A stretch of 64,000 nt of DNA, taken from the NCBI GenBank assembly GCA_012103255.1, contig WLXD01000003.1:515984-579983 (forward strand). Direction: 5' to 3'. Shown piece by piece: positions 1-64,000 of the stretch. How positions within the stretch are numbered: the stretch's first letter is position 1; the number at the start of each line of letters is the position of its first letter. Position numbers and translations under genes: made by a program. This stretch comes from Acidobacteriota bacterium (GTDB taxonomy: Bacteria > Acidobacteriota > UBA890 > WLXD01). Below the pieces are notes generated by a model. That model searched no databases. It worked only from the letters and a program-made list of their open reading frames with translations, and was not told where the DNA came from.

Positions 1-2
1 CG

Positions 3-482
3 GCCGAAGGCATCGTTCCGGTGTCGAAGGAGCTCGAAGTGATCCGGCGCTACCTGCGGGTGGAGCAGGCACGGCTGGGCGATCGACTGAAGATCGTCGA
101 AGACATCGATCCTGACGCGATCAATCGCCAGCTCCCTGGTCTCGTAATCCAGCCCCTCGTGGAGAACGCCGTGCTGCACGGCGTCGCGCCACGGAGTGGC
201 GGCGGCACAGTGAGCATCTCGGTAGCGGCCTTCGACGACCATCTCCGCCTGCGCGTGGAAGACGACGGTCCCGGCCTGCCCGACCAGACAAAGGCTGCGC
301 TCGCCGTGGGCTACGAAGAAGCCATCGAGGGCGATAGCAAGAGTCGAGGTGGCACCGGCGGCGCCGGAGGCGGCCTGGTAAACGTTCGCCAGAGACTGAT
401 GCTCCGCTACCGAGGCGCAGCAACCCTCGAAACGACAGAACTCGATCCCGGTACCCGTATCGAAGTGAGGATTCCGCAATGA
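3..482 (+). CDS. Sensor histidine kinase, LytS/YehU type (C-terminal part)
   Basis: The frame is open to the left window edge, so only the C-terminal part of the kinase is present. It begins in the second half of the His_kinase domain (the ELEVIRRYLRVEQARLGDRL stretch typical of LytS-like proteins) and runs through a full HATPase_c domain: N box QPLVENAVLHG, G1 box DDGPG and G2-like box GGGLVNVRQRL. Such kinases sense envelope or peptide signals and phosphorylate a LytTR regulator at the membrane. The stop overlaps the ATG of the next gene by four bases (ATGA), which fits a translationally coupled two-component pair. The GTG at 21 is internal to the domain and is not the real start. Confidence 0.9.
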   Translation, partial: AEGIVPVSKELEVIRRYLRVEQARLGDRLKIVEDIDPDAINRQLPGLVIQPLVENAVLHGVAPRSGGGTVSISVAAFDDHLRLRVEDDGPGLPDQTKAALAVGYEEAIEGDSKSRGGTGGAGGGLVNVRQRLMLRYRGAATLETTELDPGTRIEVRIPQ

Positions 483-1267
483 CGATCCGTGCTCTGGTGG
501 TCGACGACGAACATCTGGCTCGCCGCCGACTGAAGCGCCTGCTCGGCGCTCACCCCGACGTCGAGGTTGTGGGTGAAGCGGGCGACGGCGACGAGGCGGT
601 GAAGACCGTGCTCGAGATCCGGCCTGATCTGGTGTTCCTCGATGTGCGCATGCCCAACGCCACCGGCATCGAGGCGCTAGAGCAGTTGCACGAGCACCTG
701 CCCGATTCGATCCGGCCGCTCGTCGTGTTCACTACCGCCTACGAAGAACACGCCGTGGAGGCCTTCGCGCTCGAAGGCACCGACTACCTCATCAAGCCGA
801 TCGACAAGGACCAGCTCACGCGAGCGCTGCGGCGTGCCCGCGAAGCGCTGTGGAACCGCGGCGAGCGCGAACGCAGCGCCGATGAATCTGATGCCGGCGA
901 GGCGTCATCGCCGCAGCCACCAGCCAAGAAGGCCACGCAGCATCTCGCTGGGCACCGGGCAGGAAAGATCGTGAATCTCGCCCTCGAGGACGTGGGCTGC
1001 ATCGCGGTTGAAGACACCATCACCTGGGCCCACACGCCGCAGGGCAAGTACCGACTCAAGTCGGCCCTGCACGAGATCGAGGAGCGACTGTCGTCACCAC
1101 CGTTCGTACGAGTATCGCGGTCGACGATCGTGAATCTCGAGTGGATCGATCACCTCTCCCCGATGTTCTCGGGCACCTACACAGCCTCGCTGCGTGGGGC
1201 CATCGGCATCGAAGTTCACGTGTCGCGGCGCCGAGCGCGTCGGCTGCGTGAACTATTGGGCTGGTAA
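479..1267 (+). CDS. LytTR-family response regulator
   Basis: The 262-residue protein has an N-terminal receiver domain (about 3-120) and a C-terminal LytTR DNA-binding domain (about 155-262). Receiver landmarks are acidic D9/D10, phospho-acceptor D55 in LVFLDVRMP, the Thr in VFTTAY and the Lys in YLIKPI. The LytTR part shows the typical RVSRSTIVNL segment. The linker (about 130-150) is polar and low-complexity. Its ATG overlaps the stop of the upstream kinase, so the kinase is the likely partner. Family members are transcription factors that often control export or envelope genes; the membrane protein and ABC exporter just downstream are possible targets, which is inference. Confidence 0.93.
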   Translation: MTIRALVVDDEHLARRRLKRLLGAHPDVEVVGEAGDGDEAVKTVLEIRPDLVFLDVRMPNATGIEALEQLHEHLPDSIRPLVVFTTAYEEHAVEAFALEGTDYLIKPIDKDQLTRALRRAREALWNRGERERSADESDAGEASSPQPPAKKATQHLAGHRAGKIVNLALEDVGCIAVEDTITWAHTPQGKYRLKSALHEIEERLSSPPFVRVSRSTIVNLEWIDHLSPMFSGTYTASLRGAIGIEVHVSRRRARRLRELLGW

Positions 1268-1410
1268 GCGCATGCCACTCACCGGCACCTATCGACCAGT
1301 GACACCAGTGAACGGCCGGTCCCGCCGGAACCGGTCGAATCGCCCCATAAGCGTTGACATACTTCCTTTCTTACCGGGATCCAAAGACCCCATCTATTGA
1401 GACCGGATTC

Positions 1411-2637
1411 ATGAAGACGTCGTGTTTGATATTGCGAGGGCTCACCGCCGTGGCAGCCTTCACCTTCTTGCTGCCCGCCCTCGGGCAACAGGAAGAAGCT
1501 CCGTCTATCGAGGAGCAACCAGAGTCGGCGGCGGAGACGGCCAGCAGCTCGGCCATCACGACCGCCCAGCAGAACGCTGAGCCCGAACTTCCGCCGGTCG
1601 CGGATCTACCGCGCTTCGTCAGCGAGATCGTCGGCAACGTCGATGACGTGAATGGCGACCTCTTCTGGTGGGGTCAGTCCGTGAATCTGGCCGGCAGCAT
1701 GCTCAGCGACGTGTTCGCCGGCGGTAGCTCGGTGTCCCTCGACGGCTACGTCGGCAACAACGCCTTCGTGGGCGGCAGCACCGTGAACGTCACCGGCGAG
1801 GTCCAGGGGAACCTCTACATCGCCACTGCCCAGGCGTTTATCCAGGAAGGCGCGCTGATCCACGGCCACGTGCTGTGCTTCTGCGGCTCGCTGACGATCA
1901 ACGGCACCGTGCGGGGCACCGTTCAGGGCAGCGGCGGGCAGACGATCTTGAGTGGCGAGGTCGGCGCCCTGAAACTCGAAGTTGGCACGATCACGCTGAT
2001 GCCCGATGCCGTGGTGCACGGTGACTTTGACTATGAAGGGAACGACGAAGCCGACATCGCCGACGGCGCCGAGATCGGCGGTCAAATCCGCTGGAACCCC
2101 GTCGACGACGACGATGACGAGGAAGAAGAGGTCGAACCGGCCAGCGGAGGCATCGGCGTCTGGGATGTTCTCAGCGAAGTCTGGTGGTACCTCGCCAACC
2201 TCGTCGTTGGCGTCGCGTTCCTGGTGTTCGGCGGCCGACTCGCTCGCGCACCCGTAGAGCGCCTCCGCGATCAAGCAGCAGTGGGTCTCGGATTCGGTTT
2301 TGTGGTTGCCGTCGTAGTGCCTGTTGCGTGCCTGATCGCGCTGCTCTTGCTGGTCACGCTGCCACTCGGCTTCATCGTGATGATGATCTACACCGTGGCT
2401 GTTTTCCTGGCCAGATTGGTGACGGCGCAGTACCTCGGAGACTGGATTCTGCGCCGCGCGGGGCAGGAGCAACCTTCCGAGTTCCTGGCTCTGGCCGGCG
2501 GACTCGTTGTATTCCTGGTCGCCACCGAGATTCCCTACGTCGGGTTCCTGATCTGGCTGACGGCGCTCTTCCTCGGATTCGGTGGCCTGTTCCTCGCTTT
2601 TCGTCCCCAGCGACCCAGCACAACCCAGAGCATCTAG
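1411..2637 (+). CDS. Secreted polymer-forming (bactofilin-like) protein with C-terminal membrane domain
   Basis: I chose the ATG at 1411 because it opens a clean signal peptide (MKTSCLILRGLTAVAAF); the frame extends 57 bases upstream without sense. Residues about 75-225 are a run of short beta-repeats rich in G, V and N (GNNAFVGGSTVNVTG, GNLYIATAQAFI, HGHVLCFCGSLTING). This is the right-handed beta-helix pattern of bactofilin/polymer-forming proteins. A strongly acidic linker (VDDDDDEEEEVEP) precedes about five hydrophobic segments up to residue 405. The layout suggests a periplasmic helix anchored by a membrane domain. Family members of this shape are usually annotated only as polymer-forming proteins, and the function is unknown. 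Confidence 0.75.
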   Translation: MKTSCLILRGLTAVAAFTFLLPALGQQEEAPSIEEQPESAAETASSSAITTAQQNAEPELPPVADLPRFVSEIVGNVDDVNGDLFWWGQSVNLAGSMLSDVFAGGSSVSLDGYVGNNAFVGGSTVNVTGEVQGNLYIATAQAFIQEGALIHGHVLCFCGSLTINGTVRGTVQGSGGQTILSGEVGALKLEVGTITLMPDAVVHGDFDYEGNDEADIADGAEIGGQIRWNPVDDDDDEEEEVEPASGGIGVWDVLSEVWWYLANLVVGVAFLVFGGRLARAPVERLRDQAAVGLGFGFVVAVVVPVACLIALLLLVTLPLGFIVMMIYTVAVFLARLVTAQYLGDWILRRAGQEQPSEFLALAGGLVVFLVATEIPYVGFLIWLTALFLGFGGLFLAFRPQRPSTTQSI

Positions 2638-2641
2638 CCCC

Positions 2642-3583
2642 TTGATCATTCAGGTACGCGGTCTCCGCAAGCAATACGGCGACAATGTCGCTCTGCAGGC
2701 GCTCGACCTGGAGATCGAGGCGGGCGGCGTGGTCGGCATTCTGGGACCCAACGGCGCGGGGAAAACAACCTTCGTCGAGATCGTTGAAGGGCTACGCGAC
2801 GCCACATCCGGGTCGGTATCCGTTCTCGGCATGGATCCGGCGAGCCAAGGCCCTGAGCTCCGCGAGCGTCTCGGTGTGCAGCTTCAGAAGACGGCTTTGC
2901 CGACCGAACTCACGGTCCGGGAAATGCTAGACCTGTTCGCGGCGTTCTATACGTCGGCGCTACCCACCGACTCGATCCTTCAGAAGATCAATCTTCTGAG
3001 CCAGGCCGACCAGAAGGCCGACACTCTCTCGGGTGGCCAGCAGCAACGACTGGTCGTGGGCATCGCGCTGATCCACGATCCCGAAATCGTGATACTGGAT
3101 GAGCCCACCACCGGTCTCGACCCGAAAGCGCGGCGCGACCTGCATGGTGTCATCCGCGAACTTCGCGAACAGGGCCGTACGACGATTCTGACGACCCACT
3201 ACATCGAGGAAGCCGAGCTGCTCTGCGACCGCGTCATCATGATGCGCAGCGGCGAAATCGTCGCCGACGGCACGCCGTTCGACCTCGTAGGTCAGTCGAG
3301 CGAGTCGTCGACGATCTGGATTCACGTGGACGGTGATATGGATCCCGCGCCCATGATCGCGGCGGGCGTCGAACCTCTCGGGCAACAAGGCGATCATCAC
3401 AAGTTCGCCACGACCGACCCGACCGCCACGATTCTGGCGCTCGGTGACATGCTCCGATCGCAGGGCCTGAGCCTTGTGGATCTGCGACTCAAACGACCGA
3501 CGCTCGAGGACGTCTACCTCGAACTCATGGGCGATGTGCCCGCGGATGATGACCAGGCCATCGACGACGGAGCGGGCTCATGA
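2642..3583 (+). CDS. ABC transporter ATP-binding protein (ABC-2 exporter type)
   Basis: The protein is an ABC-2 type ATPase with Walker A GPNGAGKTTF, signature LSGGQQQR, Walker B IVILDEPTTGLDP and the switch His in TTHYIEEAE. A C-terminal extension of about 90 residues matches the regulatory tail seen in drug or lipid ABC exporters. I place the start at the TTG at 2642, giving LIIQVRGLRKQYG, because the alternative ATG at 2582 lies inside the preceding gene; no good Shine-Dalgarno supports either. The stop overlaps the ATG of the permease gene by four bases. The substrate cannot be told from sequence. The LytS/LytTR pair upstream suggests stress-induced export, as inference. Confidence 0.9.
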   Translation: MIIQVRGLRKQYGDNVALQALDLEIEAGGVVGILGPNGAGKTTFVEIVEGLRDATSGSVSVLGMDPASQGPELRERLGVQLQKTALPTELTVREMLDLFAAFYTSALPTDSILQKINLLSQADQKADTLSGGQQQRLVVGIALIHDPEIVILDEPTTGLDPKARRDLHGVIRELREQGRTTILTTHYIEEAELLCDRVIMMRSGEIVADGTPFDLVGQSSESSTIWIHVDGDMDPAPMIAAGVEPLGQQGDHHKFATTDPTATILALGDMLRSQGLSLVDLRLKRPTLEDVYLELMGDVPADDDQAIDDGAGS

Positions 3584-4428
3584 GCACGCCACTGCGCGGC
3601 CTGGGCCCTCTGACACGGGCCTACCTTCTGCAGTCATTCCGGTCGCGCACGGCCATCTTCTGGAACCTCGTGTTCCCGATGGTGTGGCTGTTCCTGTTCG
3701 GGTTCATTTTCTACCGGGGTCAGCCCACGCTGATGATGCCCGGGCTGCTCACCATTACGCTGATCTCCGGATCCTTCTTCGGCGTCTCGTACTTGATGGT
3801 GTCGGAACGCGAGGCAGGCATCCTGCGGCGTTATCGCGTGACTCCAGTGTCCGCGACAACCGTCGTGTTGGCCAACGCAATCCGCGCTCTCGTGACGCTT
3901 ACGATCTCGGTGACCGCCCAGGCGACCGTTGGGTGGCTGGTGTTCCGCTACGAGGTGAACGGCTCGCTACTGCTAACCGCCGCGATCATGTTGCTCGGCG
4001 GCGCGGCATTCGTGCCCCTCGGCATGTTTGTCGGGTCGGTGGCTGAGGACATGCGTAGCGCCCCGGCGATCAGCAATCTGCTCTTCTTCCCGCTCGTGTT
4101 CGGCTCCGGCGCGGCCTTCCCTGCCTTCCTACTGCCGGGCTGGATCCAATCGGTGATGCGGATCATCCCGTCGAGCTACCTCGTCGAAGCCCTGCAGGGT
4201 GTGATGATCCGCGGCCAGGGCGTGATGGAACTGATCGGCCCGATCACGGTGCTGCTACTCACCCTGGTGATCGGCGCGTGGCTCAATAGCCGACTCTTCC
4301 GCTGGGAGACAACCCAGCCGCTGGACAAGCGAGCGGTGCTCACAACCGTCGCCGTGCTCCTGGCGCTGTTCCTCGCGGCGGCGTTCCTGGCGCCAGCGTT
4401 CGAGATGGTCACGCGCCCCGGTAGCTAG
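3580..4428 (+). CDS. ABC-2 type transporter permease
   Basis: The 282-residue integral membrane protein has the ABC-2 permease layout: an amphipathic N-terminus, a first helix at about 25-45 (NLVFPMVWLFLFGFIF), four central helices, and a last helix near 255-275. The conserved loop SEREAGILRRYRVTPVS is the cytoplasmic coupling segment found in this family (usually written as ER-GTL-RLR-TP). It overlaps the ATPase gene by ATGA and the two must form one exporter, probably as a homodimer of each subunit. Nothing in the sequence identifies the substrate. Confidence 0.92.
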   Translation: MSTPLRGLGPLTRAYLLQSFRSRTAIFWNLVFPMVWLFLFGFIFYRGQPTLMMPGLLTITLISGSFFGVSYLMVSEREAGILRRYRVTPVSATTVVLANAIRALVTLTISVTAQATVGWLVFRYEVNGSLLLTAAIMLLGGAAFVPLGMFVGSVAEDMRSAPAISNLLFFPLVFGSGAAFPAFLLPGWIQSVMRIIPSSYLVEALQGVMIRGQGVMELIGPITVLLLTLVIGAWLNSRLFRWETTQPLDKRAVLTTVAVLLALFLAAAFLAPAFEMVTRPGS

Positions 4429-4568
4429 CCCGCCGGCACCGCAAACCAGCGACCGTATCTGTCCTCCGTGCTGTCGATTCGGCTTCGGTAGGCGCCCTAC
4501 GGCCCGCTATTCTCGAATGAGATTTCTCCCGCCCGAGCTTTATCTGTGCGCCGACGGAGCCTGAACCG

Positions 4569-6218
4569 ATGCCGAAGCTGAGCCGTTCCGACCTGACTCT
4601 TGCCGCCCTGGGCGTGCTTGGCGTGCTGGCCGTTGTAGGCCTCTACAAGTCGGCGTTCCCGCTGAGCATCGTTGATCTCGAGATCACTGGCGACGAGGCC
4701 GTCTCGTATGCCACGCAGCAGGTCGAGGCTCTTGGCGGCGACGTGACCGACTTCCGCCGGGCACAGCTCTTCACGGGCGAGACGGAAGCCCTGATCTTCC
4801 TGCAGAAGAACCTCGATGCCGCGCAGGCCTCCGAGTGGGCGGGCAAGAAGACGCCGATCTGGACCTGGGCCGTGCGCTGGTTCAAGCCGCTCGAGACCGA
4901 GGAGTGGCTGGTCGATGTGGGCGTGGACGGCAATGTCGTGGCGTTTCGACACATCGTCGAAGAGACGGCGTCCGGCGCGAGTCTCGACCAGACAGCCGCG
5001 CGACAGATCGCTGTCGACTACCTGGCGGCGAGCCACGGCTTCGCGAATCTCGAAGAGGTCTCGGCCGTCACCGATGCCAAGGCCAACCGCACCGATCATC
5101 TCTTCATCTGGCGTAGCAGCGCAGACACGATCGCCTGGGAAGGCGATGGCGTCGGCGAGTCGCGCGTGTCCGTGCGTATCGTGGGCGATCAGATCGGCGG
5201 CATGGCCCGCTGGCTGCACGTGCCCGAGGAATTCTCCCGCGAACTCGAGAACACACTCAGCGTGGGCACCTTGCTCGCCGTTGGCAGCATCGTGATCACC
5301 GTACTGCTCACGCTGGCCGCGGCGATCATTGCCATCGCGCGCTACAAGGCTGGCGACATCGACTGGCGCACCGCGATCGTGTGCGGCGTGATCGTGGGCA
5401 GCATGTTTGCCGTCTCGATCGCCACCAACTGGCCACAGGCACAGTTTGGCTACCAGACGCAGATCTCATGGACGGTGTTCATCGGCTCGGCGCTCCTCGG
5501 CCTCGTGCTCCTGTCCGTCTTCTACATCGTGTTCGTGACTTTCCCGACGGCGGCGGGTGCGAGCATGACGAAACAGTTCTTCCCGCGAGCGCTCGACGGT
5601 TTCTCCGACATGTTCGCCGGCCGCGTGTTCACGCCGCAGTTCGGTGCTGCCGCCTTGCGAGGCTACGCGTTCGCCGCGCTGTTCCTCGGCTACCTGACCG
5701 CGTTCTACTACTTCGCGCAGGGCAGCCTGGGCGCATGGATGCCCGCGGAAGGGCCGTACTCGTCGATCTTCAACAACGTCTTCCCCTTCCTGACGCCGCT
5801 CACGATCTCGCTCGTGGCTGCGATCTCGGAAGAGACGATCTACCGCTTGTTCGGCATCTCGCTGTTCAAGAAACTCACGGGATCGACCTGGATGGCGTTG
5901 CTGATTCCCGCGGTGATCTGGGCGTTCGGACACTCCAACTACCCGGTCTTCCCGGTATACGTGCGCGGCATCGAGCTCACCATCGGTGGACTGCTCTTCG
6001 GCTGGGCGTTCCTTCGCTTCGGCCTGGTAACGGTGATCGTGGCCCACTACGTGGTCGACGCCGTCGCGCTAGGCATGCCCCTGGTGACAAGTTCGAACCC
6101 GACCTACATCGTGTCGGGATTGATCGCCATCAGCCTCGCGCTCGTGCCGGGCGTCATCGGCCTCCTGGCGGGACGCCGTTCGGGCGCAGCGCCGGAACCA
6201 GAGCAGATTCCAGCCTAG
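4569..6218 (+). CDS. CPBP-family intramembrane metalloprotease with large N-terminal domain
   Basis: The C-terminal third carries the three CPBP (Abi/CAAX protease) motifs: EETIYR (glutamates and Arg), FGHSN (FxxxH type) and HYVVDA (HxxxD type), all within predicted membrane helices. The N-terminus has one membrane anchor (about 10-28) followed by roughly 200 residues of soluble domain, then about eight helices. At 549 residues it is about twice the usual CPBP length; the extra domain (about 40-225) resembles the PepSY-like extracytoplasmic domains sometimes fused to these proteases, but I cannot confirm this. Family members cleave prenylated or membrane peptides, or act in bacteriocin self-immunity. 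Confidence 0.85.
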   Translation: MPKLSRSDLTLAALGVLGVLAVVGLYKSAFPLSIVDLEITGDEAVSYATQQVEALGGDVTDFRRAQLFTGETEALIFLQKNLDAAQASEWAGKKTPIWTWAVRWFKPLETEEWLVDVGVDGNVVAFRHIVEETASGASLDQTAARQIAVDYLAASHGFANLEEVSAVTDAKANRTDHLFIWRSSADTIAWEGDGVGESRVSVRIVGDQIGGMARWLHVPEEFSRELENTLSVGTLLAVGSIVITVLLTLAAAIIAIARYKAGDIDWRTAIVCGVIVGSMFAVSIATNWPQAQFGYQTQISWTVFIGSALLGLVLLSVFYIVFVTFPTAAGASMTKQFFPRALDGFSDMFAGRVFTPQFGAAALRGYAFAALFLGYLTAFYYFAQGSLGAWMPAEGPYSSIFNNVFPFLTPLTISLVAAISEETIYRLFGISLFKKLTGSTWMALLIPAVIWAFGHSNYPVFPVYVRGIELTIGGLLFGWAFLRFGLVTVIVAHYVVDAVALGMPLVTSSNPTYIVSGLIAISLALVPGVIGLLAGRRSGAAPEPEQIPA

Positions 6219-6221
6219 GGA

Positions 6222-6674
6222 CTACTCGGAGAGCAGCGCGCAGGTAACGGTCTCTTCCCAGAGCACGGCGCGGTGACCGAATCGTTCCTTGATGTCAGCG
6301 ATGACCGCTTCGACGCCCCGTGCGAGGATCTCGCGCTGCGACACCGGATGCAGCATCACGAGCATGCGGCTGTTCTTCTCGGTCGCGTCCCCTACCCGAC
6401 CTTCCCACCAGCCCGAGACCTCGATCGCCGAGCCGCCGTCGGGAAAGTGCTCGACGAGCACGCCATCCACGAACTTTTGCCACTCGGCGGCGTCGCGCGT
6501 GCCGCGCCCCATGTAGAGCGTCACGCGTACGTAGGGTTCGAGCGGCGGTGAGCAGACCGCGGCCCGAGCCGGCGGAGCCTCCACACGCGTGCTGTTCGCA
6601 CTCACACACCCAGGCAGGAGGCATAGCAGAGCCCCGCCGTTTACGAAGCGCAAGGCCGAGCTAGATGCGTTCAT
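6222..6674 (-). CDS. DUF3574 lipoprotein
   Basis: The 150-residue protein starts with a lipoprotein signal peptide and lipobox LLPGC (Cys 23), so it is expected at a membrane surface. The mature part (about 45-150) matches the DUF3574 pattern: RVTLYMGRG near the start, W-FVD then HFPDGGSAIEVSGWW, an MLVMLHP strand, and IKERFGHRAVLWEE followed by a Cys near the end. The family has no established function; the fold is likely a small ferredoxin-like alpha-beta domain. It is convergent with the CPBP gene, with only three bases between the stops, and stands alone as a transcription unit. Confidence 0.85.
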   Translation of the reverse strand: MNASSSALRFVNGGALLCLLPGCVSANSTRVEAPPARAAVCSPPLEPYVRVTLYMGRGTRDAAEWQKFVDGVLVEHFPDGGSAIEVSGWWEGRVGDATEKNSRMLVMLHPVSQREILARGVEAVIADIKERFGHRAVLWEETVTCALLSE

Positions 6675-6807
6675 TGCCTGCTACTCCTCCACGAGTTCGC
6701 GGTACCGGTCCTGCTCGTCGTCATCGGGTCGCCGTGCCGCGAATCGTGCTCAACTCTAGGTGATCGGTGCCGGCCGGTCGATTGGGGGCTCCACGATTCG
6801 AGGCTCA

Positions 6808-6842
6808 TTGCCTCACACATTGAACTGTGTGAATATCAACGG
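6808..6842 (+). promoter_or_regulatory. Putative vapBC promoter and operator
   Basis: A perfect inverted repeat, TCACACA-6 nt-TGTGTGA (6813-6832), lies ten bases before the vapB start and is the expected autoregulatory site for a VapBC complex. A TTGCCT box (6808-6813) and a GAATAT box (6831-6836) are separated by 17 bases and flank the repeat. With this spacing transcription would begin at the A of the vapB ATG, which has no Shine-Dalgarno. The inverted repeat is seen directly; the promoter boxes are inference. Confidence 0.55.
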
Positions 6843-7043
6843 ATGGCTACGAATCTCGACCTAGACGACCGTCTCATTCAGGAAGCCCGTGACCTGGGCA
6901 AACACTCGACCAAGAAGGCGGCTGTGACCGAGGCCCTGGAGGAATACGTCCGGCGACGGAAGCAGAGGGCCTTCGTCGCAGATTTCGGGAAGATCGAGTA
7001 CGTCCCCGACTACGACTACAAGGCCGAGCGCACCGGACGTTGA
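6843..7043 (+). CDS. vapB: VapB-family antitoxin
   Basis: A 66-residue protein with an N-terminal ribbon-helix-helix segment (NLDLDDRLIQEARDLGKHST, then KKAAVTEALEEYVRRRKQ) and a C-terminal tail (FGKIEYVPDYDYKAER) that in this family threads into the toxin active site. It binds its own promoter and neutralises VapC. The stop overlaps the TTG start of the next gene, the usual tight antitoxin-toxin coupling. A 20-bp inverted repeat immediately upstream is the likely operator. No Shine-Dalgarno is visible before the ATG. Confidence 0.92.
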   Translation: MATNLDLDDRLIQEARDLGKHSTKKAAVTEALEEYVRRRKQRAFVADFGKIEYVPDYDYKAERTGR

Positions 7044-7445
7044 AGGTGCTGATCGACACTTCGGTGTGGTCGCTCGCGCTCAGGCGTCAGCATGAGGTGA
7101 TCAGCCCGCGCGAAGGCAAACTGACCAAACAGCTGCGAACGTTGATCGACGAGGATCGCGTCTTGATGATTGGCCCGATCCGCCAGGAACTCCTCTCGGG
7201 TATCCGGTCTGCCGCACAGTTCGACCGTCTATCAGAAGGATTACGGTCATTCCCGGATGCGCCGCTTGAGACCGCCGATTACGAAACCGCTGCCGCGATG
7301 GGCAACGAGTGCCGGGCGGCCGGCACGGCGACGAGCGCGATTGATCTACTCATCTGCGCGGCGGCCTTTCGCCGTCAGGCACAGCTGCTCACAACAGACC
7401 GTGATTTCGAACGCTACGCCGAGATCTTGCCGCTCAAACTCTTCC

Positions 7446-7462
<17 letters not shown>
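7040..7462 (+). CDS. vapC: VapC-family PIN-domain ribonuclease toxin
   Basis: A 140-residue single PIN domain. Acidic metal-binding residues are visible as D6 (LIDTSVW), the Glu in QELLSG, the Asp in SAIDLLICAAA and the Asp in LTTDRDF, in the correct order and spacing for VapC RNases. The start is TTG at 7040, overlapping the vapB stop; a GTG at 7046 is the alternative. The last 17 bases overlap convergently with the 3' end of the Ser/Thr kinase gene, so the module sits flush against it. Target RNA is unknown. Confidence 0.92.
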
Positions 7463-10097
<2,635 letters not shown>

Positions 10098-10119
10098 CGG
10101 TTCTCCGTCCGCGGCGTGC

Positions 10120-10476
10120 CTAGCCGTTGAAAGCGATCATGTCGGCGTTGAGGGCCTGCGGATCCATCATGGTGCCGCTGAAGTTGACCTGCTCGAAGTA
10201 GTCGAGGAATCCGGCCGCCTTCGCGGACGCCTCGAGCTCATCGCTCATCGCCTTGTTCGGGAACTTCCAAATGGCCATGTAACGATAGTCAATCCGCTCC
10301 GCGCCGTCGTTGTCGTTGATCGCCACCGTCATCACCTCGCCGCCCTTCTCGAACGTGTCCATCAAGAGGGGCACGACCTTCTGTTCGAAGATTGCGGCGC
10401 GCTCTTCCTTGGAGAGCGCGAGCCAGGCAGCTCGCGGCTTCCAGATCTCGGTCAGAACGTATCCAGCGTCGCTCAT
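10120..10476 (-). CDS. Small conserved protein, likely dimeric alpha-beta barrel
   Basis: I place the start at the ATG at 10476, which follows GGAGG at five bases and gives MSDAGYVLTEIWKPRAAW; the frame extends ten codons upstream without support. The 118-residue protein alternates strands and helices (YVLTEIWKP; a helix LSKEERAAIFEQKVVPLL; MTVAINDND; YRYMAIWKFP; helix DELEASAKAAGFLDYFEQV), as in small ferredoxin-like barrel proteins such as NIPSNAP or DUF6616-like families. No catalytic motif is apparent. It lies upstream of, and in the same direction as, the kinase gene, 22 bases away, so they may be co-transcribed. Confidence 0.7.
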   Translation of the reverse strand: MSDAGYVLTEIWKPRAAWLALSKEERAAIFEQKVVPLLMDTFEKGGEVMTVAINDNDGAERIDYRYMAIWKFPNKAMSDELEASAKAAGFLDYFEQVNFSGTMMDPQALNADMIAFNG

Positions 10477-10527
10477 GGGTCCTCCGTACGTTTCAGCTTC
10501 GGCCACAGTCTATCGGCGGAATACCAT

Positions 10528-10551
10528 CCCCGGGTCTGGCCAAACCCGGGG
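10528..10551. promoter_or_regulatory. Strong hairpin in the divergent leader
   Basis: CCCCGGGT and ACCCGGGG form a perfect 8-bp stem around an 8-base loop. It sits in the short divergent region between genes starting at 10476 (minus) and 10558 (plus), ending six bases before the plus-strand ATG. There is no T-run, so it is not a typical terminator; it could be an operator or block translation of the downstream gene. Confidence 0.35.
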
Positions 10552-10557
10552 AATCCG

Positions 10558-11004
10558 ATGCAACTCGAACTAGGCAGTGTGATGATGCTGCTGATCCTTC
10601 AGCTGTCCGCGCTCGCTTGGCGTGTGCACCGCGAAGTTGCCGGCAACGAGCCGCGTCCATTCGCGTTCGTACCCGTTCCGGACAACGTCAACATCCTCGC
10701 GATGATCTCCGTGGTCTACTTCTGCGTGATCGCGCCCCTCACCACCGTCGGGATCCGGCTCTACTCGGTAACCGTGATGGGTCGCGCCGTGTTCGTCGCA
10801 GCGCTGATCCTGCTGATCGTGCACCCCATCGTAGTCGCCTCGCACTATCAACTCTGGCGCGGCAAGCGCGACCTCAAGGCACCTGGCTACTGCACCCGGC
10901 AGGAGCTGCTGGTCCAGGCCGTCGGCCTCACGTTCGCGGGCCTCGCGTTTCTCGCGGTACTGCGCGCGGCGAACCAGCCACTCTCGGCGCTCGTCGCAGG
11001 CTAG
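10558..11004 (+). CDS. Small integral membrane protein
   Basis: A 148-residue protein with four predicted helices: about 6-22 (GSVMMLLILQLSALAW), 46-66 (ILAMISVVYFCVIAPLTTV), 78-98 (AVFVAALILLIVHPIVVA) and 122-140. The loop after helix three is basic (QLWRGKRDLK). I do not recognise a family and see no catalytic or binding motif. It is divergent from the small barrel protein and its ATG is preceded by a strong hairpin rather than a clear ribosome site. Confidence 0.6.
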   Translation: MQLELGSVMMLLILQLSALAWRVHREVAGNEPRPFAFVPVPDNVNILAMISVVYFCVIAPLTTVGIRLYSVTVMGRAVFVAALILLIVHPIVVASHYQLWRGKRDLKAPGYCTRQELLVQAVGLTFAGLAFLAVLRAANQPLSALVAG

Positions 11005-11006
11005 CC

Positions 11007-11027
11007 CGAACGTCACTGCGGCGTTCG
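11007..11027. terminator. Weak hairpin between convergent genes
   Basis: CGAACG and CGTTCG form a 6-bp stem with a 9-base loop just after the stop of the membrane-protein gene and before the end of the convergent kinase. No clean T-run follows, so a role as a bidirectional terminator is only a possibility. Confidence 0.25.
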
Positions 11028-11087
11028 TCCTCGTTCTCGTAGGGGACGACCGGACTACCGGAATCGACACGCGCTGCTCGGTTCCCG

Positions 11088-13813
11088 TCATTCGGGATGT
11101 GGAGCGAGGCGTGCGAGCTCCTGGAACCAGTTCAGGCGCACCATGATCCGGTCGCGTGCACGCCCCTCGGCGTTCTCGTCTCGAACGAGGACGAGCAGAC
11201 GACCCTCGGCGTCAACGTCCTCGGGGACCTGGCCGCGGATCCTGAGCGTGCTGGAATGCGCCAGACGTGGTGGCACCAGACTCAGACTCTCCCCGGCGTA
11301 CTCCATCTCCACGACATATAGATCGAAGTCGTCGCCCGGGAAGTAAAGCCGGCTCCCGTCACGACTCCAGAACGGACGGAACGCTGTCCCGCGCGAAACG
11401 GTCCAGCGCCGACCGCCGTCGATTCCGCGTACGATACGTCTGGAACGCGCCACTCTCGGCCGACGCGTAGGCCACCAGACGACCGTCGGGCGAGACGCTG
11501 GCCCAGCGTTCCTCGGACGAGGAATCCAACATCGGACTGGTGTCCCGCGTATCCAGGTCGATGCTCCAGATCCTGTACCGCGTGCCGTCGGGCCGGCGGA
11601 CCCACTGGTCATAGAACAGCCGCTGGCCGTCGGGCGAGATCCCCGTCGGTGTCTGTTCGCCATCCGCCTCGAGTACAGGCTCCGCTGCGGTGCTGAAGTC
11701 CGCGCGGCGGCGCCAGATGTCGCGATCGCCTCGGGGGCGCCCCTCGTAGTAGACCCACTCCCCATTGGGTGACCAGACGGCGTCCTGCCCACCGCCGTCA
11801 GTGAACCGCGTCCGCGTCCCCACGGCCAGGTCGATGATCCAAAGATCGTTCACCGGGCCTGACGGGGTCGACTCACTGATCTCGACGGCGACTCGCTCTC
11901 CGTCGGGCGACAGCCTCGGGTTGTTGAAGGCCGACGGCGCCGTGTCGACCCGGTTGAGCGTGTCGTTTTCCACCCAGGCGAGCTCGAATCCTCCGCGATC
12001 AAGAGACTGTGCGCCAGGGACCCACAGCAGAGTGCCGTCGGAGGACACGGTGTACTGCGCCTCACCGGTGAAACCTCCAGCAACGCCCTGAAGCACGGGT
12101 ACGCTCCGGCCAGTCAGGGATCGGGTGGCCAGGTCGAAGGGCGCGGCGAATACGATGCCGCCACGGGTCCAGAGCAGATGCCCACTCGCGGCCCAGCGCG
12201 GATTCTGGCCCTCGTCCATCACCACCAAGGCGACGCCGGTGCTGAGGTCGAAGGCGGCGATCCCTCGATCCTCCGTGCCCATCGCCAGGTCTAGAAAGCC
12301 GATGCTGGAGCCAGGTACGACAGCCATCCGCGACGTCGAGGCAGCATCCGGCAGCCCGGTGATCTCGATCAATTCCGGCTCACCGCCGGTATCCGGCACG
12401 CGAGCCGGGATCGTGTACGACGGCCCGCTCAGGTAGATAAACCCGTCGTCTGCCCAGGTTGGCGCGGCGAGTCCCTGCCCCCCCCACGAAGAACGGCACA
12501 CCTCCATCGATCTGGATCTTCGCGAACCGATTACTGATCCGGTCGCGATAGACCACCCATTGGCCGTCCGGCGAGATCGACGGAATCTGCGCTTCAATCT
12601 CGCCGACCCGTTCCGTGACGCCGTCCTCGAAGTTTCGTCGGAAGAGCGCAGTAGCGCCGTTCCCGGCCTCGCCGATGAAGACCAACGTCGCGTTGTCGGC
12701 CGAGACGGCCATGCTGGAGTTGCCGTAGCGATGCACGATCGGATACTCGTCCGGCATCTCGATTGCGAAGGTCCTGAGTGGGGCCTCGGGTCGCAGCGCC
12801 GCGATCGGCTTCAGGAGCCAGGTCGCCATGGCGGCAAACGCCACGCCGATGACCAGCAGGGCGGCGCCGCGGGGAAACGGGATTCCCTGTGACAGGGGTG
12901 CATCCGGAGCCCGATCTGGGCCGAAAGAAGAAATAGGAGCTGCGGTGCCAGCCTCGATGTCGCGCAGCAGAAGCCGCAGGTCTATGGCGGCATCAGAGGC
13001 ATTCTGGTACCGCAGTTCCTTTTCTTTGCTCAGGCACTTCCGAATAATTCGCTGCAGCTCGGGGGGCGCGCCGGGGCGCGGGCCGTCGATCGGTTCCGGT
13101 TCGTCGGAGACGATCTTCGAGATCGTGTCGTAGACGTTCTTGCCAGCGAAGGGTCGTTGCCCGGTGCACATTTCGTAGAGGACGCACCCGAACGCGAACA
13201 TGTCGGCGCGGTGATCGATCTCGCCGCCTTGCGCCTGCTCCGGAGCCATGTAGCCGGCAGTGCCCATCACCTCGCCGGCGGCAGTACCGAGCATGGTGGG
13301 AGACATGCTGGCGTCACCTTCGCCAAGCGCCCCGGGCTCGGTGAGTTTGGCCAGGCCAAAATCGAGCACCTTGGCGTGGCCGTCCGTGGTCACGAAAATG
13401 TTCTCGGGCTTCAGATCGCGGTGCACGATCCCGGCGCGGTGCGCAGCGGCCAGACCTTCCGCGATTTCCGAGCCGAGGGTGAGGGCTCGCGACAGCGGCA
13501 GTGCAGGGTCTACCGCGTCGCGAAGGGTCTCGCCCTCGAGCAGTTCCTGCACCATGTAGTGCGTTCCCTGCTCTTCTCCAACGTCGAATACCGCGGCGAT
13601 GTGCGGGTGATTTAGAGCCGCTGCGGCGCGGGCCTCTTGCGCGAATCGCGCTAGCCGCGAGTCGTCCGCGGCGAAAGTCTCCGGCAAGACCTTCACCGCA
13701 ACCCGGCGACCCAGGCGAGTATCTTCCCCGAGGTAAACCTCGCCCATGCCGCCCGCGCCGAGCGGCTCTTGAATTCGGTACGGGCCGAGTTGTGTGCCCG
13801 CTTCAATCGTCAA
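11088..13813 (-). pseudogene. Ser/Thr kinase with beta-propeller, two +1 frameshifts
   Basis: The gene starts at TTG 13813 behind AAAGGAG (13821-13827). It encodes an intact kinase domain (about 12-275: LGAGGMGEVYLGED, HRDLKPENIF, DFGLAK, MAPEQ), a membrane helix near 310-328 (LLVIGVAFAAMATWLL) and a propeller. The propeller breaks twice. At 12478-12485 a run of eight C (G on the coding strand) replaces seven, since seven would give PFFVGGQGLAAPTW in frame. Near 11430-11440 one more extra base separates GAFQTY from VRGIDGGRRW. Joined, the three pieces make a normal protein ending at 11088. Both changes are single-base additions; either real decay or assembly errors would explain them. Confidence 0.82.
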
Positions 13814-13935
13814 TGTAGTGCTCCTTTGCCGGAATCACGCTCGGTCAGAGCGCGAAGGAACGGCCTACACAAACCCCGGCGACGTCGAGCGGCCGATTGG
13901 CTCAAACAAAGTCCGTTGGTGCACAATTGGCGGCC

Positions 13936-14526
13936 ATGTCCGGCGACGTAACGAGACTGCTGCAGCAGTGGGGCGACGGAGACTCCGACGCCTTCGAAAC
14001 ACTCATCCCGTTGGTGTACGACGAGTTGCGCAAACTCGCGGCCGCCCACCTGCGCAATGAGCGCGGCGGCCACACGCTCCAGCCCACGGGCCTGGTGCAC
14101 GAGGCGTACATGCGTCTCACCGATCGGCCCACCGGCAACTGGAAGGGCCGCGCCCAGTTCTACGCGGTGGCAAGCCAGGTGATCCGGCGGGTGTTGGTGG
14201 ATCACGCCAGGGGACGATTGCGGCAGAAGCGTGGGGGCGGGACGCGCCATCTCGTGCTGATCGACGCCGGCGTGGACTGGCCGATCGAACGCTCGATCCA
14301 GATCGATCGGCTCGAGGACGCTCTCGACGCGCTCGCGGTACTGGACGCGACGCAGGCACGGATCGTCGAACTGCGATTCTTCACCGGGCTGACCATCGAC
14401 GAAGCCGCCGATGTACTCGACCTCTCGCCGGCCACGGTGAAACGGTCATGGAGTTCGGCCAGGGCCTGGCTGCTGCGCGAGCTTGGCGGACCGAGCCCCG
14501 CCCCAGCCCGACGCGCCACGGGATGA
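13936..14526 (+). CDS. ECF sigma factor, TIGR02999/Sigma70_ECF type
   Basis: A 196-residue ECF sigma factor. Region 2 contains LIPLVYDELRKLAAAHLR and GLVHEAYMRLTD; the AQFYAVASQVIRRVLVDHAR segment is diagnostic for the family often called TIGR02999; region 4 carries RFFTGLTIDEAADVLDLS and ATVKRSWSSARAWL. I chose the ATG at 13936, giving MSGDVTRLLQQW, over an upstream TTG. The stop overlaps the ATG of the kinase gene by four bases. In this family, sigma factor and adjacent membrane kinase commonly form one signalling unit, with the kinase thought to control sigma activity in place of a classical anti-sigma factor. Confidence 0.93.
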   Translation: MSGDVTRLLQQWGDGDSDAFETLIPLVYDELRKLAAAHLRNERGGHTLQPTGLVHEAYMRLTDRPTGNWKGRAQFYAVASQVIRRVLVDHARGRLRQKRGGGTRHLVLIDAGVDWPIERSIQIDRLEDALDALAVLDATQARIVELRFFTGLTIDEAADVLDLSPATVKRSWSSARAWLLRELGGPSPAPARRATG

Positions 14527-17117
14527 AACCGGAACAGTGGCAACGAATCCGCGAGGTACTCGAGCCTGCACTCGAGATCGAGCAGCCGCTCCGCACTGAT
14601 TGGCTGGACGATCACTGCCCTGCTGAGCTGCGCGGAGAAGTGGACGCACTCATCGCCGCATCGGCGGACGACGACACCCTGCTCGACGCCCCGGTTTTCC
14701 GCGCGGACGCTCCGATCGAGCCGGGTACTGAGGTCGGACCTTACGTGATCGACGAACTCGTGGGGGTAGGAGGCATGGGGGTGGTCTACCGCGCACAGGA
14801 CACACGCCTCCAGCGCCCGGTGGCCGTGAAGCTCCTCACCTTCGGCGGCCGCGAGAACGACATGCTCGCGGAAGCCCGCGCGGCTTCGGCCCTGAATCAT
14901 CCCAACATCGTGACCATTCACGATGTACTCGAATACCGCGACGCTCCCGCGATCGTCATGGAATTCGTCGAAGGCCAGACCGTCGAAGACAGGATCAAGA
15001 CGGGCCCCTTCCCTAGGTCGCGCGTCGCACGCTGTGCCCGCCAGATCGCCTCCGCGCTGGCGGCAGCCCACGACGCCGGCATCCTGCACCGTGACCTCAA
15101 GCCCGGAAACATCATCGAGCGCCCGGATGGGCTCCTGAAAGTGCTCGACTTCGGCATCGCCCGGCCTGCACGAAGGGCCGCGAGCGGTACGGCCCGCCCC
15201 GCCGGTACGGCAGGCTACGCAGCCCCGGAACAACTGGCCGGCGATGCGATGGACTCCCGCGCGGACATCTACTCGTTCGGCGCCCTGCTGCGCGCGATGT
15301 TTGGCGACCTGGAGGCGACGCCGGCGGGCTGGCGCACACTCATCGAGCGATGCACGGATAACGACCCGGACGATCGGCCGGCGTCGATGCAAACCGTGCT
15401 GGTCGAGATCGAGAGGCTCGAACGCCGCACTCGCCGTCCGGCGTACGCAGCGCTGGTCGCCGCGGCGCTCACGATCGCGATCGGGGCAGGCTTCCTGGCC
15501 AGCTGGATGCCGGACATGCCGCCTTCCTTCAATACCCGGGCTATCGCAGGAGCGGAAGAGTGGCGCCGCTTCCCGAGCCTGTCACCGGACGGATCTACGA
15601 TCGCGTTCTCGGCGCCCATGGACGGCGGCCACCGGCTGTTCATCCAGAACGTTGACTCCATGTCACCCGTGGACCTCGGAGTCGCCGGGCGCCACGCCGC
15701 CTGGTCGCCCAGCGGGGCCCAACTCGCCTATCGAAGTGACGCGGCGGGTGGCGGAATATTCCTCCTCGACGTGGCGAATCGCGAATCGCGCCGGCTCACG
15801 TCGGACGGATACTTCCCGTCGTGGTCGCCCGACGGCCGGAGCATCGTGTACTCGAGCGAGGGATTCGAGCGAGCGGAGGAGCGACCGACCACCGACAGCT
15901 TTCTCAGCGTGGTGGAGGTTGCGAGCGGCAGCGTCCGCCCGTTGACGGACGTCGGCTTCCAGAAGGACGCCATTCAGCCCGCGTGGTCCCCCGATGGGAA
16001 CCGCATCGCCTACTGGGCAATCGCTGCGGACGCGACTCGGTCGGTATGGACCGTCGCTGCCACCGGCGGCGCACCAGAACGCGTAACCGCGCTGGAAGAG
16101 TTCGCCTGGAGCCCCGCGTGGGCGCCCGACGGATGGCTGTACTGGGCCTCCGATCGCGGCGGCACCATGAACGCCTGGCGCGGTCGCATCGACGACATGG
16201 GCCACTTGACCACGGAGCCCCAGGCCATCGCCCTGCCGGCGAACTATGTCGCCTACCTCAGCTTCGCCCATACGGGCGCGATGAGCTTCTCTGCGCAGGC
16301 GCCTTCGGCCGAGATCTGGCGTGCGTCTTTGAGCGATGCGAGTCTCCCGCCGGAGCGCCTGACGGCACGGACGCGGCGCATTCTCCATCCGTCGGTGTCA
16401 CCGGATGGCGAGCACCTCGTGGCCTTCGAGGAATCCCCCCGGAACAATCTCGTCATGATGCGGTCGGACGGCAGCGACTTCCGCTACCTCACCGTGGGCA
16501 ACTACCGCGACCGCGGCTCGGTGTGGTCTCCGGACGGCACGTCGATCGCCTTCGGTACCAACCGCTCGGGCCAATACCAGATCTGGCGCATCGATCCGGA
16601 TGGGTCGAACCTACGCCCTGCCGTCTATGCCCCGATGGGCGCGCATTCTCCCGTGTGGTCACCCGGCGCGGGGCGGCTCGCATGGTTCACCCGTGGGTTT
16701 CGTCCCTACACGTCGACCCCGGACGGCAACAACGCGGTGCCGGTGCTGGACCCACCGACACCCGGATTCCGTGCCACCAGCTGGTCGCCCGACGGGCGCT
16801 ATCTCGCCGGCGTTCTCCGCAGCCTTGATGGCGAACGGCTTGGTGGTGCCGTGCTCGATTTCGAAACGAAGCGCTACCTTCGCCTCCATACCGGCTGCAC
16901 CTCGGTGCAGTGGATGCCCGACGGCACTCGCATGCTCTGCGTCGTCGAACGACGATTCCTCTACGTGGATCCGCGAATCGACGGGGTGACCGAGGCACGC
17001 GCCTTTCCATACGCAGTCGACCCACGGTTCGACGTTTCTCCGGACGGCCTGTGGCTGTACGCCGGCGTGCGTGAGGAAGTCCCGGAAATCTGGCTCGCGA
17101 CTCCGACCCCGAACTAG
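14523..17117 (+). CDS. Ser/Thr protein kinase with beta-propeller, coupled to ECF sigma factor
   Basis: Starting at ATG 14523 (MKPEQWQRIREVLEPALE) the protein has 864 residues. The first 60 are the small helical prefix typical of sigma-coupled kinases. The kinase domain (about 75-320) shows GVGGMGVVYRAQD, VAVKLL, HRDLKPGNII, LDFGIARP and AAPEQ. One membrane helix follows near 320-340 (ALVAAALTIAIGAGFLASWM), then a propeller of SPDG repeats (PSLSPDGSTIAF, SWSPDGRSIVYSS, SWSPDGRYLAGVL). The ATGA overlap ties it to the sigma gene. The propeller is expected outside the membrane and may sense ligands or stress, passing the signal to the sigma factor. Confidence 0.93.
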   Translation: MKPEQWQRIREVLEPALEIEQPLRTDWLDDHCPAELRGEVDALIAASADDDTLLDAPVFRADAPIEPGTEVGPYVIDELVGVGGMGVVYRAQDTRLQRPVAVKLLTFGGRENDMLAEARAASALNHPNIVTIHDVLEYRDAPAIVMEFVEGQTVEDRIKTGPFPRSRVARCARQIASALAAAHDAGILHRDLKPGNIIERPDGLLKVLDFGIARPARRAASGTARPAGTAGYAAPEQLAGDAMDSRADIYSFGALLRAMFGDLEATPAGWRTLIERCTDNDPDDRPASMQTVLVEIERLERRTRRPAYAALVAAALTIAIGAGFLASWMPDMPPSFNTRAIAGAEEWRRFPSLSPDGSTIAFSAPMDGGHRLFIQNVDSMSPVDLGVAGRHAAWSPSGAQLAYRSDAAGGGIFLLDVANRESRRLTSDGYFPSWSPDGRSIVYSSEGFERAEERPTTDSFLSVVEVASGSVRPLTDVGFQKDAIQPAWSPDGNRIAYWAIAADATRSVWTVAATGGAPERVTALEEFAWSPAWAPDGWLYWASDRGGTMNAWRGRIDDMGHLTTEPQAIALPANYVAYLSFAHTGAMSFSAQAPSAEIWRASLSDASLPPERLTARTRRILHPSVSPDGEHLVAFEESPRNNLVMMRSDGSDFRYLTVGNYRDRGSVWSPDGTSIAFGTNRSGQYQIWRIDPDGSNLRPAVYAPMGAHSPVWSPGAGRLAWFTRGFRPYTSTPDGNNAVPVLDPPTPGFRATSWSPDGRYLAGVLRSLDGERLGGAVLDFETKRYLRLHTGCTSVQWMPDGTRMLCVVERRFLYVDPRIDGVTEARAFPYAVDPRFDVSPDGLWLYAGVREEVPEIWLATPTPN

Positions 17118-17127
17118 ACCGACACCA

Positions 17128-20100
17128 TCAACGTTGCGGGGCGTTGGCGGCGATCCGCTCGTACACCGCGATCGCCGCCTCCGCGGCCTGCCGGTATCTA
17201 GCGCGCGCCGCCTCGTCGGTGAAACGGTCGCGCTGCTGCACTCGTTCCCACTGGTCGCGCACCACCTGAGCCAGATAGGCGGCCGACTCGGCATCGGTAT
17301 AGCCGCGCCCCTCGCGGGTGACGTACACAGGCGTCGTGTGCGCGAACGCGTAACCGTCGGTGATCGCTCGTGATGCCGGCCCCACCACCATCACGGCGAT
17401 CCAGGCATTGTCCGGCACGTCCACGAACCGGCGGATCTCGAACTCGCGGTCGCGGCCCCGCACATCGATTGTGTGCGCCGCTTCGCCGTTCACCAGGATC
17501 TCCAGCCGCGCCAGTGGGGCCACGCTCGTCACATTGACGCGAACTTCGAGCTGGGTCGTGTCGTCGGCAAGGAGTGGAATTTCCTCACCGGGCCCGAAGC
17601 CGGAACCCTCCTCGGCACGCGGGGGAGTCACCTTCAGGTCGACAAACGGGCCGTTCGTCGCCACGGTGCGTCCCGCGGCCACGGCTCGCAGCCAACTCGG
17701 CACATCGACGTTGCCGTCGGTGAACGCGTACGTGCGCGCCGACCCAGGTGGGGCATCGCGCCAGACGTCGGCGAAGTTGTCCGAGCCGCCCGTGGCGGGC
17801 AGCCGGAAGCCGGCGTTGAGGAAGTGCCAGTACAACTCTGCGTTGAACAGGTCGTCGTAGGGGTAGTTGGCGACGTCGTAGAAGTCGCCCTTGCCCAGGG
17901 CCACGTCGAGCGCGATCTCCGAGCCGGCCACGTTGCCGTTGCGACTGTAGGGGTGCATGTAGCCGCCGATTCCGCCCTGTTCGTGTGCGGCGTCGAGCCA
18001 ATCGGCGTTGAGCGCGTCGCCGGTGAAGAACGTTGCGCCGGTGCCACCGCTCAAAGGAGTCACGAACTCACTGATCCCGAGGAGGCCGACATGGCCGAAG
18101 GAGCCGCGAAACTCCTGCGCATACTGGAGCACGTGCCGCATGGTCGACAGCGGTGACGGCTCACCGGTGAGGTCATTCCAGCGACCCATGATCCGCGTGC
18201 CATCCATGTGGATCAACGCGTTGGTGATGTGCAGATCTTCCGCGACCAGTTGCTCGAAGTAGTCCTCGTGCGACAGGCCGTACCGTCCCTGGTGTAGGTC
18301 GTGCGAGTGCGTGTCGCCGGACACCCAGCCGCTGGCCGGGATATCGGCGATGCGTTCTGGGCTCAGTGTCACCGCGGTCACGGCGTCCGCGGGCACCTCG
18401 ACACGCAGGTAGGCGGGAGCGAACTCTGGCCCGCGGCGCGCTTCGATCTCGACCGTTCCAGCGGGCACGGCCAACTCGGCCACACCGTCGGTATGGAAGT
18501 AGTGCATGTCGGTGCTCGAGATCACGCGGTGGAACTCGCCTTCCGGCGCATATCCACGCAGGTCCGACGCCTGGACATGCAGCCGCGACACGACCGGGGC
18601 CTCACGCTCACCGTCGGCCACGACGATGCGCAGAGTCCCGCTGGGCACTGCGGGTACGAGTTCGTCGATGATCACCGGACTCCATCCGGCGCGACGTGCC
18701 CCACCCGCCGGTGCCGTGTAGAGCCGTGTCGGACCGCCGCGATTGCTCACGAAGGCCACACGCGCACCGTCGGGGCTCCATACGCCGTCGAGCTCGTGGT
18801 CGGGATCCGCCGTGAGCCGAGCACGCGAGCCGCCCACGGCTGGCACTGCCGCCAGGTCGTTACTTCCCGACTCATCCGACACGTACAGGATGTTGTTGCT
18901 GTCGGCGCTCCAGCGCGGCTTGGCGCGGAACGCGGTTTCCTCGTAGTGCACCAATGTCGCGCGCTCGAGCGCGGTAGCTGCGTCGCCGATCGCCGAGGCC
19001 GGGATGGTCCAGATGCCGCCAGTCCCCAGACGTCCTGGCACGGGTGACACGAACGCCAGCGCGCCGCCGCCCGGCGACCAGGAAGACTGGATCTGGTGTC
19101 CTCGGCCGGCCACGACAACCTCGGGCGGCAAGGGCTCCGTCTCGTTCGCCGGCACGGTGGCGCGATAGATGTCGAAGCTGCCGTCACGCGCGCTGGAGAA
19201 GTACACCGCGCTGCTGTCGTCCGACCACGTTGGTTGCACGTCCACCTGAGGATCCGTGCTGAGCATCACGGGCTCACCACCGCCCGCCGGCACGATTCCC
19301 ACATCGAGATTGCCGTCGAGATCACGTGAGAACGCGACCCACTCGCCATCGGGGCTCCAGCTCGGCTCCGAGTAATAGGCCGGCCCGCGGGTGAGAGCAA
19401 TCGCGGCGCCGCCGTCGGCCGGGATCCGCCAGAGGTCGCCGCGCATGGCAAAGACCAGCTCGGACGAGTCAGGACTCCAGTCGGGGTCAAGCGGGCCCGT
19501 CGACACCGCCGGGAGCATGTGCACCTCGGCGCGGATGCGGTTCGCCCCAACGTACGGGTAGCGCATCACGCGCCCCGGAAGAATGCGCGCGCTCACGATC
19601 TTCGAGAGGCGCGGGAAGTCGTCGTCGAGATGCGCGTTGCCTTCCGTCAGAATCTGGCCCTGGTTGCCGCCCCGCATTCCCCCGCCCGCGTTCTCGCCGT
19701 AGCCGGGGTAGAACGCGTCGACAACATCCATCCCGCTCACCACACGACCGAACGGCATGAAGCCCTGCTCGTCGTAGTCGGGGTTGTCGCGCAAGTTCAC
19801 GTAGATCTGGGTAGTGCGCGTGTCGGGCTCATTGAGCATGGCGAACGACACGACGCCGCGGAGGCTCGAGTGACGCTGCGGATCGTCAGGAATCGTGCGG
19901 TCGTACCAGACCCGGTTCACGTCGGGGTCTCCCGACAGGCCGAACTGAGCAAACACCCCCGAACGCACTCGATATACACGCGTGTCGTCGTAGTAGCCCA
20001 AGCGCACGAGGTTGTAGAGCCGATCCACGCCGCGCGGCGACCAACGACGGAACACTTCAACGGTGAAGTCCCCTTCGCTGGTCTCGAACGCCACGCGAAA

Positions 20101-20271
20101 CAACTCCGGCGCTCGCTCCTCCCATGCCGCGCCATCCGGATCGAGAAGCGCGCCACGAACCGCCTGAGCGCGGCCGTCAGAACTCAGCAGGAGTCCCGCC
20201 GCCAGCGCGATCGCGAGAGCCGACGCAACTCTCAATGGGCGAACTCCGAACTGCCTTATGGTGACTTTCAA
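17128..20271 (-). CDS. Cyclophilin - TolB propeller - PHP/CehA metallohydrolase fusion
   Basis: The 1047-residue secreted protein has three parts. After a signal peptide (LRVASALAIALAAGLLL), residues about 52-235 form a cyclophilin-type peptidyl-prolyl isomerase domain (FRVAFETSEGDFTVEVF, VYRVRSGVFAQFG, GVVSFAML, FMPFGRVVSGMDVVD). Residues about 250-550 are TolB/PD40 repeats (DWSPDSSELVFAM, SWSPDGEWVAFSRD, VWSPDGARVAFVS). The last half is a CehA/McbA-type PHP domain: GDTHSHD metal site, the His in FGHVGLLG, YMHPYS and ATGGSDNF. The first Met is TTG at 20271; a TTG at 20235 behind GGAG is a good alternative. Each domain is known; this order in one chain is unusual. Confidence 0.85.
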   Translation of the reverse strand: MKVTIRQFGVRPLRVASALAIALAAGLLLSSDGRAQAVRGALLDPDGAAWEERAPELFRVAFETSEGDFTVEVFRRWSPRGVDRLYNLVRLGYYDDTRVYRVRSGVFAQFGLSGDPDVNRVWYDRTIPDDPQRHSSLRGVVSFAMLNEPDTRTTQIYVNLRDNPDYDEQGFMPFGRVVSGMDVVDAFYPGYGENAGGGMRGGNQGQILTEGNAHLDDDFPRLSKIVSARILPGRVMRYPYVGANRIRAEVHMLPAVSTGPLDPDWSPDSSELVFAMRGDLWRIPADGGAAIALTRGPAYYSEPSWSPDGEWVAFSRDLDGNLDVGIVPAGGGEPVMLSTDPQVDVQPTWSDDSSAVYFSSARDGSFDIYRATVPANETEPLPPEVVVAGRGHQIQSSWSPGGGALAFVSPVPGRLGTGGIWTIPASAIGDAATALERATLVHYEETAFRAKPRWSADSNNILYVSDESGSNDLAAVPAVGGSRARLTADPDHELDGVWSPDGARVAFVSNRGGPTRLYTAPAGGARRAGWSPVIIDELVPAVPSGTLRIVVADGEREAPVVSRLHVQASDLRGYAPEGEFHRVISSTDMHYFHTDGVAELAVPAGTVEIEARRGPEFAPAYLRVEVPADAVTAVTLSPERIADIPASGWVSGDTHSHDLHQGRYGLSHEDYFEQLVAEDLHITNALIHMDGTRIMGRWNDLTGEPSPLSTMRHVLQYAQEFRGSFGHVGLLGISEFVTPLSGGTGATFFTGDALNADWLDAAHEQGGIGGYMHPYSRNGNVAGSEIALDVALGKGDFYDVANYPYDDLFNAELYWHFLNAGFRLPATGGSDNFADVWRDAPPGSARTYAFTDGNVDVPSWLRAVAAGRTVATNGPFVDLKVTPPRAEEGSGFGPGEEIPLLADDTTQLEVRVNVTSVAPLARLEILVNGEAAHTIDVRGRDREFEIRRFVDVPDNAWIAVMVVGPASRAITDGYAFAHTTPVYVTREGRGYTDAESAAYLAQVVRDQWERVQQRDRFTDEAARARYRQAAEAAIAVYERIAANAPQR

Positions 20272-20289
20272 TGCGTTTTGTTCTTTGTA

Positions 20290-20340
20290 GGAGCCGGTTG
20301 ATAACTCAAACTATTTGGAGAATCTTGCCATACCGGCTCC
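20290..20340. promoter_or_regulatory. 9-bp inverted repeat in a divergent promoter region
   Basis: GGAGCCGGT (20290-20298) and ACCGGCTCC (20332-20340) are perfect inverted copies 33 bases apart, in the 87-bp region between the divergent genes at 20271 and 20359. A TTGATA box (20298-20303) with an AATCTT box 17 bases on lies between them, a possible promoter for the HAMP-pilin gene. The arms are seen directly; an operator role is inference. Confidence 0.4.
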
Positions 20341-20358
20341 ACCACCAGACCAAGTGCC

Positions 20359-21243
20359 ATGGCCGACCGACGCAAACTCAAGAACATCCTCCTGCAGCCA
20401 CGACTGCAGTTCCGGTACGCGTTCAAGTTCTTCGTGTTCTCGGCACTGTCCATCGGTGCGATTCAGGTTGTCTCCTACTTCCTGGTCTCCAGGGTCGTCG
20501 AGCGCGTGCTCACCGAAGCCGGCCCGCAGACCGCGGTGCTGGCCCCGGTGATCGACATGGCCGTCCGAACCGAGTTGCTGCGCTCGGCCTGGATGCTACC
20601 GGTTGTGTGCGTCGCCGCCCTCGCTTTCACATCGAAGATGCTGCACCGATTCATCGGGCCGGCGGTACCGATCAAGCGGCACGTCGATCGCCTCGCCGAC
20701 GGCGACTACGGTGCAGAACTGAAGACGCGCTCCAAGGACGAGATGCAGGACGTTGTCGACTCGCTCAACAAACTGAGCGGCGCGCTGCGAACCCGACACT
20801 CCGTAACAAACAGCGAGGTGCGCGCTTCCCGCGAAGCCGGCTTTTCGCTAGTTGAACTTCTCGTCGTGCTCGCCGTGATCATGATCATCGGCATGATCGG
20901 CGTCTCCCAGTTCATCACCGCATACGACCGCAGTCGGCAGCGCAGCACGCTAGGCGATCTGCGCACGCTGGCCTCAGCCAACGGCACGTATTCGGTGGAC
21001 CACGGCGACTACGCCGACACGCTGCCGGATCTGGCGCCGTACCACCTCGGCACGCTGCCGCCCGTCGACCGTTGGGGATTCGCCTGGGAATACAGTCAGT
21101 CCGATTCGCGCTACACACTGTCGTCACGCGGATCGGATGGAGCCGCAGGTCCAGCTCCGCCGGCGGCATGGGACGGCGAACCATTCGAATGCGATCTGGT
21201 GGTGCAGAACGGGACCTTCACGCAGGCTCCGGGCCAGAGCTAG
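20359..21243 (+). CDS. Membrane HAMP protein fused to a type IV pilin-like domain
   Basis: A single 294-residue frame without internal stop. Residues about 20-42 and 72-92 are membrane helices flanking a short extracytoplasmic loop. Residues about 93-145 are HAMP-like (IGPAVPIKRHVDRLADGDYG, then KDEMQDVVDSLNKLSGALR). This is followed directly by a prepilin motif, REAGFSLVELLVVLAVI, with a G-F cleavage site and Glu at +5. A pilin-like globular part (about 180-290) follows: DLRTLASANGTYSVDHGDYA, PPVDRWGFAWEY. If prepilin peptidase cut here, the HAMP half would become a very large leader. A GTG at 20818 could start a separate short pilin, but no ribosome site supports it. Confidence 0.75.
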   Translation: MADRRKLKNILLQPRLQFRYAFKFFVFSALSIGAIQVVSYFLVSRVVERVLTEAGPQTAVLAPVIDMAVRTELLRSAWMLPVVCVAALAFTSKMLHRFIGPAVPIKRHVDRLADGDYGAELKTRSKDEMQDVVDSLNKLSGALRTRHSVTNSEVRASREAGFSLVELLVVLAVIMIIGMIGVSQFITAYDRSRQRSTLGDLRTLASANGTYSVDHGDYADTLPDLAPYHLGTLPPVDRWGFAWEYSQSDSRYTLSSRGSDGAAGPAPPAAWDGEPFECDLVVQNGTFTQAPGQS

Positions 21244-22165
21244 CTCGTCGTCCGGGCACGCGCGCTACCAGCGCCGCGTTAGCCCCCAGAATGAAAGCTC
21301 CGCCAAGCCAGACGTGCCCCGTCACGGTCTCGCCGAACATGAGCCAGGCCAGAATTGCGGCGGCGACCGGCTCCGTGAGAAGCAGCACGCCGGCGATCGA
21401 GGCTTCTTGCCCCCGCATGCCCCACATCACGAGCAGATTGGGGCCAAGATTCACCGCCGCCGTGTAGATCAGGACGGGCAGCCAGTGCACCGCGAAGACG
21501 CCGGGGTCGAGCCGCCACATCTCCGGCTGCTGACCTGACAGGCTCATTGCAGCCCAGATCACGAACAGTCCCAGCGTCGTCGAACTCTGGTAGCCGAAGG
21601 TTGTGGTGACGGGGTGATTACCGCGCAGTGCAGACAGCCGCGCGAGAATCACCCACAACGAGAGCATCACGCCGGCAACCGCCGCCGCCGCCATGCCGAT
21701 CGTCGAATGCTCGCCCTGACCGTCGGTAGGCCCCACAAGCAGCACGATGCCTATCGCCGCGAGGGCCAGGGCCGCCAGCTTTCGGCGGGTGATCGGTTCG
21801 GCCAGCCAGAGTCGGCCGAGCAACACGGTCCACACGGGCTGGGTATAGAGCAGCAAGGCCACGATCGCGATGGGCACGCCGAGCACGACGGCCGCGAACT
21901 GGGTGAGCTGAAGCGTGGTGCCCATCAGCCCATACGCGACGAACAGCCACTTCTCGCTCCACTGGATGCGCCACTCTGGCCGACGCCACAGCGCGGGCAA
22001 CAACGTGAGCGTGCCGAACAGGCCGCCCATGATCGAGATCTCGAGTAGCGAGAAGCCGAGCTGATCGAAGTACCTGCCACCGACGGTGATGCCGCCGTAG
22101 AGCGCCGAGCCCACAAGCACGGCCACCGCGTGAGGGGCGGAACGAGTCTCTACTTTCCGAACCAT
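21218..22165 (-). CDS. EamA-family (DMT) transporter
   Basis: A 315-residue membrane protein with ten predicted helices in two EamA repeats (about 12-140 and 155-300), for example LFVAYGLMGTTLQLTQFAAV and LALAAIGIVLLVGPT in the first half and LLLTEPVAAAILAWLMFGE in the second. DMT proteins export amino acids or other metabolites. Its start overlaps the end of the threonine dehydratase gene by 16 bases, and it is the last gene of the glutamate-dehydrogenase operon, so export of an amino acid or derived metabolite is a reasonable guess. The 3' end overlaps convergently with the HAMP-pilin gene by 26 bases. Confidence 0.9.
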   Translation of the reverse strand: MVRKVETRSAPHAVAVLVGSALYGGITVGGRYFDQLGFSLLEISIMGGLFGTLTLLPALWRRPEWRIQWSEKWLFVAYGLMGTTLQLTQFAAVVLGVPIAIVALLLYTQPVWTVLLGRLWLAEPITRRKLAALALAAIGIVLLVGPTDGQGEHSTIGMAAAAVAGVMLSLWVILARLSALRGNHPVTTTFGYQSSTTLGLFVIWAAMSLSGQQPEMWRLDPGVFAVHWLPVLIYTAAVNLGPNLLVMWGMRGQEASIAGVLLLTEPVAAAILAWLMFGETVTGHVWLGGAFILGANAALVARVPGRRASSGPEPA

Positions 22166-23118
22166 GCGGCGAACTGCTTGAGATCAACGTTGCCGCCGCT
22201 CAGTACGATGCCCACACGCATTCCTTCAGCATTCACCGCACGCTCCATGAGCGCAGCCAGACCGAGCACAGCAGTCGGTTCGACGACGATCTTCATACGT
22301 TCCATCGTCCAGCGCATCGCCGCAACGAGCGCATCGTCGGTCACAGTCACCATGTCATCTACCAACTGCGTAACCATCGGGAAAGTGAGTTCGCCAAGGG
22401 CGCTCGTGCGCGCACCATCAGCGATGGTTGCCGGGTTCTTCACCGTGCAGAGTTTGCCGGTGCGGAACGAACGGGTCGCGTCGTCGCCCAATTCAGGTTC
22501 AACCCCGACCACCCTACAGCCCGGGCTCAGCGCCCTGGCGGAGAGCACCGAGCCGGAAAGGAGTCCACCTCCTCCGCACGGCACGAGGAGCAGGTCCAGC
22601 GGACCGGCCTCCTGCAACAGCTCGCGCACCGCAGTGCCTTGCCCGGCAATAATGTGAGGGTGGTCGAAGGGCGGAATCAGGTGCAGATCACGCTCGGCTG
22701 CCAGTTGCGCGGCGAGTTCCTCGCGCACGATCACTTCAGGGTCGTATGTGATCACCTCCGCGCCGTAGTCTCGCGTCGCGGCAAGCTTCACAGCTGGCGC
22801 GTTCTCCGGCATCACGATGGTGGCCGATAAACCCGTCAGCCTGCCGGCAAGCGCTACCGCCTGGGCATGGTTGCCAGACGAGTACGCGATCGCCCCGGAA
22901 GCTGAACCACGCGCCGCCAGCTGCGAGAGTGCGTTGTACGCGCCACGAAACTTGAACGCTCCCATGCGTTGCAAGTTCTCGCACTTGAAGAAGACCCGGG
23001 CCGCGACTTGATCGTCGAGTGTGCGTGACGTGAGCACGGGCGTGCGATGCGCAACGCCATCAAGGCGGATCGCGGCGCGGACAACGTCCTGATACTCGAC
23101 AGGCAATGAGGCCGACAC
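22150..23118 (-). CDS. Threonine/serine dehydratase (PLP-dependent, short catabolic type)
   Basis: A fold-type II PLP enzyme of 322 residues. The PLP lysine is in GAFKFRGAYNALSQL, the substrate-binding SSGNHAQ loop follows (AYSSGNHAQAVALA), and the glycine loop CGGGGLLSG binds the cofactor phosphate. There is no C-terminal ACT domain, so it resembles catabolic threonine dehydratase or serine racemase rather than feedback-regulated biosynthetic IlvA. It converts threonine or serine to 2-oxobutanoate or pyruvate plus ammonia in the cytosol. Start is GTG. It lies two bases downstream of the nitrilase gene and overlaps the transporter gene. Confidence 0.9.
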   Translation of the reverse strand: MSASLPVEYQDVVRAAIRLDGVAHRTPVLTSRTLDDQVAARVFFKCENLQRMGAFKFRGAYNALSQLAARGSASGAIAYSSGNHAQAVALAGRLTGLSATIVMPENAPAVKLAATRDYGAEVITYDPEVIVREELAAQLAAERDLHLIPPFDHPHIIAGQGTAVRELLQEAGPLDLLLVPCGGGGLLSGSVLSARALSPGCRVVGVEPELGDDATRSFRTGKLCTVKNPATIADGARTSALGELTFPMVTQLVDDMVTVTDDALVAAMRWTMERMKIVVEPTAVLGLAALMERAVNAEGMRVGIVLSGGNVDLKQFAAWFGK

Positions 23119-23120
23119 GA

Positions 23121-24083
23121 CTAGTCTTCCTCCGCGGCGACGGCCAGATTCTTCGGGCGCTCGTCGACATGCAACTGGAACACGTCCGGCCGTGCGTAGT
23201 GCCCGCTAGGGTCGAAGTCGTATCGGCTCCGTGCAATCTCGGCCATATCGAGATCGGCGAGCACGATGCCTTCTCCGCCGTAGAGCGGCTCGGCTAGGGT
23301 CTGGCCAAGAGGGCCGTAGATGGCGCTGCCACCGCGGCATACCTCTTCAGGCATCGCTTCGATTTCGTGCGCGTCTGGCAGGTCGGTGGGCACCATCGAA
23401 CGGTGCACGTACTGGTTGCACCCGATCACGAAGCAGCGACCTTCCACCGCAATGTGCTGCAGTGTGGATTGCCAGGCGTCGCGACAATCCGCGGTTGGCG
23501 CGAAGTAGATCTGCACCCCCTTCGCGTACATGGCGGCGCGCGCCAGCGGCATGTAGTTCTCCCAACAGATCAGTCCACCCGCACGGCCCCACTCGGTGTC
23601 GAACGCGAAGAGTGTGCTGCCGTCGCCCTCGCCCCAGATCAATCGCTCCGACCCGGTCGGCTTGAGTTTGCGGTGTTTCCCGAGAAGCGTTCCGTCCGGC
23701 CCGAAATAGAGCAACGTGCAGTAGAGCGTGCCGCCCCCGTGATCGCTGTCGCGCTCCACAACACCGACAACGAGGTAGACGCCGTGGTCGCGCGCGACGG
23801 CTCCCATCGCTTCGGTTGCCGCGCTCGGCACCTCGACGCAACCGGCAGAATATCGAGCAAACAGGTCGCGACCCGTCTCCGAGCGGCTGCCTACAATCGC
23901 GCCGAACGAGAAGCCGCGCGGGTACGCCGGCACAAATGCCTCGGGGAACACGACAATACGCGCGCCCTTGCCCGCTGCGTCCGAGGTGAGGTCGGCCAGC
24001 TTGGCGATCGTGGCTTCTCGGTCGAACAGCACCGGTGCTGCCTGCACCGACGCCACGCGGACGCTCGGGAAAGTGTCGTTCAT
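23121..24083 (-). CDS. Nitrilase-family carbon-nitrogen hydrolase
   Basis: The 320-residue protein carries the nitrilase catalytic triad: Glu in VVFPEAFVPAYP, Lys in GKHRKLKPTGSER and nucleophilic Cys in LICWENYMPLAR. The Cys-Trp-Glu-Asn context and length fit true aliphatic/aromatic nitrilases, which convert nitriles to carboxylic acid and ammonia, more than amidases. Soluble, usually a spiral oligomer. It overlaps the upstream MscS gene by ATGA and precedes the dehydratase by two bases, so the release of ammonia fits the glutamate dehydrogenase and threonine dehydratase in the same operon. Natural substrate unknown. Confidence 0.92.
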   Translation of the reverse strand: MNDTFPSVRVASVQAAPVLFDREATIAKLADLTSDAAGKGARIVVFPEAFVPAYPRGFSFGAIVGSRSETGRDLFARYSAGCVEVPSAATEAMGAVARDHGVYLVVGVVERDSDHGGGTLYCTLLYFGPDGTLLGKHRKLKPTGSERLIWGEGDGSTLFAFDTEWGRAGGLICWENYMPLARAAMYAKGVQIYFAPTADCRDAWQSTLQHIAVEGRCFVIGCNQYVHRSMVPTDLPDAHEIEAMPEEVCRGGSAIYGPLGQTLAEPLYGGEGIVLADLDMAEIARSRYDFDPSGHYARPDVFQLHVDERPKNLAVAAEED

Positions 24084-25348
24084 CGGCTATCTGGCTCCTG
24101 TCGGCGCAGGCGATCGAGGTCCGCTCCGCCCGGGCTCTGGAAGATCCTCAAATCGAACTCCGGGGCGACGGCGAGAACATGGTCGAAGATGTCCGCCTGA
24201 ATCGCCTCGTACTTCGCCCACTCGATGTCGCTGGCGAAGCAGTAGATCTCGATCGGCAGTCCCAGCGGCGTCGGGTGCAGTTGTCGCACCAGGAGAGTCA
24301 TCTCCTGGTGAACAGACGGATGGCTACGGAGGTACGCAACCAGATAGGCACGAAAGGTCCCGACGTTGGTCATCCGGCGGCCATTCACGATGCTTGTGTC
24401 GTCGATCCCGTGCTGGTCATTCCACTCCGCGAGCTCGCCCTGCTTCCGCTCGACATATTCGGCAATGTGGCGGATCTGCGAATACCGCTCGATCATTTCC
24501 GGAGTGCAGAGTCGAATCGACGCCATGTCGATGTAAACCGCGCGCTTGATACGGCGACCACCCGCCTCGGACATTCCGCGCCAGTTCTTGAACGACTCGG
24601 TGATCAGCGCGTAGGTCGGAATCGTCGTGATGGTCTTGTCCCAGTTCTGGACCTTCACGGTTGTCAGGGCGATGTCGATGACATCGCCGTCCGCGCCATA
24701 GGCGGGCATCTCGAGCCAATCGCCTTTGGACAACATCTGGTTAGTGGCCAACTGGATTCCGGCGACGAACCCCAGGATGGCGTCCTTGAACACCAGCATG
24801 AGAACCGACGCGAGGATACCTAGACTGCTGAAGAGGACGAGTGGCGATCGACCGAGCAGGGTCGAGATCATCACGATCGCGGCCGCGGCGTAGAGCAGGA
24901 TCTTGGCAACCTGGGCAACGCCCTTGAGCGGCGTTTGTCGCGAGACCGGGTAGGTGTCGTAAATCTCCAGCGCCGCGTTGATCAAACCATCGACCGCCAG
25001 CACACCCACCGCGAGCAGGTAGATCTGCGCACCGCCGCGGATTGCAACCGCGAGGGCGTCGGCACCGGCCAGAGCACCCGGAGCGAGCACGTAGAGCAGG
25101 AAGCCCGGGGCGAGGTGGGCAAGCCAGAAGAAGACTCGGTGGCTCAGCAGACGGTCGTCCCAGTCGGTGGTCGTCTTGAGCACGGCAGCCGACACGACGC
25201 GCAACAGAACGCGCTTGGCGATGAAGAACACGATGGCGGCCAGAACGGCGAGCACCAGCACCACTCCCGCCTGCGCCAGAGCCTCGACGGCCTCGGCAGC
25301 TAGGGGCCACTGGAAGCCCTCGAGAAGCTGTGTGACGGCATCGAGCAT
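24080..25348 (-). CDS. Mechanosensitive ion channel, YbdG-type MscS
   Basis: The 422-residue protein has about five membrane helices (about 22-45, 68-90, 98-120, 140-160, 165-190), then the MscS pore helix and beta domain (GFVAGIQLATNQMLSKGDWL, DVIDIALTTVKVQNWDKT). It contains the segment SFKNWRGMSEAGGRRIKR, characteristic of the YbdG branch. The channel protects against hypo-osmotic shock. It sits two bases downstream of the lipoprotein hydrolase gene and overlaps the nitrilase ATG. A channel inside an amino-acid catabolic operon is not obviously explained. Confidence 0.92.
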   Translation of the reverse strand: MLDAVTQLLEGFQWPLAAEAVEALAQAGVVLVLAVLAAIVFFIAKRVLLRVVSAAVLKTTTDWDDRLLSHRVFFWLAHLAPGFLLYVLAPGALAGADALAVAIRGGAQIYLLAVGVLAVDGLINAALEIYDTYPVSRQTPLKGVAQVAKILLYAAAAIVMISTLLGRSPLVLFSSLGILASVLMLVFKDAILGFVAGIQLATNQMLSKGDWLEMPAYGADGDVIDIALTTVKVQNWDKTITTIPTYALITESFKNWRGMSEAGGRRIKRAVYIDMASIRLCTPEMIERYSQIRHIAEYVERKQGELAEWNDQHGIDDTSIVNGRRMTNVGTFRAYLVAYLRSHPSVHQEMTLLVRQLHPTPLGLPIEIYCFASDIEWAKYEAIQADIFDHVLAVAPEFDLRIFQSPGGADLDRLRRQEPDSR

Positions 25349-25350
25349 GC

Positions 25351-26268
25351 TCAGTGTCCCTGCAGGAAATCGTAGAGGGCGTCGCCGAAAGCGATCGGGT
25401 CTTCTTCGTGCGGGTAGTGCCCTGCCCCTTCGAGTACGGCTAGCCGGTCGAGCGGCGGCACGATCGTCTCGATGTCATGGAACTCCTCCAGCGGCAGCAT
25501 GAGATCGCGACCACCCAGGACAAACAGCACTGGAGCTTGGATTGCGCCCCAGTTTGCGGCGGCGTCCGGGCCGAGGGTCCAGTCGGAGCTGACATCGAGT
25601 TGCGAGAAGTATTGCGCGATCGACGTCAGGGCATCCCAGTTCTCGAGGTCAGCGGTGTACCGATCGATCATGGGTTGGTCGAGAGCAGCCGGCCCTCCGA
25701 CGACTCCCATCTCATACGTGCGACGCACGAAAATCTCGGGGTTGCGGAGCAAGTCGGGCACGCTGTCGGGATCGTTACGGAAGTCCCGAAAGTCCGGGTT
25801 CCGCGTGAGGTCATAGCGCAGGAGCGGGCCGGAAACATGAGCATAGGACAACAGACGGTCGCCGGCCTGTGACGCCGTGCGCGCGCCGATGATGGCGCCG
25901 AAGTCGTGGCCCACGAGATGGAAGCGATCGACTTCGATGGCCTCCAGGAAAGCGAGCAATCGGTCCGCCATTGCAGCGACGCTGAAGTCGGTGCTCGTGG
26001 TGCGTGAGAGCCCGAAGCCTTCGAGATCCACCGCGACCACACGATTGCCAACCGTCAACCAGTTGAACGCTCGACGCCAGGCAAACGACGTTTCAGGTAG
26101 GCCGTGGAGAAACACCACGGCGTCGCCTTCGCCGCCTTCCAGGTAGTGCCAACGCGTCTCGCCAACCTGCGCGTATCGATGAGTCGCACCCACGATGTCG
26201 GGGTGCGCTGTCCCATCTGCAACTTCGCCGCAGCCGGACATTGCCAGGGCCGACAGCACCAGGCACAA
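25351..26268 (-). CDS. Alpha/beta hydrolase lipoprotein, epoxide hydrolase/dehalogenase-like
   Basis: A 305-residue alpha/beta hydrolase. The oxyanion motif is LHGLPETSF, the nucleophile elbow GHDFGA has Asp rather than Ser, and the catalytic His is in GAGHYPHEEDP. An Asp nucleophile marks epoxide hydrolases and haloalkane dehalogenases. The N-terminus has a lipobox-like LALAMSGC after a short hydrophobic stretch, so the enzyme is probably anchored outside the cytoplasm. Start is TTG, 23 bases after the glutamate dehydrogenase stop; a further upstream start is possible and would add a basic n-region (ASSRRSL). Confidence 0.87.
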   Translation of the reverse strand: MCLVLSALAMSGCGEVADGTAHPDIVGATHRYAQVGETRWHYLEGGEGDAVVFLHGLPETSFAWRRAFNWLTVGNRVVAVDLEGFGLSRTTSTDFSVAAMADRLLAFLEAIEVDRFHLVGHDFGAIIGARTASQAGDRLLSYAHVSGPLLRYDLTRNPDFRDFRNDPDSVPDLLRNPEIFVRRTYEMGVVGGPAALDQPMIDRYTADLENWDALTSIAQYFSQLDVSSDWTLGPDAAANWGAIQAPVLFVLGGRDLMLPLEEFHDIETIVPPLDRLAVLEGAGHYPHEEDPIAFGDALYDFLQGH

Positions 26269-26291
26269 GCTCCGACGCGACGAGGCCGGAA

Positions 26292-27701
26292 TCAGGGGAA
26301 GATTCCCCGCTCGCGATACGTCAGTGCGACCTTCTCGATCGCGCAGACGAATGCGGCGGTGCGCATGTCCATTTGCCCGTCGTGGCGCATCTTGATGTCG
26401 CGAACCTCGTTGAAGGCCTCGATGATCGTGTCTTCGAGCCCGGAGTTCACCAGGTCTTCCTCCTGGGCACCCTGGGCGACATCTTCGATAGTACCTGGCG
26501 GGAACTCCACACCGACATGCTCCTCAACCGTCTGGAGCAGTGTGGTGCGCATTCGCATGTCAAAACGGCGACCGAGTCGGCCGAAGCGCAGGTGCGAAAG
26601 GTTCTTCACCCATTCGAAATACGAAACCGTCACGCCACCCGCGTTGAGGAATGCGTCCGGGATAATCATCACCCCGCGCTCATTGAGAACCTTGTCGGCG
26701 TCGGAAGTCACCGGGCCGTTGGCCGCCTCACCGATGATCTTCGCCTTCACCCTCGGTGCGTTCTCAACGGTAATCTGGTTCTCGAGCGCCGCTGGCACGA
26801 GGATGTCGCATTCGAGTTCGAGACCCTCCTCGCGCGCGGCAAGATCCTGCGCGCCGGCGAATCCGAGGAGCGAGCCGCTGTCTTCGCGGTGCGCCACCAG
26901 CGCCTCGATGTCGAACCCCTTCGGGTTGTAGACGGCGCCCTCGTATTCGGTGACGCCGACAATGACCGCGCCGCCATCCTGGAGAAACTTGGCCGCGTGG
27001 TAGCCCACGTTGCCGAGACCCTGAACGACGACCGTCTTCCCTTCGAGGCCGGGCGACAGGCCGAGCTTCTTCATGTCCTCCGCGCAGTCGCACGCCTCGC
27101 GAATCCCGAAGAAGACGCCGCGGCCGGTCGCCTCGACGCGACCCCGGATGCCGCCCTGAGCTAGCGGCTTCCCGGTTACGCAACCGATCGCATCGAGCTC
27201 GTGCGCGACGGCCTCGTACGTATCGGCGATCCAGGCCATCTCGCGAGGCCCGGTGCCGTAGTCGGGAGCGGGAACGTCGATTCCCGGGCCGATGAAGCGC
27301 TTTTGCGTCAGCTCGAACGTGTAGCGACGAGTGAGTCGTTCCAGTTCGGGTTCGCTGTAGTTATGGGGATCGATCTTGACGGCGCCCTTCGCGCCGCCGA
27401 ACGGCACGTTCACGATGGCGCACTTGTAGGTCATCAACGCGGCCAGTGCCATGACCTCGTCCTCGGAGGCCTTGGTCGTGAAGCGGATGCCGCCCTTGCT
27501 CGGCAGCTTGTGGCTGCTATGCACCGCGCGCCAGCCCTCGACGCTCTCGATGGAGCCGTCGTCGCGCTGCAGCGGGAAGGTCGTATGGAAGACCTGATTA
27601 CAGGTCTTGATCTGCCGCAGCAGGCCGGGGCGATGGTCGGTGAACTTGGCGGCGCGGTCGAAGTGAGAGTTCACCTGCGCGAAGAACGGAACGTTTGTCA
27701 T
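26292..27701 (-). CDS. gdhA: Glutamate dehydrogenase (Glu/Leu/Phe/Val family)
   Basis: The 469-residue enzyme has the N-terminal dimerisation/catalytic domain with KGGIRF, the catalytic-lysine stretch FGGAKGAVKIDP, and PAPDYGTGPREMAW, followed by the NAD(P)-binding domain with VVQGLGNVGYHAA. Length and motifs fit the hexameric family. It interconverts glutamate with 2-oxoglutarate and ammonia. It is the first gene of a six-gene minus-strand operon (hydrolase, MscS, nitrilase, threonine dehydratase, exporter) with spacings of 2-23 bases or overlaps, which suggests an amino-acid/nitrogen catabolic unit. The 266-bp region upstream holds no gene and is shared with divergent bolA. Confidence 0.93.
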   Translation of the reverse strand: MTNVPFFAQVNSHFDRAAKFTDHRPGLLRQIKTCNQVFHTTFPLQRDDGSIESVEGWRAVHSSHKLPSKGGIRFTTKASEDEVMALAALMTYKCAIVNVPFGGAKGAVKIDPHNYSEPELERLTRRYTFELTQKRFIGPGIDVPAPDYGTGPREMAWIADTYEAVAHELDAIGCVTGKPLAQGGIRGRVEATGRGVFFGIREACDCAEDMKKLGLSPGLEGKTVVVQGLGNVGYHAAKFLQDGGAVIVGVTEYEGAVYNPKGFDIEALVAHREDSGSLLGFAGAQDLAAREEGLELECDILVPAALENQITVENAPRVKAKIIGEAANGPVTSDADKVLNERGVMIIPDAFLNAGGVTVSYFEWVKNLSHLRFGRLGRRFDMRMRTTLLQTVEEHVGVEFPPGTIEDVAQGAQEEDLVNSGLEDTIIEAFNEVRDIKMRHDGQMDMRTAAFVCAIEKVALTYRERGIFP

Positions 27702-27967
27702 TTCGCCTGAGTCCTGACACCGGACGGGCGCCTGAGCGCCGATTGAAATTCGGGCGGCGCCATCGGCCGCGAGTGCCGCCGGCTCGAGAAGGCAATCGCC
27801 GGCGCTTGGGCCCGTGGGTTCGGGGCCATTGCGGACAAGGTAGGGCCCGGCAGAGACCTCGTCAACCGAGATTCTGCCCGGGGCGAAGGGACCGTCTCCC
27901 GGGTTTCAGCGGCGATGTCGATGGTTTGTCCCGTACAATCGATCTCGTCGATTCATCAGGAGAGAGG

Positions 27968-28300
27968 GTGCCCGCCGTGCAGGTCCAGCAGTCCATCGAA
28001 CGCAAGCTCCGCGAAGCCCTGCAACCGGAGCATCTCGAGGTCGCCAACGAGAGCCACGGACACGCCGGTCCCGGGGCCGAAACGCACTTCCGAGTGGTCG
28101 TGGTGTCCGCTGCCTTCGACGGCAAGACACGCGTCGCGCAACACCAGCTCATCTACCAGACGCTCGAACAGGAGCGGGCCGAGGGCGTCCACGCACTCGG
28201 CATTCAGACTTTCACCCCGGAGCAGTTCGCCGCCGAGCAGGCCGGTCGCGTAGCGTCGCCACCATGCATCGGTGCCGACGCCAAGGACGGCCCCGCCTAG
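27968..28300 (+). CDS. bolA: BolA-family protein
   Basis: A 110-residue BolA-like protein: an N-terminal helix (QQSIERKLREALQPEHLEV), NESHGHAGPGAETHFRVVVV with the His residues used for Fe-S cluster sharing with monothiol glutaredoxins, AFDGKTRVAQHQLIYQTL, and the helix at the end (GVHALGIQTFTPEQF). The GTG at 27968 follows AGGAG (27958-27962); upstream frame is spurious. A TACAAT box (27934-27939) is a candidate -10. It is divergent from gdhA, and its stop shares a CTAG palindrome with the stop of the convergent DUF937 gene. Confidence 0.92.
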   Translation: MPAVQVQQSIERKLREALQPEHLEVANESHGHAGPGAETHFRVVVVSAAFDGKTRVAQHQLIYQTLEQERAEGVHALGIQTFTPEQFAAEQAGRVASPPCIGADAKDGPA

Positions 28301-28887
28301 CGCTTCCCGAACATCCCGCCGAGGAGGCCGGCACCGAGCTTGAGGATGTCGTCGGTCGAATCGCCATCGCCGTCGGCGTCGAGCAACGCCCCGAGCATGC
28401 CGGGGGCCTCACGTTCAACTTGTTCCTGCGCTCCGAACAGCTGCGAGGCCAGGCCCGACGCGTCGAGTCCCGACTGACGCTTCTGCTTGCCCAGGGCTCC
28501 GAGCACGAGAGGCGCGAGCATCGGAAGCAGCTTCTGCACGGAGCTCAGATCCATGCCGCTGTTGCGTGCGACGTTGGCCGCGACAGCGGGCTCACGATCG
28601 CCGAGCACATGGCCGAGAATCGACGCGCCAGCTCCAGTGTCGCCACCGGCGAGTAAACCGCCGATGTCGTCCAGAATGCTTCCGTCGTGGTCGCGGTCGA
28701 GCGCACCCGCAAGAGCACTCGCCCCGCCGGAGCTGGCGGCGTTGCGCGAGAGGGCGCCAAGCAGCGCCGGCATGGCAGCGCTCATGGCCTTTTCGGTCGT
28801 CTGACTGTCGGCCCCGAGAACGCTGCTGAGTTTCTTGACTTCGTCGCCGCCCATCGCGCCGAGAAGTCCTCCGATAAGATCCTGCAT
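28297..28887 (-). CDS. DUF937 family protein
   Basis: From ATG 28887 (MQDLIGGLLGAMGGDEVKKL) the protein has 196 residues and the typical DUF937 layout of alternating glycine-rich hydrophobic helices and Asp-rich loops: DRDHDGSILDDIGG (about 63-76) and LDADGDGDSTDDIL (about 168-181), which look like calcium-binding loops. DUF937/YidB-like proteins have no proven function. Alone as a transcription unit and convergent with bolA, their stops overlapping by three bases. Confidence 0.9.
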   Translation of the reverse strand: MQDLIGGLLGAMGGDEVKKLSSVLGADSQTTEKAMSAAMPALLGALSRNAASSGGASALAGALDRDHDGSILDDIGGLLAGGDTGAGASILGHVLGDREPAVAANVARNSGMDLSSVQKLLPMLAPLVLGALGKQKRQSGLDASGLASQLFGAQEQVEREAPGMLGALLDADGDGDSTDDILKLGAGLLGGMFGKR

Positions 28888-28967
28888 ATATCGCTCGCCT
28901 GATTCGCGGCGCCTCGCGAGGCGCACGGTGAGTGTCGAAGTCCAGAGAGAGCATAAGGGCAACGCCG

Positions 28968-29939
28968 ATGAAGAACATCGAACTTCCGCGCTTCGCTTGC
29001 ACGATTCTCGCGCTCGCCCTGGCTGCTAGCGTCGCACCGGGCGCGCGCGCTCAGGCGCCCACGACGGACATCTGGATCGTGCCGCTAGATCTGACGACCT
29101 CACCGCCCGCTCTGGGCGAACCACGCAACGTCACGGATCGCCAGGGTTACGACAACCAGCCGTTCTTTGCGCCGGAAGGGAAGTCGCTGCTTTACACCTC
29201 GCAGCACGGCGAACAGACCGACATCTACAAGCTCGACCTCACGACATTCGTGTCGACGCAGCTGACCGAAACAGACGAGTCGGAGTACTCGGCCACTGTG
29301 GTGCCGAGTGGTCTCGAGTTCAGCGTGATCCGCGTTGAGAGCGATGGCACCCAGCGGTTGTGGAGCTTCCGGCGCGACGGGTCGTCGCCACAACTGGTGC
29401 TCGAGAACGTGGCGCCCGTTGGCTATCAGGCCTGGAACGCGAACGAGGCCCTCGTGATGTTCGTCCTCGGCGAGCCAGCGACGCTACAGCTCGCAGATCT
29501 GGAATCTGATGCTGCGACAGTCGTGGCAACCGACATCGGTCGTTCCCTGCACGCGCTTCCCGACGAGAGCGGTGGATTCAGCTTCCTGCACCGCATGGAT
29601 GGCAACTGGCGGATCCGTTCGTTCGAGCCAACCAGCGGCGAAATCGGCGAGCTCGGGACACCGTTCGAGGCTTCGCAGGACATGGCTTGGACTCCCGACG
29701 GCCGGATCATCATGGGCAGCGAGTCGCGCGTGGCAATCCGAACGGTGGATGGGAGCTGGCGCGAGATCGGCGATCTGGCCGCCGCTGGAGTCGCGGGAAT
29801 CACGCGTGTGGCAGTGCACCCCGACGGGGATCGCATCGCGATAGTGGGCCAGCGCGAGTTCAGCTGGCGTGCGCTCGAGCGAGCAGCGAGAAGCCCGTCA
29901 CCCCGAGACGCTTCAGCAGCGATTCGAGTGAATCGATGA
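28968..29939 (+). CDS. Secreted TolB/PD40 propeller protein
   Basis: From ATG 28968 the protein begins with a signal peptide (CTILALALAASVAPGARAQA) and continues as PD40-like repeats: NQPFFAPEGKSLLYTSQ, EYSATVVPSGLEFSVIR, DMAWTPDGRIIMGSES, VAVHPDGDRIAIVG. About 300 mature residues, one beta-propeller, periplasmic or secreted, likely a binding scaffold. The last roughly 25 residues run antisense through the 3' end of the HAD gene (80-base convergent overlap) and look unlike the repeats, so the natural end may have been altered by a frameshift or is simply a run-on. Confidence 0.8.
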   Translation: MKNIELPRFACTILALALAASVAPGARAQAPTTDIWIVPLDLTTSPPALGEPRNVTDRQGYDNQPFFAPEGKSLLYTSQHGEQTDIYKLDLTTFVSTQLTETDESEYSATVVPSGLEFSVIRVESDGTQRLWSFRRDGSSPQLVLENVAPVGYQAWNANEALVMFVLGEPATLQLADLESDAATVVATDIGRSLHALPDESGGFSFLHRMDGNWRIRSFEPTSGEIGELGTPFEASQDMAWTPDGRIIMGSESRVAIRTVDGSWREIGDLAAAGVAGITRVAVHPDGDRIAIVGQREFSWRALERAARSPSPRDASAAIRVNR

Positions 29940-30615
29940 CCTCACACTCAGCCGGAGTCTTGCCTTCATACCGGCCGGCGCGATCGATGAGCACAGCGTC
30001 CATGCCGAGCAGTCGGGCCGCTTCCCAGTCTTTCTCGAGGTTGTCGCCGACGTGCAGCGCCTGGTCGGGCTTGACGTCGAGTTCGGCCAGCGCGCGCTCG
30101 TAGATACCGAGGTGCGGCTTGGCCACGCCTGCGCGCGACGAGTACACCACCGAGTCAAACCAGATGCTGAGGTTGAGAGCCACGAGCACCTGTTCGATCC
30201 GTGAGTCGAAGTTTGAAACGAGCCCGAGCTTGTAGCCGGCCGACCGCAGCAGACACAGCACTGAGGCGGCCTCGCGATAAGGCTTCCAGGCTTCGGCGCC
30301 CCGGTAGATCGTGTACAGCTCACTGAAGAACGCGTCGAAGTCGTCGACCTTTTGGTCGGCCGCCTCGACAACGCGTTCCACGAGCTCGCGCCACCAACGC
30401 CCCTCGCGGTCGTGCAACTGGCCGTCGGGCATCGGGGGGAACGCCAGCGGCGGCATTCCCGGAAAGACATCAAAGAACGCCTTCTCGATGGCATCGGGCG
30501 AAAGTTCTGCGCCATGCCGCCGAGCAACGGCCGCGTAGCACTCCCCCACCGGGAAACGCACGTGTAGCAGTGTGCCGCGGGCATCGAAGGTGATGGCTCG
30601 AATCGGTTCGGTCAT
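29860..30615 (-). CDS. HAD-superfamily hydrolase, HDHD3-like
   Basis: A 251-residue HAD hydrolase. Motif I is TFDARGTLL: the nucleophile Asp is present but the second acidic position is Arg, as in HDHD3-like members where it is Lys. Motif II is LVSNFDSR, motif III is the Lys in GVAKPHLGIYERAL, and motif IV is HVGDNLEKDWEAA. The cap domain spans about 20-110. The missing second Asp may lower phosphatase activity in the usual mechanism. It ends in overlap with the propeller gene and starts ten bases from the end of the aldo/keto reductase gene upstream, so it may be in that operon. Confidence 0.88.
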   Translation of the reverse strand: MTEPIRAITFDARGTLLHVRFPVGECYAAVARRHGAELSPDAIEKAFFDVFPGMPPLAFPPMPDGQLHDREGRWWRELVERVVEAADQKVDDFDAFFSELYTIYRGAEAWKPYREAASVLCLLRSAGYKLGLVSNFDSRIEQVLVALNLSIWFDSVVYSSRAGVAKPHLGIYERALAELDVKPDQALHVGDNLEKDWEAARLLGMDAVLIDRAGRYEGKTPAECEVIDSLESLLKRLGVTGFSLLARAHAS

Positions 30616-30625
30616 CGGGGGTGGG

Positions 30626-31684
30626 TCACTGTGCGGGTTTCGAGGGCTCGCTGTTCAGATCCGTCCACATAATCGCGGAGTGCGGACCCTCAGGGTCGCG
30701 TTCCAGGCCGAAGGTATCGCCTGCGGGCCCTGGATGCGACTCCTGCCAGTCGAGAATTCTACGCTTATCGCCCTTGGTCAAGGCAACCGAAAACGCCTGT
30801 CGAGCTCCAGTCAGGTGCTTCGCGTTTCGCATGCCGATGATCGCTGCCGCCACCCGGGGCTGATCGAGCACCCAGGCCGACGCGATGTGCGCGACTTCGC
30901 TGTGGTGGCCATCGGCGATTTCGCGCAGTACTCGCAGCAGGTTCTGCAGCGCGTGCCATCCCCCGATCTCCTCGACAATCAATCGATACTTCGTGAGCGA
31001 CCGATTGGCGAGCGGTCCGTCAGGCTCCGGCACGTCGAGCCACCGATCACTGAGAAGACCACCGGCGAGACTGCCGTAGCAGACCATCGCGCTCTCGGTC
31101 TCGTCCAGGAAGGCGGTCAACCCATGGGTCGGTCGACGGTCCAGGATCGAGTACTGCACCTGGTGAGCCACCATCGGGACCGCGATAGTCGCCATCTGAT
31201 CGAGGCGCTCGACGTCGAAGTTTGTGGTTCCGATATGCCGGATCTTTCCGGTTTCCCTAATCTCGCCCAGCCATCCGACGACATCGACGTAGCCAGGCGT
31301 CTCATAGTCCCACCAGGCGAACTGCACGAGATCCAGGCGTTCACACTGCAGCCGTCGCAGCGATCGATCGATCGCCGCCTCCACCGCGGAGCGATCGAGT
31401 TGGGCCAATGCGCCTCGATCGGGGACGTACTTGGTGTGGACCTGGAGCCGCGCCGCACGACTGCCGAGGCGGTCGCGGAACTGGCCGAGAAGATCCTCCA
31501 CGCCCGTGTAGATATCCGCGCAATCGAATGTGTCATACCCAGCCTCGAAGTACGCCTCCATCGCCCGCAATGCCGCCTCTGCCGACGTCGCCGACGTCTG
31601 GTGGCCGCCGGACAACTGCCACAGGCCGACGATGTGGCGCGGCACCGAATAGTCATCGACAAGATCGATGCGCGGAACAGTCAA
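30626..31684 (-). CDS. Aldo/keto reductase-like protein lacking the catalytic His
   Basis: A TIM-barrel aldo/keto reductase of about 352 residues. The Asp-Tyr pair is in DCADIYTGVE and the Lys in VHTKYVPD, but where the catalytic His is expected (family pattern LDLVQFHWW) the sequence reads LDLVQFAWWDY. I place the start at TTG 31684, giving LTVPRIDLVDDYSVPRH, immediately after the TIGR04076 stop; a longer frame to 31768 would overlap that gene by 83 bases. It probably uses NADPH if active; loss of His argues for altered chemistry or a sensing role. Same strand and tightly coupled to the TIGR04076 gene. Confidence 0.83.
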   Translation of the reverse strand: MTVPRIDLVDDYSVPRHIVGLWQLSGGHQTSATSAEAALRAMEAYFEAGYDTFDCADIYTGVEDLLGQFRDRLGSRAARLQVHTKYVPDRGALAQLDRSAVEAAIDRSLRRLQCERLDLVQFAWWDYETPGYVDVVGWLGEIRETGKIRHIGTTNFDVERLDQMATIAVPMVAHQVQYSILDRRPTHGLTAFLDETESAMVCYGSLAGGLLSDRWLDVPEPDGPLANRSLTKYRLIVEEIGGWHALQNLLRVLREIADGHHSEVAHIASAWVLDQPRVAAAIIGMRNAKHLTGARQAFSVALTKGDKRRILDWQESHPGPAGDTFGLERDPEGPHSAIMWTDLNSEPSKPAQ

Positions 31685-31685
31685 C

Positions 31686-32027
31686 TCATCCGTCCAGGGG
31701 TACGGCGGTGACGTCGCTGTGCCTGAAGGTCGATGTTCCCGTGCGCGTGATGCGGAAGCGTCCTCCACAAAGCGGGTCCGGACACGCGACTTCCATATCC
31801 GTTGTCATCCAATCGTTGGGCTCGGTCGTACGCTGCTTGGCCGGCAGCAACGGGAGGAGCGCAGCGAGCGGATAGATCGCGAAGGACTGGCCGGGCGGCA
31901 ATGTGAGGTTCTCGCCCGAGAGTTCGAAGTACTCGCCCACCTGGTGGTTGCAGATCATCGGTCGATCTCCTTCGACAACCTCGACCTTCAGGTCATACAG
32001 CGTGAACTCGTCGTTGTGCTCAGCCAT
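31686..32027 (-). CDS. TIGR04076 family protein
   Basis: The 113-residue protein from ATG 32027 (MAEHNDEFTLYDLKVEVVEG) follows GGAGGA at seven bases. It shows the family pattern: YDLKVEVVEGD, a Cys-His (ICNHQVGEYFELSGENL), PPGQSFAIYPLAALLPLLPA, and a C-terminal CPDPLCGGRFRI. The paired Cys residues suggest a metal site. The family is uncharacterised and often sits beside oxidoreductases; here it directly precedes an aldo/keto reductase, with one base between stop and proposed start, so a shared function is likely. Confidence 0.85.
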   Translation of the reverse strand: MAEHNDEFTLYDLKVEVVEGDRPMICNHQVGEYFELSGENLTLPPGQSFAIYPLAALLPLLPAKQRTTEPNDWMTTDMEVACPDPLCGGRFRITRTGTSTFRHSDVTAVPLDG

Positions 32028-32090
32028 TCTGATTCCTCCGCCGCGTAAGGTAGTGTCGTGCCGCCACAGGCTCGCCGAGGGAACGCGACG

Positions 32091-33476
32091 ATGCAAGAAA
32101 ATCACCAGCACACAGCCGGGTCCGCCGATCGACTGGAATTCTATGGCGGCGGCGTCGGTGCCCTGGCCCCGCTTCTGGCTTTCGTCGTCGGAGCGACCTA
32201 TCTCGGGTTCGCCGGGGCGCCCGACGAGCGCGGGCTGTGGACCGTGCTGTTGCTCGCCCTGGGGTTAGCGCTTCTGCTCTGCCGCAATCGCGAGCGCTGT
32301 GCCGAAGCGATGGTGGCAGGCATGAGCCAACCGTTGGTGCTGCTCATGATCCTGGCGTGGCTGTTCGCCGGCGTGTTCGGCGCGCTCCTTTCGGCCTCCG
32401 GGCTCGTCCAGGCGCTCGCAGCCTCAGCACAGGCCGTTGGCCTCCAGGGCGGACTCTTCTGCGCCGCGGCCTTCCTCGTGGCATGTCTCTTCTCGACGGC
32501 AACCGGGACGAGCCTCGGCACCATGATCCTGTGCTTCCCTCTCCTTTACCCGGCGGGCGCCGGCTCAGGCGCCAGTCCTTTCTGGCTGGCGGGCGCCATC
32601 ATCGCTGGATCAACTTTCGGCGACAACATCTCCCCGGTCTCCGATACGACGATCGCGTCAGCGACCACCCAGGCCGTCGGACTGGGAGATGTCGTCGCAT
32701 CCCGACTCCGCTACGCGCTGCCGGCCGCCGCCGTGGCGCTCGTTGGTTTTGTCGCCCTCGGCGGCGGTGCCCCCGTTGCCGCGGCCCAGGCGACCGCCGG
32801 AGAGATGGCACCCCTGCTCATGCTCGCGGCACCCGCGTTCGTCCTCGGCTTACTCCTGCGTCGGACACACCTCGTTGTCGCGCTGGCTGCCGGCATCGGC
32901 GCTGCCCTCGTCCTGGCGCTCGCGACAGGCCTTCTGAGTTGGAGCCAAGTCGTCTACATCGACCCTGCGGCCTACGGCGCGCGCGGGCTGCTCGTGGACG
33001 GTCTCGAACGCGGAGTCGGCGTATCAATCTTCACGATCCTCTTGATGGGTATCGTCGCCGTGGTCGAGGCGAGCCAGGTGGTCGACCGGTTCAGCAGCGG
33101 CGAGACCGCCGCCACTGTCCCAAGCGGTGAACGCCAGATTTTTGGCGCCATCACCGTGTCCTGCCTGCTGACGACACACTCGTCGGTCGCGATCCTGGCA
33201 GTCGGCAACGCCGCGCGACGCATCGGTGAACGCGTAGGGATCCCAGCCACGCGTCGCGCCAACATCCTGGACACGGCGGTCTGTACCTACCCGTTCCTGC
33301 TGCCGTGGTTCATCCCGACGATTCTCGCTTCGAATCTCACCGTCACCGACGGCGCCATGCCGCGCCTTACCGCCCTGCAGATCGGCCTCGCCAATCTGCA
33401 CTCGTGGCTGCTCCTGGCGATTCTCTGCGCCGCCGTGTTTCTCGGCTATGGACGTCAGCAGCAAAGCGACGCCTAG
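32091..33476 (+). CDS. NhaC-type Na+/H+ antiporter-like transporter
   Basis: From ATG 32091 (MQENHQHTAG) the protein has 461 residues and about eleven helices. The stretch AGSTFGDNISPVSDTTIASA is the signature of NhaC-type antiporters and relatives, and a second half-site appears as TVSCLLTTHSSVAILAVGN. Expected to exchange Na+ or a dicarboxylate/amino acid for protons at the inner membrane. Divergent from the TIGR04076 gene by 63 bases. Weak GAGGGA ribosome site about ten bases upstream. Confidence 0.88.
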   Translation: MQENHQHTAGSADRLEFYGGGVGALAPLLAFVVGATYLGFAGAPDERGLWTVLLLALGLALLLCRNRERCAEAMVAGMSQPLVLLMILAWLFAGVFGALLSASGLVQALAASAQAVGLQGGLFCAAAFLVACLFSTATGTSLGTMILCFPLLYPAGAGSGASPFWLAGAIIAGSTFGDNISPVSDTTIASATTQAVGLGDVVASRLRYALPAAAVALVGFVALGGGAPVAAAQATAGEMAPLLMLAAPAFVLGLLLRRTHLVVALAAGIGAALVLALATGLLSWSQVVYIDPAAYGARGLLVDGLERGVGVSIFTILLMGIVAVVEASQVVDRFSSGETAATVPSGERQIFGAITVSCLLTTHSSVAILAVGNAARRIGERVGIPATRRANILDTAVCTYPFLLPWFIPTILASNLTVTDGAMPRLTALQIGLANLHSWLLLAILCAAVFLGYGRQQQSDA

Positions 33477-33498
33477 CCGTCCGCTCCCTACTCCGCAC

Positions 33499-33545
33499 TT
33501 GACGGTGTCGATGACTTGATGCATTTTGCATATATGCAAAATGCA
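33499..33545 (+). promoter_or_regulatory. PadR operator (26-bp perfect palindrome) with candidate promoter
   Basis: Positions 33520-33545 form a perfect 26-bp palindrome with half-site TGCATTTTGCATA. It covers the proposed padR ATG at 33534. A TTGACG box (33499-33504), 17 bases of spacer and a CATTTT box (33522-33527) place transcription start at that ATG. This is the expected position for PadR autorepression of the padR-ADOP operon. Confidence 0.65.
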
Positions 33546-33881
33546 CAGATCGAAAAGTTCCTCCCCCTGAAGCCGCGGGTGTCCCTGATGTTACTCACCT
33601 TGCGTGATAGTCCTGCGCACGGGTACCGACTGATGCACGCCATCGAGGAGCGTTCAGGTGGAACGGCGCGGATGGATCCCGGACTTGTCTACCGAACGCT
33701 CGTCCGTCTGGGCACGCAAGGACTGATCAAGGAGTGCCCGCCCCCGGGCGATAGCACAGACCGACGGCGTCGCTACTACCGCCTGACGGAAGTCGGACGC
33801 CGGGTCGTGGACGCGGAAGTCGAGCGGCAGCAACTGTTGCTTGGCCAGCTTCAAGCGGCTCCGGAGGTTGGGCGCCAGTGA
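33534..33881 (+). CDS. PadR-family transcriptional regulator
   Basis: A 115-residue winged-helix repressor: KPRVSLMLLTLRDSPAHGYR, recognition region PGLVYRTLVRLGTQGLI, wing GDSTDRRRRYYRLTEVGRR, and a C-terminal helix for dimerisation. The ATG at 33534 lies inside a 26-bp palindrome and has no Shine-Dalgarno; starts at 33516 or 33519 are alternatives. The stop overlaps the GTG of the permease gene by four bases, so regulator and permease are translationally coupled. PadR proteins usually repress a transporter gene until a ligand binds. Confidence 0.92.
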   Translation: MQNAQIEKFLPLKPRVSLMLLTLRDSPAHGYRLMHAIEERSGGTARMDPGLVYRTLVRLGTQGLIKECPPPGDSTDRRRRYYRLTEVGRRVVDAEVERQQLLLGQLQAAPEVGRQ

Positions 33882-36514
33882 TTGTCCGCGTCTCGACAGC
33901 GCTCTACAGGGCCGCTCTGCTCTGCTACCCGATGGCGTTCCGCACGCGCTTCGGCCGCGAGCTACTTTCGGGCTTCGAAGACGAACTGCGTGGTCGTGTC
34001 GCGACTTCTACTTCCGCAGCGCTCGGGCTCACACTGCTCCGCTGCGGCGGTGCTGTTGGGCAGGGACTCGCTGCTCGCGCGCAGACTGAGTTCCGGAGCC
34101 GGGTCCTCGCAGGCTGGTCGCAGGAACTCCGGGTGGTGGCGCGCAACCTGATGCGGTCGCCGGGGCACAGCCTCGTCTCGCTCGCGATCCTCAGCACCGC
34201 TGTCGGAACCTCGACGCTCCTCTTCGCGATCGTCTACGCCACGTTGCTCGCACCGTCTCCATACCCCGACGCAGAACGGCTCGTGGTCGGCTGGGGCAGC
34301 AACGTTTCGAACGGCCAACTACGCGACGTGGTTTCCGGTGCCAACTACGTCGACATGTCCGACGGGTCGACCAGCTTTGTCGCGCTCGGCGCCATCAAGG
34401 GCGATGGCGCGGTCCTTGAGGAAGAGGGCCGGCCGGTGGTGGTGCCGGCTCTCCGCGTGACACCCGAGTTCTTCGAAGCTCTCGACGTCCCCGCGACGCT
34501 CGGCCGAACGATCGATACGACCGAGACCTTCAGCGGGTCCGAGCCGGTGATCGTGCTCTCCCACCAACTCTGGATCGAACGGTTCGAGAGCAGCCCTGAC
34601 GTCGTCGGCACACGGATACGCGTCGACCTGGAGTTCGCCACCGTAATCGGAGTGATGGGAGCAGAGTTCGGCACCCTGTTCCCAGTGCAGGCGTACTTGC
34701 CGCTCTACCGCGACGTCATCGCCGCGCAGGATCGCACCTCGTACAACTACTGGATGATCGGACGCCTCGCTGAGACCGCAACGATCGAACGAGCTTCGGG
34801 GGAGCTCGACGCCACAATGGATGTGATCGCGGAGACGGACCCGCGACTGCGTAACTGGTCCGTACTCCTGGAGCCCCTGGACACCATCGGCAAGGTGCCG
34901 GTACGAGCGCCCATGCTCGCCCTGTCTGCGGCGGTCGGTCTCCTCGCGCTAGTGGCAACCTTCAATCTCGCGGGCCTTGAACTTGTTCGCGGCACGACCC
35001 GAACGCCCGAATGGGCAGTGCGGAGGGCACTCGGAGGAGGGCGCGGACACCTTGTGCGCCTGATGGTGAGCGAAACCGCTCTTCTCGCCGGTGTCGGGTG
35101 CCTGTTGAGTTTCCCCGTCGCAACCGGCGGGCTCCGGCTGCTCAGGCACCACGCACCCGCCACCATCCCAGTGCCGGGCTCCGCGGCGCAGGTCACTTCG
35201 TTCCACGCCAGCTTTGGCTGGGCGACGCTTCTGTGGATGGCGCTGACCGCGCTCGCGATAATCGGACTCTCTCGAGTCCCGGCGCTCGTTCAGGCTCGCG
35301 GCGCTCGACTGGACACAAGCACGCGCACGACCGCTACGGCGCGCATGGGTCGCGTGCGCGATTCCTTTGTCCTCCTTCAGCTCGCGTTCGCGTCGGCGCT
35401 TCTGATGGGAGCTGCACTCGCCGGGTCCACGATGAAGAACATCCTCGATATCGACGTCGGCCTGGCACCAGAGAACGTCCTCACGATGTACGCCGGGAAC
35501 GTCAGCGGCGACGCGGCCACCCGCGCCAGATACTTCACCGACATCCTCGGAGCTGTGCAGCAAGTGCCTGGGGTTCGCTCTGTCGGTGTGAACGACTACG
35601 TCCCCTTGCAGTCCGAAGACGACTTCGCGGGCCTATTGCTTCACGATCGCCCCCCGCCACCGCCTGGATCCGGACTGCGTGAAGAATGGCGCCGAGTGAG
35701 CTCCGACTACTTCGCGACCGCCGGCGTGGCCGTCCTGGATGGGCGCGGGTTCGAGCCTGCTGACTACACCGGTGGACGCCCCGTGGCGGTGATCAATCGA
35801 GCGTTCGCTAGCAAGCACTACCCCGGAGCTGATCCGGTGGGCGAAACGTTGACGATCTGGAACGGCGGTATTGGCGACGCGACCATCGTGGGCGTGGTCG
35901 CCGATGTCCGGCGTCGCGGGATTCTGGTCGCGGCCCCGCCGGTGCTCTACGCGCCGTTCCATCTGGGATCCCGCGGCAACATGGCGGTTTTTGTCGCTAC
36001 CGAAGGCCCTCCCGAAGCGTTACTCGACAGCGTGCGCGAGGCAATCTGGTCGGTGGACTCGTCGCAACCGATCGACCGGGTGCTGACTCTCACTCAGGTC
36101 GTAGATGCGGCGGTGGGCTTGCATCGGTTCACGCTCGCCGTGCTCCTTGCACTGGCGGGGATCGCCGTTCCGCTCGCGTCGCTGGGAGCCTTTGGCGTGA
36201 CCGCCTTCGCCCTCCGGGCTCGCCGCCGGGAACTCGGCATCAGACTTGCGCTCGGCGCGACGCACCAACGGCTCGCAGCGCGAGTGCTGCGCGACGCGGT
36301 TGCTCTCGGCGTCGCCGGCATCACCGGCGGACTCGGACTGGCGGCACTGGCCGGCAGCCTGGCGCGGTCGCTGCTCGTTGGCGTAACGCCCTACGCGATC
36401 GTGCCCGCCGCCGCGGTGAGCTGCATCGTGCTCGCCAGCGTGATCATCGCCACGCTGATTCCGGTACGCGGCCTTCGGCGCGTGGAAGCGGCGGAGTCAC
36501 TCCGTGTCGAGTAA
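33878..36514 (+). CDS. ADOP-type FtsX/MacB permease
   Basis: An 878-residue permease of the acidobacterial duplicated orphan permease type. Residues about 5-70 are the small prefix domain (ALYRAALLCYPMAFRTRFG). Then come two repeats of MacB periplasmic core plus FtsX: first helix near 92-115 (SLVSLAILSTAVGTSTLLF), first periplasmic domain to about 335, FtsX1 about 340-460, second anchor about 490, second periplasmic domain to about 740, FtsX2 about 750-870 (RRRELGIRLALGATHQRL). No ATPase gene is nearby, hence orphan. Starts with GTG overlapping the padR stop. Likely envelope export or lipoprotein-type mechanotransmission; substrate unknown. Confidence 0.92.
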   Translation: MIVRVSTALYRAALLCYPMAFRTRFGRELLSGFEDELRGRVATSTSAALGLTLLRCGGAVGQGLAARAQTEFRSRVLAGWSQELRVVARNLMRSPGHSLVSLAILSTAVGTSTLLFAIVYATLLAPSPYPDAERLVVGWGSNVSNGQLRDVVSGANYVDMSDGSTSFVALGAIKGDGAVLEEEGRPVVVPALRVTPEFFEALDVPATLGRTIDTTETFSGSEPVIVLSHQLWIERFESSPDVVGTRIRVDLEFATVIGVMGAEFGTLFPVQAYLPLYRDVIAAQDRTSYNYWMIGRLAETATIERASGELDATMDVIAETDPRLRNWSVLLEPLDTIGKVPVRAPMLALSAAVGLLALVATFNLAGLELVRGTTRTPEWAVRRALGGGRGHLVRLMVSETALLAGVGCLLSFPVATGGLRLLRHHAPATIPVPGSAAQVTSFHASFGWATLLWMALTALAIIGLSRVPALVQARGARLDTSTRTTATARMGRVRDSFVLLQLAFASALLMGAALAGSTMKNILDIDVGLAPENVLTMYAGNVSGDAATRARYFTDILGAVQQVPGVRSVGVNDYVPLQSEDDFAGLLLHDRPPPPPGSGLREEWRRVSSDYFATAGVAVLDGRGFEPADYTGGRPVAVINRAFASKHYPGADPVGETLTIWNGGIGDATIVGVVADVRRRGILVAAPPVLYAPFHLGSRGNMAVFVATEGPPEALLDSVREAIWSVDSSQPIDRVLTLTQVVDAAVGLHRFTLAVLLALAGIAVPLASLGAFGVTAFALRARRRELGIRLALGATHQRLAARVLRDAVALGVAGITGGLGLAALAGSLARSLLVGVTPYAIVPAAAVSCIVLASVIIATLIPVRGLRRVEAAESLRVE

Positions 36515-36532
36515 CCCCGCCGGCTTCAGAAG

Positions 36533-39145
36533 CTAGCCGTCGGCGCGCTTCAGGCGGATGACTCTGTCGACCGTGAGGTCCTCGAATCCGCCGTCGATCA
36601 GGCGCTGGACGAACGCGGGCGTAACTTCATAGCGCTTGAGTCGAACGAGATCGTCTACGTCGAGCCCTTCGAGGCCAACGCTCAACATCTCGTGCACGTA
36701 GTCGGCGCTCACTTCGTACCGCTTGAGGGTGACCAGCTGGTCGACCGAGAAATGTCGCCCGGCGACTCCCGCAAGAGCCCGAATGTAGTCCGCCCCGACC
36801 GCGTATCGCTGCAGGCGGACGATGTCCGAGACGGGCAACGAGTCGTAGCCGGAGTCTGCCAGTGCCCGGATTCGATCGAGGTCGACCTCATAGCGCTGCA
36901 ACGTCACGAGATCGTCGACACTCGGTTCGGCGTAGCCAAGCTGCTGCAAACCTCGGACGTAATCGAGGCTCACGTTGTAGCGACTGAGTCGAACGAGATC
37001 GTCCGTGGTCGCCGCCTGACCGAGCTCACGAAGCTCGGTCGCGAGCAGCGGCGTGACCTCGTAGCGCTTGAGGCGAACAAGGTCGTCGGTCGTCAGCTCC
37101 ACGGAGCCACCTTCCGTCATGGCCACGATGTAGTCATCCGACACTTCGTACCGACTCAGCGTGACCAGGTCGTCCACGTTCTTTAGCGCGAGTCCGGCAG
37201 CGGAAAGCCTCGCCACGGCGTCTTCGTCAACTTCGTAGCGATGCAGGCGCACGAGGTCATCGACCGACAGTTCGTAGCCGGCATCGCGGTATGTGCCGGC
37301 ATAGCCCGCCTCCACCTCATAGCGCCGCAACCGCACGAAGTCGTCGACATCGAGGGCGGCATAGCCCTCATCGCGAAAGTCAGCGATGTAGTCGCCCGTA
37401 ACCTCGTAGCGCGCCAGTCGCACCACACCCTCGATGTCGAGGGACTCCAGGCCGGAATCCGCCAGGCTTTGGACATAAGCCCCGTCCGCGTCCGCCCAGA
37501 CCAGGCGCATCGCTTGCATCACACTGAGGCGTCGCACACCCACCGCGCGGAGGGCGCCAGGCAGGTCGGCGTCGAATCCGTGGCGGGTCCAGCCCGCGAA
37601 CTCATCGATCGTGACGTCGCGGTTCATGCTCCCGTTGAGGCCGGCAACGAAGTCGCGATCGAGCCCCTTATCGACAAACTCATCGATGGCCCCGGGCGAC
37701 ATCGTGATGACGTCGTCGTCCACGCCCCACCAGATGGTTCCATTGCGCCGGTAGCTGACGCGTTCCGACTCCTGCGTCGGCTCAGACGTGAAGGTCATCG
37801 CCGCAGAAAGGGTGGCCGTAGAGGACGCAACCGGAAAAACCGGCGACGTCGCGGTGGCCGGTGACGCCTGCTCGGTTTGCGTCGTGGACGCCGTCTCGGT
37901 GAGCGCGATCGGCTCCGGGAACTCCTGCGGGGTCGTCCCGAATGTCGTCGCGGCCGGGACAATCAATGTCGCGGCAGCGGCAAGCATGATCAGGCCGGAA
38001 GTGGAGAGTCGCGGAGTGGGCTTGAGTTTGGGATTCATGAGACGTCGGATCCTCCGACCAAGGGGATGGGAGAAGCTACCGTGCGCCACAGCTGGCAACG
38101 CCGGGCGAGGACGCCCGACCGCCGTGGCCGCATCGAGAAGTGATTGGCAGTAGTTCTGTGCGCCGCCCACCTCGATCACCGCCGCATCGTCGCAGCAGTC
38201 CTCGCGTAGACGCAGCATGTCGCGGCGCAACACCATGTAGACCGGGTGCGGCCACCACACGAGGCCACCGAAGAAGACGATCCAATCGATCAGCAAGTCG
38301 CCGCGACGGTGGTGGGCTACCTCGTGGGCAATAACTGCTCGGAGTTCCGCTCCGGTGGCGGTGTCGAGAAGGCGCTTCGGCATCACGATAGTGCGGCGGA
38401 ACACACCAACCGCTGCCGGTCCAACACCACGGCCCGAAGCAACAACGCGAATCCGGCGTCGTATGCCCTGACGTCGCGCAATGGTTCGTGTCAGATCGAC
38501 AACGTGCCGGTCGGTGACCGGCTCGGATTCTGCAATCAACCGGCGCATGGCGAGGCAGTGCCCCGCCCGCCGCAGCAGAAGCAGCAGGCTGCCGGTCAGA
38601 TGAACCAGCAGCATCGCCACCAGCAGCGCTCCGAGGCTGACGTTGTCGACAAGCCCTGCTAGGGCTGAGCCCAGAGACCATGTCGTGGACACGGTATTCG
38701 CGACCGCATCCGCATCCCCGGCTGGCCGTTCTGATCGGAGTGGCAAGCTAGCCGGTTCGACGAGGCTCGATTCCGGCGTCTCGGCGGCTGCAGCACTGGC
38801 GAACAATGCCGGTGCCGCCGCGTCGACGGGGTCTTTTGGCACTGTCCCTTCATCTGCCGTGTCGAGCGCCGCGGTCTCGGGCGCAAGAGTCAGAGGCGAT
38901 GTCGCCCGTTCAATTGGCGGCGCCAAGACCCCCACGTTCACTGCCCATGGCGCCGGCAGCGGCGGCACCACGAACTTGGCGAGCGCGAGGACGATCAGGC
39001 CGTAGCGCAAGCTACTCGCCCCACCGCGACCGGTGCGCACGACCAGCCACAACACGATGCCGACCACCGCTGCCTCGAGGGCCAGGGTCGCGAGCGACGT
39101 GTATGCCGCTAGCGCAAAGTCCGCGATGCGCTCCACGCCGGTCAT
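36533..39145 (-). CDS. BlaR1-like M56 metallopeptidase with long repeat-containing sensor region
   Basis: The 870-residue protein has four membrane helices in the N-terminal 400 residues (about 20-37, 48-62, 168-192, 285-302) and the M56 zinc motif HEVAHH at about 274-279, followed by the zinc-ligand region REDCCDDAAV. A further helix near 383-402 leads outside. Beyond a Thr/Ser/Ala-rich linker (about 405-455), residues 572-870 are 11 repeats of 28-29 residues with consensus DDLVRLKRYEV then about 17 variable residues; two weaker units precede them. The ATG overlaps the BlaI stop. It should sense an envelope signal with the repeats and cleave BlaI-type repressor. Confidence 0.9.
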   Translation of the reverse strand: MTGVERIADFALAAYTSLATLALEAAVVGIVLWLVVRTGRGGASSLRYGLIVLALAKFVVPPLPAPWAVNVGVLAPPIERATSPLTLAPETAALDTADEGTVPKDPVDAAAPALFASAAAAETPESSLVEPASLPLRSERPAGDADAVANTVSTTWSLGSALAGLVDNVSLGALLVAMLLVHLTGSLLLLLRRAGHCLAMRRLIAESEPVTDRHVVDLTRTIARRQGIRRRIRVVASGRGVGPAAVGVFRRTIVMPKRLLDTATGAELRAVIAHEVAHHRRGDLLIDWIVFFGGLVWWPHPVYMVLRRDMLRLREDCCDDAAVIEVGGAQNYCQSLLDAATAVGRPRPALPAVAHGSFSHPLGRRIRRLMNPKLKPTPRLSTSGLIMLAAAATLIVPAATTFGTTPQEFPEPIALTETASTTQTEQASPATATSPVFPVASSTATLSAAMTFTSEPTQESERVSYRRNGTIWWGVDDDVITMSPGAIDEFVDKGLDRDFVAGLNGSMNRDVTIDEFAGWTRHGFDADLPGALRAVGVRRLSVMQAMRLVWADADGAYVQSLADSGLESLDIEGVVRLARYEVTGDYIADFRDEGYAALDVDDFVRLRRYEVEAGYAGTYRDAGYELSVDDLVRLHRYEVDEDAVARLSAAGLALKNVDDLVTLSRYEVSDDYIVAMTEGGSVELTTDDLVRLKRYEVTPLLATELRELGQAATTDDLVRLSRYNVSLDYVRGLQQLGYAEPSVDDLVTLQRYEVDLDRIRALADSGYDSLPVSDIVRLQRYAVGADYIRALAGVAGRHFSVDQLVTLKRYEVSADYVHEMLSVGLEGLDVDDLVRLKRYEVTPAFVQRLIDGGFEDLTVDRVIRLKRADG
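36536..37432 (-). repeat. Tandem 84-87 bp coding repeats (RYEV repeats)
   Basis: Eleven coding units encode the pattern [DE]-x-[LVI]-V-[RT]-L-x-R-Y-[ENA]-V at 28-29 residue intervals, the last ending RLKRADG. Units differ clearly at DNA and protein level, so this is an old protein repeat rather than a recent slippage array. The period suggests helical hairpins stacked into a solenoid. Confidence 0.85.
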
Positions 39146-39534
39146 CGGCCGTCATCCTCGTCACGCAGACTGTCGAGCAACTCCTGCAACTCGGACAGCT
39201 GAGCAGCATCTGGTGGCGATGTCTCGAACAACGAAGCCATCATCGCCACCGGGTCATCCCCAAAGATCCGCTCACGCAGACGCTGGAGAACACCGGAGTA
39301 CGTCGCGCGGGCCTTGTCCGTAGGACTGAAGATGAACGCTTTGCCGGAGTCGCCCTTGCGATGGGCAACGAGGCCGCGCGTCTCGAGACGCTTGAGCAGC
39401 GTCATGATCGAGCCGTGCGCCATGGGACGCGATGCGCTCATCGATTCGCGCAGTTGGCGCGCGGTGGAGCCGCCGAGTCGATCGAGGCTCGCGAGCACTT
39501 CGAGCTCTGCCTCGGGAATTCTTGAATCGCTCAA
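39142..39534 (-). CDS. BlaI/MecI-family repressor
   Basis: A 130-residue winged-helix repressor from TTG 39534: SRIPEAELEVLASLDRL, helix-turn-helix GSTARQLRESM, recognition helix and wing (HGSIMTLLKRLETRGLVAHR, FSPTDKARATY) and a dimerising C-terminal helix (LSELQELLDSLRDE). The frame continues upstream through two operator-like palindromes to 39603, which is why I prefer the later TTG start. It overlaps the M56 peptidase gene by ATGA, the normal BlaI-BlaR arrangement: BlaI represses the operon and is cleaved on signal. Confidence 0.9.
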   Translation of the reverse strand: MSDSRIPEAELEVLASLDRLGGSTARQLRESMSASRPMAHGSIMTLLKRLETRGLVAHRKGDSGKAFIFSPTDKARATYSGVLQRLRERIFGDDPVAMMASLFETSPPDAAQLSELQELLDSLRDEDDGR

Positions 39535-39575
39535 ATGAACAGCTTCGAGGGGATCGATGTCTGTGTGTCGAGCAC

Positions 39576-39616
39576 CATATATCGACAATTGTCTATTTAT
39601 CAAGTCGACAACTGTC
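39576..39616 (-). promoter_or_regulatory. BlaI-type operators and promoter
   Basis: Two copies of a TCGACAA-TGTCTATTT sequence lie 23 bases apart, centred on GACAATTGTC (39584-39593, perfect palindrome) and GACAACTGTC (39607-39616). Reading the minus strand, TTGATA (39603-39598) and TATATG (39581-39576) with a 16-base spacer form a good promoter. One operator fills the spacer and the other abuts the -35 box, so a bound repressor would block polymerase. Confidence 0.7.
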
Positions 39617-39633
39617 TATTTTCTCGACGCTCT

Positions 39634-40140
39634 CTAGAACAACACCTTCTGAGTGTTGTCGGCACCCGGCGCGAGCACGCCCTCAAAGCGCAGCAGCCAC
39701 TGTTTGGTGGGCATGCCACCCCCGAAGCCCGTGAGCGAACCGTCCGCGCCGACGACCCTGTGGCAGGGCACGATCAGCGGGATGTGATTGGTTGCGTTCG
39801 CCCGCCCCACCGCGCGCGCGGCCCCCGGGGAACCGAGGGTTTCAGCCATCTCACCGTAGGTCCGAGACTCGCCGAACGGGATCTCCATCAACTCGTTCCA
39901 AACGCGTTTCTGAAAATCCGTGCCCTGCATCGCGAGCGGCAGGTCGAAGTCACGCCGGGTTCCCGCAAAGTACTCGTCGATCTGCACCGTTGCGAAGCGC
40001 AGCGACCCGGCATCTTCGGTCCACCCTTCCCGGGGCTCCCGTATCTGATGACCGGTCGAGAAGCTGACCTCGTGCAGCGCATCATGATCGCCTGCAACGA
40101 ACAGCGGTCCGATCGGAGTGTCCACGTAGGTGAAATGCAT
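39634..40140 (-). CDS. ogt: Methylated-DNA--protein-cysteine methyltransferase
   Basis: From ATG 40140 (MHFTYVDTPIGPLFVAGD) the 168-residue protein is a stand-alone Ogt-type alkyltransferase. The acceptor Cys is in IPLIVPCHRVVG, the helix-turn-helix region reads IPFGESRTYGEMAETLGSPG with Arg finger region RAVGRANATNHIP, and the protein ends soon after GFGGGMPTKQWLL. It transfers alkyl groups from O6-alkylguanine to itself. The upstream region holds two PadR-like operators, so it may be co-regulated with the divergent padR gene. Confidence 0.93.
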   Translation of the reverse strand: MHFTYVDTPIGPLFVAGDHDALHEVSFSTGHQIREPREGWTEDAGSLRFATVQIDEYFAGTRRDFDLPLAMQGTDFQKRVWNELMEIPFGESRTYGEMAETLGSPGAARAVGRANATNHIPLIVPCHRVVGADGSLTGFGGGMPTKQWLLRFEGVLAPGADNTQKVLF

Positions 40141-40195
40141 GGACCCGATTGTCGCATGCCGATCCCACCCCATCGTCCGGCCTGCGACTTGCAAT

Positions 40196-40243
40196 TCATC
40201 AATGATGACTTGTACTGTCAAGAACAGAAGTCATCAATGATGA
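40196..40243. promoter_or_regulatory. Twin inverted repeats between ogt and padR
   Basis: The 13-bp sequence TCATCAATGATGA (arms TCATCA/TGATGA, one central base) occurs twice, at 40196-40208 and 40231-40243, 35 bases start to start. The flanks CTT and AAG make the pair a larger imperfect inverted repeat. The second copy ends 42 bases before the padR ATG. Probable PadR binding sites that could control both divergent genes. Confidence 0.6.
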
Positions 40244-40285
40244 GTCGGAGCGACAATCGCGATTCACGAGCGGGGAGCCTCGGCG

Positions 40286-40624
40286 ATGGGACGTAAGGTA
40301 TTGGGTGAACTCGAACACCTCCTCCTGGTGGCCATCTTGCGCCGTGGAGATGACGCATACGGCGCCGCGATCATCGGAGAGATCGAACGACGGACCGGCC
40401 AGGAATTGTCGCGCGCCGGCGCCTACATCGCCCTGCAGCGGCTCGAGCGAAAAGAGCTGATCAGCGCACGCGATGGCGAGCAGACCGCCGATCGTGGCGG
40501 CCGCCCGCGCCGCTACTTCGAGCTGACCTCGGCCGGGCGCGCCAAACTAGACGCATCTGCGGCGTCCCTGTTCGCGATGTGGGAAGGACTCTCACGGGAC
40601 GCCATTGAGGCCGACTCCCAATGA
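40286..40624 (+). CDS. PadR-family transcriptional regulator
   Basis: A 112-residue PadR protein: GELEHLLLVAILRRGDDAYG, EIERRTGQELSRAGAYIALQ (recognition), RLERKELISARDGEQT and wing GGRPRRYFELTSAGRAKL. The ATG follows GGGAG in a short leader. It overlaps the ADOP gene by ATGA. Two 13-bp inverted repeats in the upstream region are its likely operators. Confidence 0.92.
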   Translation: MGRKVLGELEHLLLVAILRRGDDAYGAAIIGEIERRTGQELSRAGAYIALQRLERKELISARDGEQTADRGGRPRRYFELTSAGRAKLDASAASLFAMWEGLSRDAIEADSQ

Positions 40625-43299
40625 GCCCACACAGCAGGTCCCCCCGCCTCGCGCGGCGGCTGATCGAGATCTTGACGCCGAGAGCCCAACGGACCGGACT
40701 CGTTGGCGACCTGGAGGAAGCGCACAGCCAGATCGTTCAGAGCGCCGGAGCGGCGGCGGCGCGCCGCTGGTACTGGCGACAGACGTTGAGCACTCTCCTG
40801 CGGATGCCTGCTGAGCAATGGGCCGCAAGGCCGGCACGAGCGGTGATGAGGATCGCCCGAGCCTCTGGCAGTGATATCCGTTTTGCGGCGCGGGGATTGA
40901 CCAAGCAGCCCGGATTCGCGCTACCGGCACTGTGTATTTTCACGGTCGGCGTGGCCGCCAACGCAGTAGTTTTCAGCTTCGTCGACGCCGTTCTTCTGCG
41001 GTCGCTCCCCTATCCCAATGCCGAAGATGTCGTGATGTTGTGGCCACGGGTGACGGAAGCGAATCGCGGCGAGCTCATGAGCACGCCCACCTACCGACAT
41101 GCGATGGCGTGGGCCGAACGATCACAAGAGTTCCCCTCGCTCGCGGCCTACGAGTCGGCGGTCACTACGCTCCGGACGCCCGCGCGCACGGCTCCCATTA
41201 ACGGTCTCAACATCTCAGCAAGCTGGAACGATGTGCTCGGCGTCGAGCCGATCCGCGGCCGGAGCTTCACCACCGCCGACGACACGCCCGGCGCCCCGCC
41301 GGTGGCGATCATCAGTTTCGATCTCTGGCACAACGAACTGAACGCGGACCCGGCGATCATCGGCAGGGCCATCGATCTGGACGGCACCTCGACAGCTGTG
41401 GTCGGCGTCATGCCGGAAGACTTCTGGTTCTTCGACCCCTACATGTTCTTTCGATCCTCGGGAGATCGAAGTACTGCGGATGTCCACCTTTGGCTGCCGT
41501 TGCATAGACGCTCGTGGGAAGGGTGGATCGCGGACTATCCGTCGCTCCGCGTGTTAGCGCGACGAGCTCCGGGCCTCTCGACGGCCGCGGCCCGCGATGC
41601 GGCGGAAGCTGTTGCCCGTGGCCTGGGCCCCATCGGGGATACCGAGACAATCGGTGTTGAGGTCAAGAGCCTCGCTGATGAACTCCGAGAGCCAGTTCGC
41701 GCGCAGTTGACCGCTCTGTTTGCGGCCGGGCTCCTGGTGCTTGCGATCGTGGCCGCCAACCTCGGCAGCTTGTCCCTCACACGCGCCGACGGCCGACGGG
41801 TAGAAATGGCTGTCCGTGCCGCCCTGGGAGCCGGGCGCGCTCGGCTTCTGCGACTAGCGCTCGCCGAGAACCTCTTGATCGCTCTAGCCGGTAGCTTCGG
41901 TGGCCTGTTGTTGGCGGCCGTGGTGCTCGACACAGTCGTTCGCATCGCACCGCGCGCCCTTCCGCTGGCCCACTCGATTCACCTCGATGCCCGGGTCGCA
42001 GCTTTCGGTGTCCTTGTTGCCGCCCTCGGGGCTCTGGCGGGCGGCCTTGTTCCTGCTTTCCGAACAGTGGCGGATTCGATCCCGACCCAGCTGACTCGAG
42101 CCGGTCGAACTGAAGACGTCGGCGGCAATCGTACGCGTTCGATCCTGGTAGCGGCCGAGGTAGCCATATCAGTGACGCTGCTCATCGCCGCCACCCTGAT
42201 GCTCCGGACCTTCGTCGACCTGCACAGTCAGGAGCCAGGCTTCGACGCCGAGTCCGTGCTGACTTTCCAGTCCTCGCTCACGACCGTGCCCGGTGAACCG
42301 CCCAACCTGGACTTCTACCCGGAACTCCTTCGCACCATCCAGACCATTCCGGGGGTGGTCGCCGCCGGTGGCACAACGCATCTGCCCTTCTCAGAGTGGG
42401 GCGCCGGGGCACCCGAGATCATCATCGGCGATGCTGAGCCGGATCCCGATACTCGCGGTGAGCGCATGCAAGTGCACTGGATTCTGCCGGGCTATGTCGC
42501 GGCCGCCGGGATCGATGTATTGCAGGGCGAAACGCTGAAGTGGAGCGACGAGCCCACTACCAACGCGATCGTCAACGCGGCCTTCGTCGAACAGCACCTC
42601 GATGGACAGCCTGCGCTGGGAACCAGCGTCGGCACGGTTTCGCGTAGCGAGGGAATCTCGGTGACGCGATTCCGGATCGTAGGCGTGATCGGCAACTACG
42701 CTCAGAGTTCCCTTGGCGAGAAACCGCAGCCGCGGATCTTCGTCGACGGCCGCGACAAGGTCTGGATGCACTTCATCGTACGAGCTCAGGGCGAGCCGGC
42801 CGCGCTCACGGCGACCATCCGCGGAATCGCCCGAGATCTCGATCCAGCCCAGCCTCTCGGGAAATTCGCTCGCTGGCAGTACCTCGTGGAAGAATCCCTG
42901 TCGAGCGAGCGCTTCTATTCGAGCCTCCTCGGGGCCTTCGGCCTGATCGCGCTGCTTCTGGCCGCCGCCGGGGTGTACGGCACGGTGTCGTATACCGTGA
43001 GCGCCCGACTGCCGGAGTTCGGCATTCGCAAGGCACTCGGGGCTGACGACCGCACGATCGCCAGGCTCGTCGTGAGCAGCGGGCTCGCGCCCGTTCTCGC
43101 CGGAGCCCTCGTGGGGCTCCTGGGTGCGACGGCCGCCACACGCTCGATGGGTGCGCTCCTGCACGGAACGTCACCAACGGATCCGTCGAGTTACGCGTTG
43201 GCCGTCGGCGTGTTCCTGGGCGTCGCCGTGCTGGCGGTTCTACCACCAGCCCGCCGCGCATCACGCTTGGACCCGATCGAGGTACTCCGCACCGACTGA
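40621..43299 (+). CDS. ADOP-type FtsX/MacB permease
   Basis: The 892-residue permease has a prefix domain (about 8-70: RLARRLIEILTPRAQRTGLV, DLEEAH), then the first anchor helix near 100-120 (LPALCIFTVGVAANAVVFSF), a MacB periplasmic core (PNAEDVVMLWPRV, FDLWHNELNADPAIIG), FtsX1 about 355-490, a second anchor near 510, a second core, and FtsX2 about 765-890 (RLPEFGIRKALGADDRTI). The prefix differs from that of the 33878 and 46334 permeases, so two prefix types occur in the window. Overlaps padR by ATGA. No ATPase partner visible. Confidence 0.92.
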   Translation: MSPHSRSPRLARRLIEILTPRAQRTGLVGDLEEAHSQIVQSAGAAAARRWYWRQTLSTLLRMPAEQWAARPARAVMRIARASGSDIRFAARGLTKQPGFALPALCIFTVGVAANAVVFSFVDAVLLRSLPYPNAEDVVMLWPRVTEANRGELMSTPTYRHAMAWAERSQEFPSLAAYESAVTTLRTPARTAPINGLNISASWNDVLGVEPIRGRSFTTADDTPGAPPVAIISFDLWHNELNADPAIIGRAIDLDGTSTAVVGVMPEDFWFFDPYMFFRSSGDRSTADVHLWLPLHRRSWEGWIADYPSLRVLARRAPGLSTAAARDAAEAVARGLGPIGDTETIGVEVKSLADELREPVRAQLTALFAAGLLVLAIVAANLGSLSLTRADGRRVEMAVRAALGAGRARLLRLALAENLLIALAGSFGGLLLAAVVLDTVVRIAPRALPLAHSIHLDARVAAFGVLVAALGALAGGLVPAFRTVADSIPTQLTRAGRTEDVGGNRTRSILVAAEVAISVTLLIAATLMLRTFVDLHSQEPGFDAESVLTFQSSLTTVPGEPPNLDFYPELLRTIQTIPGVVAAGGTTHLPFSEWGAGAPEIIIGDAEPDPDTRGERMQVHWILPGYVAAAGIDVLQGETLKWSDEPTTNAIVNAAFVEQHLDGQPALGTSVGTVSRSEGISVTRFRIVGVIGNYAQSSLGEKPQPRIFVDGRDKVWMHFIVRAQGEPAALTATIRGIARDLDPAQPLGKFARWQYLVEESLSSERFYSSLLGAFGLIALLLAAAGVYGTVSYTVSARLPEFGIRKALGADDRTIARLVVSSGLAPVLAGALVGLLGATAATRSMGALLHGTSPTDPSSYALAVGVFLGVAVLAVLPPARRASRLDPIEVLRTD

Positions 43300-43318
43300 A
43301 ACGCAGGCTGGCGCGCGC

Positions 43319-44143
43319 TCAGTCGAGCTTGGCGCCGCAGTACTTGCAGTGCACCGCATCAGCGGCGTGACCTTCGGCGCTGCACTCACGACAAGCGTCG
43401 GTCCGCGTGGAATTGCGCAGCGCACTGCTCACTTCGACGGTGACGATCCCGGTGGGGACCGCGATGATGCCGTAGCCCATGATCATCATCGCCGAGGCCA
43501 GAAACTTGCCGAGGAATGTCTGCGGGGCGATGTCGCCGTAGCCCACCGTGGTCATCGTCACGATGGCCCAGTACACCGACTCCGGGATGCTCGTGAAACC
43601 ATTGGCCGGACCCTCGATCAGGTACATCAGCGCACCGGCGATCAGAGTTATCGTGAGCATGACGCCGACGAAGACTGTGATCTTTCGTGAGCTGGCACGC
43701 AGGGCGGCGTTCAAGGCCCGCTCTTCACCGACGAAATGGCCGAGCTTGAGCACACGGAAGATCCGCAGCAAGCGGAATGCCCGGATCACGAGCAGCGATT
43801 GCGAATCGACGAGGAACAGGCTCAGGTACATCGGCAGGATGGAGAGCAAGTCGACAAGGCCGAAGAAGCTGCGCGCGTAGCGGAGCGGTTTGCCCACGCA
43901 CGCGAGGCGCATCACGTATTCGATCGTGAACAGAATCGTGACGGCCCAATCGATCGCATAGAGCTGCGAGCCCCACTCAGCACGTATGCTCGCCACGCTC
44001 TCGAGCGAGACGTTGAGCACGCTCAACACGATCAGGATCAGCAGCGCGACGTCGAACGCCTTACCGCCCGGCGTCTCGGCCTCGAAGATGATCTCGTGCA
44101 GCTGGGCGCGCCAGTCTGCGCTCGGCGGCGTATTGTCCTGCAT
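43319..44143 (-). CDS. Voltage-gated-type potassium channel with C-terminal zinc ribbon
   Basis: A 274-residue six-helix ion channel of the Ion_trans family. S1 is about 28-48, S4 is an Arg-rich helix (LLVIRAFRLLRIFRVLKLG), and the pore loop carries the K+ selectivity filter TVGYGDI (in SVYWAIVTMTTVGYGDIA). After S6 the tail has two CxxC pairs (CREC, 12 residues, CKYC) close to the C-terminus, a probable zinc ribbon in the cytoplasm. Solitary gene, convergent with the ADOP gene. Confidence 0.92.
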   Translation of the reverse strand: MQDNTPPSADWRAQLHEIIFEAETPGGKAFDVALLILIVLSVLNVSLESVASIRAEWGSQLYAIDWAVTILFTIEYVMRLACVGKPLRYARSFFGLVDLLSILPMYLSLFLVDSQSLLVIRAFRLLRIFRVLKLGHFVGEERALNAALRASSRKITVFVGVMLTITLIAGALMYLIEGPANGFTSIPESVYWAIVTMTTVGYGDIAPQTFLGKFLASAMMIMGYGIIAVPTGIVTVEVSSALRNSTRTDACRECSAEGHAADAVHCKYCGAKLD

Positions 44144-44217
44144 GAGCGAAGCCTAACTCAGTTCAATCGCGTTACCGACTCCGCCGGCGAAGCCGTGCGC
44201 AAGATCCGGGGCTGCTG

Positions 44218-44754
44218 ATGAAGAAGATTTCGAGCGATATCGCCTTCACTCCGCCGATCAAAGCCATCCAGACCGAGAAGGGATCCCGCGAGCATTACGC
44301 GCGGATGGAAGAGGCTGGGGGGTGGCACACGCGAATTACCCCGGAACTCGAGGAGTTCGTGGCTGGCCTCGACATGTTCTACATGGGCACCGCGAATACG
44401 GACGGGCAGCCGTACATCCAATACCGCGGCGGCCCTACTGGGTTTCTCCGAGTGCTCGACGACGCCACTCTCGGGTTTGCCGATTTCGGCGGCAATCGCC
44501 AGTACATCTCCATCGGCAACCTGTCCGAGAATCCAAAGGCGTTTCTGTTCTTGATGGACTACGCGAATCGTCGACGAATCAAAGTGTGGGGCACGGCGCG
44601 AGTCGTTGAAGACGACCCGGAGCTACTCGCGAAGCTGGCCGATCCGTCGTACAGAGCACGCGTCGAGCGAGCCATTTGCTTCTCGGTGGAGGCCTGGGAC
44701 GTAAACTGCAAGCAACACATTCACCAACGCGTTCGTGTCGACGAGGCCGACTAG
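44218..44754 (+). CDS. Pyridoxamine 5'-phosphate oxidase-like flavoprotein
   Basis: A 178-residue split-barrel protein: FYMGTANTDGQPYIQYRGG is the FMN-contacting start, followed by TLGFADFGGNRQYISIGNL, NPKAFLFLMDYANRRRIKVWGTARVVED, and a terminal CKQHIHQRV. This pattern marks the PNPOx-like family of FMN or F420 oxidoreductases acting on small molecules; the natural substrate is unknown. The gene follows the channel gene divergently, 74 bases apart, and precedes a monooxygenase gene by 11 bases, likely one operon with it. Confidence 0.87.
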   Translation: MKKISSDIAFTPPIKAIQTEKGSREHYARMEEAGGWHTRITPELEEFVAGLDMFYMGTANTDGQPYIQYRGGPTGFLRVLDDATLGFADFGGNRQYISIGNLSENPKAFLFLMDYANRRRIKVWGTARVVEDDPELLAKLADPSYRARVERAICFSVEAWDVNCKQHIHQRVRVDEAD

Positions 44755-44765
44755 GAAGCACCTCT

Positions 44766-45143
44766 TTGCCCAGCCGCAGAGACTTCATCACAGCCGGAGT
44801 GGCGGCAGCGGTTCTCGGGTTCCGCCCTGCTCCCGGCGGGAGCTCAACCATGTACGGATTGATCGGCCGCATCGAGGCGACCCCGGGTCAACGTGACGCT
44901 CTGGCAGAGATCCTCATCGACGGAGTGTCGGGAATGCCGGGGTGTCTTAGCTACGTTGTCTCCGTCGACAACGAGCGGTCCGACGCACTCTGGGTCACGG
45001 AGGTCTGGGAGAGTTCCGAGCTGCACGCCGCCTCGCTCACGCTCCCGTCGGTGCAAGAGGCCATCTCCAAGGGCCGGCCGCTCATTGCAGGCTTCACCGA
45101 ACGTCACGTCACCACCCCCGTTGGCGGGCACGGGCTCGCGTAG
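44766..45143 (+). CDS. Tat-exported ABM-type quinol monooxygenase-like protein
   Basis: I place the start at TTG 44766, behind AGGAAG, giving a twin-arginine signal: SRRDFITAGVAAAVLGF. The mature part (from about residue 29, MYGLIGRIEATPGQ) is a compact antibiotic-biosynthesis-monooxygenase fold: RDALAEILIDGVSGMPGCLS, DALWVTEVWESSELHAAS, LIAGF. ABM proteins oxidise small quinols or act in heme/oxidative chemistry as dimers. Without the signal, an ATG at 44850 would make a cytosolic 97-residue form. Directly downstream of the PNPOx-like gene. Confidence 0.8.
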   Translation: MPSRRDFITAGVAAAVLGFRPAPGGSSTMYGLIGRIEATPGQRDALAEILIDGVSGMPGCLSYVVSVDNERSDALWVTEVWESSELHAASLTLPSVQEAISKGRPLIAGFTERHVTTPVGGHGLA

Positions 45144-45152
45144 GACTAGCTG

Positions 45153-45896
45153 ATGCGCATCGCAGCGCTCTACGACATCCATGGAAACCTGCCGGCCCTC
45201 GAGGCCGTCCTGGACGAGGTAGCCGAACTTGGTGTGGACCGGCTGGTTGTGGGCGGCGACGTGGTTCCGGGCGCGTTTGCCGTGGAATGCCTGGAGCGAC
45301 TGCTCAGCAGCCCTGTCCCCGTCGAGTTCATCTACGGGAATGGCGAAACCGGAACTCTCGCCTACCTGGCAGGCGAGACGCTCGACGCTATACCTGCTGC
45401 CGCACACGACGCGGTCGCGTGGGTGGGCGACAGACTGCCGCCCGAACACGCCGAGCGATACGCCGCCTGGCCCTTGACGCTCGACATTGACGTAGCGGGT
45501 CTTGGAAGGGTCATTTTCTGCCACGCCACGCCGCGCAACGAAGTGGAAGTGTTCACCGCGCACACACCCGAGGAACGCGTGGCCCCCGTGCTCTCCGGCG
45601 TGTCCGCCGACGTCGTCGTTTGCGGACACACGCACATGCAGTTCGACCGGACCGTCGCGAAAACGCGCTTGATCAATGCCGGCAGCGTCGGCATGCCCTT
45701 CGGCGAATGTGGAGCGTTCTGGCTTCTAGTCGACGGAGCGAGCGAAGCGCTCGAATTGCGACGCACGCCCTACGACTACGCTGCTGCCGAACAGGCGATC
45801 CAGGAAACCGGATTCCCGGCGCCGGAATTGTTCGCTCTCGTGACCCCGCCACCCGAGGAAACAATCCTCGAGCGCTTCGCCGCCGTCGCCATCTGA
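45153..45896 (+). CDS. Metallophosphoesterase, YfcE-like
   Basis: A 247-residue calcineurin-like phosphoesterase. Metal-ligand motifs are DIHGN (residues 8-12), GGDVV, GNGE (where GNHD or GNCD is usual), a His in CHATP, and GHTH. The rest has typical beta-sandwich strands (INAGSVGMPF). It hydrolyses phosphodiesters or phosphomonoesters in the cytosol; the substrate is unknown. Nine bases downstream of the ABM gene and likely in the same operon. Confidence 0.9.
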   Translation: MRIAALYDIHGNLPALEAVLDEVAELGVDRLVVGGDVVPGAFAVECLERLLSSPVPVEFIYGNGETGTLAYLAGETLDAIPAAAHDAVAWVGDRLPPEHAERYAAWPLTLDIDVAGLGRVIFCHATPRNEVEVFTAHTPEERVAPVLSGVSADVVVCGHTHMQFDRTVAKTRLINAGSVGMPFGECGAFWLLVDGASEALELRRTPYDYAAAEQAIQETGFPAPELFALVTPPPEETILERFAAVAI

Positions 45897-45942
45897 CGCG
45901 ACTCGGCCGCCAACTGACTTGCGCTCATATGGGTCTTATCTC

Positions 45943-45978
45943 TATATTTTCTCAAAGCAAATATGCTTAAAGCAAATA
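45943..45978 (+). promoter_or_regulatory. PadR promoter and 15-bp phased direct repeats
   Basis: AAAGCAAATA occurs twice, at 45954-45963 and 45969-45978, exactly 15 bases apart. A TATATT box (45943-45948) precedes them, with a weaker TTGCGC 18 bases further upstream (45919-45924). Transcription would begin at about 45955, inside the first repeat, a suitable place for autorepression by the adjacent PadR. Confidence 0.5.
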
Positions 45979-45995
45979 CGGAGAACGCTCACGCG

Positions 45996-46337
45996 ATGCT
46001 CGATGTTGATGATCACCTGCCGCTGACCACCGTTGCGTTCGAGATCCTGCTTGCCGTGGGCGAGCGCGAGACGACGGGCTACGAGGTGATGCTGGCGATC
46101 GAAGCCCGCACGGCTGGACGGCTGAATCCGAATCCCGGCACGCTGTACCGCGCCATCGATCGGCTTGTGGGCGATGGACTTATCGAAGTCACGCCGACCG
46201 CGGGCGGTGGCACCAAGCCGCGGCGGCGCCTTTCGATCTCTGAACTGGGCCGTGCCGTCCTGGCTGCAGAATCGGACAGGCTGGCGGCCCAGATCGACGC
46301 TGCGCGCTCGCTCGGTGCCTCCGGGAGCACCCGGTGA
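45996..46337 (+). CDS. PadR-family transcriptional regulator
   Basis: A 113-residue PadR protein from ATG 45996 (MLDVDDHLPLTTVAFEILLA), with GYEVMLAIEARTAGRL, recognition segment NPNPGTLYRAIDRLVGDGLI and wing GGGTKPRRRLSISELGR. A GGAG lies 12 bases before this ATG. An ATG at 45963 would add 11 residues but falls within the operator-like repeats and lacks a ribosome site. Stop overlaps the GTG of the permease gene. Confidence 0.9.
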   Translation: MLDVDDHLPLTTVAFEILLAVGERETTGYEVMLAIEARTAGRLNPNPGTLYRAIDRLVGDGLIEVTPTAGGGTKPRRRLSISELGRAVLAAESDRLAAQIDAARSLGASGSTR

Positions 46338-49027
46338 AGTCCGCGCTAGCCGTCTACCGACTCGCCTTGGTCGCCTACCCGCGGCGCTTCCGCCAGATGT
46401 GGAGCGACGACATGGTCGAGGCAATGGCGCATCGACTCCAGCAGGCCAGCCACCGGCGCGGCACCTTCGGCGTTGTCGCGAGCCTCACGCGCGCTCTGTT
46501 CGACACGCTTTCAACGGCTCTGATGACTCGCTTCTCCCGAATCAACAGTCCGCGCAAATCCCCGCAGCTGCCTCGGCAGCAGGACCGTGTCCCGATGTTG
46601 CACCGCCTCGCCTGGAACTTACGACAAGCGTTCCGCTCGCTGGCGCATGAGCCCGCTGTAGCCGCGCTCATCATCGGCACGCTCGCACTCGGTTCCGGCG
46701 GCACAATCGCGTTCTTCGGTATCGCGGACGCAGCCCTGGTTCGTCCGCTCCCCTACCCGGAACCAGAGCGGCTGGTCACGCTCAGTCAGTTCAGCGAGCG
46801 GTTCGGTCGCTACGGCTGGGCTGCCCCGTTCGTGCCCGAGATCCGCGAACAGGCGCGTAGCTACGACGAGCTCGTCGGCTACTCACCCGCATGGACATTG
46901 ACGATGACCGACCCCGGGGAGCCCCGGGCCATTCCGGCGGCATTCGTCACCAGCGGATTGCTGGAACTGTTTGGTGCCCAGCTGATCACCGGTCGCGCCT
47001 TCTCGAGCGACGAATACCTCGAGGGTGGTCCGGCGGTGGCCGTCGTCAGCGCCAGCTTCTGGTCGCGACACTTCGGTGAGGCGGAGACGCTGGGTGGGCA
47101 AACCCTACTGCTGGACGGCACGAGCTACGAGATCATCGGTGTTGTAGACGACCTCCGCATGCCCTTCACCACGTCGGCCGTCTCCGCCGGCGCAGAGTCC
47201 GTTGGCGTGTGGATTCCCGTGAGTCAGAACTCTTTCCTCGGGTCGCGCGGCAGGCCGATCATGCGAGTGGTGGGACGGCTAGCCGACGGAGTCACCGTCT
47301 CGGCCGCCGAGAACGAACTCGCCGCTATCTCGGCCAGGCTCGCCGAGGAGCACCCGGACGCGGGGCTCGCGGCTGACAACGCCGTGGCATCGCTGGCCGA
47401 TCGTGTCTCGGCGGCATCGCTACCAATACTGAGCCTGCTACTCGGCGCTTCCGCTCTCCTGCTTTGCATCGCGTGCGCGAACGTGGCGAATCTTCTCCTC
47501 GCCAGAGCAAGTGCCCGGGCGGCAGAGATGTCCATTCGTGCCTCTCTCGGCGCGACGCGCCTGCGCCTCGTCGAGCAGCTACTTACGGAGAGCATGGTCC
47601 TGGCTGGGCTCGGGTGCGGCCTCGGCCTGGCCATTTCCGTCTGGCTTCTGCGCGCCGTCCCCGCGCTTGGATTCCTCAACCTGCCCGAGAGCGCCGTCGT
47701 GCAGTTCGATATTCGCGTCGTCGGATTCGCGGTCATGCTGTCGATGGGCACGGCGCTCGTTTTCGGCCTCGTGCCCGCGCTGCAGCTCGCGGGCCGCGGC
47801 AATACGATCGCGCCGAGTAGCGGTACTCGAGCGACCGACGCTCGGGCAACCCGATTGCGGGGCAGCCTGGTGATGGCCGAGGTCGCGCTCGCCGTGATAC
47901 TCCTCGTCGGGGCGGGCCTCCTCACCCGAAGCTTCGCGCGACTGAGCAGCGTCGACCCCGGCTTCACCGCGGCAGACGTTGTTGCCGCTCCTCTCACATT
48001 GGGCAACGAACGCTGGCCGACGTCGGACGATCGCCGATCGTTCCATCAACAGTTGCAACTCAACCTGACGGAAATCCCTGGCATTCGGTCTGTCGCGAGC
48101 GTCAACCGCGTGCCGCTAGGCGGCGGAAATGTGTTCGTCGTCGTGGAGTTCGAGAGCGGGACAAAGACAGGCGACGAGATCGCCACACTGGATCGCCGGG
48201 TCGTAACGCCAAACTACTTTTCAACTCTTGGCATACCGATCGGGTCAGGCCGGGACTTCGACGTCGACGACTCGAGCGCCGCGGGCGAACCCGTGGCGAT
48301 CCTCAACGAGGCCGCCGTCGCGATGCTCGCGCAGTCGGACCCAATCGGGCAGCGCGCACGCCTGCAATTCAACAACGGGTTCGGAGACTGGATGCGGGTC
48401 GTCGGGGTCGCGGGCGATATCCACCACCACGGCCTCGACGAAGCCGCGCGGCCAGAGATCTACGTCCCCTTCGACCAGTCTCCGGTGCGCGGAATGACGA
48501 TTCTGATGCGCACGGATCGTTCTCCCGAGTCCACCAGCGATGCATTCAAGGCCGCCGTGTGGCAGCTCGACGATGAACTGGCGCTCGACGGCATCGCACC
48601 GCTCGAGCAACTGGTGCACAACTCCGTATCCGATCCCCGCGTGCGAATGATGGTGATGCAATCGTTCGCCGCGCTGGCGCTTTTGCTTGCGGGAATCGGC
48701 GTCGGCGGCGTGGTGTCGTACACCGTGGCTCGACGTTCGCGGGAATACGGCGTGCGCATGGCCCTCGGCGCTGAGCCATCCGAAGTGCTTCGCTTGGCGC
48801 TGCGTAACGGCCTTGTCCCTAGCGCGATCGGCGCCCTGCTTGGCGTCGGCCTGGCACTAGGACTGTCGCGCTGGGTCGAGAGTCTGCTCTTCGCCACCTC
48901 GCCGACGGACCCGATCACCTACGTCGCGGTGACCGCCACACTATTGGGGCTGGTCGCGCTCGCCAGCTGGATCCCCGCCCGGCGGGCTACCCGGGTGGAT
49001 CCCGTCTCGATACTGCGAGACGAGTAG
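46334..49027 (+). CDS. ADOP-type FtsX/MacB permease
   Basis: The 897-residue permease starts with GTG overlapping padR. The prefix domain (about 1-75: AVYRLALVAYPRRFRQMW) is like that of the 33878 permease. First anchor near 112-132 (LIIGTLALGSGGTIAFFG), MacB core about 135-365, FtsX1 about 365-490 (CIACANVANLLLARASARAA), second anchor near 510, second core, FtsX2 about 770-890 (RRSREYGVRMALGAEPSEVL). Same PadR coupling as its paralogues and no ATPase nearby. Confidence 0.92.
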   Translation: MKSALAVYRLALVAYPRRFRQMWSDDMVEAMAHRLQQASHRRGTFGVVASLTRALFDTLSTALMTRFSRINSPRKSPQLPRQQDRVPMLHRLAWNLRQAFRSLAHEPAVAALIIGTLALGSGGTIAFFGIADAALVRPLPYPEPERLVTLSQFSERFGRYGWAAPFVPEIREQARSYDELVGYSPAWTLTMTDPGEPRAIPAAFVTSGLLELFGAQLITGRAFSSDEYLEGGPAVAVVSASFWSRHFGEAETLGGQTLLLDGTSYEIIGVVDDLRMPFTTSAVSAGAESVGVWIPVSQNSFLGSRGRPIMRVVGRLADGVTVSAAENELAAISARLAEEHPDAGLAADNAVASLADRVSAASLPILSLLLGASALLLCIACANVANLLLARASARAAEMSIRASLGATRLRLVEQLLTESMVLAGLGCGLGLAISVWLLRAVPALGFLNLPESAVVQFDIRVVGFAVMLSMGTALVFGLVPALQLAGRGNTIAPSSGTRATDARATRLRGSLVMAEVALAVILLVGAGLLTRSFARLSSVDPGFTAADVVAAPLTLGNERWPTSDDRRSFHQQLQLNLTEIPGIRSVASVNRVPLGGGNVFVVVEFESGTKTGDEIATLDRRVVTPNYFSTLGIPIGSGRDFDVDDSSAAGEPVAILNEAAVAMLAQSDPIGQRARLQFNNGFGDWMRVVGVAGDIHHHGLDEAARPEIYVPFDQSPVRGMTILMRTDRSPESTSDAFKAAVWQLDDELALDGIAPLEQLVHNSVSDPRVRMMVMQSFAALALLLAGIGVGGVVSYTVARRSREYGVRMALGAEPSEVLRLALRNGLVPSAIGALLGVGLALGLSRWVESLLFATSPTDPITYVAVTATLLGLVALASWIPARRATRVDPVSILRDE

Positions 49028-49057
49028 ACCCGGGCACCCAGCGGAGACGGTCGCCCA

Positions 49058-49495
49058 CTAGCTAAAGAGTCCTTCGAAGTGACTGATGCACGCGCCCCAA
49101 CCCTCTTCATGGGCGGCCGTCGCTTCGGCGGCCGGGAATCCATCCTGGACGATGATCACTTCGGTGCCACCGTCGACCTCATTGAACTCGACGGTCACCG
49201 TGGTGTCCCCCATCTGGTTGTCTTCTTCCCGCCAATCCCACGTGTAGACGAGCCGGCTCGGCGCGTCGATTTCACGATAGGTGCCGAACGCGGTGTGGGT
49301 GTCGCCGTCAACCTTCATCACGATCTCGTAGGCACCGCCTACTTCGAAGTCGGCGCTGACGTCGTGGACCCCGCCGGGCTGCGGGCAGCACCACTTCTTC
49401 ATGTGCTCCGGCTGAGTCCACGCGTCCCAAACGCGTTGGCGGTCGGCTTTGATGGTGCGGGCAATCCGCAGAGTTGTATCGGTGGCGACGGTCAT
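49058..49495 (-). CDS. SRPBCC/AHSA1-domain protein
   Basis: The 145-residue protein is a START-like AHSA1 domain: LRIARTIKADRQRVWDAWTQ, PEHMKKWCCPQ, VGGAYEIVMKVDGDTHTAFG, PSRLVYTWDW, TTVTVEFNEVDGGTEVIIVQ, and a last helix ending WGACISHFEGLFS. The fold binds hydrophobic ligands. It overlaps the ArsR-type gene by ATGA; ArsR-AHSA1 pairs are common in bacteria and probably form one response unit, the regulator controlling both. Confidence 0.92.
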   Translation of the reverse strand: MTVATDTTLRIARTIKADRQRVWDAWTQPEHMKKWCCPQPGGVHDVSADFEVGGAYEIVMKVDGDTHTAFGTYREIDAPSRLVYTWDWREEDNQMGDTTVTVEFNEVDGGTEVIIVQDGFPAAEATAAHEEGWGACISHFEGLFS

Positions 49496-49878
49496 GATGA
49501 ATCTCCTTCGGTGGGGTGGGCAGTGCTATCTGACTTCTCGAGGTAGTCGACCAGCTGATCGAATTGCTGGTTCCAGAACTCGCGGTGCCGTTCGATCCAG
49601 TCGCTCGCCTCCAGCATCGACTCGGGCGAGAACGAACAGCGCTGCACGCGACCGTCCTTTTCACGCCGCACCAGCTTGGCGCCGGTAAGCACTTTCAAGT
49701 GCTTCGAGATCGCCATCAGCGACACGTCAAACGGCTCTGCCAACTCTGTGACCGACGCCGTGCCGGTCTGTGCGAGTCGACTCAGAATCGACCGACGAAT
49801 CGGGTGCGCGAGGGCGGCGAAGGTCCGATCGAGGGCGGCCTCGGACCCGTTGTTTGGGCGCTCAAATACTAAACTCAT
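49492..49878 (-). CDS. ArsR-family transcriptional regulator
   Basis: A 128-residue winged-helix regulator: ALAHPIRRSILSRLAQTGTA, recognition helix SLMAISKHLKVLTGAKLV, wing REKDGRVQRCSFSPESM, then a C-terminal helix rich in Trp (ASDWIERHREFWNQQFDQL). It lacks the classic metal-binding Cys motif of ArsR. The ATG lies inside an inverted repeat and 7 bases after a good -10 box, so the mRNA may be leaderless. Confidence 0.92.
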   Translation of the reverse strand: MSLVFERPNNGSEAALDRTFAALAHPIRRSILSRLAQTGTASVTELAEPFDVSLMAISKHLKVLTGAKLVRREKDGRVQRCSFSPESMLEASDWIERHREFWNQQFDQLVDYLEKSDSTAHPTEGDSS

Positions 49879-49913
49879 CGGTTTAGCATATGAATCCTAA
49901 CCATTGACGTCAA
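49869..49913 (-). promoter_or_regulatory. ArsR operator and promoter, start-codon overlapping
   Basis: CTAAAC (49869-49874) and GTTTAG (49881-49886) are perfect inverted copies around the arsR ATG. On the minus strand TTGACG (49913-49908), 17 bases, TATGCT (49890-49885) form a clear sigma-70-like promoter whose predicted start is the A of that ATG. Autorepression at the start codon is likely. Confidence 0.65.
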
Positions 49914-49954
49914 GCTCTCGGCGCGCCTCGTGATTTCGATCGAACATCATTACG

Positions 49955-49994
49955 TGACATGTCAACTTGTGACATATCAATTCATGACGTACAG
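49955..49994 (+). promoter_or_regulatory. Three 15-bp phased repeats upstream of padR
   Basis: TGACATGTCA (49955-49964, a perfect palindrome), TGACATATCA (49970-49979) and TGACGTACAG (49985-49994) begin exactly 15 bases apart. They are probable PadR sites. An ACATAT box (49972-49977) 17 bases after ATTACG (49949-49954) would start transcription at the ATG at 49984. Confidence 0.55.
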
Positions 49995-50034
49995 TGCCGA
50001 GACCGATCACCAAGCCGACGCGGAGCGCGTAGCC

Positions 50035-50391
50035 ATGACACCTCGACCCCAGGCTGACGGCCTTGGCCCCACACCCAGTTCACTGACTCTGGTAACTGTG
50101 CAGATTCTGGTGAGCCTCGGTCGCGGGCCCATGCACGGGTATGGCATCAAGCTGGACATCGAAGAACGCACCGACGGTGCCATGACTCTCGGCTCCGGAA
50201 CGCTCTACCAGGCGATGCAGCGTCTCGAGAAGCAGGGGCTCGTTCAGTCTTCGGTCGCCCAGGAGCCAGGCGGACGTCGCGGGCGCGTGTACGAACTCGA
50301 GCCGCTCGGCCGCGATGTACTCGAACGCGAGCTCGAGCTGATGCAGCGCACCGTCGCGTTCGCCGCGGCTGGCTCGGAGTCGCCGGCATGA
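50035..50391 (+). CDS. PadR-family transcriptional regulator
   Basis: A 118-residue PadR protein: LTLVTVQILVSLGRGPMHGY, recognition region GSGTLYQAMQRLEKQGLV and wing GGRRGRVYELEPLGRDVL, then a C-terminal helix. I prefer ATG 50035, nine bases after GGAG; an ATG at 49984 would match a leaderless start but adds a polar 17-residue extension. It overlaps the ADOP gene by ATGA and is preceded by three phased repeats that are its likely operators. Confidence 0.9.
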   Translation: MTPRPQADGLGPTPSSLTLVTVQILVSLGRGPMHGYGIKLDIEERTDGAMTLGSGTLYQAMQRLEKQGLVQSSVAQEPGGRRGRVYELEPLGRDVLERELELMQRTVAFAAAGSESPA

Positions 50392-53093
50392 GCGTCTCCG
50401 CACCCTCTCCGTTGCGTGGCCGACTCGGTCTGGAGCTTCGATTCTTCCGGCTCTTGATTCGGATCTATGGCGCTGGGTTCCGCGACCGGTATGAGGAAGA
50501 ACTCGTTTCGTTCTTCTGCCGCGACCGCGTGCGCGATCGCTATGCCGGCGTCGTGGGGACGCTCAGCTTCTGGCGTTTGACCCTGCGCGATCTCGCGGCC
50601 ACGGCTGCTCGCGAGCGGGCGATCGCCGGGCGCGAGAAATGGCGGGCCGAAACCGTCTTCCAGGACATCGGGTTCGCCCTCCGCCAGATCAAGGCGGATC
50701 CCGGCTTCTCGATCACGGCGATCTTCATCCTGGCTGTCGCGATCGGCGCCAGCACGGCGGTGTTCAGCGCCGTGAACGGGGTGGTCCTTCGCCCGCTGCC
50801 CTACCCCGAACCCGACAGCCTCTATCGCGTCTTCACGCGCTTCTTGCCCGAGTCGGGCTATGACTTCGAACAGTTCACACCCTCGCCGCGGGAGATCGTT
50901 GCGTACAGCGACGCCACCGAAGCGCTCGTGGACGTCGGCCTGTTCGACGGTTTCTCTCTCACGTTCACCGCCGAAGGTCTGGATCCTACGAGGCTGTCGG
51001 CGGTCGGGCTGGACGACCGCATGATGAACGTCCTCGGCGTACATGCGGAAATCGGCCGCCGCTTCGGCGCCGAGGACATGCTGGGCAAAGCGACCTTCAC
51101 CACGGTGCTCGCGCCGGTGGCGCTGCTCAGCCATCGTCTATGGGTCGACCAATACGGTTCTGACCCCGCGATCGTCGGCCAGACAATGACTCTCGATGGG
51201 AGCATCACCGAGATCATCGGTGTGATGCCCGCCGGGTTCAGCTTCCCGTCGCCGGACACCGATATCTACGTTCCGTATCCCGTGGATCGCGTCGACCCGG
51301 GCGACTGGGGATGGCACGGCATCAGCGCCATCGGTCGCCTCGCCGACGGCGTGACGATAGAACAAGCCAGGGAAGAGCTCGCTGCACTCAATGCCCGCTG
51401 GCGCGAGGAATTCGGACACCCGCAGGAGGGCCACTTCCTTTACCTGGAAGAGCTGCACGGCTCCCTGATCGGAGACGCGCGCGAAGCTCTATGGATGTTG
51501 ATGGCCGCCGTGCTCCTGGTGCTCACCATCGGAGCCGTGAACGTGGCCAGTCTCTTGCTGGCGCGCGGAGAAACCAGGGCCAGCGAGATCCGCTTGCGAA
51601 TGGCGCTCGGTGCCGGCCGGGCGCGATTGATCCGCCAGATGCTCACCGAAAGCACGGTGCTGGCCGTCTCAGCAACTGTGCTCGGAGTGGGTTTGGCGGG
51701 ACTCGGCCTCGACGCCGTGCTTGCTGTGAATCCGCGTGCACTCCCGCGGATGGACGGCATCGCGATCGATACCACCGTCCTCGGATTCTCTCTGCTCGCC
51801 TGCGCGGGCACGGCCCTGGTCTTCGGCCTGGCGCCCGCCGTACAGGCGAGTCGCGCCTCGATGTCCGAACGGACCTCCGCAGACGGTGCGGCGCGCAAGC
51901 GGTTGCGTAGCCTGCTCGTGTCCACTGAGGTGGCGATCAGCGTCGTTGTTGTGCTCAGCGCAGGGCTCGTCGTGCGCAGCTTCACGCACCTGTCGCAGCT
52001 CGACGCGGGTTTCAACTCGGAGGGCCGAATCACCTTTGGCATGTACCTCCCCGAGCCGACGTATCCGACGAACGAGGAAGTGCGCATCGGGGTCACGCGA
52101 CTGGTTGACGAATTGCGCGCCACGCCGGGGGTAACAGGTGTGGCGTTTACCTCAGCTCTCCCCATCAGTGGCCCCACGGCCTATCCGGACTTCTACGTCC
52201 AAGGTCGACCTGAGCCGGCTCCGGGCGAACGGCGGAGCAGCGCGCAAACCATCGTTGCGACTCCGGGCTACATGAACACCATGGGTATCGACGTGCTCGC
52301 AGGTCGAGCGTTCGAGGCCACCGACACGGTCAACGCGCCACCCGTGGCGATCTTCAACCAGACTGCTGTGGACACGTACTGGCCCGGGGAAAATCCGGTC
52401 GGAGATTTCGTCCAGATCGCTGCCGCAGACGCCCCGTGGATCGAGGTTGTCGGCGTGATCGAGGACGTCCGGACCGAGGGCCTTGATCGCGAGATCCAGC
52501 CGCAGCTCTATCTGCCGTTCGAGCAAGAACAGGGGTTCTGGCAGGCCACGAGCCGGATCGGGTCGTTCGTGATCCGGACTCCCGGCGATCCCACTCAATT
52601 GGTCCCCGGCGCGCGCGCCGCCGTCGCCGCCATCGACCCGAATTTGCCGCTCGAGAACATCCGTACCGCTGAGGACCTCGTGGCTCGGTCACTTGCCGGC
52701 CCACGCCTCATCACAGGGTTACTTGGCGGCTTCGCCGGAATCGCGCTGCTGCTCGCGCTGGTCGGCGTGTACGGCATTGTGTCGCACTCCGTAGCCCGAC
52801 GAACCCGCGAGATCGGCATCCGCCAGGCCCTGGGTGCTGGACGCACCCGCGTGCTCTGGATGATGGTGCGCGAAGGAGCCGCTCCGGCCTTTGTCGGCCT
52901 CGGTATCGGGCTCGCGGCCGCCTTCGTGGTCACGGAAGCGCTCACGGATCTGCTCTACCAGGTCAGCCCGCGCGATCCCGCGACGTTCGTTGCCTTGCCC
53001 ATCGCACTCGCCGGCGTCGCCGTATTCGCGTCGTGGATCCCATCGCGCCGCGCCACCCGCGTGACCCCCGTCGAAGCCCTACGCTCCGAATAG
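50388..53093 (+). CDS. ADOP-type FtsX/MacB permease
   Basis: A 901-residue permease. The prefix domain (about 15-80) contains LLIRIYGAGFRDRYEEELV. First anchor near 108-128 (SITAIFILAVAIGASTAVFS), MacB core (WVDQYGSDPAIVGQTMTL), FtsX1 about 365-490 (TIGAVNVASLLLARGETRAS), second anchor near 515, second core (YPDFYVQGRPEPAPGE), FtsX2 about 770-895 (RRTREIGIRQALGAGRTRVL). Translationally coupled to padR. It ends 22 bases before a convergent, truncated relative. Confidence 0.92.
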   Translation: MSVSAPSPLRGRLGLELRFFRLLIRIYGAGFRDRYEEELVSFFCRDRVRDRYAGVVGTLSFWRLTLRDLAATAARERAIAGREKWRAETVFQDIGFALRQIKADPGFSITAIFILAVAIGASTAVFSAVNGVVLRPLPYPEPDSLYRVFTRFLPESGYDFEQFTPSPREIVAYSDATEALVDVGLFDGFSLTFTAEGLDPTRLSAVGLDDRMMNVLGVHAEIGRRFGAEDMLGKATFTTVLAPVALLSHRLWVDQYGSDPAIVGQTMTLDGSITEIIGVMPAGFSFPSPDTDIYVPYPVDRVDPGDWGWHGISAIGRLADGVTIEQAREELAALNARWREEFGHPQEGHFLYLEELHGSLIGDAREALWMLMAAVLLVLTIGAVNVASLLLARGETRASEIRLRMALGAGRARLIRQMLTESTVLAVSATVLGVGLAGLGLDAVLAVNPRALPRMDGIAIDTTVLGFSLLACAGTALVFGLAPAVQASRASMSERTSADGAARKRLRSLLVSTEVAISVVVVLSAGLVVRSFTHLSQLDAGFNSEGRITFGMYLPEPTYPTNEEVRIGVTRLVDELRATPGVTGVAFTSALPISGPTAYPDFYVQGRPEPAPGERRSSAQTIVATPGYMNTMGIDVLAGRAFEATDTVNAPPVAIFNQTAVDTYWPGENPVGDFVQIAAADAPWIEVVGVIEDVRTEGLDREIQPQLYLPFEQEQGFWQATSRIGSFVIRTPGDPTQLVPGARAAVAAIDPNLPLENIRTAEDLVARSLAGPRLITGLLGGFAGIALLLALVGVYGIVSHSVARRTREIGIRQALGAGRTRVLWMMVREGAAPAFVGLGIGLAAAFVVTEALTDLLYQVSPRDPATFVALPIALAGVAVFASWIPSRRATRVTPVEALRSE

Positions 53094-53115
53094 CCGGACT
53101 GTCAGGTGGTGGGGC

Positions 53116-54945
53116 CTAGTCGGCCACCAACAACGCCGCTGGGTTGATACGGGCTGCTCGCAAGAGCGGCGCGAGACTCGCACCGACGGCGACTGCGCAG
53201 ATCAGAACCAGGGCGACCCCGATCGTGAGCGGATCGGCCGCAGTCGTCTCATACAGCAGGCTCTCGAAGGTGCTCCACGCCGCCAGGGCCAAGCCGAGGC
53301 CGACCCCGAGACCAACCGCTACGACCCGGGCAATCCGAACCGTCATCGTGCGCACGACACGGTCCGGCGCCGCCCCCACCGCCAGTCGGATGGCGATTTC
53401 ACGTCGTTGCCGAAGCACCACAAGGCTCATCACCGAGTAGACACCCGCCGCCGCGAGCACCAGCGACAGCGCGGCAAGGACACCCAGCATCGAACTCAAG
53501 GCGCGGCGCTCCCCGAGGGAGTCGTCCACGGCCTGGTCGAACGTCTGGGCTCCGAGGATCGGGACGGCCGTGTCCACTTGCCACACAGCCTGTTTGATCT
53601 CCGCGAGCGCAATGATCGGGTCCCGAGAGAGTCGCACGGCCAGGTGCATCCCCACTTGCGGCGAGGCTGCGAACGGAATGTAGAGAGCGGGTTCCGGCTC
53701 TGCCTCCAGTTGGTGTTGGCGCACGTCAGATACCACCCCGAGAACCTGCAATTCAGGTCCATCCGCCTCGTACAGGCGGATGGTTGATCCGACCGCTGCG
53801 CCGGTATCGTCCCAATGTTTGCGGGCGAGGGCGGCGTTGATCACCGCAACACCTCGGCCGTCAGTCGAATCAAACGATCGCCCGGCCACAAGAGACTCGC
53901 CGACGGCATCGTGGTACCCGGTCGAGACGATACGAAAGCCGACGAACGTAGCACCGCCATCGGCCGGTGGCTCCATCCCATCGACGTGGTAAGGGAGCGA
54001 CCAGTTCTCCAGGGTCATTGGTCGGATCTGACTTGCACCGGCCGCGACGACACCCGGCAGGGCGTCGATCCGGCTGAGTACATCGTCGTAGTAGGCGACA
54101 CGGGACTCGGGCTCGTCGTAGCGGCTCTCGAGCGGGCTCAGCTGCATCAGCACCACCGCGCTCGAGTCGAAGCCGGGATCGATCGCAGCGACGCGCTCGG
54201 CGCTCCTCACGGCCAGCCCCGCTCCGATCAAGACCACCAGTGCCGTCGCGACCTGCGAGCCGATCAACAGATCGCGCGAGCGCGACGAGCCGCCACGCGC
54301 TCGACGTAGGACCCGACGGGCCGGCAGCACTCCACAAACAAGACCGACCGCAAGGGCAAGGATCAGCGCGAACGCCAGCGTCGCCGCCCGGAGTTCGGGA
54401 GCGTCACCAGGGACATCGAGCTGAGCGCCGAGCCAGGGCGCGATGTAGATCACCCCCGGCAACGCGATGGCGAAGCCAGTGAGCGACAGCAACGTGCTCT
54501 CCAGCAGCAACTGTCGGTGAACCCCGGTTCGCGACGCCCCCACCGCCTGTCGCACCTCGAATTCAGAACGGCGACGGCCCCAGCGGGCGTAGAGCAAATT
54601 CACGACGTTGACGCACGACAACAGGAGCACGCCCGCCGCCGCGGTCCAAAGCAGGGAAAGGAGTCGTCCAGCCGACCCTGAGACAGCATCAGCGAGCGTC
54701 ACGACACGAGCACCATCCACCGAATACCGCACGAGGTCATCTGTGACGAGGCCCTGCGCCGCGATCTTCAGTTCCGCCGTCGAGGCATCGACATCCCATC
54801 CGTCACGAAGCGTCCCCACCATGCGCAGGAAGGCGCCGTCCTGCCCCTGTGGCAGCGGAATCCAAGAATCCCGCCCGGCACCGAGGAGCGGTCGGAAGTC
54901 GCGATGCATGACTCCGACAACGACGCGTTCCGAGAACCCGCCCCC
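53116..54945 (-). pseudogene. 5'-truncated ADOP permease remnant
   Basis: The frame is open from 54945 and encodes the end of a MacB core (FSERVVVGVMHRDFRPLLG, then SWIPLPQG), FtsX1, a second core and FtsX2 (LRQRREIAIRLAVGAAPDRV), finishing normally. Compared with the 870-900 residue relatives, the prefix domain, first membrane anchor and about half of the first core are missing. Immediately upstream is the 3' end of a padR gene, so roughly 250 codons have been lost between them. The remaining 1.8 kb has no internal stop, so the loss may be recent. An ATG at 54909 is inside the domain. Confidence 0.8.
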
Positions 54946-54981
54946 TCAGGCGCGCGAGCGCGCTCAACAAGTAGTTAGCCA

Positions 54982-55113
54982 CTAAGGCGCCTCGACATCG
55001 ATCGTTACGCCGGCCCACATGCTGTCGAACTGAGCCTTGGCGCGCTGCAGCGCCTCGAGGCCTGCGCGCTCGACCCGGAAGAAGCGGCGCGGGTGCCCGC
55101 CGCGCACGGGAAC
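54982..55113 (-). pseudogene. 3' fragment of a PadR-family regulator gene
   Basis: On the minus strand, ending at a stop at 54982-54984, the translation reads GGHPRRFFRVERAGLEALQR and continues to MWAG. This matches the wing and C-terminal helix of PadR proteins such as the one at 40286 (GGRPRRYFELTSAGRAKL to MWEG). The N-terminal helix-turn-helix part is absent; upstream lies a short CTACTAG direct repeat and then the PilZ gene leader. With the truncated permease it is a decayed padR-ADOP module. Confidence 0.75.
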
Positions 55114-55151
55114 TACTACTAGGCCGACTACTAGCCCACCAGGAGGTCACG

Positions 55152-55601
55152 ATGGGATTCCCAGCGCTCAAGCCGCACGATGATAAGGAACACCCACGCG
55201 GCGACCCCACGCCATCCGTGCAGTGGCATCCGGAGGTACGCCGATCCTACCCACGCTATGACGTCCAGTGGCAGGTCGCCATGCAGGCAGAAGGGTCATC
55301 GGAGACGATTCGCGGGCTCGCCGTGAACATCTCGAGAGGCGGCTGTCTGGTGCGAACGGCTGACGAACTCAATCCGGACCGCCGGCACCTGATCGTCTTC
55401 CTCCCTCGCGGGGACGCCACTCTCCTCACCGGGCCGACGTGCCCGCACTGCGGAGCTGGCGGCATCCGACTTCGCCCACGATCCGCGTGGGCCAGAGTTC
55501 TCAGACAGGGGCGCGGTGGCGGAGGTTGGGCCTCCGCGATGGAGTTCGAGTCACTACTCGAGCTTGGCGAAGATCAGGAGGCAGAGGAGCCAGCACGGTG
55601 A
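55152..55601 (+). CDS. PilZ-domain protein with CxxC insertion
   Basis: A 149-residue protein preceded by an excellent AGGAGGT four bases before the ATG. The c-di-GMP-binding motifs are visible: RRSYPR (RxxxR, about 30-35) and NISRGG (about 59-64). After the core strands is an unusual CPHCGAGG segment (about 97-104), absent from ordinary PilZ domains, then ARVLRQ and AMEFES strands. Expected to bind c-di-GMP in the cytosol. Its stop overlaps the next gene's GTG (GTGA). The pilus/signalling genes follow within 1 kb. Confidence 0.83.
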   Translation: MGFPALKPHDDKEHPRGDPTPSVQWHPEVRRSYPRYDVQWQVAMQAEGSSETIRGLAVNISRGGCLVRTADELNPDRRHLIVFLPRGDATLLTGPTCPHCGAGGIRLRPRSAWARVLRQGRGGGGWASAMEFESLLELGEDQEAEEPAR

Positions 55602-55984
55602 CGTATCGATCGTTCGATCTCGGAAATCTGGCAGCTTCGCGGTTCATTTCCGCAGAGAGTCCAACCAACTCGCGCGCCGTGAGCGGAGGGACGCGGCCCG
55701 ACGGGGAGCGTGCGATGGGCAGCGACCGGGAAACAAGAATCCACGCAGCGGCAACTACCGTTTCACTCGTGGGGCTCGTGATCACCGCCGGTTTCTACCG
55801 CACGGCGATACCAATCATGGTCGCGTCAGGGGCTGTAGCCGCAATGGCCGTGCTGCCGTGGGCGTTGCGGGCCGGCTTTCGCTACGGAGCCAGGCGCGGC
55901 GTCGAGGCGGCCATCGAGAACATGGCGCTCGCCGACTACCGCCGGAAGGCAGATTCGAGCGGGGAGCCGTCGTCGGATAGGTAG
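55598..55984 (+). CDS. Small membrane protein coupled to PilZ
   Basis: From GTG 55598 (VTYRSFDLGNLAASRFI) the protein has 128 residues. Residues about 50-90 are hydrophobic and form one or two helices (ATTVSLVGLVITAGFY, IPIMVASGAVAAMAVLPWAL), followed by a basic/acidic tail (RYGARRGVEAAIENMALADY). No family recognised. The GTGA overlap with the PilZ gene suggests a joint role. Its 3' end overlaps the convergent XRE gene by 49 bases. Confidence 0.6.
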   Translation: MTYRSFDLGNLAASRFISAESPTNSRAVSGGTRPDGERAMGSDRETRIHAAATTVSLVGLVITAGFYRTAIPIMVASGAVAAMAVLPWALRAGFRYGARRGVEAAIENMALADYRRKADSSGEPSSDR

Positions 55985-56295
55985 CGCAGCGCAGTCCTCA
56001 GTCCCTCAAGGTCGAGGTGACTCCCGGCGAGCTTCACGACCTGTGCGCCCAGTGCCAGCCGTTGCCACAGCGCGCGATCTGTCTGAAGCGCATCGGCGAT
56101 ATCGCCCGTCGTCTCCAAAGAGGGAATCACCAGCCCCGCTTCGATCCTCGAGAGGTACGAGGCGCTCTTCCCGATACGCTCCGCCAGTCGGGCCTGATCC
56201 ATGCCCACTTCGCGGCGTCGCGCGGCGACCGCGCGACCCAGGTCCGCAAGAATCTCGTGCTCTGCCAAGCTGCCCTCCGTAGCGCGCTCGGCCAC
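55936..56295 (-). CDS. XRE-family transcriptional regulator
   Basis: A 119-residue protein with an HTH_3 domain at about 17-75: LGRAVAARRREVGMDQARLA, ERIGKSASYLSRIEAGLVIP, SLETTGDIADALQTD. The C-terminal 40 residues (KLAGSHLDLEGLRTALRYLS) may bind a ligand or dimerise. The start is GTG. It follows the hybrid kinase gene on the same strand. The intergenic region has a TGCATG/TGCA-rich sequence that could be its operator. Confidence 0.85.
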   Translation of the reverse strand: MAERATEGSLAEHEILADLGRAVAARRREVGMDQARLAERIGKSASYLSRIEAGLVIPSLETTGDIADALQTDRALWQRLALGAQVVKLAGSHLDLEGLRTALRYLSDDGSPLESAFRR

Positions 56296-56376
56296 CTTCG
56301 TACCGTGCTTGCCCTGGCTGCCGAAAAAGTATCTGAGTAAGAGCTTCGATCCAAATTATCGGTATGCATGCACGAA

Positions 56377-56413
56377 CATGCAAGCAAGAACGACCGTCAC
56401 GGGCGATCGCCCG
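56377..56413 (-). promoter_or_regulatory. Palindrome and TTGCTTGCA motif between kinase and XRE genes
   Basis: CGGGCGATCGCCCG (56400-56413) is a perfect palindrome directly after the kinase stop and could help termination. Next to it, on the minus strand, TTGCTTGCATG (56387-56377) leads to a TGCATG-TTCG-TGCATGCA element toward the XRE gene. The same TTGCTTGCA occurs at 60394-60402. Confidence 0.35.
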
Positions 56414-56414
56414 G

Positions 56415-58940
56415 TCACACGGCCTGATCGAACAACTCTGCGTCGGAACCGACGAAGCGACGTACCGCGGCCTCGAGTTCGGGCCGACGCACCGGCTTGG
56501 TCAGGAACGCTGTCATGCCGGCTTCCAGACACTCCACACGGTCCTCCGCGCGAGCTCGGGCCGTGAGCGCGAGTACGGGCGTGTCCGCGTCGAGAGTCTC
56601 ACCAGCTCGAATCCGACGAACGGCCTCGAGCCCATCCATGACCGGCATGTGAACGTCCATCAGCACCAGGTCGAAGTGGCCGGCCTGCATGCACTCGATT
56701 CCGACTCGCCCGTTGTCGGCGACCTCGACCTCGCACCCCATCTGCCCCAGAAGTCGCTTCGCGACCATCTGGTTGACGGCGTTGTCCTCCACCACGAGAA
56801 CTCGTGCGGTCACCGAGTCCGACTGTCTCGCCGGTACCTCCTCGACCCGCGGCCGTGTCTCGTCGCTGACCATCGCAAGCGCGCGATAGAGCTCCGCCGT
56901 CCGGACTGGTTTCGGAACATGAGCAACGAATAGCCCGCGCTCAGGCTTGCCCATGGCGTCAGGGCCGACGGAACTCAGCGCGACAACCGGTAGCTCCGGA
57001 TGACGTGCACGAACTTCGCGTGTGAATTCGAACCCGTCGACGTCAGGCATCTGGATGTCAGTGAGAACCACGTCGAATGTCCCCTTCTGCAACAACTCCA
57101 GGCCCTCGGCTGCGCCGGAGGCCAGAGTGACCTCACACCGTGCACGCGCCAACTGCGTCGCCAGGATCTGCCGATTCGCGTCGTTGTCGTCCACGGCAAG
57201 GACGCGAAGACCACGCTGCGGGAGTACACGCACATCGTTGTCGGACTCGCAGACTGCGAGCGACAGCGAGAAGTAGAACTCGGAGCCGAGCGCCGGGCGA
57301 CTCGTGGCATCGAGCTCTCCTCCCATCATTCCCACGAGCTGGCGGCTGATCGCCAGGCCTAGCCCGGTGCCACCAAAGCGGCGCGTAGTCGATGAGTCAG
57401 CCTGCGCGAAGGACTCGAAGATTCGTTCTCGCGTGGCCGCGTCGAATCCCATTCCGGTATCGCGGACGCAGAAACTGACCCGGTCGGCCTCGGCCACGAG
57501 TCGCACGGCCACTTCACCCTGTTCGGTGAACTTGATCGCGTTGCTTAGCAAGTTGGCCAGGACCTGACGGAGGCGCACCGAGTCGCCCATGACGCGCCCC
57601 GGCACGTTCTCGCGGATATCGACGATCATCTCCAGACCCTTGTCATGGGCCTGGCTGGCGAACATTGCGGCCACCTGTTCCACCGCTTCGGGCAGATCGA
57701 ACGGTGCCTCTTCCAGGTCGAGCTTGCCTGCTTCGATCTTCGAAAAATCGAGGATGTCATTGATCACGCCGAGCAGGAGGTCAGCGCAGCTGGCAATCGT
57801 CTGGACGCAGCGTCGTTGCTCCGAATCCTCGACCGTTTCGATGAGCACATCTGACATTCCGATGATGCCGTTCATCGGAGTGCGGATTTCGTGACTCATA
57901 TTGGCAAGGAAATCGCTCTTGGCCTGATTTGCCTGCTCGGCCACCTCGCGCGCCATCTCGACCGCGCGGTGTGCTTCGTAGGCATCCGTAATGTCTTCGA
58001 CGATCCCATCCATGTACTCGAGATTGCCGGCGGCATCGCGCACGCAGTGCGCGCTGATCTGGGCCCAGAATTCCCGGCCATCGCGTGCGCGTAAGCGCGT
58101 ACGGTGTGCCACATCGTCCTTCTCGGCGAGCGCCTCCACGAGTTCGCGTCGGCCATCCGGGTCCGCGTACAGTTGAGAGATCGCCACTTCGCCCATCTCC
58201 TCGATGCTGTCGTACCCGAAGAGACGGAGCGCTGCGCCGTTGGCGAGCACCATACGTCCCCCGTCCTTGGCGCTAGTCCGGTAGACCCCCACCGGGAGAT
58301 TCCGCAGCAGTTCGTTGAACTGGCGCTGAGCCGCAGCTCGCTCGCGCTCGGCGGCAACAACAGCGGAAATGTCGTGGAACACCGTGATCTCCCCAGGCTC
58401 GGGGGATTCACGCACGAGGATCGGTGCGACCTCCTGGCGATAGTGTCTCGCCTCCCCCTCGACGGTCGCCTCGAGCCGCCCGCTGTCTGCGTCATAGCTC
58501 GTGGCGCTGTGATCGAGCAGCGAACGGAGCGTCGTGCCCCGCGCCGCCGCGAGTCGGGAGCCGATCAGCCGTTCTGCGGCGGGATTCATGTCGAGGATTC
58601 GATCCCGACCGTCTGCAAGAAAGACGGGCGCTCCAAGCGCCGCCACGATGCGCGAGCGCAGGCCATAGCGATCGACGCGTCTCTGCTGTTCGCCCAGCAG
58701 GGCCATGATCACCACCGCCGTCAAGGCCATCACGAAGGCATGCTGACTTGCCGACCAATCGATGTAGCCGAGGCTCTGCAGCAACAGGGCGCACCATGGC
58801 GCGAGGAACATCGCGATTGCTGCGCTCGTGTCGCGCCGGCTCTGACGCCGCGCAATACTGCCGGCGCCGAACACGTAGATACCCACCGCCACCGGAAGCG
58901 CGGCGAAGCCCATTCCATGGATCAATACAGAGTCGAACAT
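56415..58940 (-). CDS. Hybrid sensor histidine kinase with two receiver domains
   Basis: The 841-residue protein has three membrane helices in the first 85 residues, PAS domains at about 95-190 and 210-335 ([31 protein letters not shown]), a HisKA domain with [10 protein letters not shown], HATPase_c with [15 protein letters not shown] and [10 protein letters not shown], then two receivers: about 590-705 ([16 protein letters not shown]) and about 720-835 ([22 protein letters not shown]). It has no Hpt domain, so it needs a separate phosphotransfer protein; one is encoded at 60568. It follows the pilin-like genes on the same strand, 18 bases after the last of them. Confidence 0.95.
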
Positions 58941-58958
58941 TTGTTGCGATCCTTGTCG

Positions 58959-59420
58959 TCAATGGTTCATGTAGAGATAGAGAGTCCGCCGATTCCGGAC
59001 AACGCCGCCACTCCACTGGTCGCGGATGGCGTCCAGGATCTCGGGGTTGTCGTCGGCTCGGATCATTAGTCCGTGGCGCAGTCGCTGGCGACGCCACCGG
59101 TACTCGACATCGCTGCGCTCGAAGTCGACACCCGCCAATAGTTCGTTGAGCTCGGGAGGGCGGCGGCGCCAGCGACGGGTGCGTGGATATTCGCCGGAAT
59201 CGAGACGGTACTGATCCGCCGCCTCGAAGATCGCGTCAGCGTCTCCCAGAGCTCGCGCCACTTGCGCTTTGGTGATTCCGCTAGTGAGCACGGGAACGGC
59301 GATGTTGGCGAGAATACCGATGATCGCCAGCGCGATCATCAACTCGACCAGCGAAAACCCGGCGTCCGGGTCATGCTCCGCAACTACCACGCTCCTCCGG
59401 CTCGCCTCAGCCGCGCGCAT
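58959..59420 (-). CDS. Type IV pilin/pseudopilin-like protein
   Basis: From ATG 59420 (behind GAGGTG) the protein has 153 residues. A leader of 26 residues ends at the prepilin site DAG-FSLVELMIALAII, with G-F cleavage and Glu at +5. The hydrophobic N-terminal helix (ALAIIGILANIAVPVL) would pack in a filament. The globular part shares ALGDADAIFEAADQYRLDSG with its neighbour. Cys residues for the usual pilin disulfide are absent. It overlaps the previous pilin gene by 14 bases. Confidence 0.9.
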   Translation of the reverse strand: MRAAEASRRSVVVAEHDPDAGFSLVELMIALAIIGILANIAVPVLTSGITKAQVARALGDADAIFEAADQYRLDSGEYPRTRRWRRRPPELNELLAGVDFERSDVEYRWRRQRLRHGLMIRADDNPEILDAIRDQWSGGVVRNRRTLYLYMNH

Positions 59421-59853
59421 GGTGCACCTCATAGAGAAGAACGAGATTGCCGGCACGGATAGAAGTGCCGCTCCACTGCGCGTCGACCGCCGCCAGAGGC
59501 GCCGGGTCGCGTCGGGCAACTATCAACAGGCCATGCCACGACGGCGAGGCGTACCACCGATACCAGACGTCGCCGCGCTCGAACGGTACGTTCTCAAGAA
59601 GACCCTCGAGCGACGCCGGCACCGTCCTCCACGTCGCCGAACTCGGATAGTCGCCGTTGTCGATTCTGTGCCTATTGGCAGCTTTGAAGATGGCGTCGGC
59701 ATCACCGAGAATCGCCGCGGCATCGGCGTTCGTGAGAGCTGCGAGCAGCGAGGGAATCGCAATATTGGCGAGGATCCCGATGACGGAAACCACCAGCATC
59801 AACTCGAGCAAGGTGAACCCGGCGCTGCCTCGAGACTCGGTTGGCGGCCTCAT
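59407..59853 (-). CDS. Type IV pilin/pseudopilin-like protein
   Basis: A 148-residue prepilin with a short leader MRPPTESRGSAG before FTLLELMLVVSVIGILANIA, cleavage between G12 and F13 and Glu at +5. The globular domain has ILGDADAIFKAANRHRIDNG, then WYRWYASPSWHGLLIVARRD. It resembles the pilin downstream over the helix and the DADAIF segment, so the two probably arose by duplication and may be in one filament. It overlaps the upstream gene by ATGA. Confidence 0.92.
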   Translation of the reverse strand: MRPPTESRGSAGFTLLELMLVVSVIGILANIAIPSLLAALTNADAAAILGDADAIFKAANRHRIDNGDYPSSATWRTVPASLEGLLENVPFERGDVWYRWYASPSWHGLLIVARRDPAPLAAVDAQWSGTSIRAGNLVLLYEVHHARG

Positions 59854-60317
59854 TTCAGCGCTCCTTCGACGACGAGCTCGCGACGTGCTTGCCCTTCCTT
59901 GGAGTCGTAGCCGAGCCGCCCGTCGTCACGTGCGATCGACAGACGAAAGTGGTCGTCCGCGAGTCGTTCATAGGTCCAGGTGGGATCGTCGAACGGATTC
60001 TCGAATGTCTGCGGATAGGAACCGCTTGCGTTGCGGTAGGCCTCGATATCGCCCGCAAACAGCTCGAGAGCCTCGAGCGCGTCCACCTCGTCCCTTGCGG
60101 CGTCGATCGATGGCTGGGCGCCGATCCCGACGTTGAACCCCGTGAGGACGACACAGATCGCCATCAACAAGATCGCCAAACCGGCGATACGGCGATCGCT
60201 CTCCTCGGGATCGGCGTCCGATCTGACGGCAGCCGCGACGGCCGCCAGTTCGTCCAGGATCTCCTTTTCCGCTTCAGCCACCAGCCGATTGGGATTGTTC
60301 TCTCTCGAAACTGGCAC
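59850..60317 (-). CDS. Pilin-like membrane protein without prepilin leader
   Basis: A 155-residue protein starting at GTG. Residues about 1-43 are an acidic cytoplasmic helix (EKEILDELAAVAAAVRSDAD), a single membrane helix is at about 44-65 (IAGLAILLMAICVVLTGFNV), and the rest resembles a pilin globular part: LELFAGDIEAYRNASGSYPQ, DDHFRLSIARDDGRLGYDS. There is no G-F/E prepilin site. It is the first gene of the minus-strand set and overlaps the pilin gene. It may be an assembly anchor or adaptor; this is inference. Confidence 0.65.
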   Translation of the reverse strand: MPVSRENNPNRLVAEAEKEILDELAAVAAAVRSDADPEESDRRIAGLAILLMAICVVLTGFNVGIGAQPSIDAARDEVDALEALELFAGDIEAYRNASGSYPQTFENPFDDPTWTYERLADDHFRLSIARDDGRLGYDSKEGQARRELVVEGALK

Positions 60318-60567
60318 TTCCCTATCCCCCCTCGTGAACGCGAACCGACGGCCAGAGGACTATCGACTCAAGTTGTTCAGAATTCTTGTATGTTTGCTTG
60401 CACATGTATGTAATCTAGTGTGCGAACAGTGCTCATAATCGTCTCCGGCAATTGCCTCTTGAAAGACAAAAATGCACATCATCCGTTTTTATTCTTTGTT
60501 AAATCTCGTTAAACCATAATGATGAACAGAATCCATCACATCTGAACAGCAATGGACTGATCCAGAC
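60318..60567. promoter_or_regulatory. AT-rich divergent control region
   Basis: No gene is visible in these 250 bases between the pilin operon and the Hpt gene. The region is notably AT-rich compared with the rest of the window, especially at 60380-60420 and 60470-60530, where GTTAAA occurs twice. TTGCTTGCA at 60394-60402 also occurs upstream of the XRE gene. It must hold promoters in both directions; I cannot assign clean -35/-10 pairs. Confidence 0.4.
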
Positions 60568-60918
60568 ATGGGTACAGAGCAAATCATCGGAATCGATCGA
60601 ACGGCCCTGCGAGCATTCATGCACGACTCGGGACTCGACGACGCCGACATCGCCGAACTGCTGGATGTCTTCCTCGCGGAAGCTCCTGGCCAGATACGTG
60701 CGGTCCAAAAAGCGGCCGCCGCGCGCGATGCTCAGTGTCTCGCGTCCGCGGCTCACGCTCTCAAATCGCCGGCGGCCTTGCTCTGTGCACCACGCCTCGC
60801 CGAGATCCTTTCAGGAATCGAGGAGCAGGCACGCGACGGGGGGATAGCAAGTGGCCACATCATCGACGCAGTCGAGGCAGAAGTCCGACACGTCGCGCGG
60901 CAAACCGTCGACGACTGA
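60568..60918 (+). CDS. Stand-alone Hpt phosphotransfer protein
   Basis: A 116-residue all-helical Hpt domain: DDADIAELLDVFLAEAPGQI, the phospho-accepting His in ASAAHALKSPAALLCAPRL, and a final helix (IIDAVEAEVRHVARQTV). It would shuttle phosphate from the receiver of a hybrid kinase to another receiver. The kinase at 56415 lacks an Hpt and the next gene encodes a receiver, so both partners are adjacent. The end overlaps the ATPase gene by 68 bases if the latter starts at GTG 60851. Confidence 0.92.
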   Translation: MGTEQIIGIDRTALRAFMHDSGLDDADIAELLDVFLAEAPGQIRAVQKAAAARDAQCLASAAHALKSPAALLCAPRLAEILSGIEEQARDGGIASGHIIDAVEAEVRHVARQTVDD

Positions 60919-63139
60919 CGGCTCGGGCAGCCTCCACTGGCTACTCGACGCAGTGGGCGGAGACGCGCGCGGGCTCGAGCCTGCGCCCGACGAGGGGCTG
61001 GAGTCCATCTGGCAGCGCGCGGCGGAGGCGACCGGGCTCACCCGGGCGCAGGTGGCAAAGAGCGTGGCCGCAGCACATGGCCTTGACGTCTGGGATCGTC
61101 GTGCTCCAGAAGCGAAGGCACTCGAGTCGGTCGGCGGTCGCTGGGCCTCCAATCGACGCGTCCTTCCCGTGGAACTGGACGAGCGCACGATCCGGCTGGC
61201 GGTAGCCGACCCCACGGATCTCAACACTGAGCAAGAGATCCGTTTCATGACCGGCCTCGAGCCTGAGTTCGTGATCGCGCCGCCCATGGTGCTGGACAAG
61301 GAGATCGCAGCCCACTACCGACCCGACGACGCTACCGAGGATATAGCCGAGCAGCTCGACGTCAGCGCCCAGGTGAAGCAGCTCGATCGGACCGAGCGCT
61401 CATACGACGTCGGTGCAGCGGATATTGAGGGCGGCCCCGTGGTGAAGCTCTGCAACAAGATCCTTGCCGACGCGATCCAGGTTCGGGCGAGCGACGTTCA
61501 CATGGGCTTCGCGAACGACCAGGGGATCGTGAGGTACCGCGTGGACGGCATCCTCCGCCCGGTTATGGAGATCCCCGGCGCGGTCATGCTCCGCGCGATC
61601 TCCCGAATCAAGGTGATCGGCGGTCTGGACGTGGGAGATCGGCTGAGGCCGCAGGACGGCAGATGCCGCGTGCAGGTCGCCGATCGGACGTACGACTTGC
61701 GGATATCTACGGTGCCTACGCGAGGCACCGAAAAGGCCGTCCTACGAATCCTGGACCCGGCGTCCGCTCCAAGTCTCGAAGGAATCGGGATGCGCCACCA
61801 CGACGACGCGGCGTTCCGCGAGCTCCTACGAAATCGCGAGGGCATCGTGATCGTCACCGGACCAACGGGGTCGGGCAAGACGACCACGCTGTATGCCGCC
61901 CTCGGCCACCTGGCCACTGATGACGTCAACATCATGACGGTCGAAGATCCGGTCGAGTATGAACTCGCCGGTCTCACTCAAATCCAGGTCAATCCGCGCC
62001 AGGGAGTCACCTTCGCGTCGGCGCTCCGCGCGGTGCTGCGCCAGGATCCGGACATCGTGCTCGTGGGTGAAATCCGCGACCTTGAAACGGCGGAGATCGC
62101 CGTTCAGGCCGGACTCACCGGCCACCTTGTGCTTGCGACGCTACACACCAACGACGCGATCGGCTCGATCCGGCGCCTCGCGGAGCTCGGCCTTGACCGG
62201 CCGTCGATCGCCGAGAGCCTGAAGGGCATCGTTGCGCAGCGGCTCGTGCGTCGCCTCTGCAAGGAGTGTCCGGCGCCCATCCCCGGCGACGAAGATGAAG
62301 CGCCTGTCTGCGAACGGTGTGGTGGCACCGGGTACGCCGGACGTGCGCCCGTGAACGAGGTCGTCGCGATCACGCCGGCGCTGGAGGAACTCGTAGTGCA
62401 GAGCGCTCCTCCACGCGAGCTTTATGGCGCTGCCTCCCAGGCCGGGGCCCGCTCGCTGCGCGCCGCGGGGCAGCGCCTGGTGGACGATGGCATCACCTCG
62501 GCAGACGAGCTAGAGCGCGTGTTCGGCACGGACGACGGGATGGGGATTCCAGATCAGGTGCTGGAAACCTCGGACGACGGCGGGCTCGCCCGCTTGCCCG
62601 TCGCCGACCGCGACTCGGGTCAAGCCAGCATGCTGCCGGAGGCAGACGATGCAAGCTCCGTGTCGTCGACGCCTGCGGCGGAGGCGCCGCCTTCCGAGTC
62701 GCCCGACACGCAAGGCTCTCCGGCGGAGGCCGGACGACCGGGATCGGTTCCACGCATCCTCGTCGTCGACGATGACACCGTCGGCAGGCTGATGATCAGC
62801 AAGACCCTGCGAAAACGCGGCTACGAAATCGTCGATGTCGCAGAGGGGCTCGAAGCTATCCAGCGACTCAACTCCGGAGAGTACTTCGACCTTGTCATCA
62901 CTGACCTCGACATGCCGGAACTCAGCGGGCGCGCGCTCCTCGACCTGGTGCGGGCTACACCGGCCGGCAATGAACTCACCGTGATGGTCTTCACGGGCTC
63001 ATCCGATCCGGAAGACGAAGCTCGGTTGCTGTCCGCAGGCGCTGACGACTACATGCGCAAACCCATCCCGCCGGCGCTCTTCATGGCCCGTGTGGACGCT
63101 GCGCTGCGTCGCAGCCACTGGGGCGGACGCGACAGCTAG
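60851..63139 (+). CDS. GspE/PilB-type assembly ATPase with C-terminal receiver domain
   Basis: The 762-residue protein combines a T2SSE N-terminal domain (about 50-155), the secretion ATPase core (about 195-560) and a response-regulator receiver (about 635-755). ATPase motifs are Walker A GPTGSGKTTT, Asp box EDPVEYEL, Walker B DIVLVGEIRD, His box GHLVLATLHTND and a CKEC/CERC zinc site. The receiver shows ILVVDDD, phospho-Asp in LVITDLDMPE, Thr in MVFTGSS and Lys in YMRKPIPP. An Asp/Ser/Pro-rich linker joins them. The GTG start overlaps Hpt; a slightly later start is possible. It would power pilus or pseudopilus assembly, gated by phosphorylation. Confidence 0.93.
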   Translation: MATSSTQSRQKSDTSRGKPSTTDGSGSLHWLLDAVGGDARGLEPAPDEGLESIWQRAAEATGLTRAQVAKSVAAAHGLDVWDRRAPEAKALESVGGRWASNRRVLPVELDERTIRLAVADPTDLNTEQEIRFMTGLEPEFVIAPPMVLDKEIAAHYRPDDATEDIAEQLDVSAQVKQLDRTERSYDVGAADIEGGPVVKLCNKILADAIQVRASDVHMGFANDQGIVRYRVDGILRPVMEIPGAVMLRAISRIKVIGGLDVGDRLRPQDGRCRVQVADRTYDLRISTVPTRGTEKAVLRILDPASAPSLEGIGMRHHDDAAFRELLRNREGIVIVTGPTGSGKTTTLYAALGHLATDDVNIMTVEDPVEYELAGLTQIQVNPRQGVTFASALRAVLRQDPDIVLVGEIRDLETAEIAVQAGLTGHLVLATLHTNDAIGSIRRLAELGLDRPSIAESLKGIVAQRLVRRLCKECPAPIPGDEDEAPVCERCGGTGYAGRAPVNEVVAITPALEELVVQSAPPRELYGAASQAGARSLRAAGQRLVDDGITSADELERVFGTDDGMGIPDQVLETSDDGGLARLPVADRDSGQASMLPEADDASSVSSTPAAEAPPSESPDTQGSPAEAGRPGSVPRILVVDDDTVGRLMISKTLRKRGYEIVDVAEGLEAIQRLNSGEYFDLVITDLDMPELSGRALLDLVRATPAGNELTVMVFTGSSDPEDEARLLSAGADDYMRKPIPPALFMARVDAALRRSHWGGRDS

Positions 63140-64000
63140 TGACGCAGCGAAACTGCGGGGTCCACGTTCCCGGCGTCGCGGGCGGGAAGATACGCCGCCA
63201 GGATCGCAACGAACGCCAGCACCAACGAGGCGGGCAACAGGATCCAAAGGCTCGTGGGCTCGACGCCGAACAGCAGACTCTCGAGAGTCTTCGATAGTGG
63301 ATAGGCGCCGACGATCCCGATACCGAGTCCAAGGACCACCCAAATGAGGTTCTCGCCCACCACCTGTCGTCGGACCGCACCCGCTGTAGCACCGAGAGCG
63401 CGACGAATGGCCATCTCGCGACGACGTTGACGCACGGCATACGCGACGGTGCCGAACACTCCCGCGGCCGCCAACGCCAGCCCCGTGCCGGCCAGCAGGG
63501 CAAGGAGTCCCGCGTGGCAGCGAGGGGCAACAACCGAGTCCGCGATCCGCGCATCCAGAGTCGACACCCAGCCGATTGGCTGGTTCGGGTCGAAGCCCCA
63601 GACCGCCTCCCGGAGTTGTGCTGCCGTGACGCTGCCCGGCGAGCTCGGACGCACGAGAAACTCGATCGTCGGGAAGGTCGAGTGCGCCGCGCGATAAGGC
63701 ACATAGACCTGTGGGAACGGGTCGCGATCGAGCCGACTCTGCTTGTGGCTCGGAAGCACGCCCGCCACCTCCCACCATGGCGCGTCGGCACCGGTGCGGC
63801 CGACCTGGAATCGAGTTCCCAGCGGACTGCGGCCATCCAGAAACCGGTCGACGTACGTCTGATTCACGAGGGCCAGAAAAGCGCCACTGTCGTATTCCTC
63901 CTCCGACGGGATCCGCCCGCCTTCGCCGACCTGCAGACCCAGGACACGGAAATACCCGGCGTCGGCAGTACCCCACCCGATGAAGTCGGGGCCCGCGTCG
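63136..64000 (-). CDS. FtsX/MacB (ADOP-like) permease, C-terminal part
   Basis: The frame is open to the right window edge, so the 5' part is missing. The visible 287 residues contain the end of a MacB core (GYFRVLGLQVGEGGRIP, NQTYVDRFLDGRSPLGTRF) and a complete final FtsX domain with three helices (GLLALLAGTGLALAAAGVFG, RRREMAIRRALGATAGAVRR, LLPASLVLAFVAILAAYLPA) ending DPAVSLRH. It matches the last third of the ADOP permeases in this window. The stop overlaps that of the convergent ATPase gene in a CTAG palindrome. Confidence 0.9.
   Translation of the reverse strand, partial: DAGPDFIGWGTADAGYFRVLGLQVGEGGRIPSEEEYDSGAFLALVNQTYVDRFLDGRSPLGTRFQVGRTGADAPWWEVAGVLPSHKQSRLDRDPFPQVYVPYRAAHSTFPTIEFLVRPSSPGSVTAAQLREAVWGFDPNQPIGWVSTLDARIADSVVAPRCHAGLLALLAGTGLALAAAGVFGTVAYAVRQRRREMAIRRALGATAGAVRRQVVGENLIWVVLGLGIGIVGAYPLSKTLESLLFGVEPTSLWILLPASLVLAFVAILAAYLPARDAGNVDPAVSLRH

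Follow-up and report, generated by a model that had tools for sequence, protein, structure and literature searches.

In a 4.8 Mb Acidobacteriota genome assembled into nine contigs (G000), a single reading frame encodes a cyclophilin, a TolB-like propeller and a metallohydrolase of the CehA/McbA type, one after the other, in a protein predicted to be secreted. The frame lies at 17128-20271 on the minus strand of the window, by which we mean the whole stretch of 64,000 nucleotides that was analysed, and it runs for 1047 codons from a TTG start with no internal stop. Its features are the following.

17128..20271, minus strand: whole gene, putatively secreted cyclophilin / TolB-like propeller / CehA-McbA metallohydrolase of 1047 aa; same architecture in the genomes G001 and G003
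20164..20271, minus strand: predicted N-terminal signal peptide, residues 1-36, with a hydrophobic core and a RAQA end, judged by eye
19567..20151, minus strand: cyclophilin domain, residues 41-235 (Pfam Pro_isomerase; cyclophilin matches in the PDB)
19969..19971, minus strand: codon of the predicted catalytic arginine, R101 (Arg in 65/65 aligned rows)
18637..19536, minus strand: TolB-like PD40 beta-propeller, residues ~246-545 (four Pfam PD40 matches; TolB matches in the PDB)
18334..18636, minus strand: beta-rich linker domain, residues 546-646, read from the sequences by eye and present in homologous CehA/McbA proteins too
17323..18333, minus strand: CehA/McbA PHP-type metallohydrolase domain, residues 647-983 (NCBIfam NF038032)
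18301..18309, minus strand: predicted metal-ligand motif H655-S-H657 (H655 in 31/32 rows, H657 in 32/32)
18112..18114, minus strand: predicted metal ligand E720 (32/32 rows)
18091..18093, minus strand: predicted metal ligand H727 (32/32 rows; aligns with McbA His467)
17953..17955, minus strand: predicted metal ligand H773 (32/32 rows; aligns with McbA His504)
17779..17781, minus strand: predicted metal ligand D831 (32/32 rows)

The original prediction, that three unrelated modules are joined in one exported protein, is borne out by Pfam and NCBIfam matches within this one uninterrupted frame. Pro_isomerase (PF00160) is matched at residues 59-186 (E 2.8e-19, 70.3 bits against a gathering cut-off of 21.7), PD40 with an E-value of 1.1e-24, and CehA_McbA_metalo (NF038032) at residues 647-983 with 169.1 bits, the curated cut-off being 80. 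The NCBIfam model of TolB itself gives 113 bits, well under its equivalog cut-off of 343, and the propeller is therefore TolB-like and not TolB. N-termini are hydrophobic in G001 and G003 as well, and we infer export to the periplasm or beyond. A search of the PDB with the hydrolase part gave no sequence at E-values up to 10, a PHROGs search gave no match, and an AlphaFold2 model computed from an 11-row alignment (the window protein, L049 and nine separate cyclophilins) had a mean pLDDT of 48.4 and was usable only in part of the propeller. The gene converges with that of a Ser/Thr protein kinase (14448-17117, plus strand), 11 bp away, which is one of three such kinases in the window (the others at 7446-10097 and 12380-13813, both minus strand), two of them with PD40 propeller repeats. 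On its other side, one plus-strand frame (20359-21243) carries a membrane/HAMP part (residues 98-144) followed by a prepilin N_methyl motif (157-180) with a weak GspG-like match, and is apparently a pseudopilin behind a HAMP module.

The same order of domains in one frame recurs in a second genome of the genus (G001; 75% identity over residues 20-844, where the contig ends) and in another genus of the family (G003; 60% identity over residues 21-1044). This recurrence excludes chance, a frameshift between separate genes and an assembly chimera as the source of the architecture. Of the class's 9 genomes, 3 carry the N-terminal fusion; G002, the remaining genome of the genus (77% complete), contains a separate cyclophilin only. 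All domains evolve under purifying selection by the NG86 method, the cyclophilin most strongly: between the window protein and that of G001, the cyclophilin has a dN of 0.131, the hydrolase (residues 546-844) one of 0.152 and the propeller one of 0.251; dS, at 1.1-1.5, is near saturation.

For the cyclophilin active site, 65 rows were aligned (the window protein, the three other fused proteins, 60 further cyclophilins and E. coli PpiA), with sites numbered as in human CypA. The equivalents of Arg55 (R101 in the window protein), Gln63 (Q109) and Ala101 are kept in every row, and that of Gln111 in 4/4 fused rows and 50/60 others, the remaining 10 having Glu. Phe113 is represented by Tyr or Phe, and Trp121 is absent, as in PpiA, its position being held by Asp or Arg. 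At the position of F60 the 60 unfused rows have F, Y or W, and the fused proteins of G003 and G430 have F; in the window protein (V106) and in G001 alone it is Val, so that the aromatic pocket residue is missing there and isomerase activity may be weak. This loss weakens the claim of activity that the sequence would otherwise suggest and leaves the claim of fold as it was. In comparison with secreted bacterial cyclophilins, for which PpiA serves as the reference, the domain shares the fold by sequence and keeps the Arg, Gln, Ala and Gln; it differs from the PpiA type in belonging to a subfamily with an LDxxGFxPFG-type motif, in the change of F60 to Val within the genus, and in its fusion to a hydrolase.

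The hydrolase was aligned in 32 proteins, among them McbA of strain XWY-1 and a CehA. The window protein has the complete predicted ligand set of the CehA/McbA family, HxH, E, H, H, D, its GDTHSHD motif supplying His655 and His657. His467, His504 and His477 of McbA are reported to be crucial (PMC8292978); the third of these aligns with V737, at a position that is not conserved. The same paper names His313, 315, 453 and 495 for CehA of strain CFD-1 (PMC8292978), and no single offset fits these numbers to the three CehA/McbA sequences compared. A loss of catalytic residues in both enzymes was thus not seen, the PHP ligands being kept together with the Arg, Gln, Ala and Gln of the cyclophilin, and both domains appear competent as judged from their residues. 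That the hydrolase would cleave a phosphoester or carbamate-like bond is a guess drawn from family membership.

Propeller-hydrolases without a cyclophilin are common in Acidobacteriota and Gemmatimonadota, and the cyclophilin is the addition. With the whole protein as query, matches at E 1e-70 occur in 36/396 genomes of Acidobacteriota, a count that takes in the three fusions and a single match to the cyclophilin alone, and in 96/298 of Gemmatimonadota, including a few cyclophilin-only matches; among 246 genomes of Planctomycetota there was none at E 1e-75, a weak result since no known-positive genome was at hand to validate the empty answer. The closest group, here called type I, is 46-54% identical to the window protein, and its 23 rows come together as a clade supported at 100/100. 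G308 is the unfused relative for which the start was inspected, and there a signal peptide immediately precedes the propeller; the cyclophilin of the window protein follows a signal peptide and occupies the place of that of its relatives. The same propeller-hydrolase body, with no cyclophilin, is seen in Croceicoccus marinus (WP_066850668.1, 26% identity over residues 237-984) and on L002 of the same genome (28% identity). The carbaryl hydrolases CehA and McbA share the HxH, Glu, His, His, Asp set and the NF038032 match; tblastn matches to McbA and CehA begin at residues 585-590, those to plasmid-borne copies cover residues 585-1008, and neither a cyclophilin nor a PD40 propeller is present in their part of the alignment, unlike in the window protein. 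A further multidomain cyclophilin is encoded in the same genome, a HEAT-repeat + cyclophilin protein of 698 aa (L093:7255-9351, minus strand), with another partner and a distant cyclophilin (32% identity). Each of the domains and the pairing of propeller and hydrolase were already known; the new part is the recurrent link to one cyclophilin subfamily, and searches of the open-licence part of PMC turned up no paper that describes either the three-domain fusion or this link.

This link was followed through 32 type-I loci, of which two are the parts of a single interrupted case (G396). Six of the loci have a cyclophilin: the window, G001, G003, G430, G687 and G308. The propeller-hydrolase of G430, a member of the Gemmatimonadota, carries it at the opposite end, in one 1012-aa frame that runs from propeller through hydrolase to cyclophilin, with no signal peptide before the latter; the fusion sits inside its contig, which rules out a chimera, and the close relatives G427 (69%) and G486 (65%) do without the C-terminal cyclophilin. 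In G687 the stop of a separate cyclophilin gene and the start of the propeller-hydrolase gene share the sequence ATGA; this cyclophilin (L160:5671-6582, minus strand) has an N-terminal extension that is cut by the contig end and for which neither Pfam nor NCBIfam gave a match. The two genes of G308 are divergent with abutting starts, at 5333 (minus) and 5320 or 5332 (plus). At the other 26 loci no cyclophilin was found in the flanks examined, which extended from a few bases to several kb; the link is therefore optional, and a cyclophilin is not generally required as a neighbour. Of 139 loci that matched the propeller-hydrolase at more than 120 bits, repeats of one place counted, only those of the same six genomes also have a cyclophilin, and fusions amount to 3/396 sampled Acidobacteriota and 1/298 sampled Gemmatimonadota.

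The C-terminal fusion of G430 arose independently of the N-terminal ones. In the propeller-hydrolase tree the three N-terminal fusions group together (clade support 100/100), G430 falls inside a Gemmatimonadota group, and a single origin of all four is rejected (p-AU 3.3e-152); with the cyclophilin alignment, which is shorter, the same test of shared ancestry for the N- and C-fused domains gives a borderline result (p-AU 0.051). All six linked cyclophilins belong to one subfamily (27 rows, 100/99), within which they are scattered; the ordinary secreted paralogue that these genomes also encode falls outside it in the tree. Adjacent unfused pairs number two against an expected ~0.036 (p ~6e-4), a rough estimate that assumes five cyclophilin genes per 3.7 Mb. 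In a hand count over 298 Gemmatimonadota, with type I defined by at least 46% identity, a cyclophilin of at least 205 bits occurs in 16 of the 24 genomes with type I and in 30 of the 274 without it (Fisher p 2.5e-9), which counts as supporting evidence only, because the threshold was chosen afterwards, does not split the cyclophilin subfamilies cleanly, and was applied to related genomes that are not independent. That the same kind of isomerase is joined to, or stands beside, the same kind of enzyme elsewhere suggests that the two work together.

The cyclophilin subfamily has other partners too, and these vary in type, with exported hydrolases frequent among them. In G667 it is fused in frame to a lipoprotein-like PF04199 cyclase, a family of metal-dependent hydrolases.

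L165:4692-6653, plus strand: PF04199-cyclophilin fusion of G667, with an ATG at codon 178

The cyclase and the cyclophilin are adjacent separate genes in G688 (L158) and G630 (L152), the cyclase of G630 reading in two frames, so that it may be broken or badly assembled. Elsewhere an amidohydrolase gene lies 3 bp downstream of the cyclophilin (G641), an alpha/beta hydrolase 40 bp downstream (G563), and an amino-acid permease overlaps the cyclophilin gene by 4 bp (G603); G629 and G673 have a gamma-glutamyltranspeptidase gene next to it on the opposite strand, and G379 has an endonuclease I as the neighbour. Other Gemmatimonadota frames, 582-1510 aa long and with a cyclophilin at their end, were taken as spurious upstream frames and not as fusions, because their N-terminal stretches vary in length and Pfam gave the cyclophilin alone (L161, L164, L166, L168 and the 1194-aa frame of L170); among the frames scanned, that of L165 was the only one with a second domain, PF04199.

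The reading we prefer, at a rough probability of 0.45, is that the cyclophilin assists the hydrolase as a helper, in cis here and in trans elsewhere. The C-terminal half of the exported protein would be a metal-dependent CehA/McbA (PHP-like) hydrolase with the propeller in front of it, and the cyclophilin a prolyl isomerase that aids its folding, its metal loading or its activity and stability; the fusion in the window would then be the in-cis form of a helper that other species encode as a separate neighbouring gene. Such a role would explain why the cyclophilin is shared by different hydrolase families and why it is found at either terminus of the protein or encoded by a gene of its own. On a broader and more tentative view, the periplasmic subfamily of Acidobacteriota and Gemmatimonadota might be a portable, client-dedicated foldase or activator for secreted metallohydrolases, available in cis at either end. 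Several observations count against a helper, namely that the link is optional, that F60 is lost in the window protein and in G001, that the cyclophilin tree by itself leaves the independence of the N- and C-terminal fusions borderline, that the subfamily is also common in the genomes without this hydrolase counted above, and that fused clients are no richer in prolines than unfused ones (42-45 vs 37-49). A periplasmic helper devoted to one secreted hydrolase has a precedent in Lif/LipH, the lipase-specific foldase (PMC7046727, PMC13381987); the comparison is one of working principle, Lif being neither a cyclophilin nor fused, and the foldase role here is a proposal.

Among the alternatives, it is rather unlikely, though worth weighing, that the cyclophilin is a docking or scaffold module, which would bring the hydrolase to a proline-containing target or partner in the envelope by binding it, with isomerase activity incidental. 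Such a module would fit with the Val that replaces F60 in two N-fused proteins, those of the window and of G001, with the Asp or Arg at the Trp121 position, with its occurrence at either protein end in different lineages and with the diversity of the partner hydrolases; the catalytic Arg and Gln are nevertheless kept throughout the alignment, and the separate cyclophilins encoded beside a hydrolase have signal peptides of their own, which is less natural for a targeting tag. The original prediction went further and suggested the processing of a folded extracellular substrate; spelled out, isomerase and hydrolase would act in turn on one proline-containing substrate that carries an ester, carbamate or phosphoester. 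Two active sites that look intact on one exported chain would allow this, and recurring linkage is also compatible with two steps in the same pathway, but the proposal fares poorly and we regard it as improbable: most relatives have no cyclophilin neighbour, as the 26 loci make plain, the surroundings of the hydrolase genes showed no conserved set of peptide-processing genes, and members of this cyclophilin subfamily are also paired with unrelated hydrolases, the PF04199 cyclase and the amidohydrolase among them. Partners that differ this much in chemistry speak against a single common substrate and for a portable foldase or activator in the periplasm. That two abundant exported proteins were joined neutrally or almost so, without functional coupling, would fit the rarity of the fusion and the lack of linkage between the two genes in most genomes; this reading likewise deserves little credence, given that the same subfamily pair is linked in four separate ways, that adjacent unfused pairs exceed expectation, and that the cyclophilin is the most conserved part of the protein.

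To our knowledge, the clients of bacterial cyclophilins are mostly unknown, and a linkage between cyclophilin and hydrolase that recurs in separate lineages names a candidate client and allows a test in one gene. If the helper reading is true, the fusions are natural foldase-client pairs in which the activation step could be read directly, and they would offer a handle on the many CehA/McbA enzymes that are still unassigned.

Two further observations concern the rest of the window. Five large MacB/FtsX-type permeases are clustered at 33878-36514, 40621-43299, 46334-49027 and 50388-53093 (plus strand) and at 53116-54909 (minus strand), and they resemble the duplicated orphan permeases of Acidobacteriota. 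At 60851-63139 on the plus strand lies a Type II/IV secretion ATPase (T2SSE) with a response-regulator receiver domain at its C-terminus.

Follow-up and report, generated by a model that had tools for sequence, protein, structure and literature searches.

Chemosensory and two-component routes to the extension motor of the type IV pilus are only partly understood, and the known cases use separate proteins and changes in PilB localization. In the Pil-Chp system of Pseudomonas aeruginosa (PMC12632253), the CheY-like receivers PilG and PilH, fed by a histidine kinase, control the extension motor, and the localization of PilB is the reported target. In Synechocystis (PMC12288463), PixG and other PATAN-receiver regulators act in trans, with the phosphorylated receiver contacting PilB and PilC. 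Two-component and c-di-GMP input also reaches PilB through FimX-PilZ-PilB and PdeK-PdeR, according to the available part of a 2024 review of PilB control that covers these routes together with PilG (PMC11656802); this input is described there as indirect, via separate proteins, and the REC domain of FimX as devoid of the phosphoacceptor Asp. The word "receiver" does not appear in that part of the review, nor is a receiver-fused PilB described in it. The accessible text of Wang et al. 2016 (PMC5013675) places REC among the domains combined with MshEN and gives no gene context, phosphodonor, or function for the combination. We found no description of a receiver-fused pilus motor in the open-access literature; an earlier description elsewhere is possible.

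Here, we analyzed a stretch of 64,000 nucleotides of an Acidobacteriota genome (the window) that encodes a PilB/GspE-like assembly ATPase with a C-terminal receiver (PilB-REC). With PilB/GspE ATPases such as Thermus thermophilus PilF (5oiu) and Geobacter metallireducens PilB (5tsh), it shares the motor domain, the catalytic boxes, the tetracysteine, and an MshEN-like N terminus, and it is 41 to 44% identical to the best solved structures. In contrast to them, it adds the receiver, on a flexible linker, the c-di-GMP signature is largely missing, and there is no adjoining platform gene. The receiver is a separate protein in Pil-Chp and an unfused, PATAN-containing one in PixG, whereas here it lies within the motor, and its donor would be a hybrid kinase plus an Hpt protein.

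The receiver-fused motor and its orthologue

PilB-REC is encoded by an uninterrupted frame of 762 codons (60851-63139, + strand). We placed its start at the GTG at 60851, giving a 68-nt overlap with the upstream gene, although the exact start is uncertain. Pfam recognized MshEN (4.2e-12; residues 87-160, the first part of the model not being covered), T2SSE (3e-121; residues 195-556, at 61433-62518, + strand; 405 bits versus a cut-off of 24.9), and Response_reg (7.6e-23; residues 636-748). The motor has, besides the domain itself, all the motifs expected of a T2SSE extension ATPase, that is, Walker A (GPTGSGKTT), the Asp box (VEDPVEY), Walker B (LVGEIRD), the His box (TGHLVLATLHTND), and the tetracysteine pair (CxxC...CxxC), and most of these positions were invariant across 10 fused homologues. 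With Foldseek, it grouped with PilF/PilB/GspE structures, the best ones mostly at 41 to 44% identity, and among the 60 best-ranked PDB sequences listed, the top-matching stretch never spanned the motor and the receiver together. PilB-REC scored 453 of the 676 bits set as the cut-off of the NCBIfam PilB equivalog and 465 of 630 for GspE. By these scores, it is a member of the PilB/GspE superfamily that belongs to neither equivalog, so that a role in a pilus, rather than in secretion, is suggested by the adjoining pilins (see below).

In the AlphaFold2 model (18-row alignment), both the motor and the receiver (residues 635-757, at 62753-63121, + strand) were confident, the latter with a (beta-alpha)5 fold, while the linker (residues 561-630, at 62531-62740, + strand) was disordered, with pLDDT values of <50. 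The active site of the receiver is complete (acid pair D640/D641, phosphoacceptor D685, T715, and K737); together with the fold, these are the features expected of a phosphorylatable receiver. When 36 distinct fused receivers were compared, all had the phosphoacceptor Asp as well as the Lys (36/36), and the Thr position was occupied by Thr or Ser. The intact residues, this invariance, and the confident fold rule out a degenerate receiver. Thus, the full ATPase followed by a receiver with all key residues that a first-pass annotation had noticed was borne out by the single frame, Pfam, the residues, and the model. That annotation had delimited the correct ORF, but the unit that belongs together is larger (56415-63139).

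Another genome of the same genus (G001, L064) contains a full-length orthologue of PilB-REC, which rules out an assembly join or artifact. Identity between the two proteins was 42% in the N-terminal domain, 74% in the T2SSE motor, 25% in the linker, and 69% in REC. By this comparison, the receiver is kept almost as tightly as the motor, unlike the linker.

Neighboring genes and the proposed phosphorelay

The gene that overlaps the start of PilB-REC (60568-60918, + strand) encodes a stand-alone Hpt protein of 116 aa, with His63 in an HALKS motif (Pfam Hpt, 1e-9). Beyond an intergenic region (60318-60567) presumed from its position to hold both promoters, a divergent arm on the opposite strand encodes a membrane protein, two pilins or pseudopilins, and a hybrid histidine kinase. 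The first pilin (59407-59853, - strand; GFTLLELM) matched Pfam N_methyl (6.6e-6), and its start resembled that of GspG (1.5e-12, short of the family cut-off). The second (58959-59420, - strand; GFSLVELM), for which we chose the ATG at 59420 as the start, also matched N_methyl (1.1e-7) and was aligned with the first and with the pilin of G001. The membrane protein (59853-60317, - strand; 155 aa, a single transmembrane segment) had neither a prepilin cleavage motif nor a Pfam match. Its model consists of a transmembrane helix, a long helix, and a four-strand sheet, and its best fold matches were two Thermus pilins (probabilities of 0.94 and 0.93), but given their E value of 0.33, the pilin-like nature of its outer part is a lead only.

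The kinase (56415-58940, - strand; 841 aa) contains, as judged by Pfam, motifs, and hydrophobic segments, about three transmembrane segments followed by PAS, HisKA, HATPase, and two REC domains. It has no Hpt domain of its own, and since a separate Hpt gene overlaps that of PilB-REC, the parts complement each other. All the components of a phosphorelay are therefore found together at the locus: HisKA/HATPase, the kinase receivers, an Hpt with its His, and a terminal receiver. The CheA, CheW, and MCP genes that would mark a Pil-Chp system were absent by Pfam beside PilB-REC in the window. Given that the kinase arm is divergent from the motor arm, their coexpression is an assumption. The first-pass annotation overlooked the Hpt, hybrid kinase, and pilin genes, which make it possible to read the fusion as part of a pathway.

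In G001, PilB-REC, Hpt, the membrane protein, one pilin, and the hybrid kinase are found in the same divergent order. The Hpt proteins were 42% identical, with His63 and Lys66 conserved, the membrane proteins 41%, the pilins 44% (to the first pilin of the window), and the kinases 49%. The flank following PilB-REC differs, with an unrelated ORF in G001 versus a permease-like gene in the window, and the preservation of the Hpt, kinase, pilin, and PilB-REC set despite this difference rules out a chance neighborhood. Just past the kinase gene, the window encodes a PilZ-domain protein (55152-55601, + strand) and an HTH regulator (55936-56295, - strand), genes that were not seen on the short G001 contig. 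Large ABC-permease-like genes (FtsX/MacB type, as judged by eye) lie on both sides of the unit (50388-53093, 53116-54909, and 63136-64000).

There is no PilC/GspF platform or secretin gene in the PilB-REC locus. The T2SSF matches of the whole genome are confined to three sites on contig C1, each with a different ATPase as its neighbor, while PilB-REC is on C4. Similarly, the two T2SSF matches of another carrier of the fusion (G665) correspond to one PilC, located beside a receiver-less PilB on C23, with PilB-REC on C21. Given this distance between the T2SSF loci and PilB-REC in both genomes, the platform of PilB-REC is most likely one that serves another motor as well.

Since a kinase, a phosphate shuttle, and pilins adjoin the fused motor, there may be a direct route from sensory input to the motor. 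We read the locus as a phosphorelay ending on a pilus-assembly motor, running from the kinase through its own REC and Hpt to the motor receiver, and give this reading, which comes from sequence analysis, a probability of about 0.62. The membrane-bound PAS hybrid kinase would autophosphorylate, and the phosphate would pass to the receivers of the kinase itself, then to His63 of the free Hpt, and finally to Asp685 of PilB-REC. Phosphorylation of the receiver would alter whether the PilB-like hexamer works, so that the two pilins encoded next to the kinase would be polymerized on signal only. The motor would dock on a platform encoded elsewhere, probably that of the housekeeping type IV pilus, and act as an alternative extension motor; that phosphate switches it on is a guess. 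We infer which way the phosphate flows, that the platform is shared, and that activity rather than location is controlled. The direct phosphorylation control proposed in the first-pass annotation is well supported, if circumstantially, by the intact receiver and by dedicated phosphodonor genes adjoining it in several arrangements. The further suggestion of that annotation, a receiver that might govern oligomerization, is speculative, so that its interpretation is supported in part. Given that the receiver is covalently bound to the motor and that the gene for its likely phosphodonor is a neighbor, the path from signal to motor could be rebuilt from three purified proteins.

Alternatively, the receiver could set the place of the motor and not its turning, with phosphorylation bringing PilB-REC either to a pole or to one specific platform, much as a built-in PilG or PixG would. 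PilG controls PilB localization in Pseudomonas (PMC12632253), PixG binds PilB1 and PilC and sits at the leading pole (PMC12288463), and the long flexible linker of the model would suit docking no less than allostery. Nothing here separates placement from gating, both of which have been proposed for systems acting in trans, and we regard placement as unlikely, albeit worth serious consideration. The lack of a platform gene at the locus would also agree with PilB-REC being mainly a signaling hub or phosphate sink, which reports the state of the motor or drains the relay and builds no pili; in the available part of one study (PMC5544727), Myxococcus xanthus PilB is reported to take part in exopolysaccharide signaling. 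Such a role is improbable for a protein in which the catalytic boxes of the ATPase are all intact and alongside which pilins are encoded.

A type II-like secretion pseudopilus, instead of a surface pilus, as the product of the motor would be in line with the GspG-like N termini of the pilins and with the slightly better score of the GspE model (465 versus 453 bits for PilB). However, neither equivalog cut-off (630 and 676 bits) was reached, the locus contains neither secretin nor platform, and profile matches among solved structures were best to PilF/PilB, making secretion very improbable. Finally, apart from the uncertain start codon, there is nothing to suggest that the fusion is an artifact or the receiver a decayed, functionless domain, and the G001 orthologue, the same architecture in three phyla, the 36/36 Asp and Lys, and the confident receiver fold leave this explanation practically without weight.

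Distribution and linkage to phosphodonors

Fused PilB-REC proteins were verified in at least 11 of 396 genomes of the phylum of the window, from at least six families. In Planctomycetota (the phylum of L033), 7 of 246 genomes had a match over nearly the full model, six of which were one-frame fusions (that is, at least 6/246). Among Pseudomonadota (the phylum of L008, Stenotrophomonas), 50 of 399 sampled genomes had matches, nearly all over the full model; all of these carriers have genomes of 1.3 to 3 Mb, and their spacing (every third or fourth genome of an even draw) suggests a single class, probably Zetaproteobacteria. No fusion was detected in 289 genomes of the phylum of L021 (Akkermansia) or in 301 of that of L018 (Ardenticatenia) at an E value of 1e-200, a cut-off at which divergent fusions could go unnoticed. 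Thus, the view that GspE/PilB proteins normally lack a receiver holds for most of them, but these surveys rule out that the fusion is unique to the window genome: at least three phyla share it, and it is common in one lineage of Pseudomonadota. A contig search with the whole protein, which matched mostly unrelated receivers, served as the entry point to the other phyla; in a tblastn search of plasmids, no listed record covered 80% of the query. The planctomycete G414, the seventh match above, encodes PilB and a single-domain receiver separately (L202:8271-8693 and 8763-10478), in the same frame and about 70 nt apart, and this pair is a natural unfused counterpart of PilB-REC.

A hybrid kinase was found within 5 kb in 7 of 10 fused loci, and none with tandem receivers or Hpt lay within 5 kb in 29 unfused PilB loci (0/29; Fisher P of 8e-6, to be read with the caveat that the compared loci are related, the controls were not randomly chosen, and flank lengths vary). 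The arrangements differ: HK-REC-REC-Hpt comes next after PilB-REC in families f18 and f47, as does HK-REC in G073, while in a planctomycete (L204) PilB-REC is divergent from a pilin and an HK-REC-REC-Hpt, close to the arrangement of the window. Other fused loci (G354, G069, G244, and several from planctomycetes) showed no clear complete relay nearby, which tells against the proposed reading.

PilB-REC is the first gene of an operon in the Pseudomonadota lineage, where CheW and MCP genes accompany it in 14 of 15 loci (the exception ends 618 bp downstream). CheA-REC follows in 13 of those 14, and in the remaining one the contig stops before that point. Pfam confirmed MCPsignal, CheW, Hpt, HATPase, and REC in example loci; the MCP-like protein of L209 had no Pfam match. 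These operons are nearer to Pil-Chp than the window locus is, and they would represent a chemosensory array acting on the pilus motor as its own output. In L206 to L220 (for example, L209:2889-9517 and L217:3341-10090), the motor takes the apparent place of CheY. Taken as a whole, what we found is better described as a phosphorelay-to-motor unit, which would be a new form of type IV pilus motor control recurring in several phyla.

The c-di-GMP motif and the origin of the fusion

A loose half motif of the c-di-GMP signature was present in 3 of 35 fused versus 87 of 103 unfused proteins, a contrast obtained with a crude regular expression and inflated by the relatedness of the sequences. The strict motif (RLGxx[LVI][LVI]xxG...) was found in 0/35 fused proteins, and by the same expressions the N-terminal domain of the window PilB-REC has neither form; imperfect MshEN motifs can still bind c-di-GMP, according to the available text of PMC5013675. 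Given that the receiver is kept and the c-di-GMP motif mostly lost, an exchange of one input for another is suggested, with the receiver input possibly having replaced c-di-GMP in the fused motors.

In the ATPase tree, which has long branches, the fused proteins clustered (4 label changes versus 20.6 in shuffles), and a single fused clade was not rejected by the AU test (P of 0.386). In the REC tree (110 columns, poorly resolved), the window pair fell apart from most fused receivers and nearer to kinase receivers. The trees are compatible both with a single ancient fusion followed by losses and with repeated fusion events. Tentatively, and with somewhat less than even odds in our estimation, PilB-REC may be an old, patchily kept subfamily in which second-messenger (c-di-GMP) input was swapped for direct phosphoryl input, an alternative motor wired to whatever phosphodonor was available, be it a hybrid kinase with Hpt or an MCP/CheW/CheA array with the motor as CheY.

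Two other features were seen around fused motors. Planctomycete pilins divergent from PilB-REC (L204:11577-12521 and L205:11042-11950) carry a C-terminal 3-keto-disaccharide hydrolase/LamG-like domain. In two families, a membrane protein of 212 to 216 aa with no Pfam match is encoded between PilB-REC and the hybrid kinase (L114:7423-8061 and L116:10390-11040).
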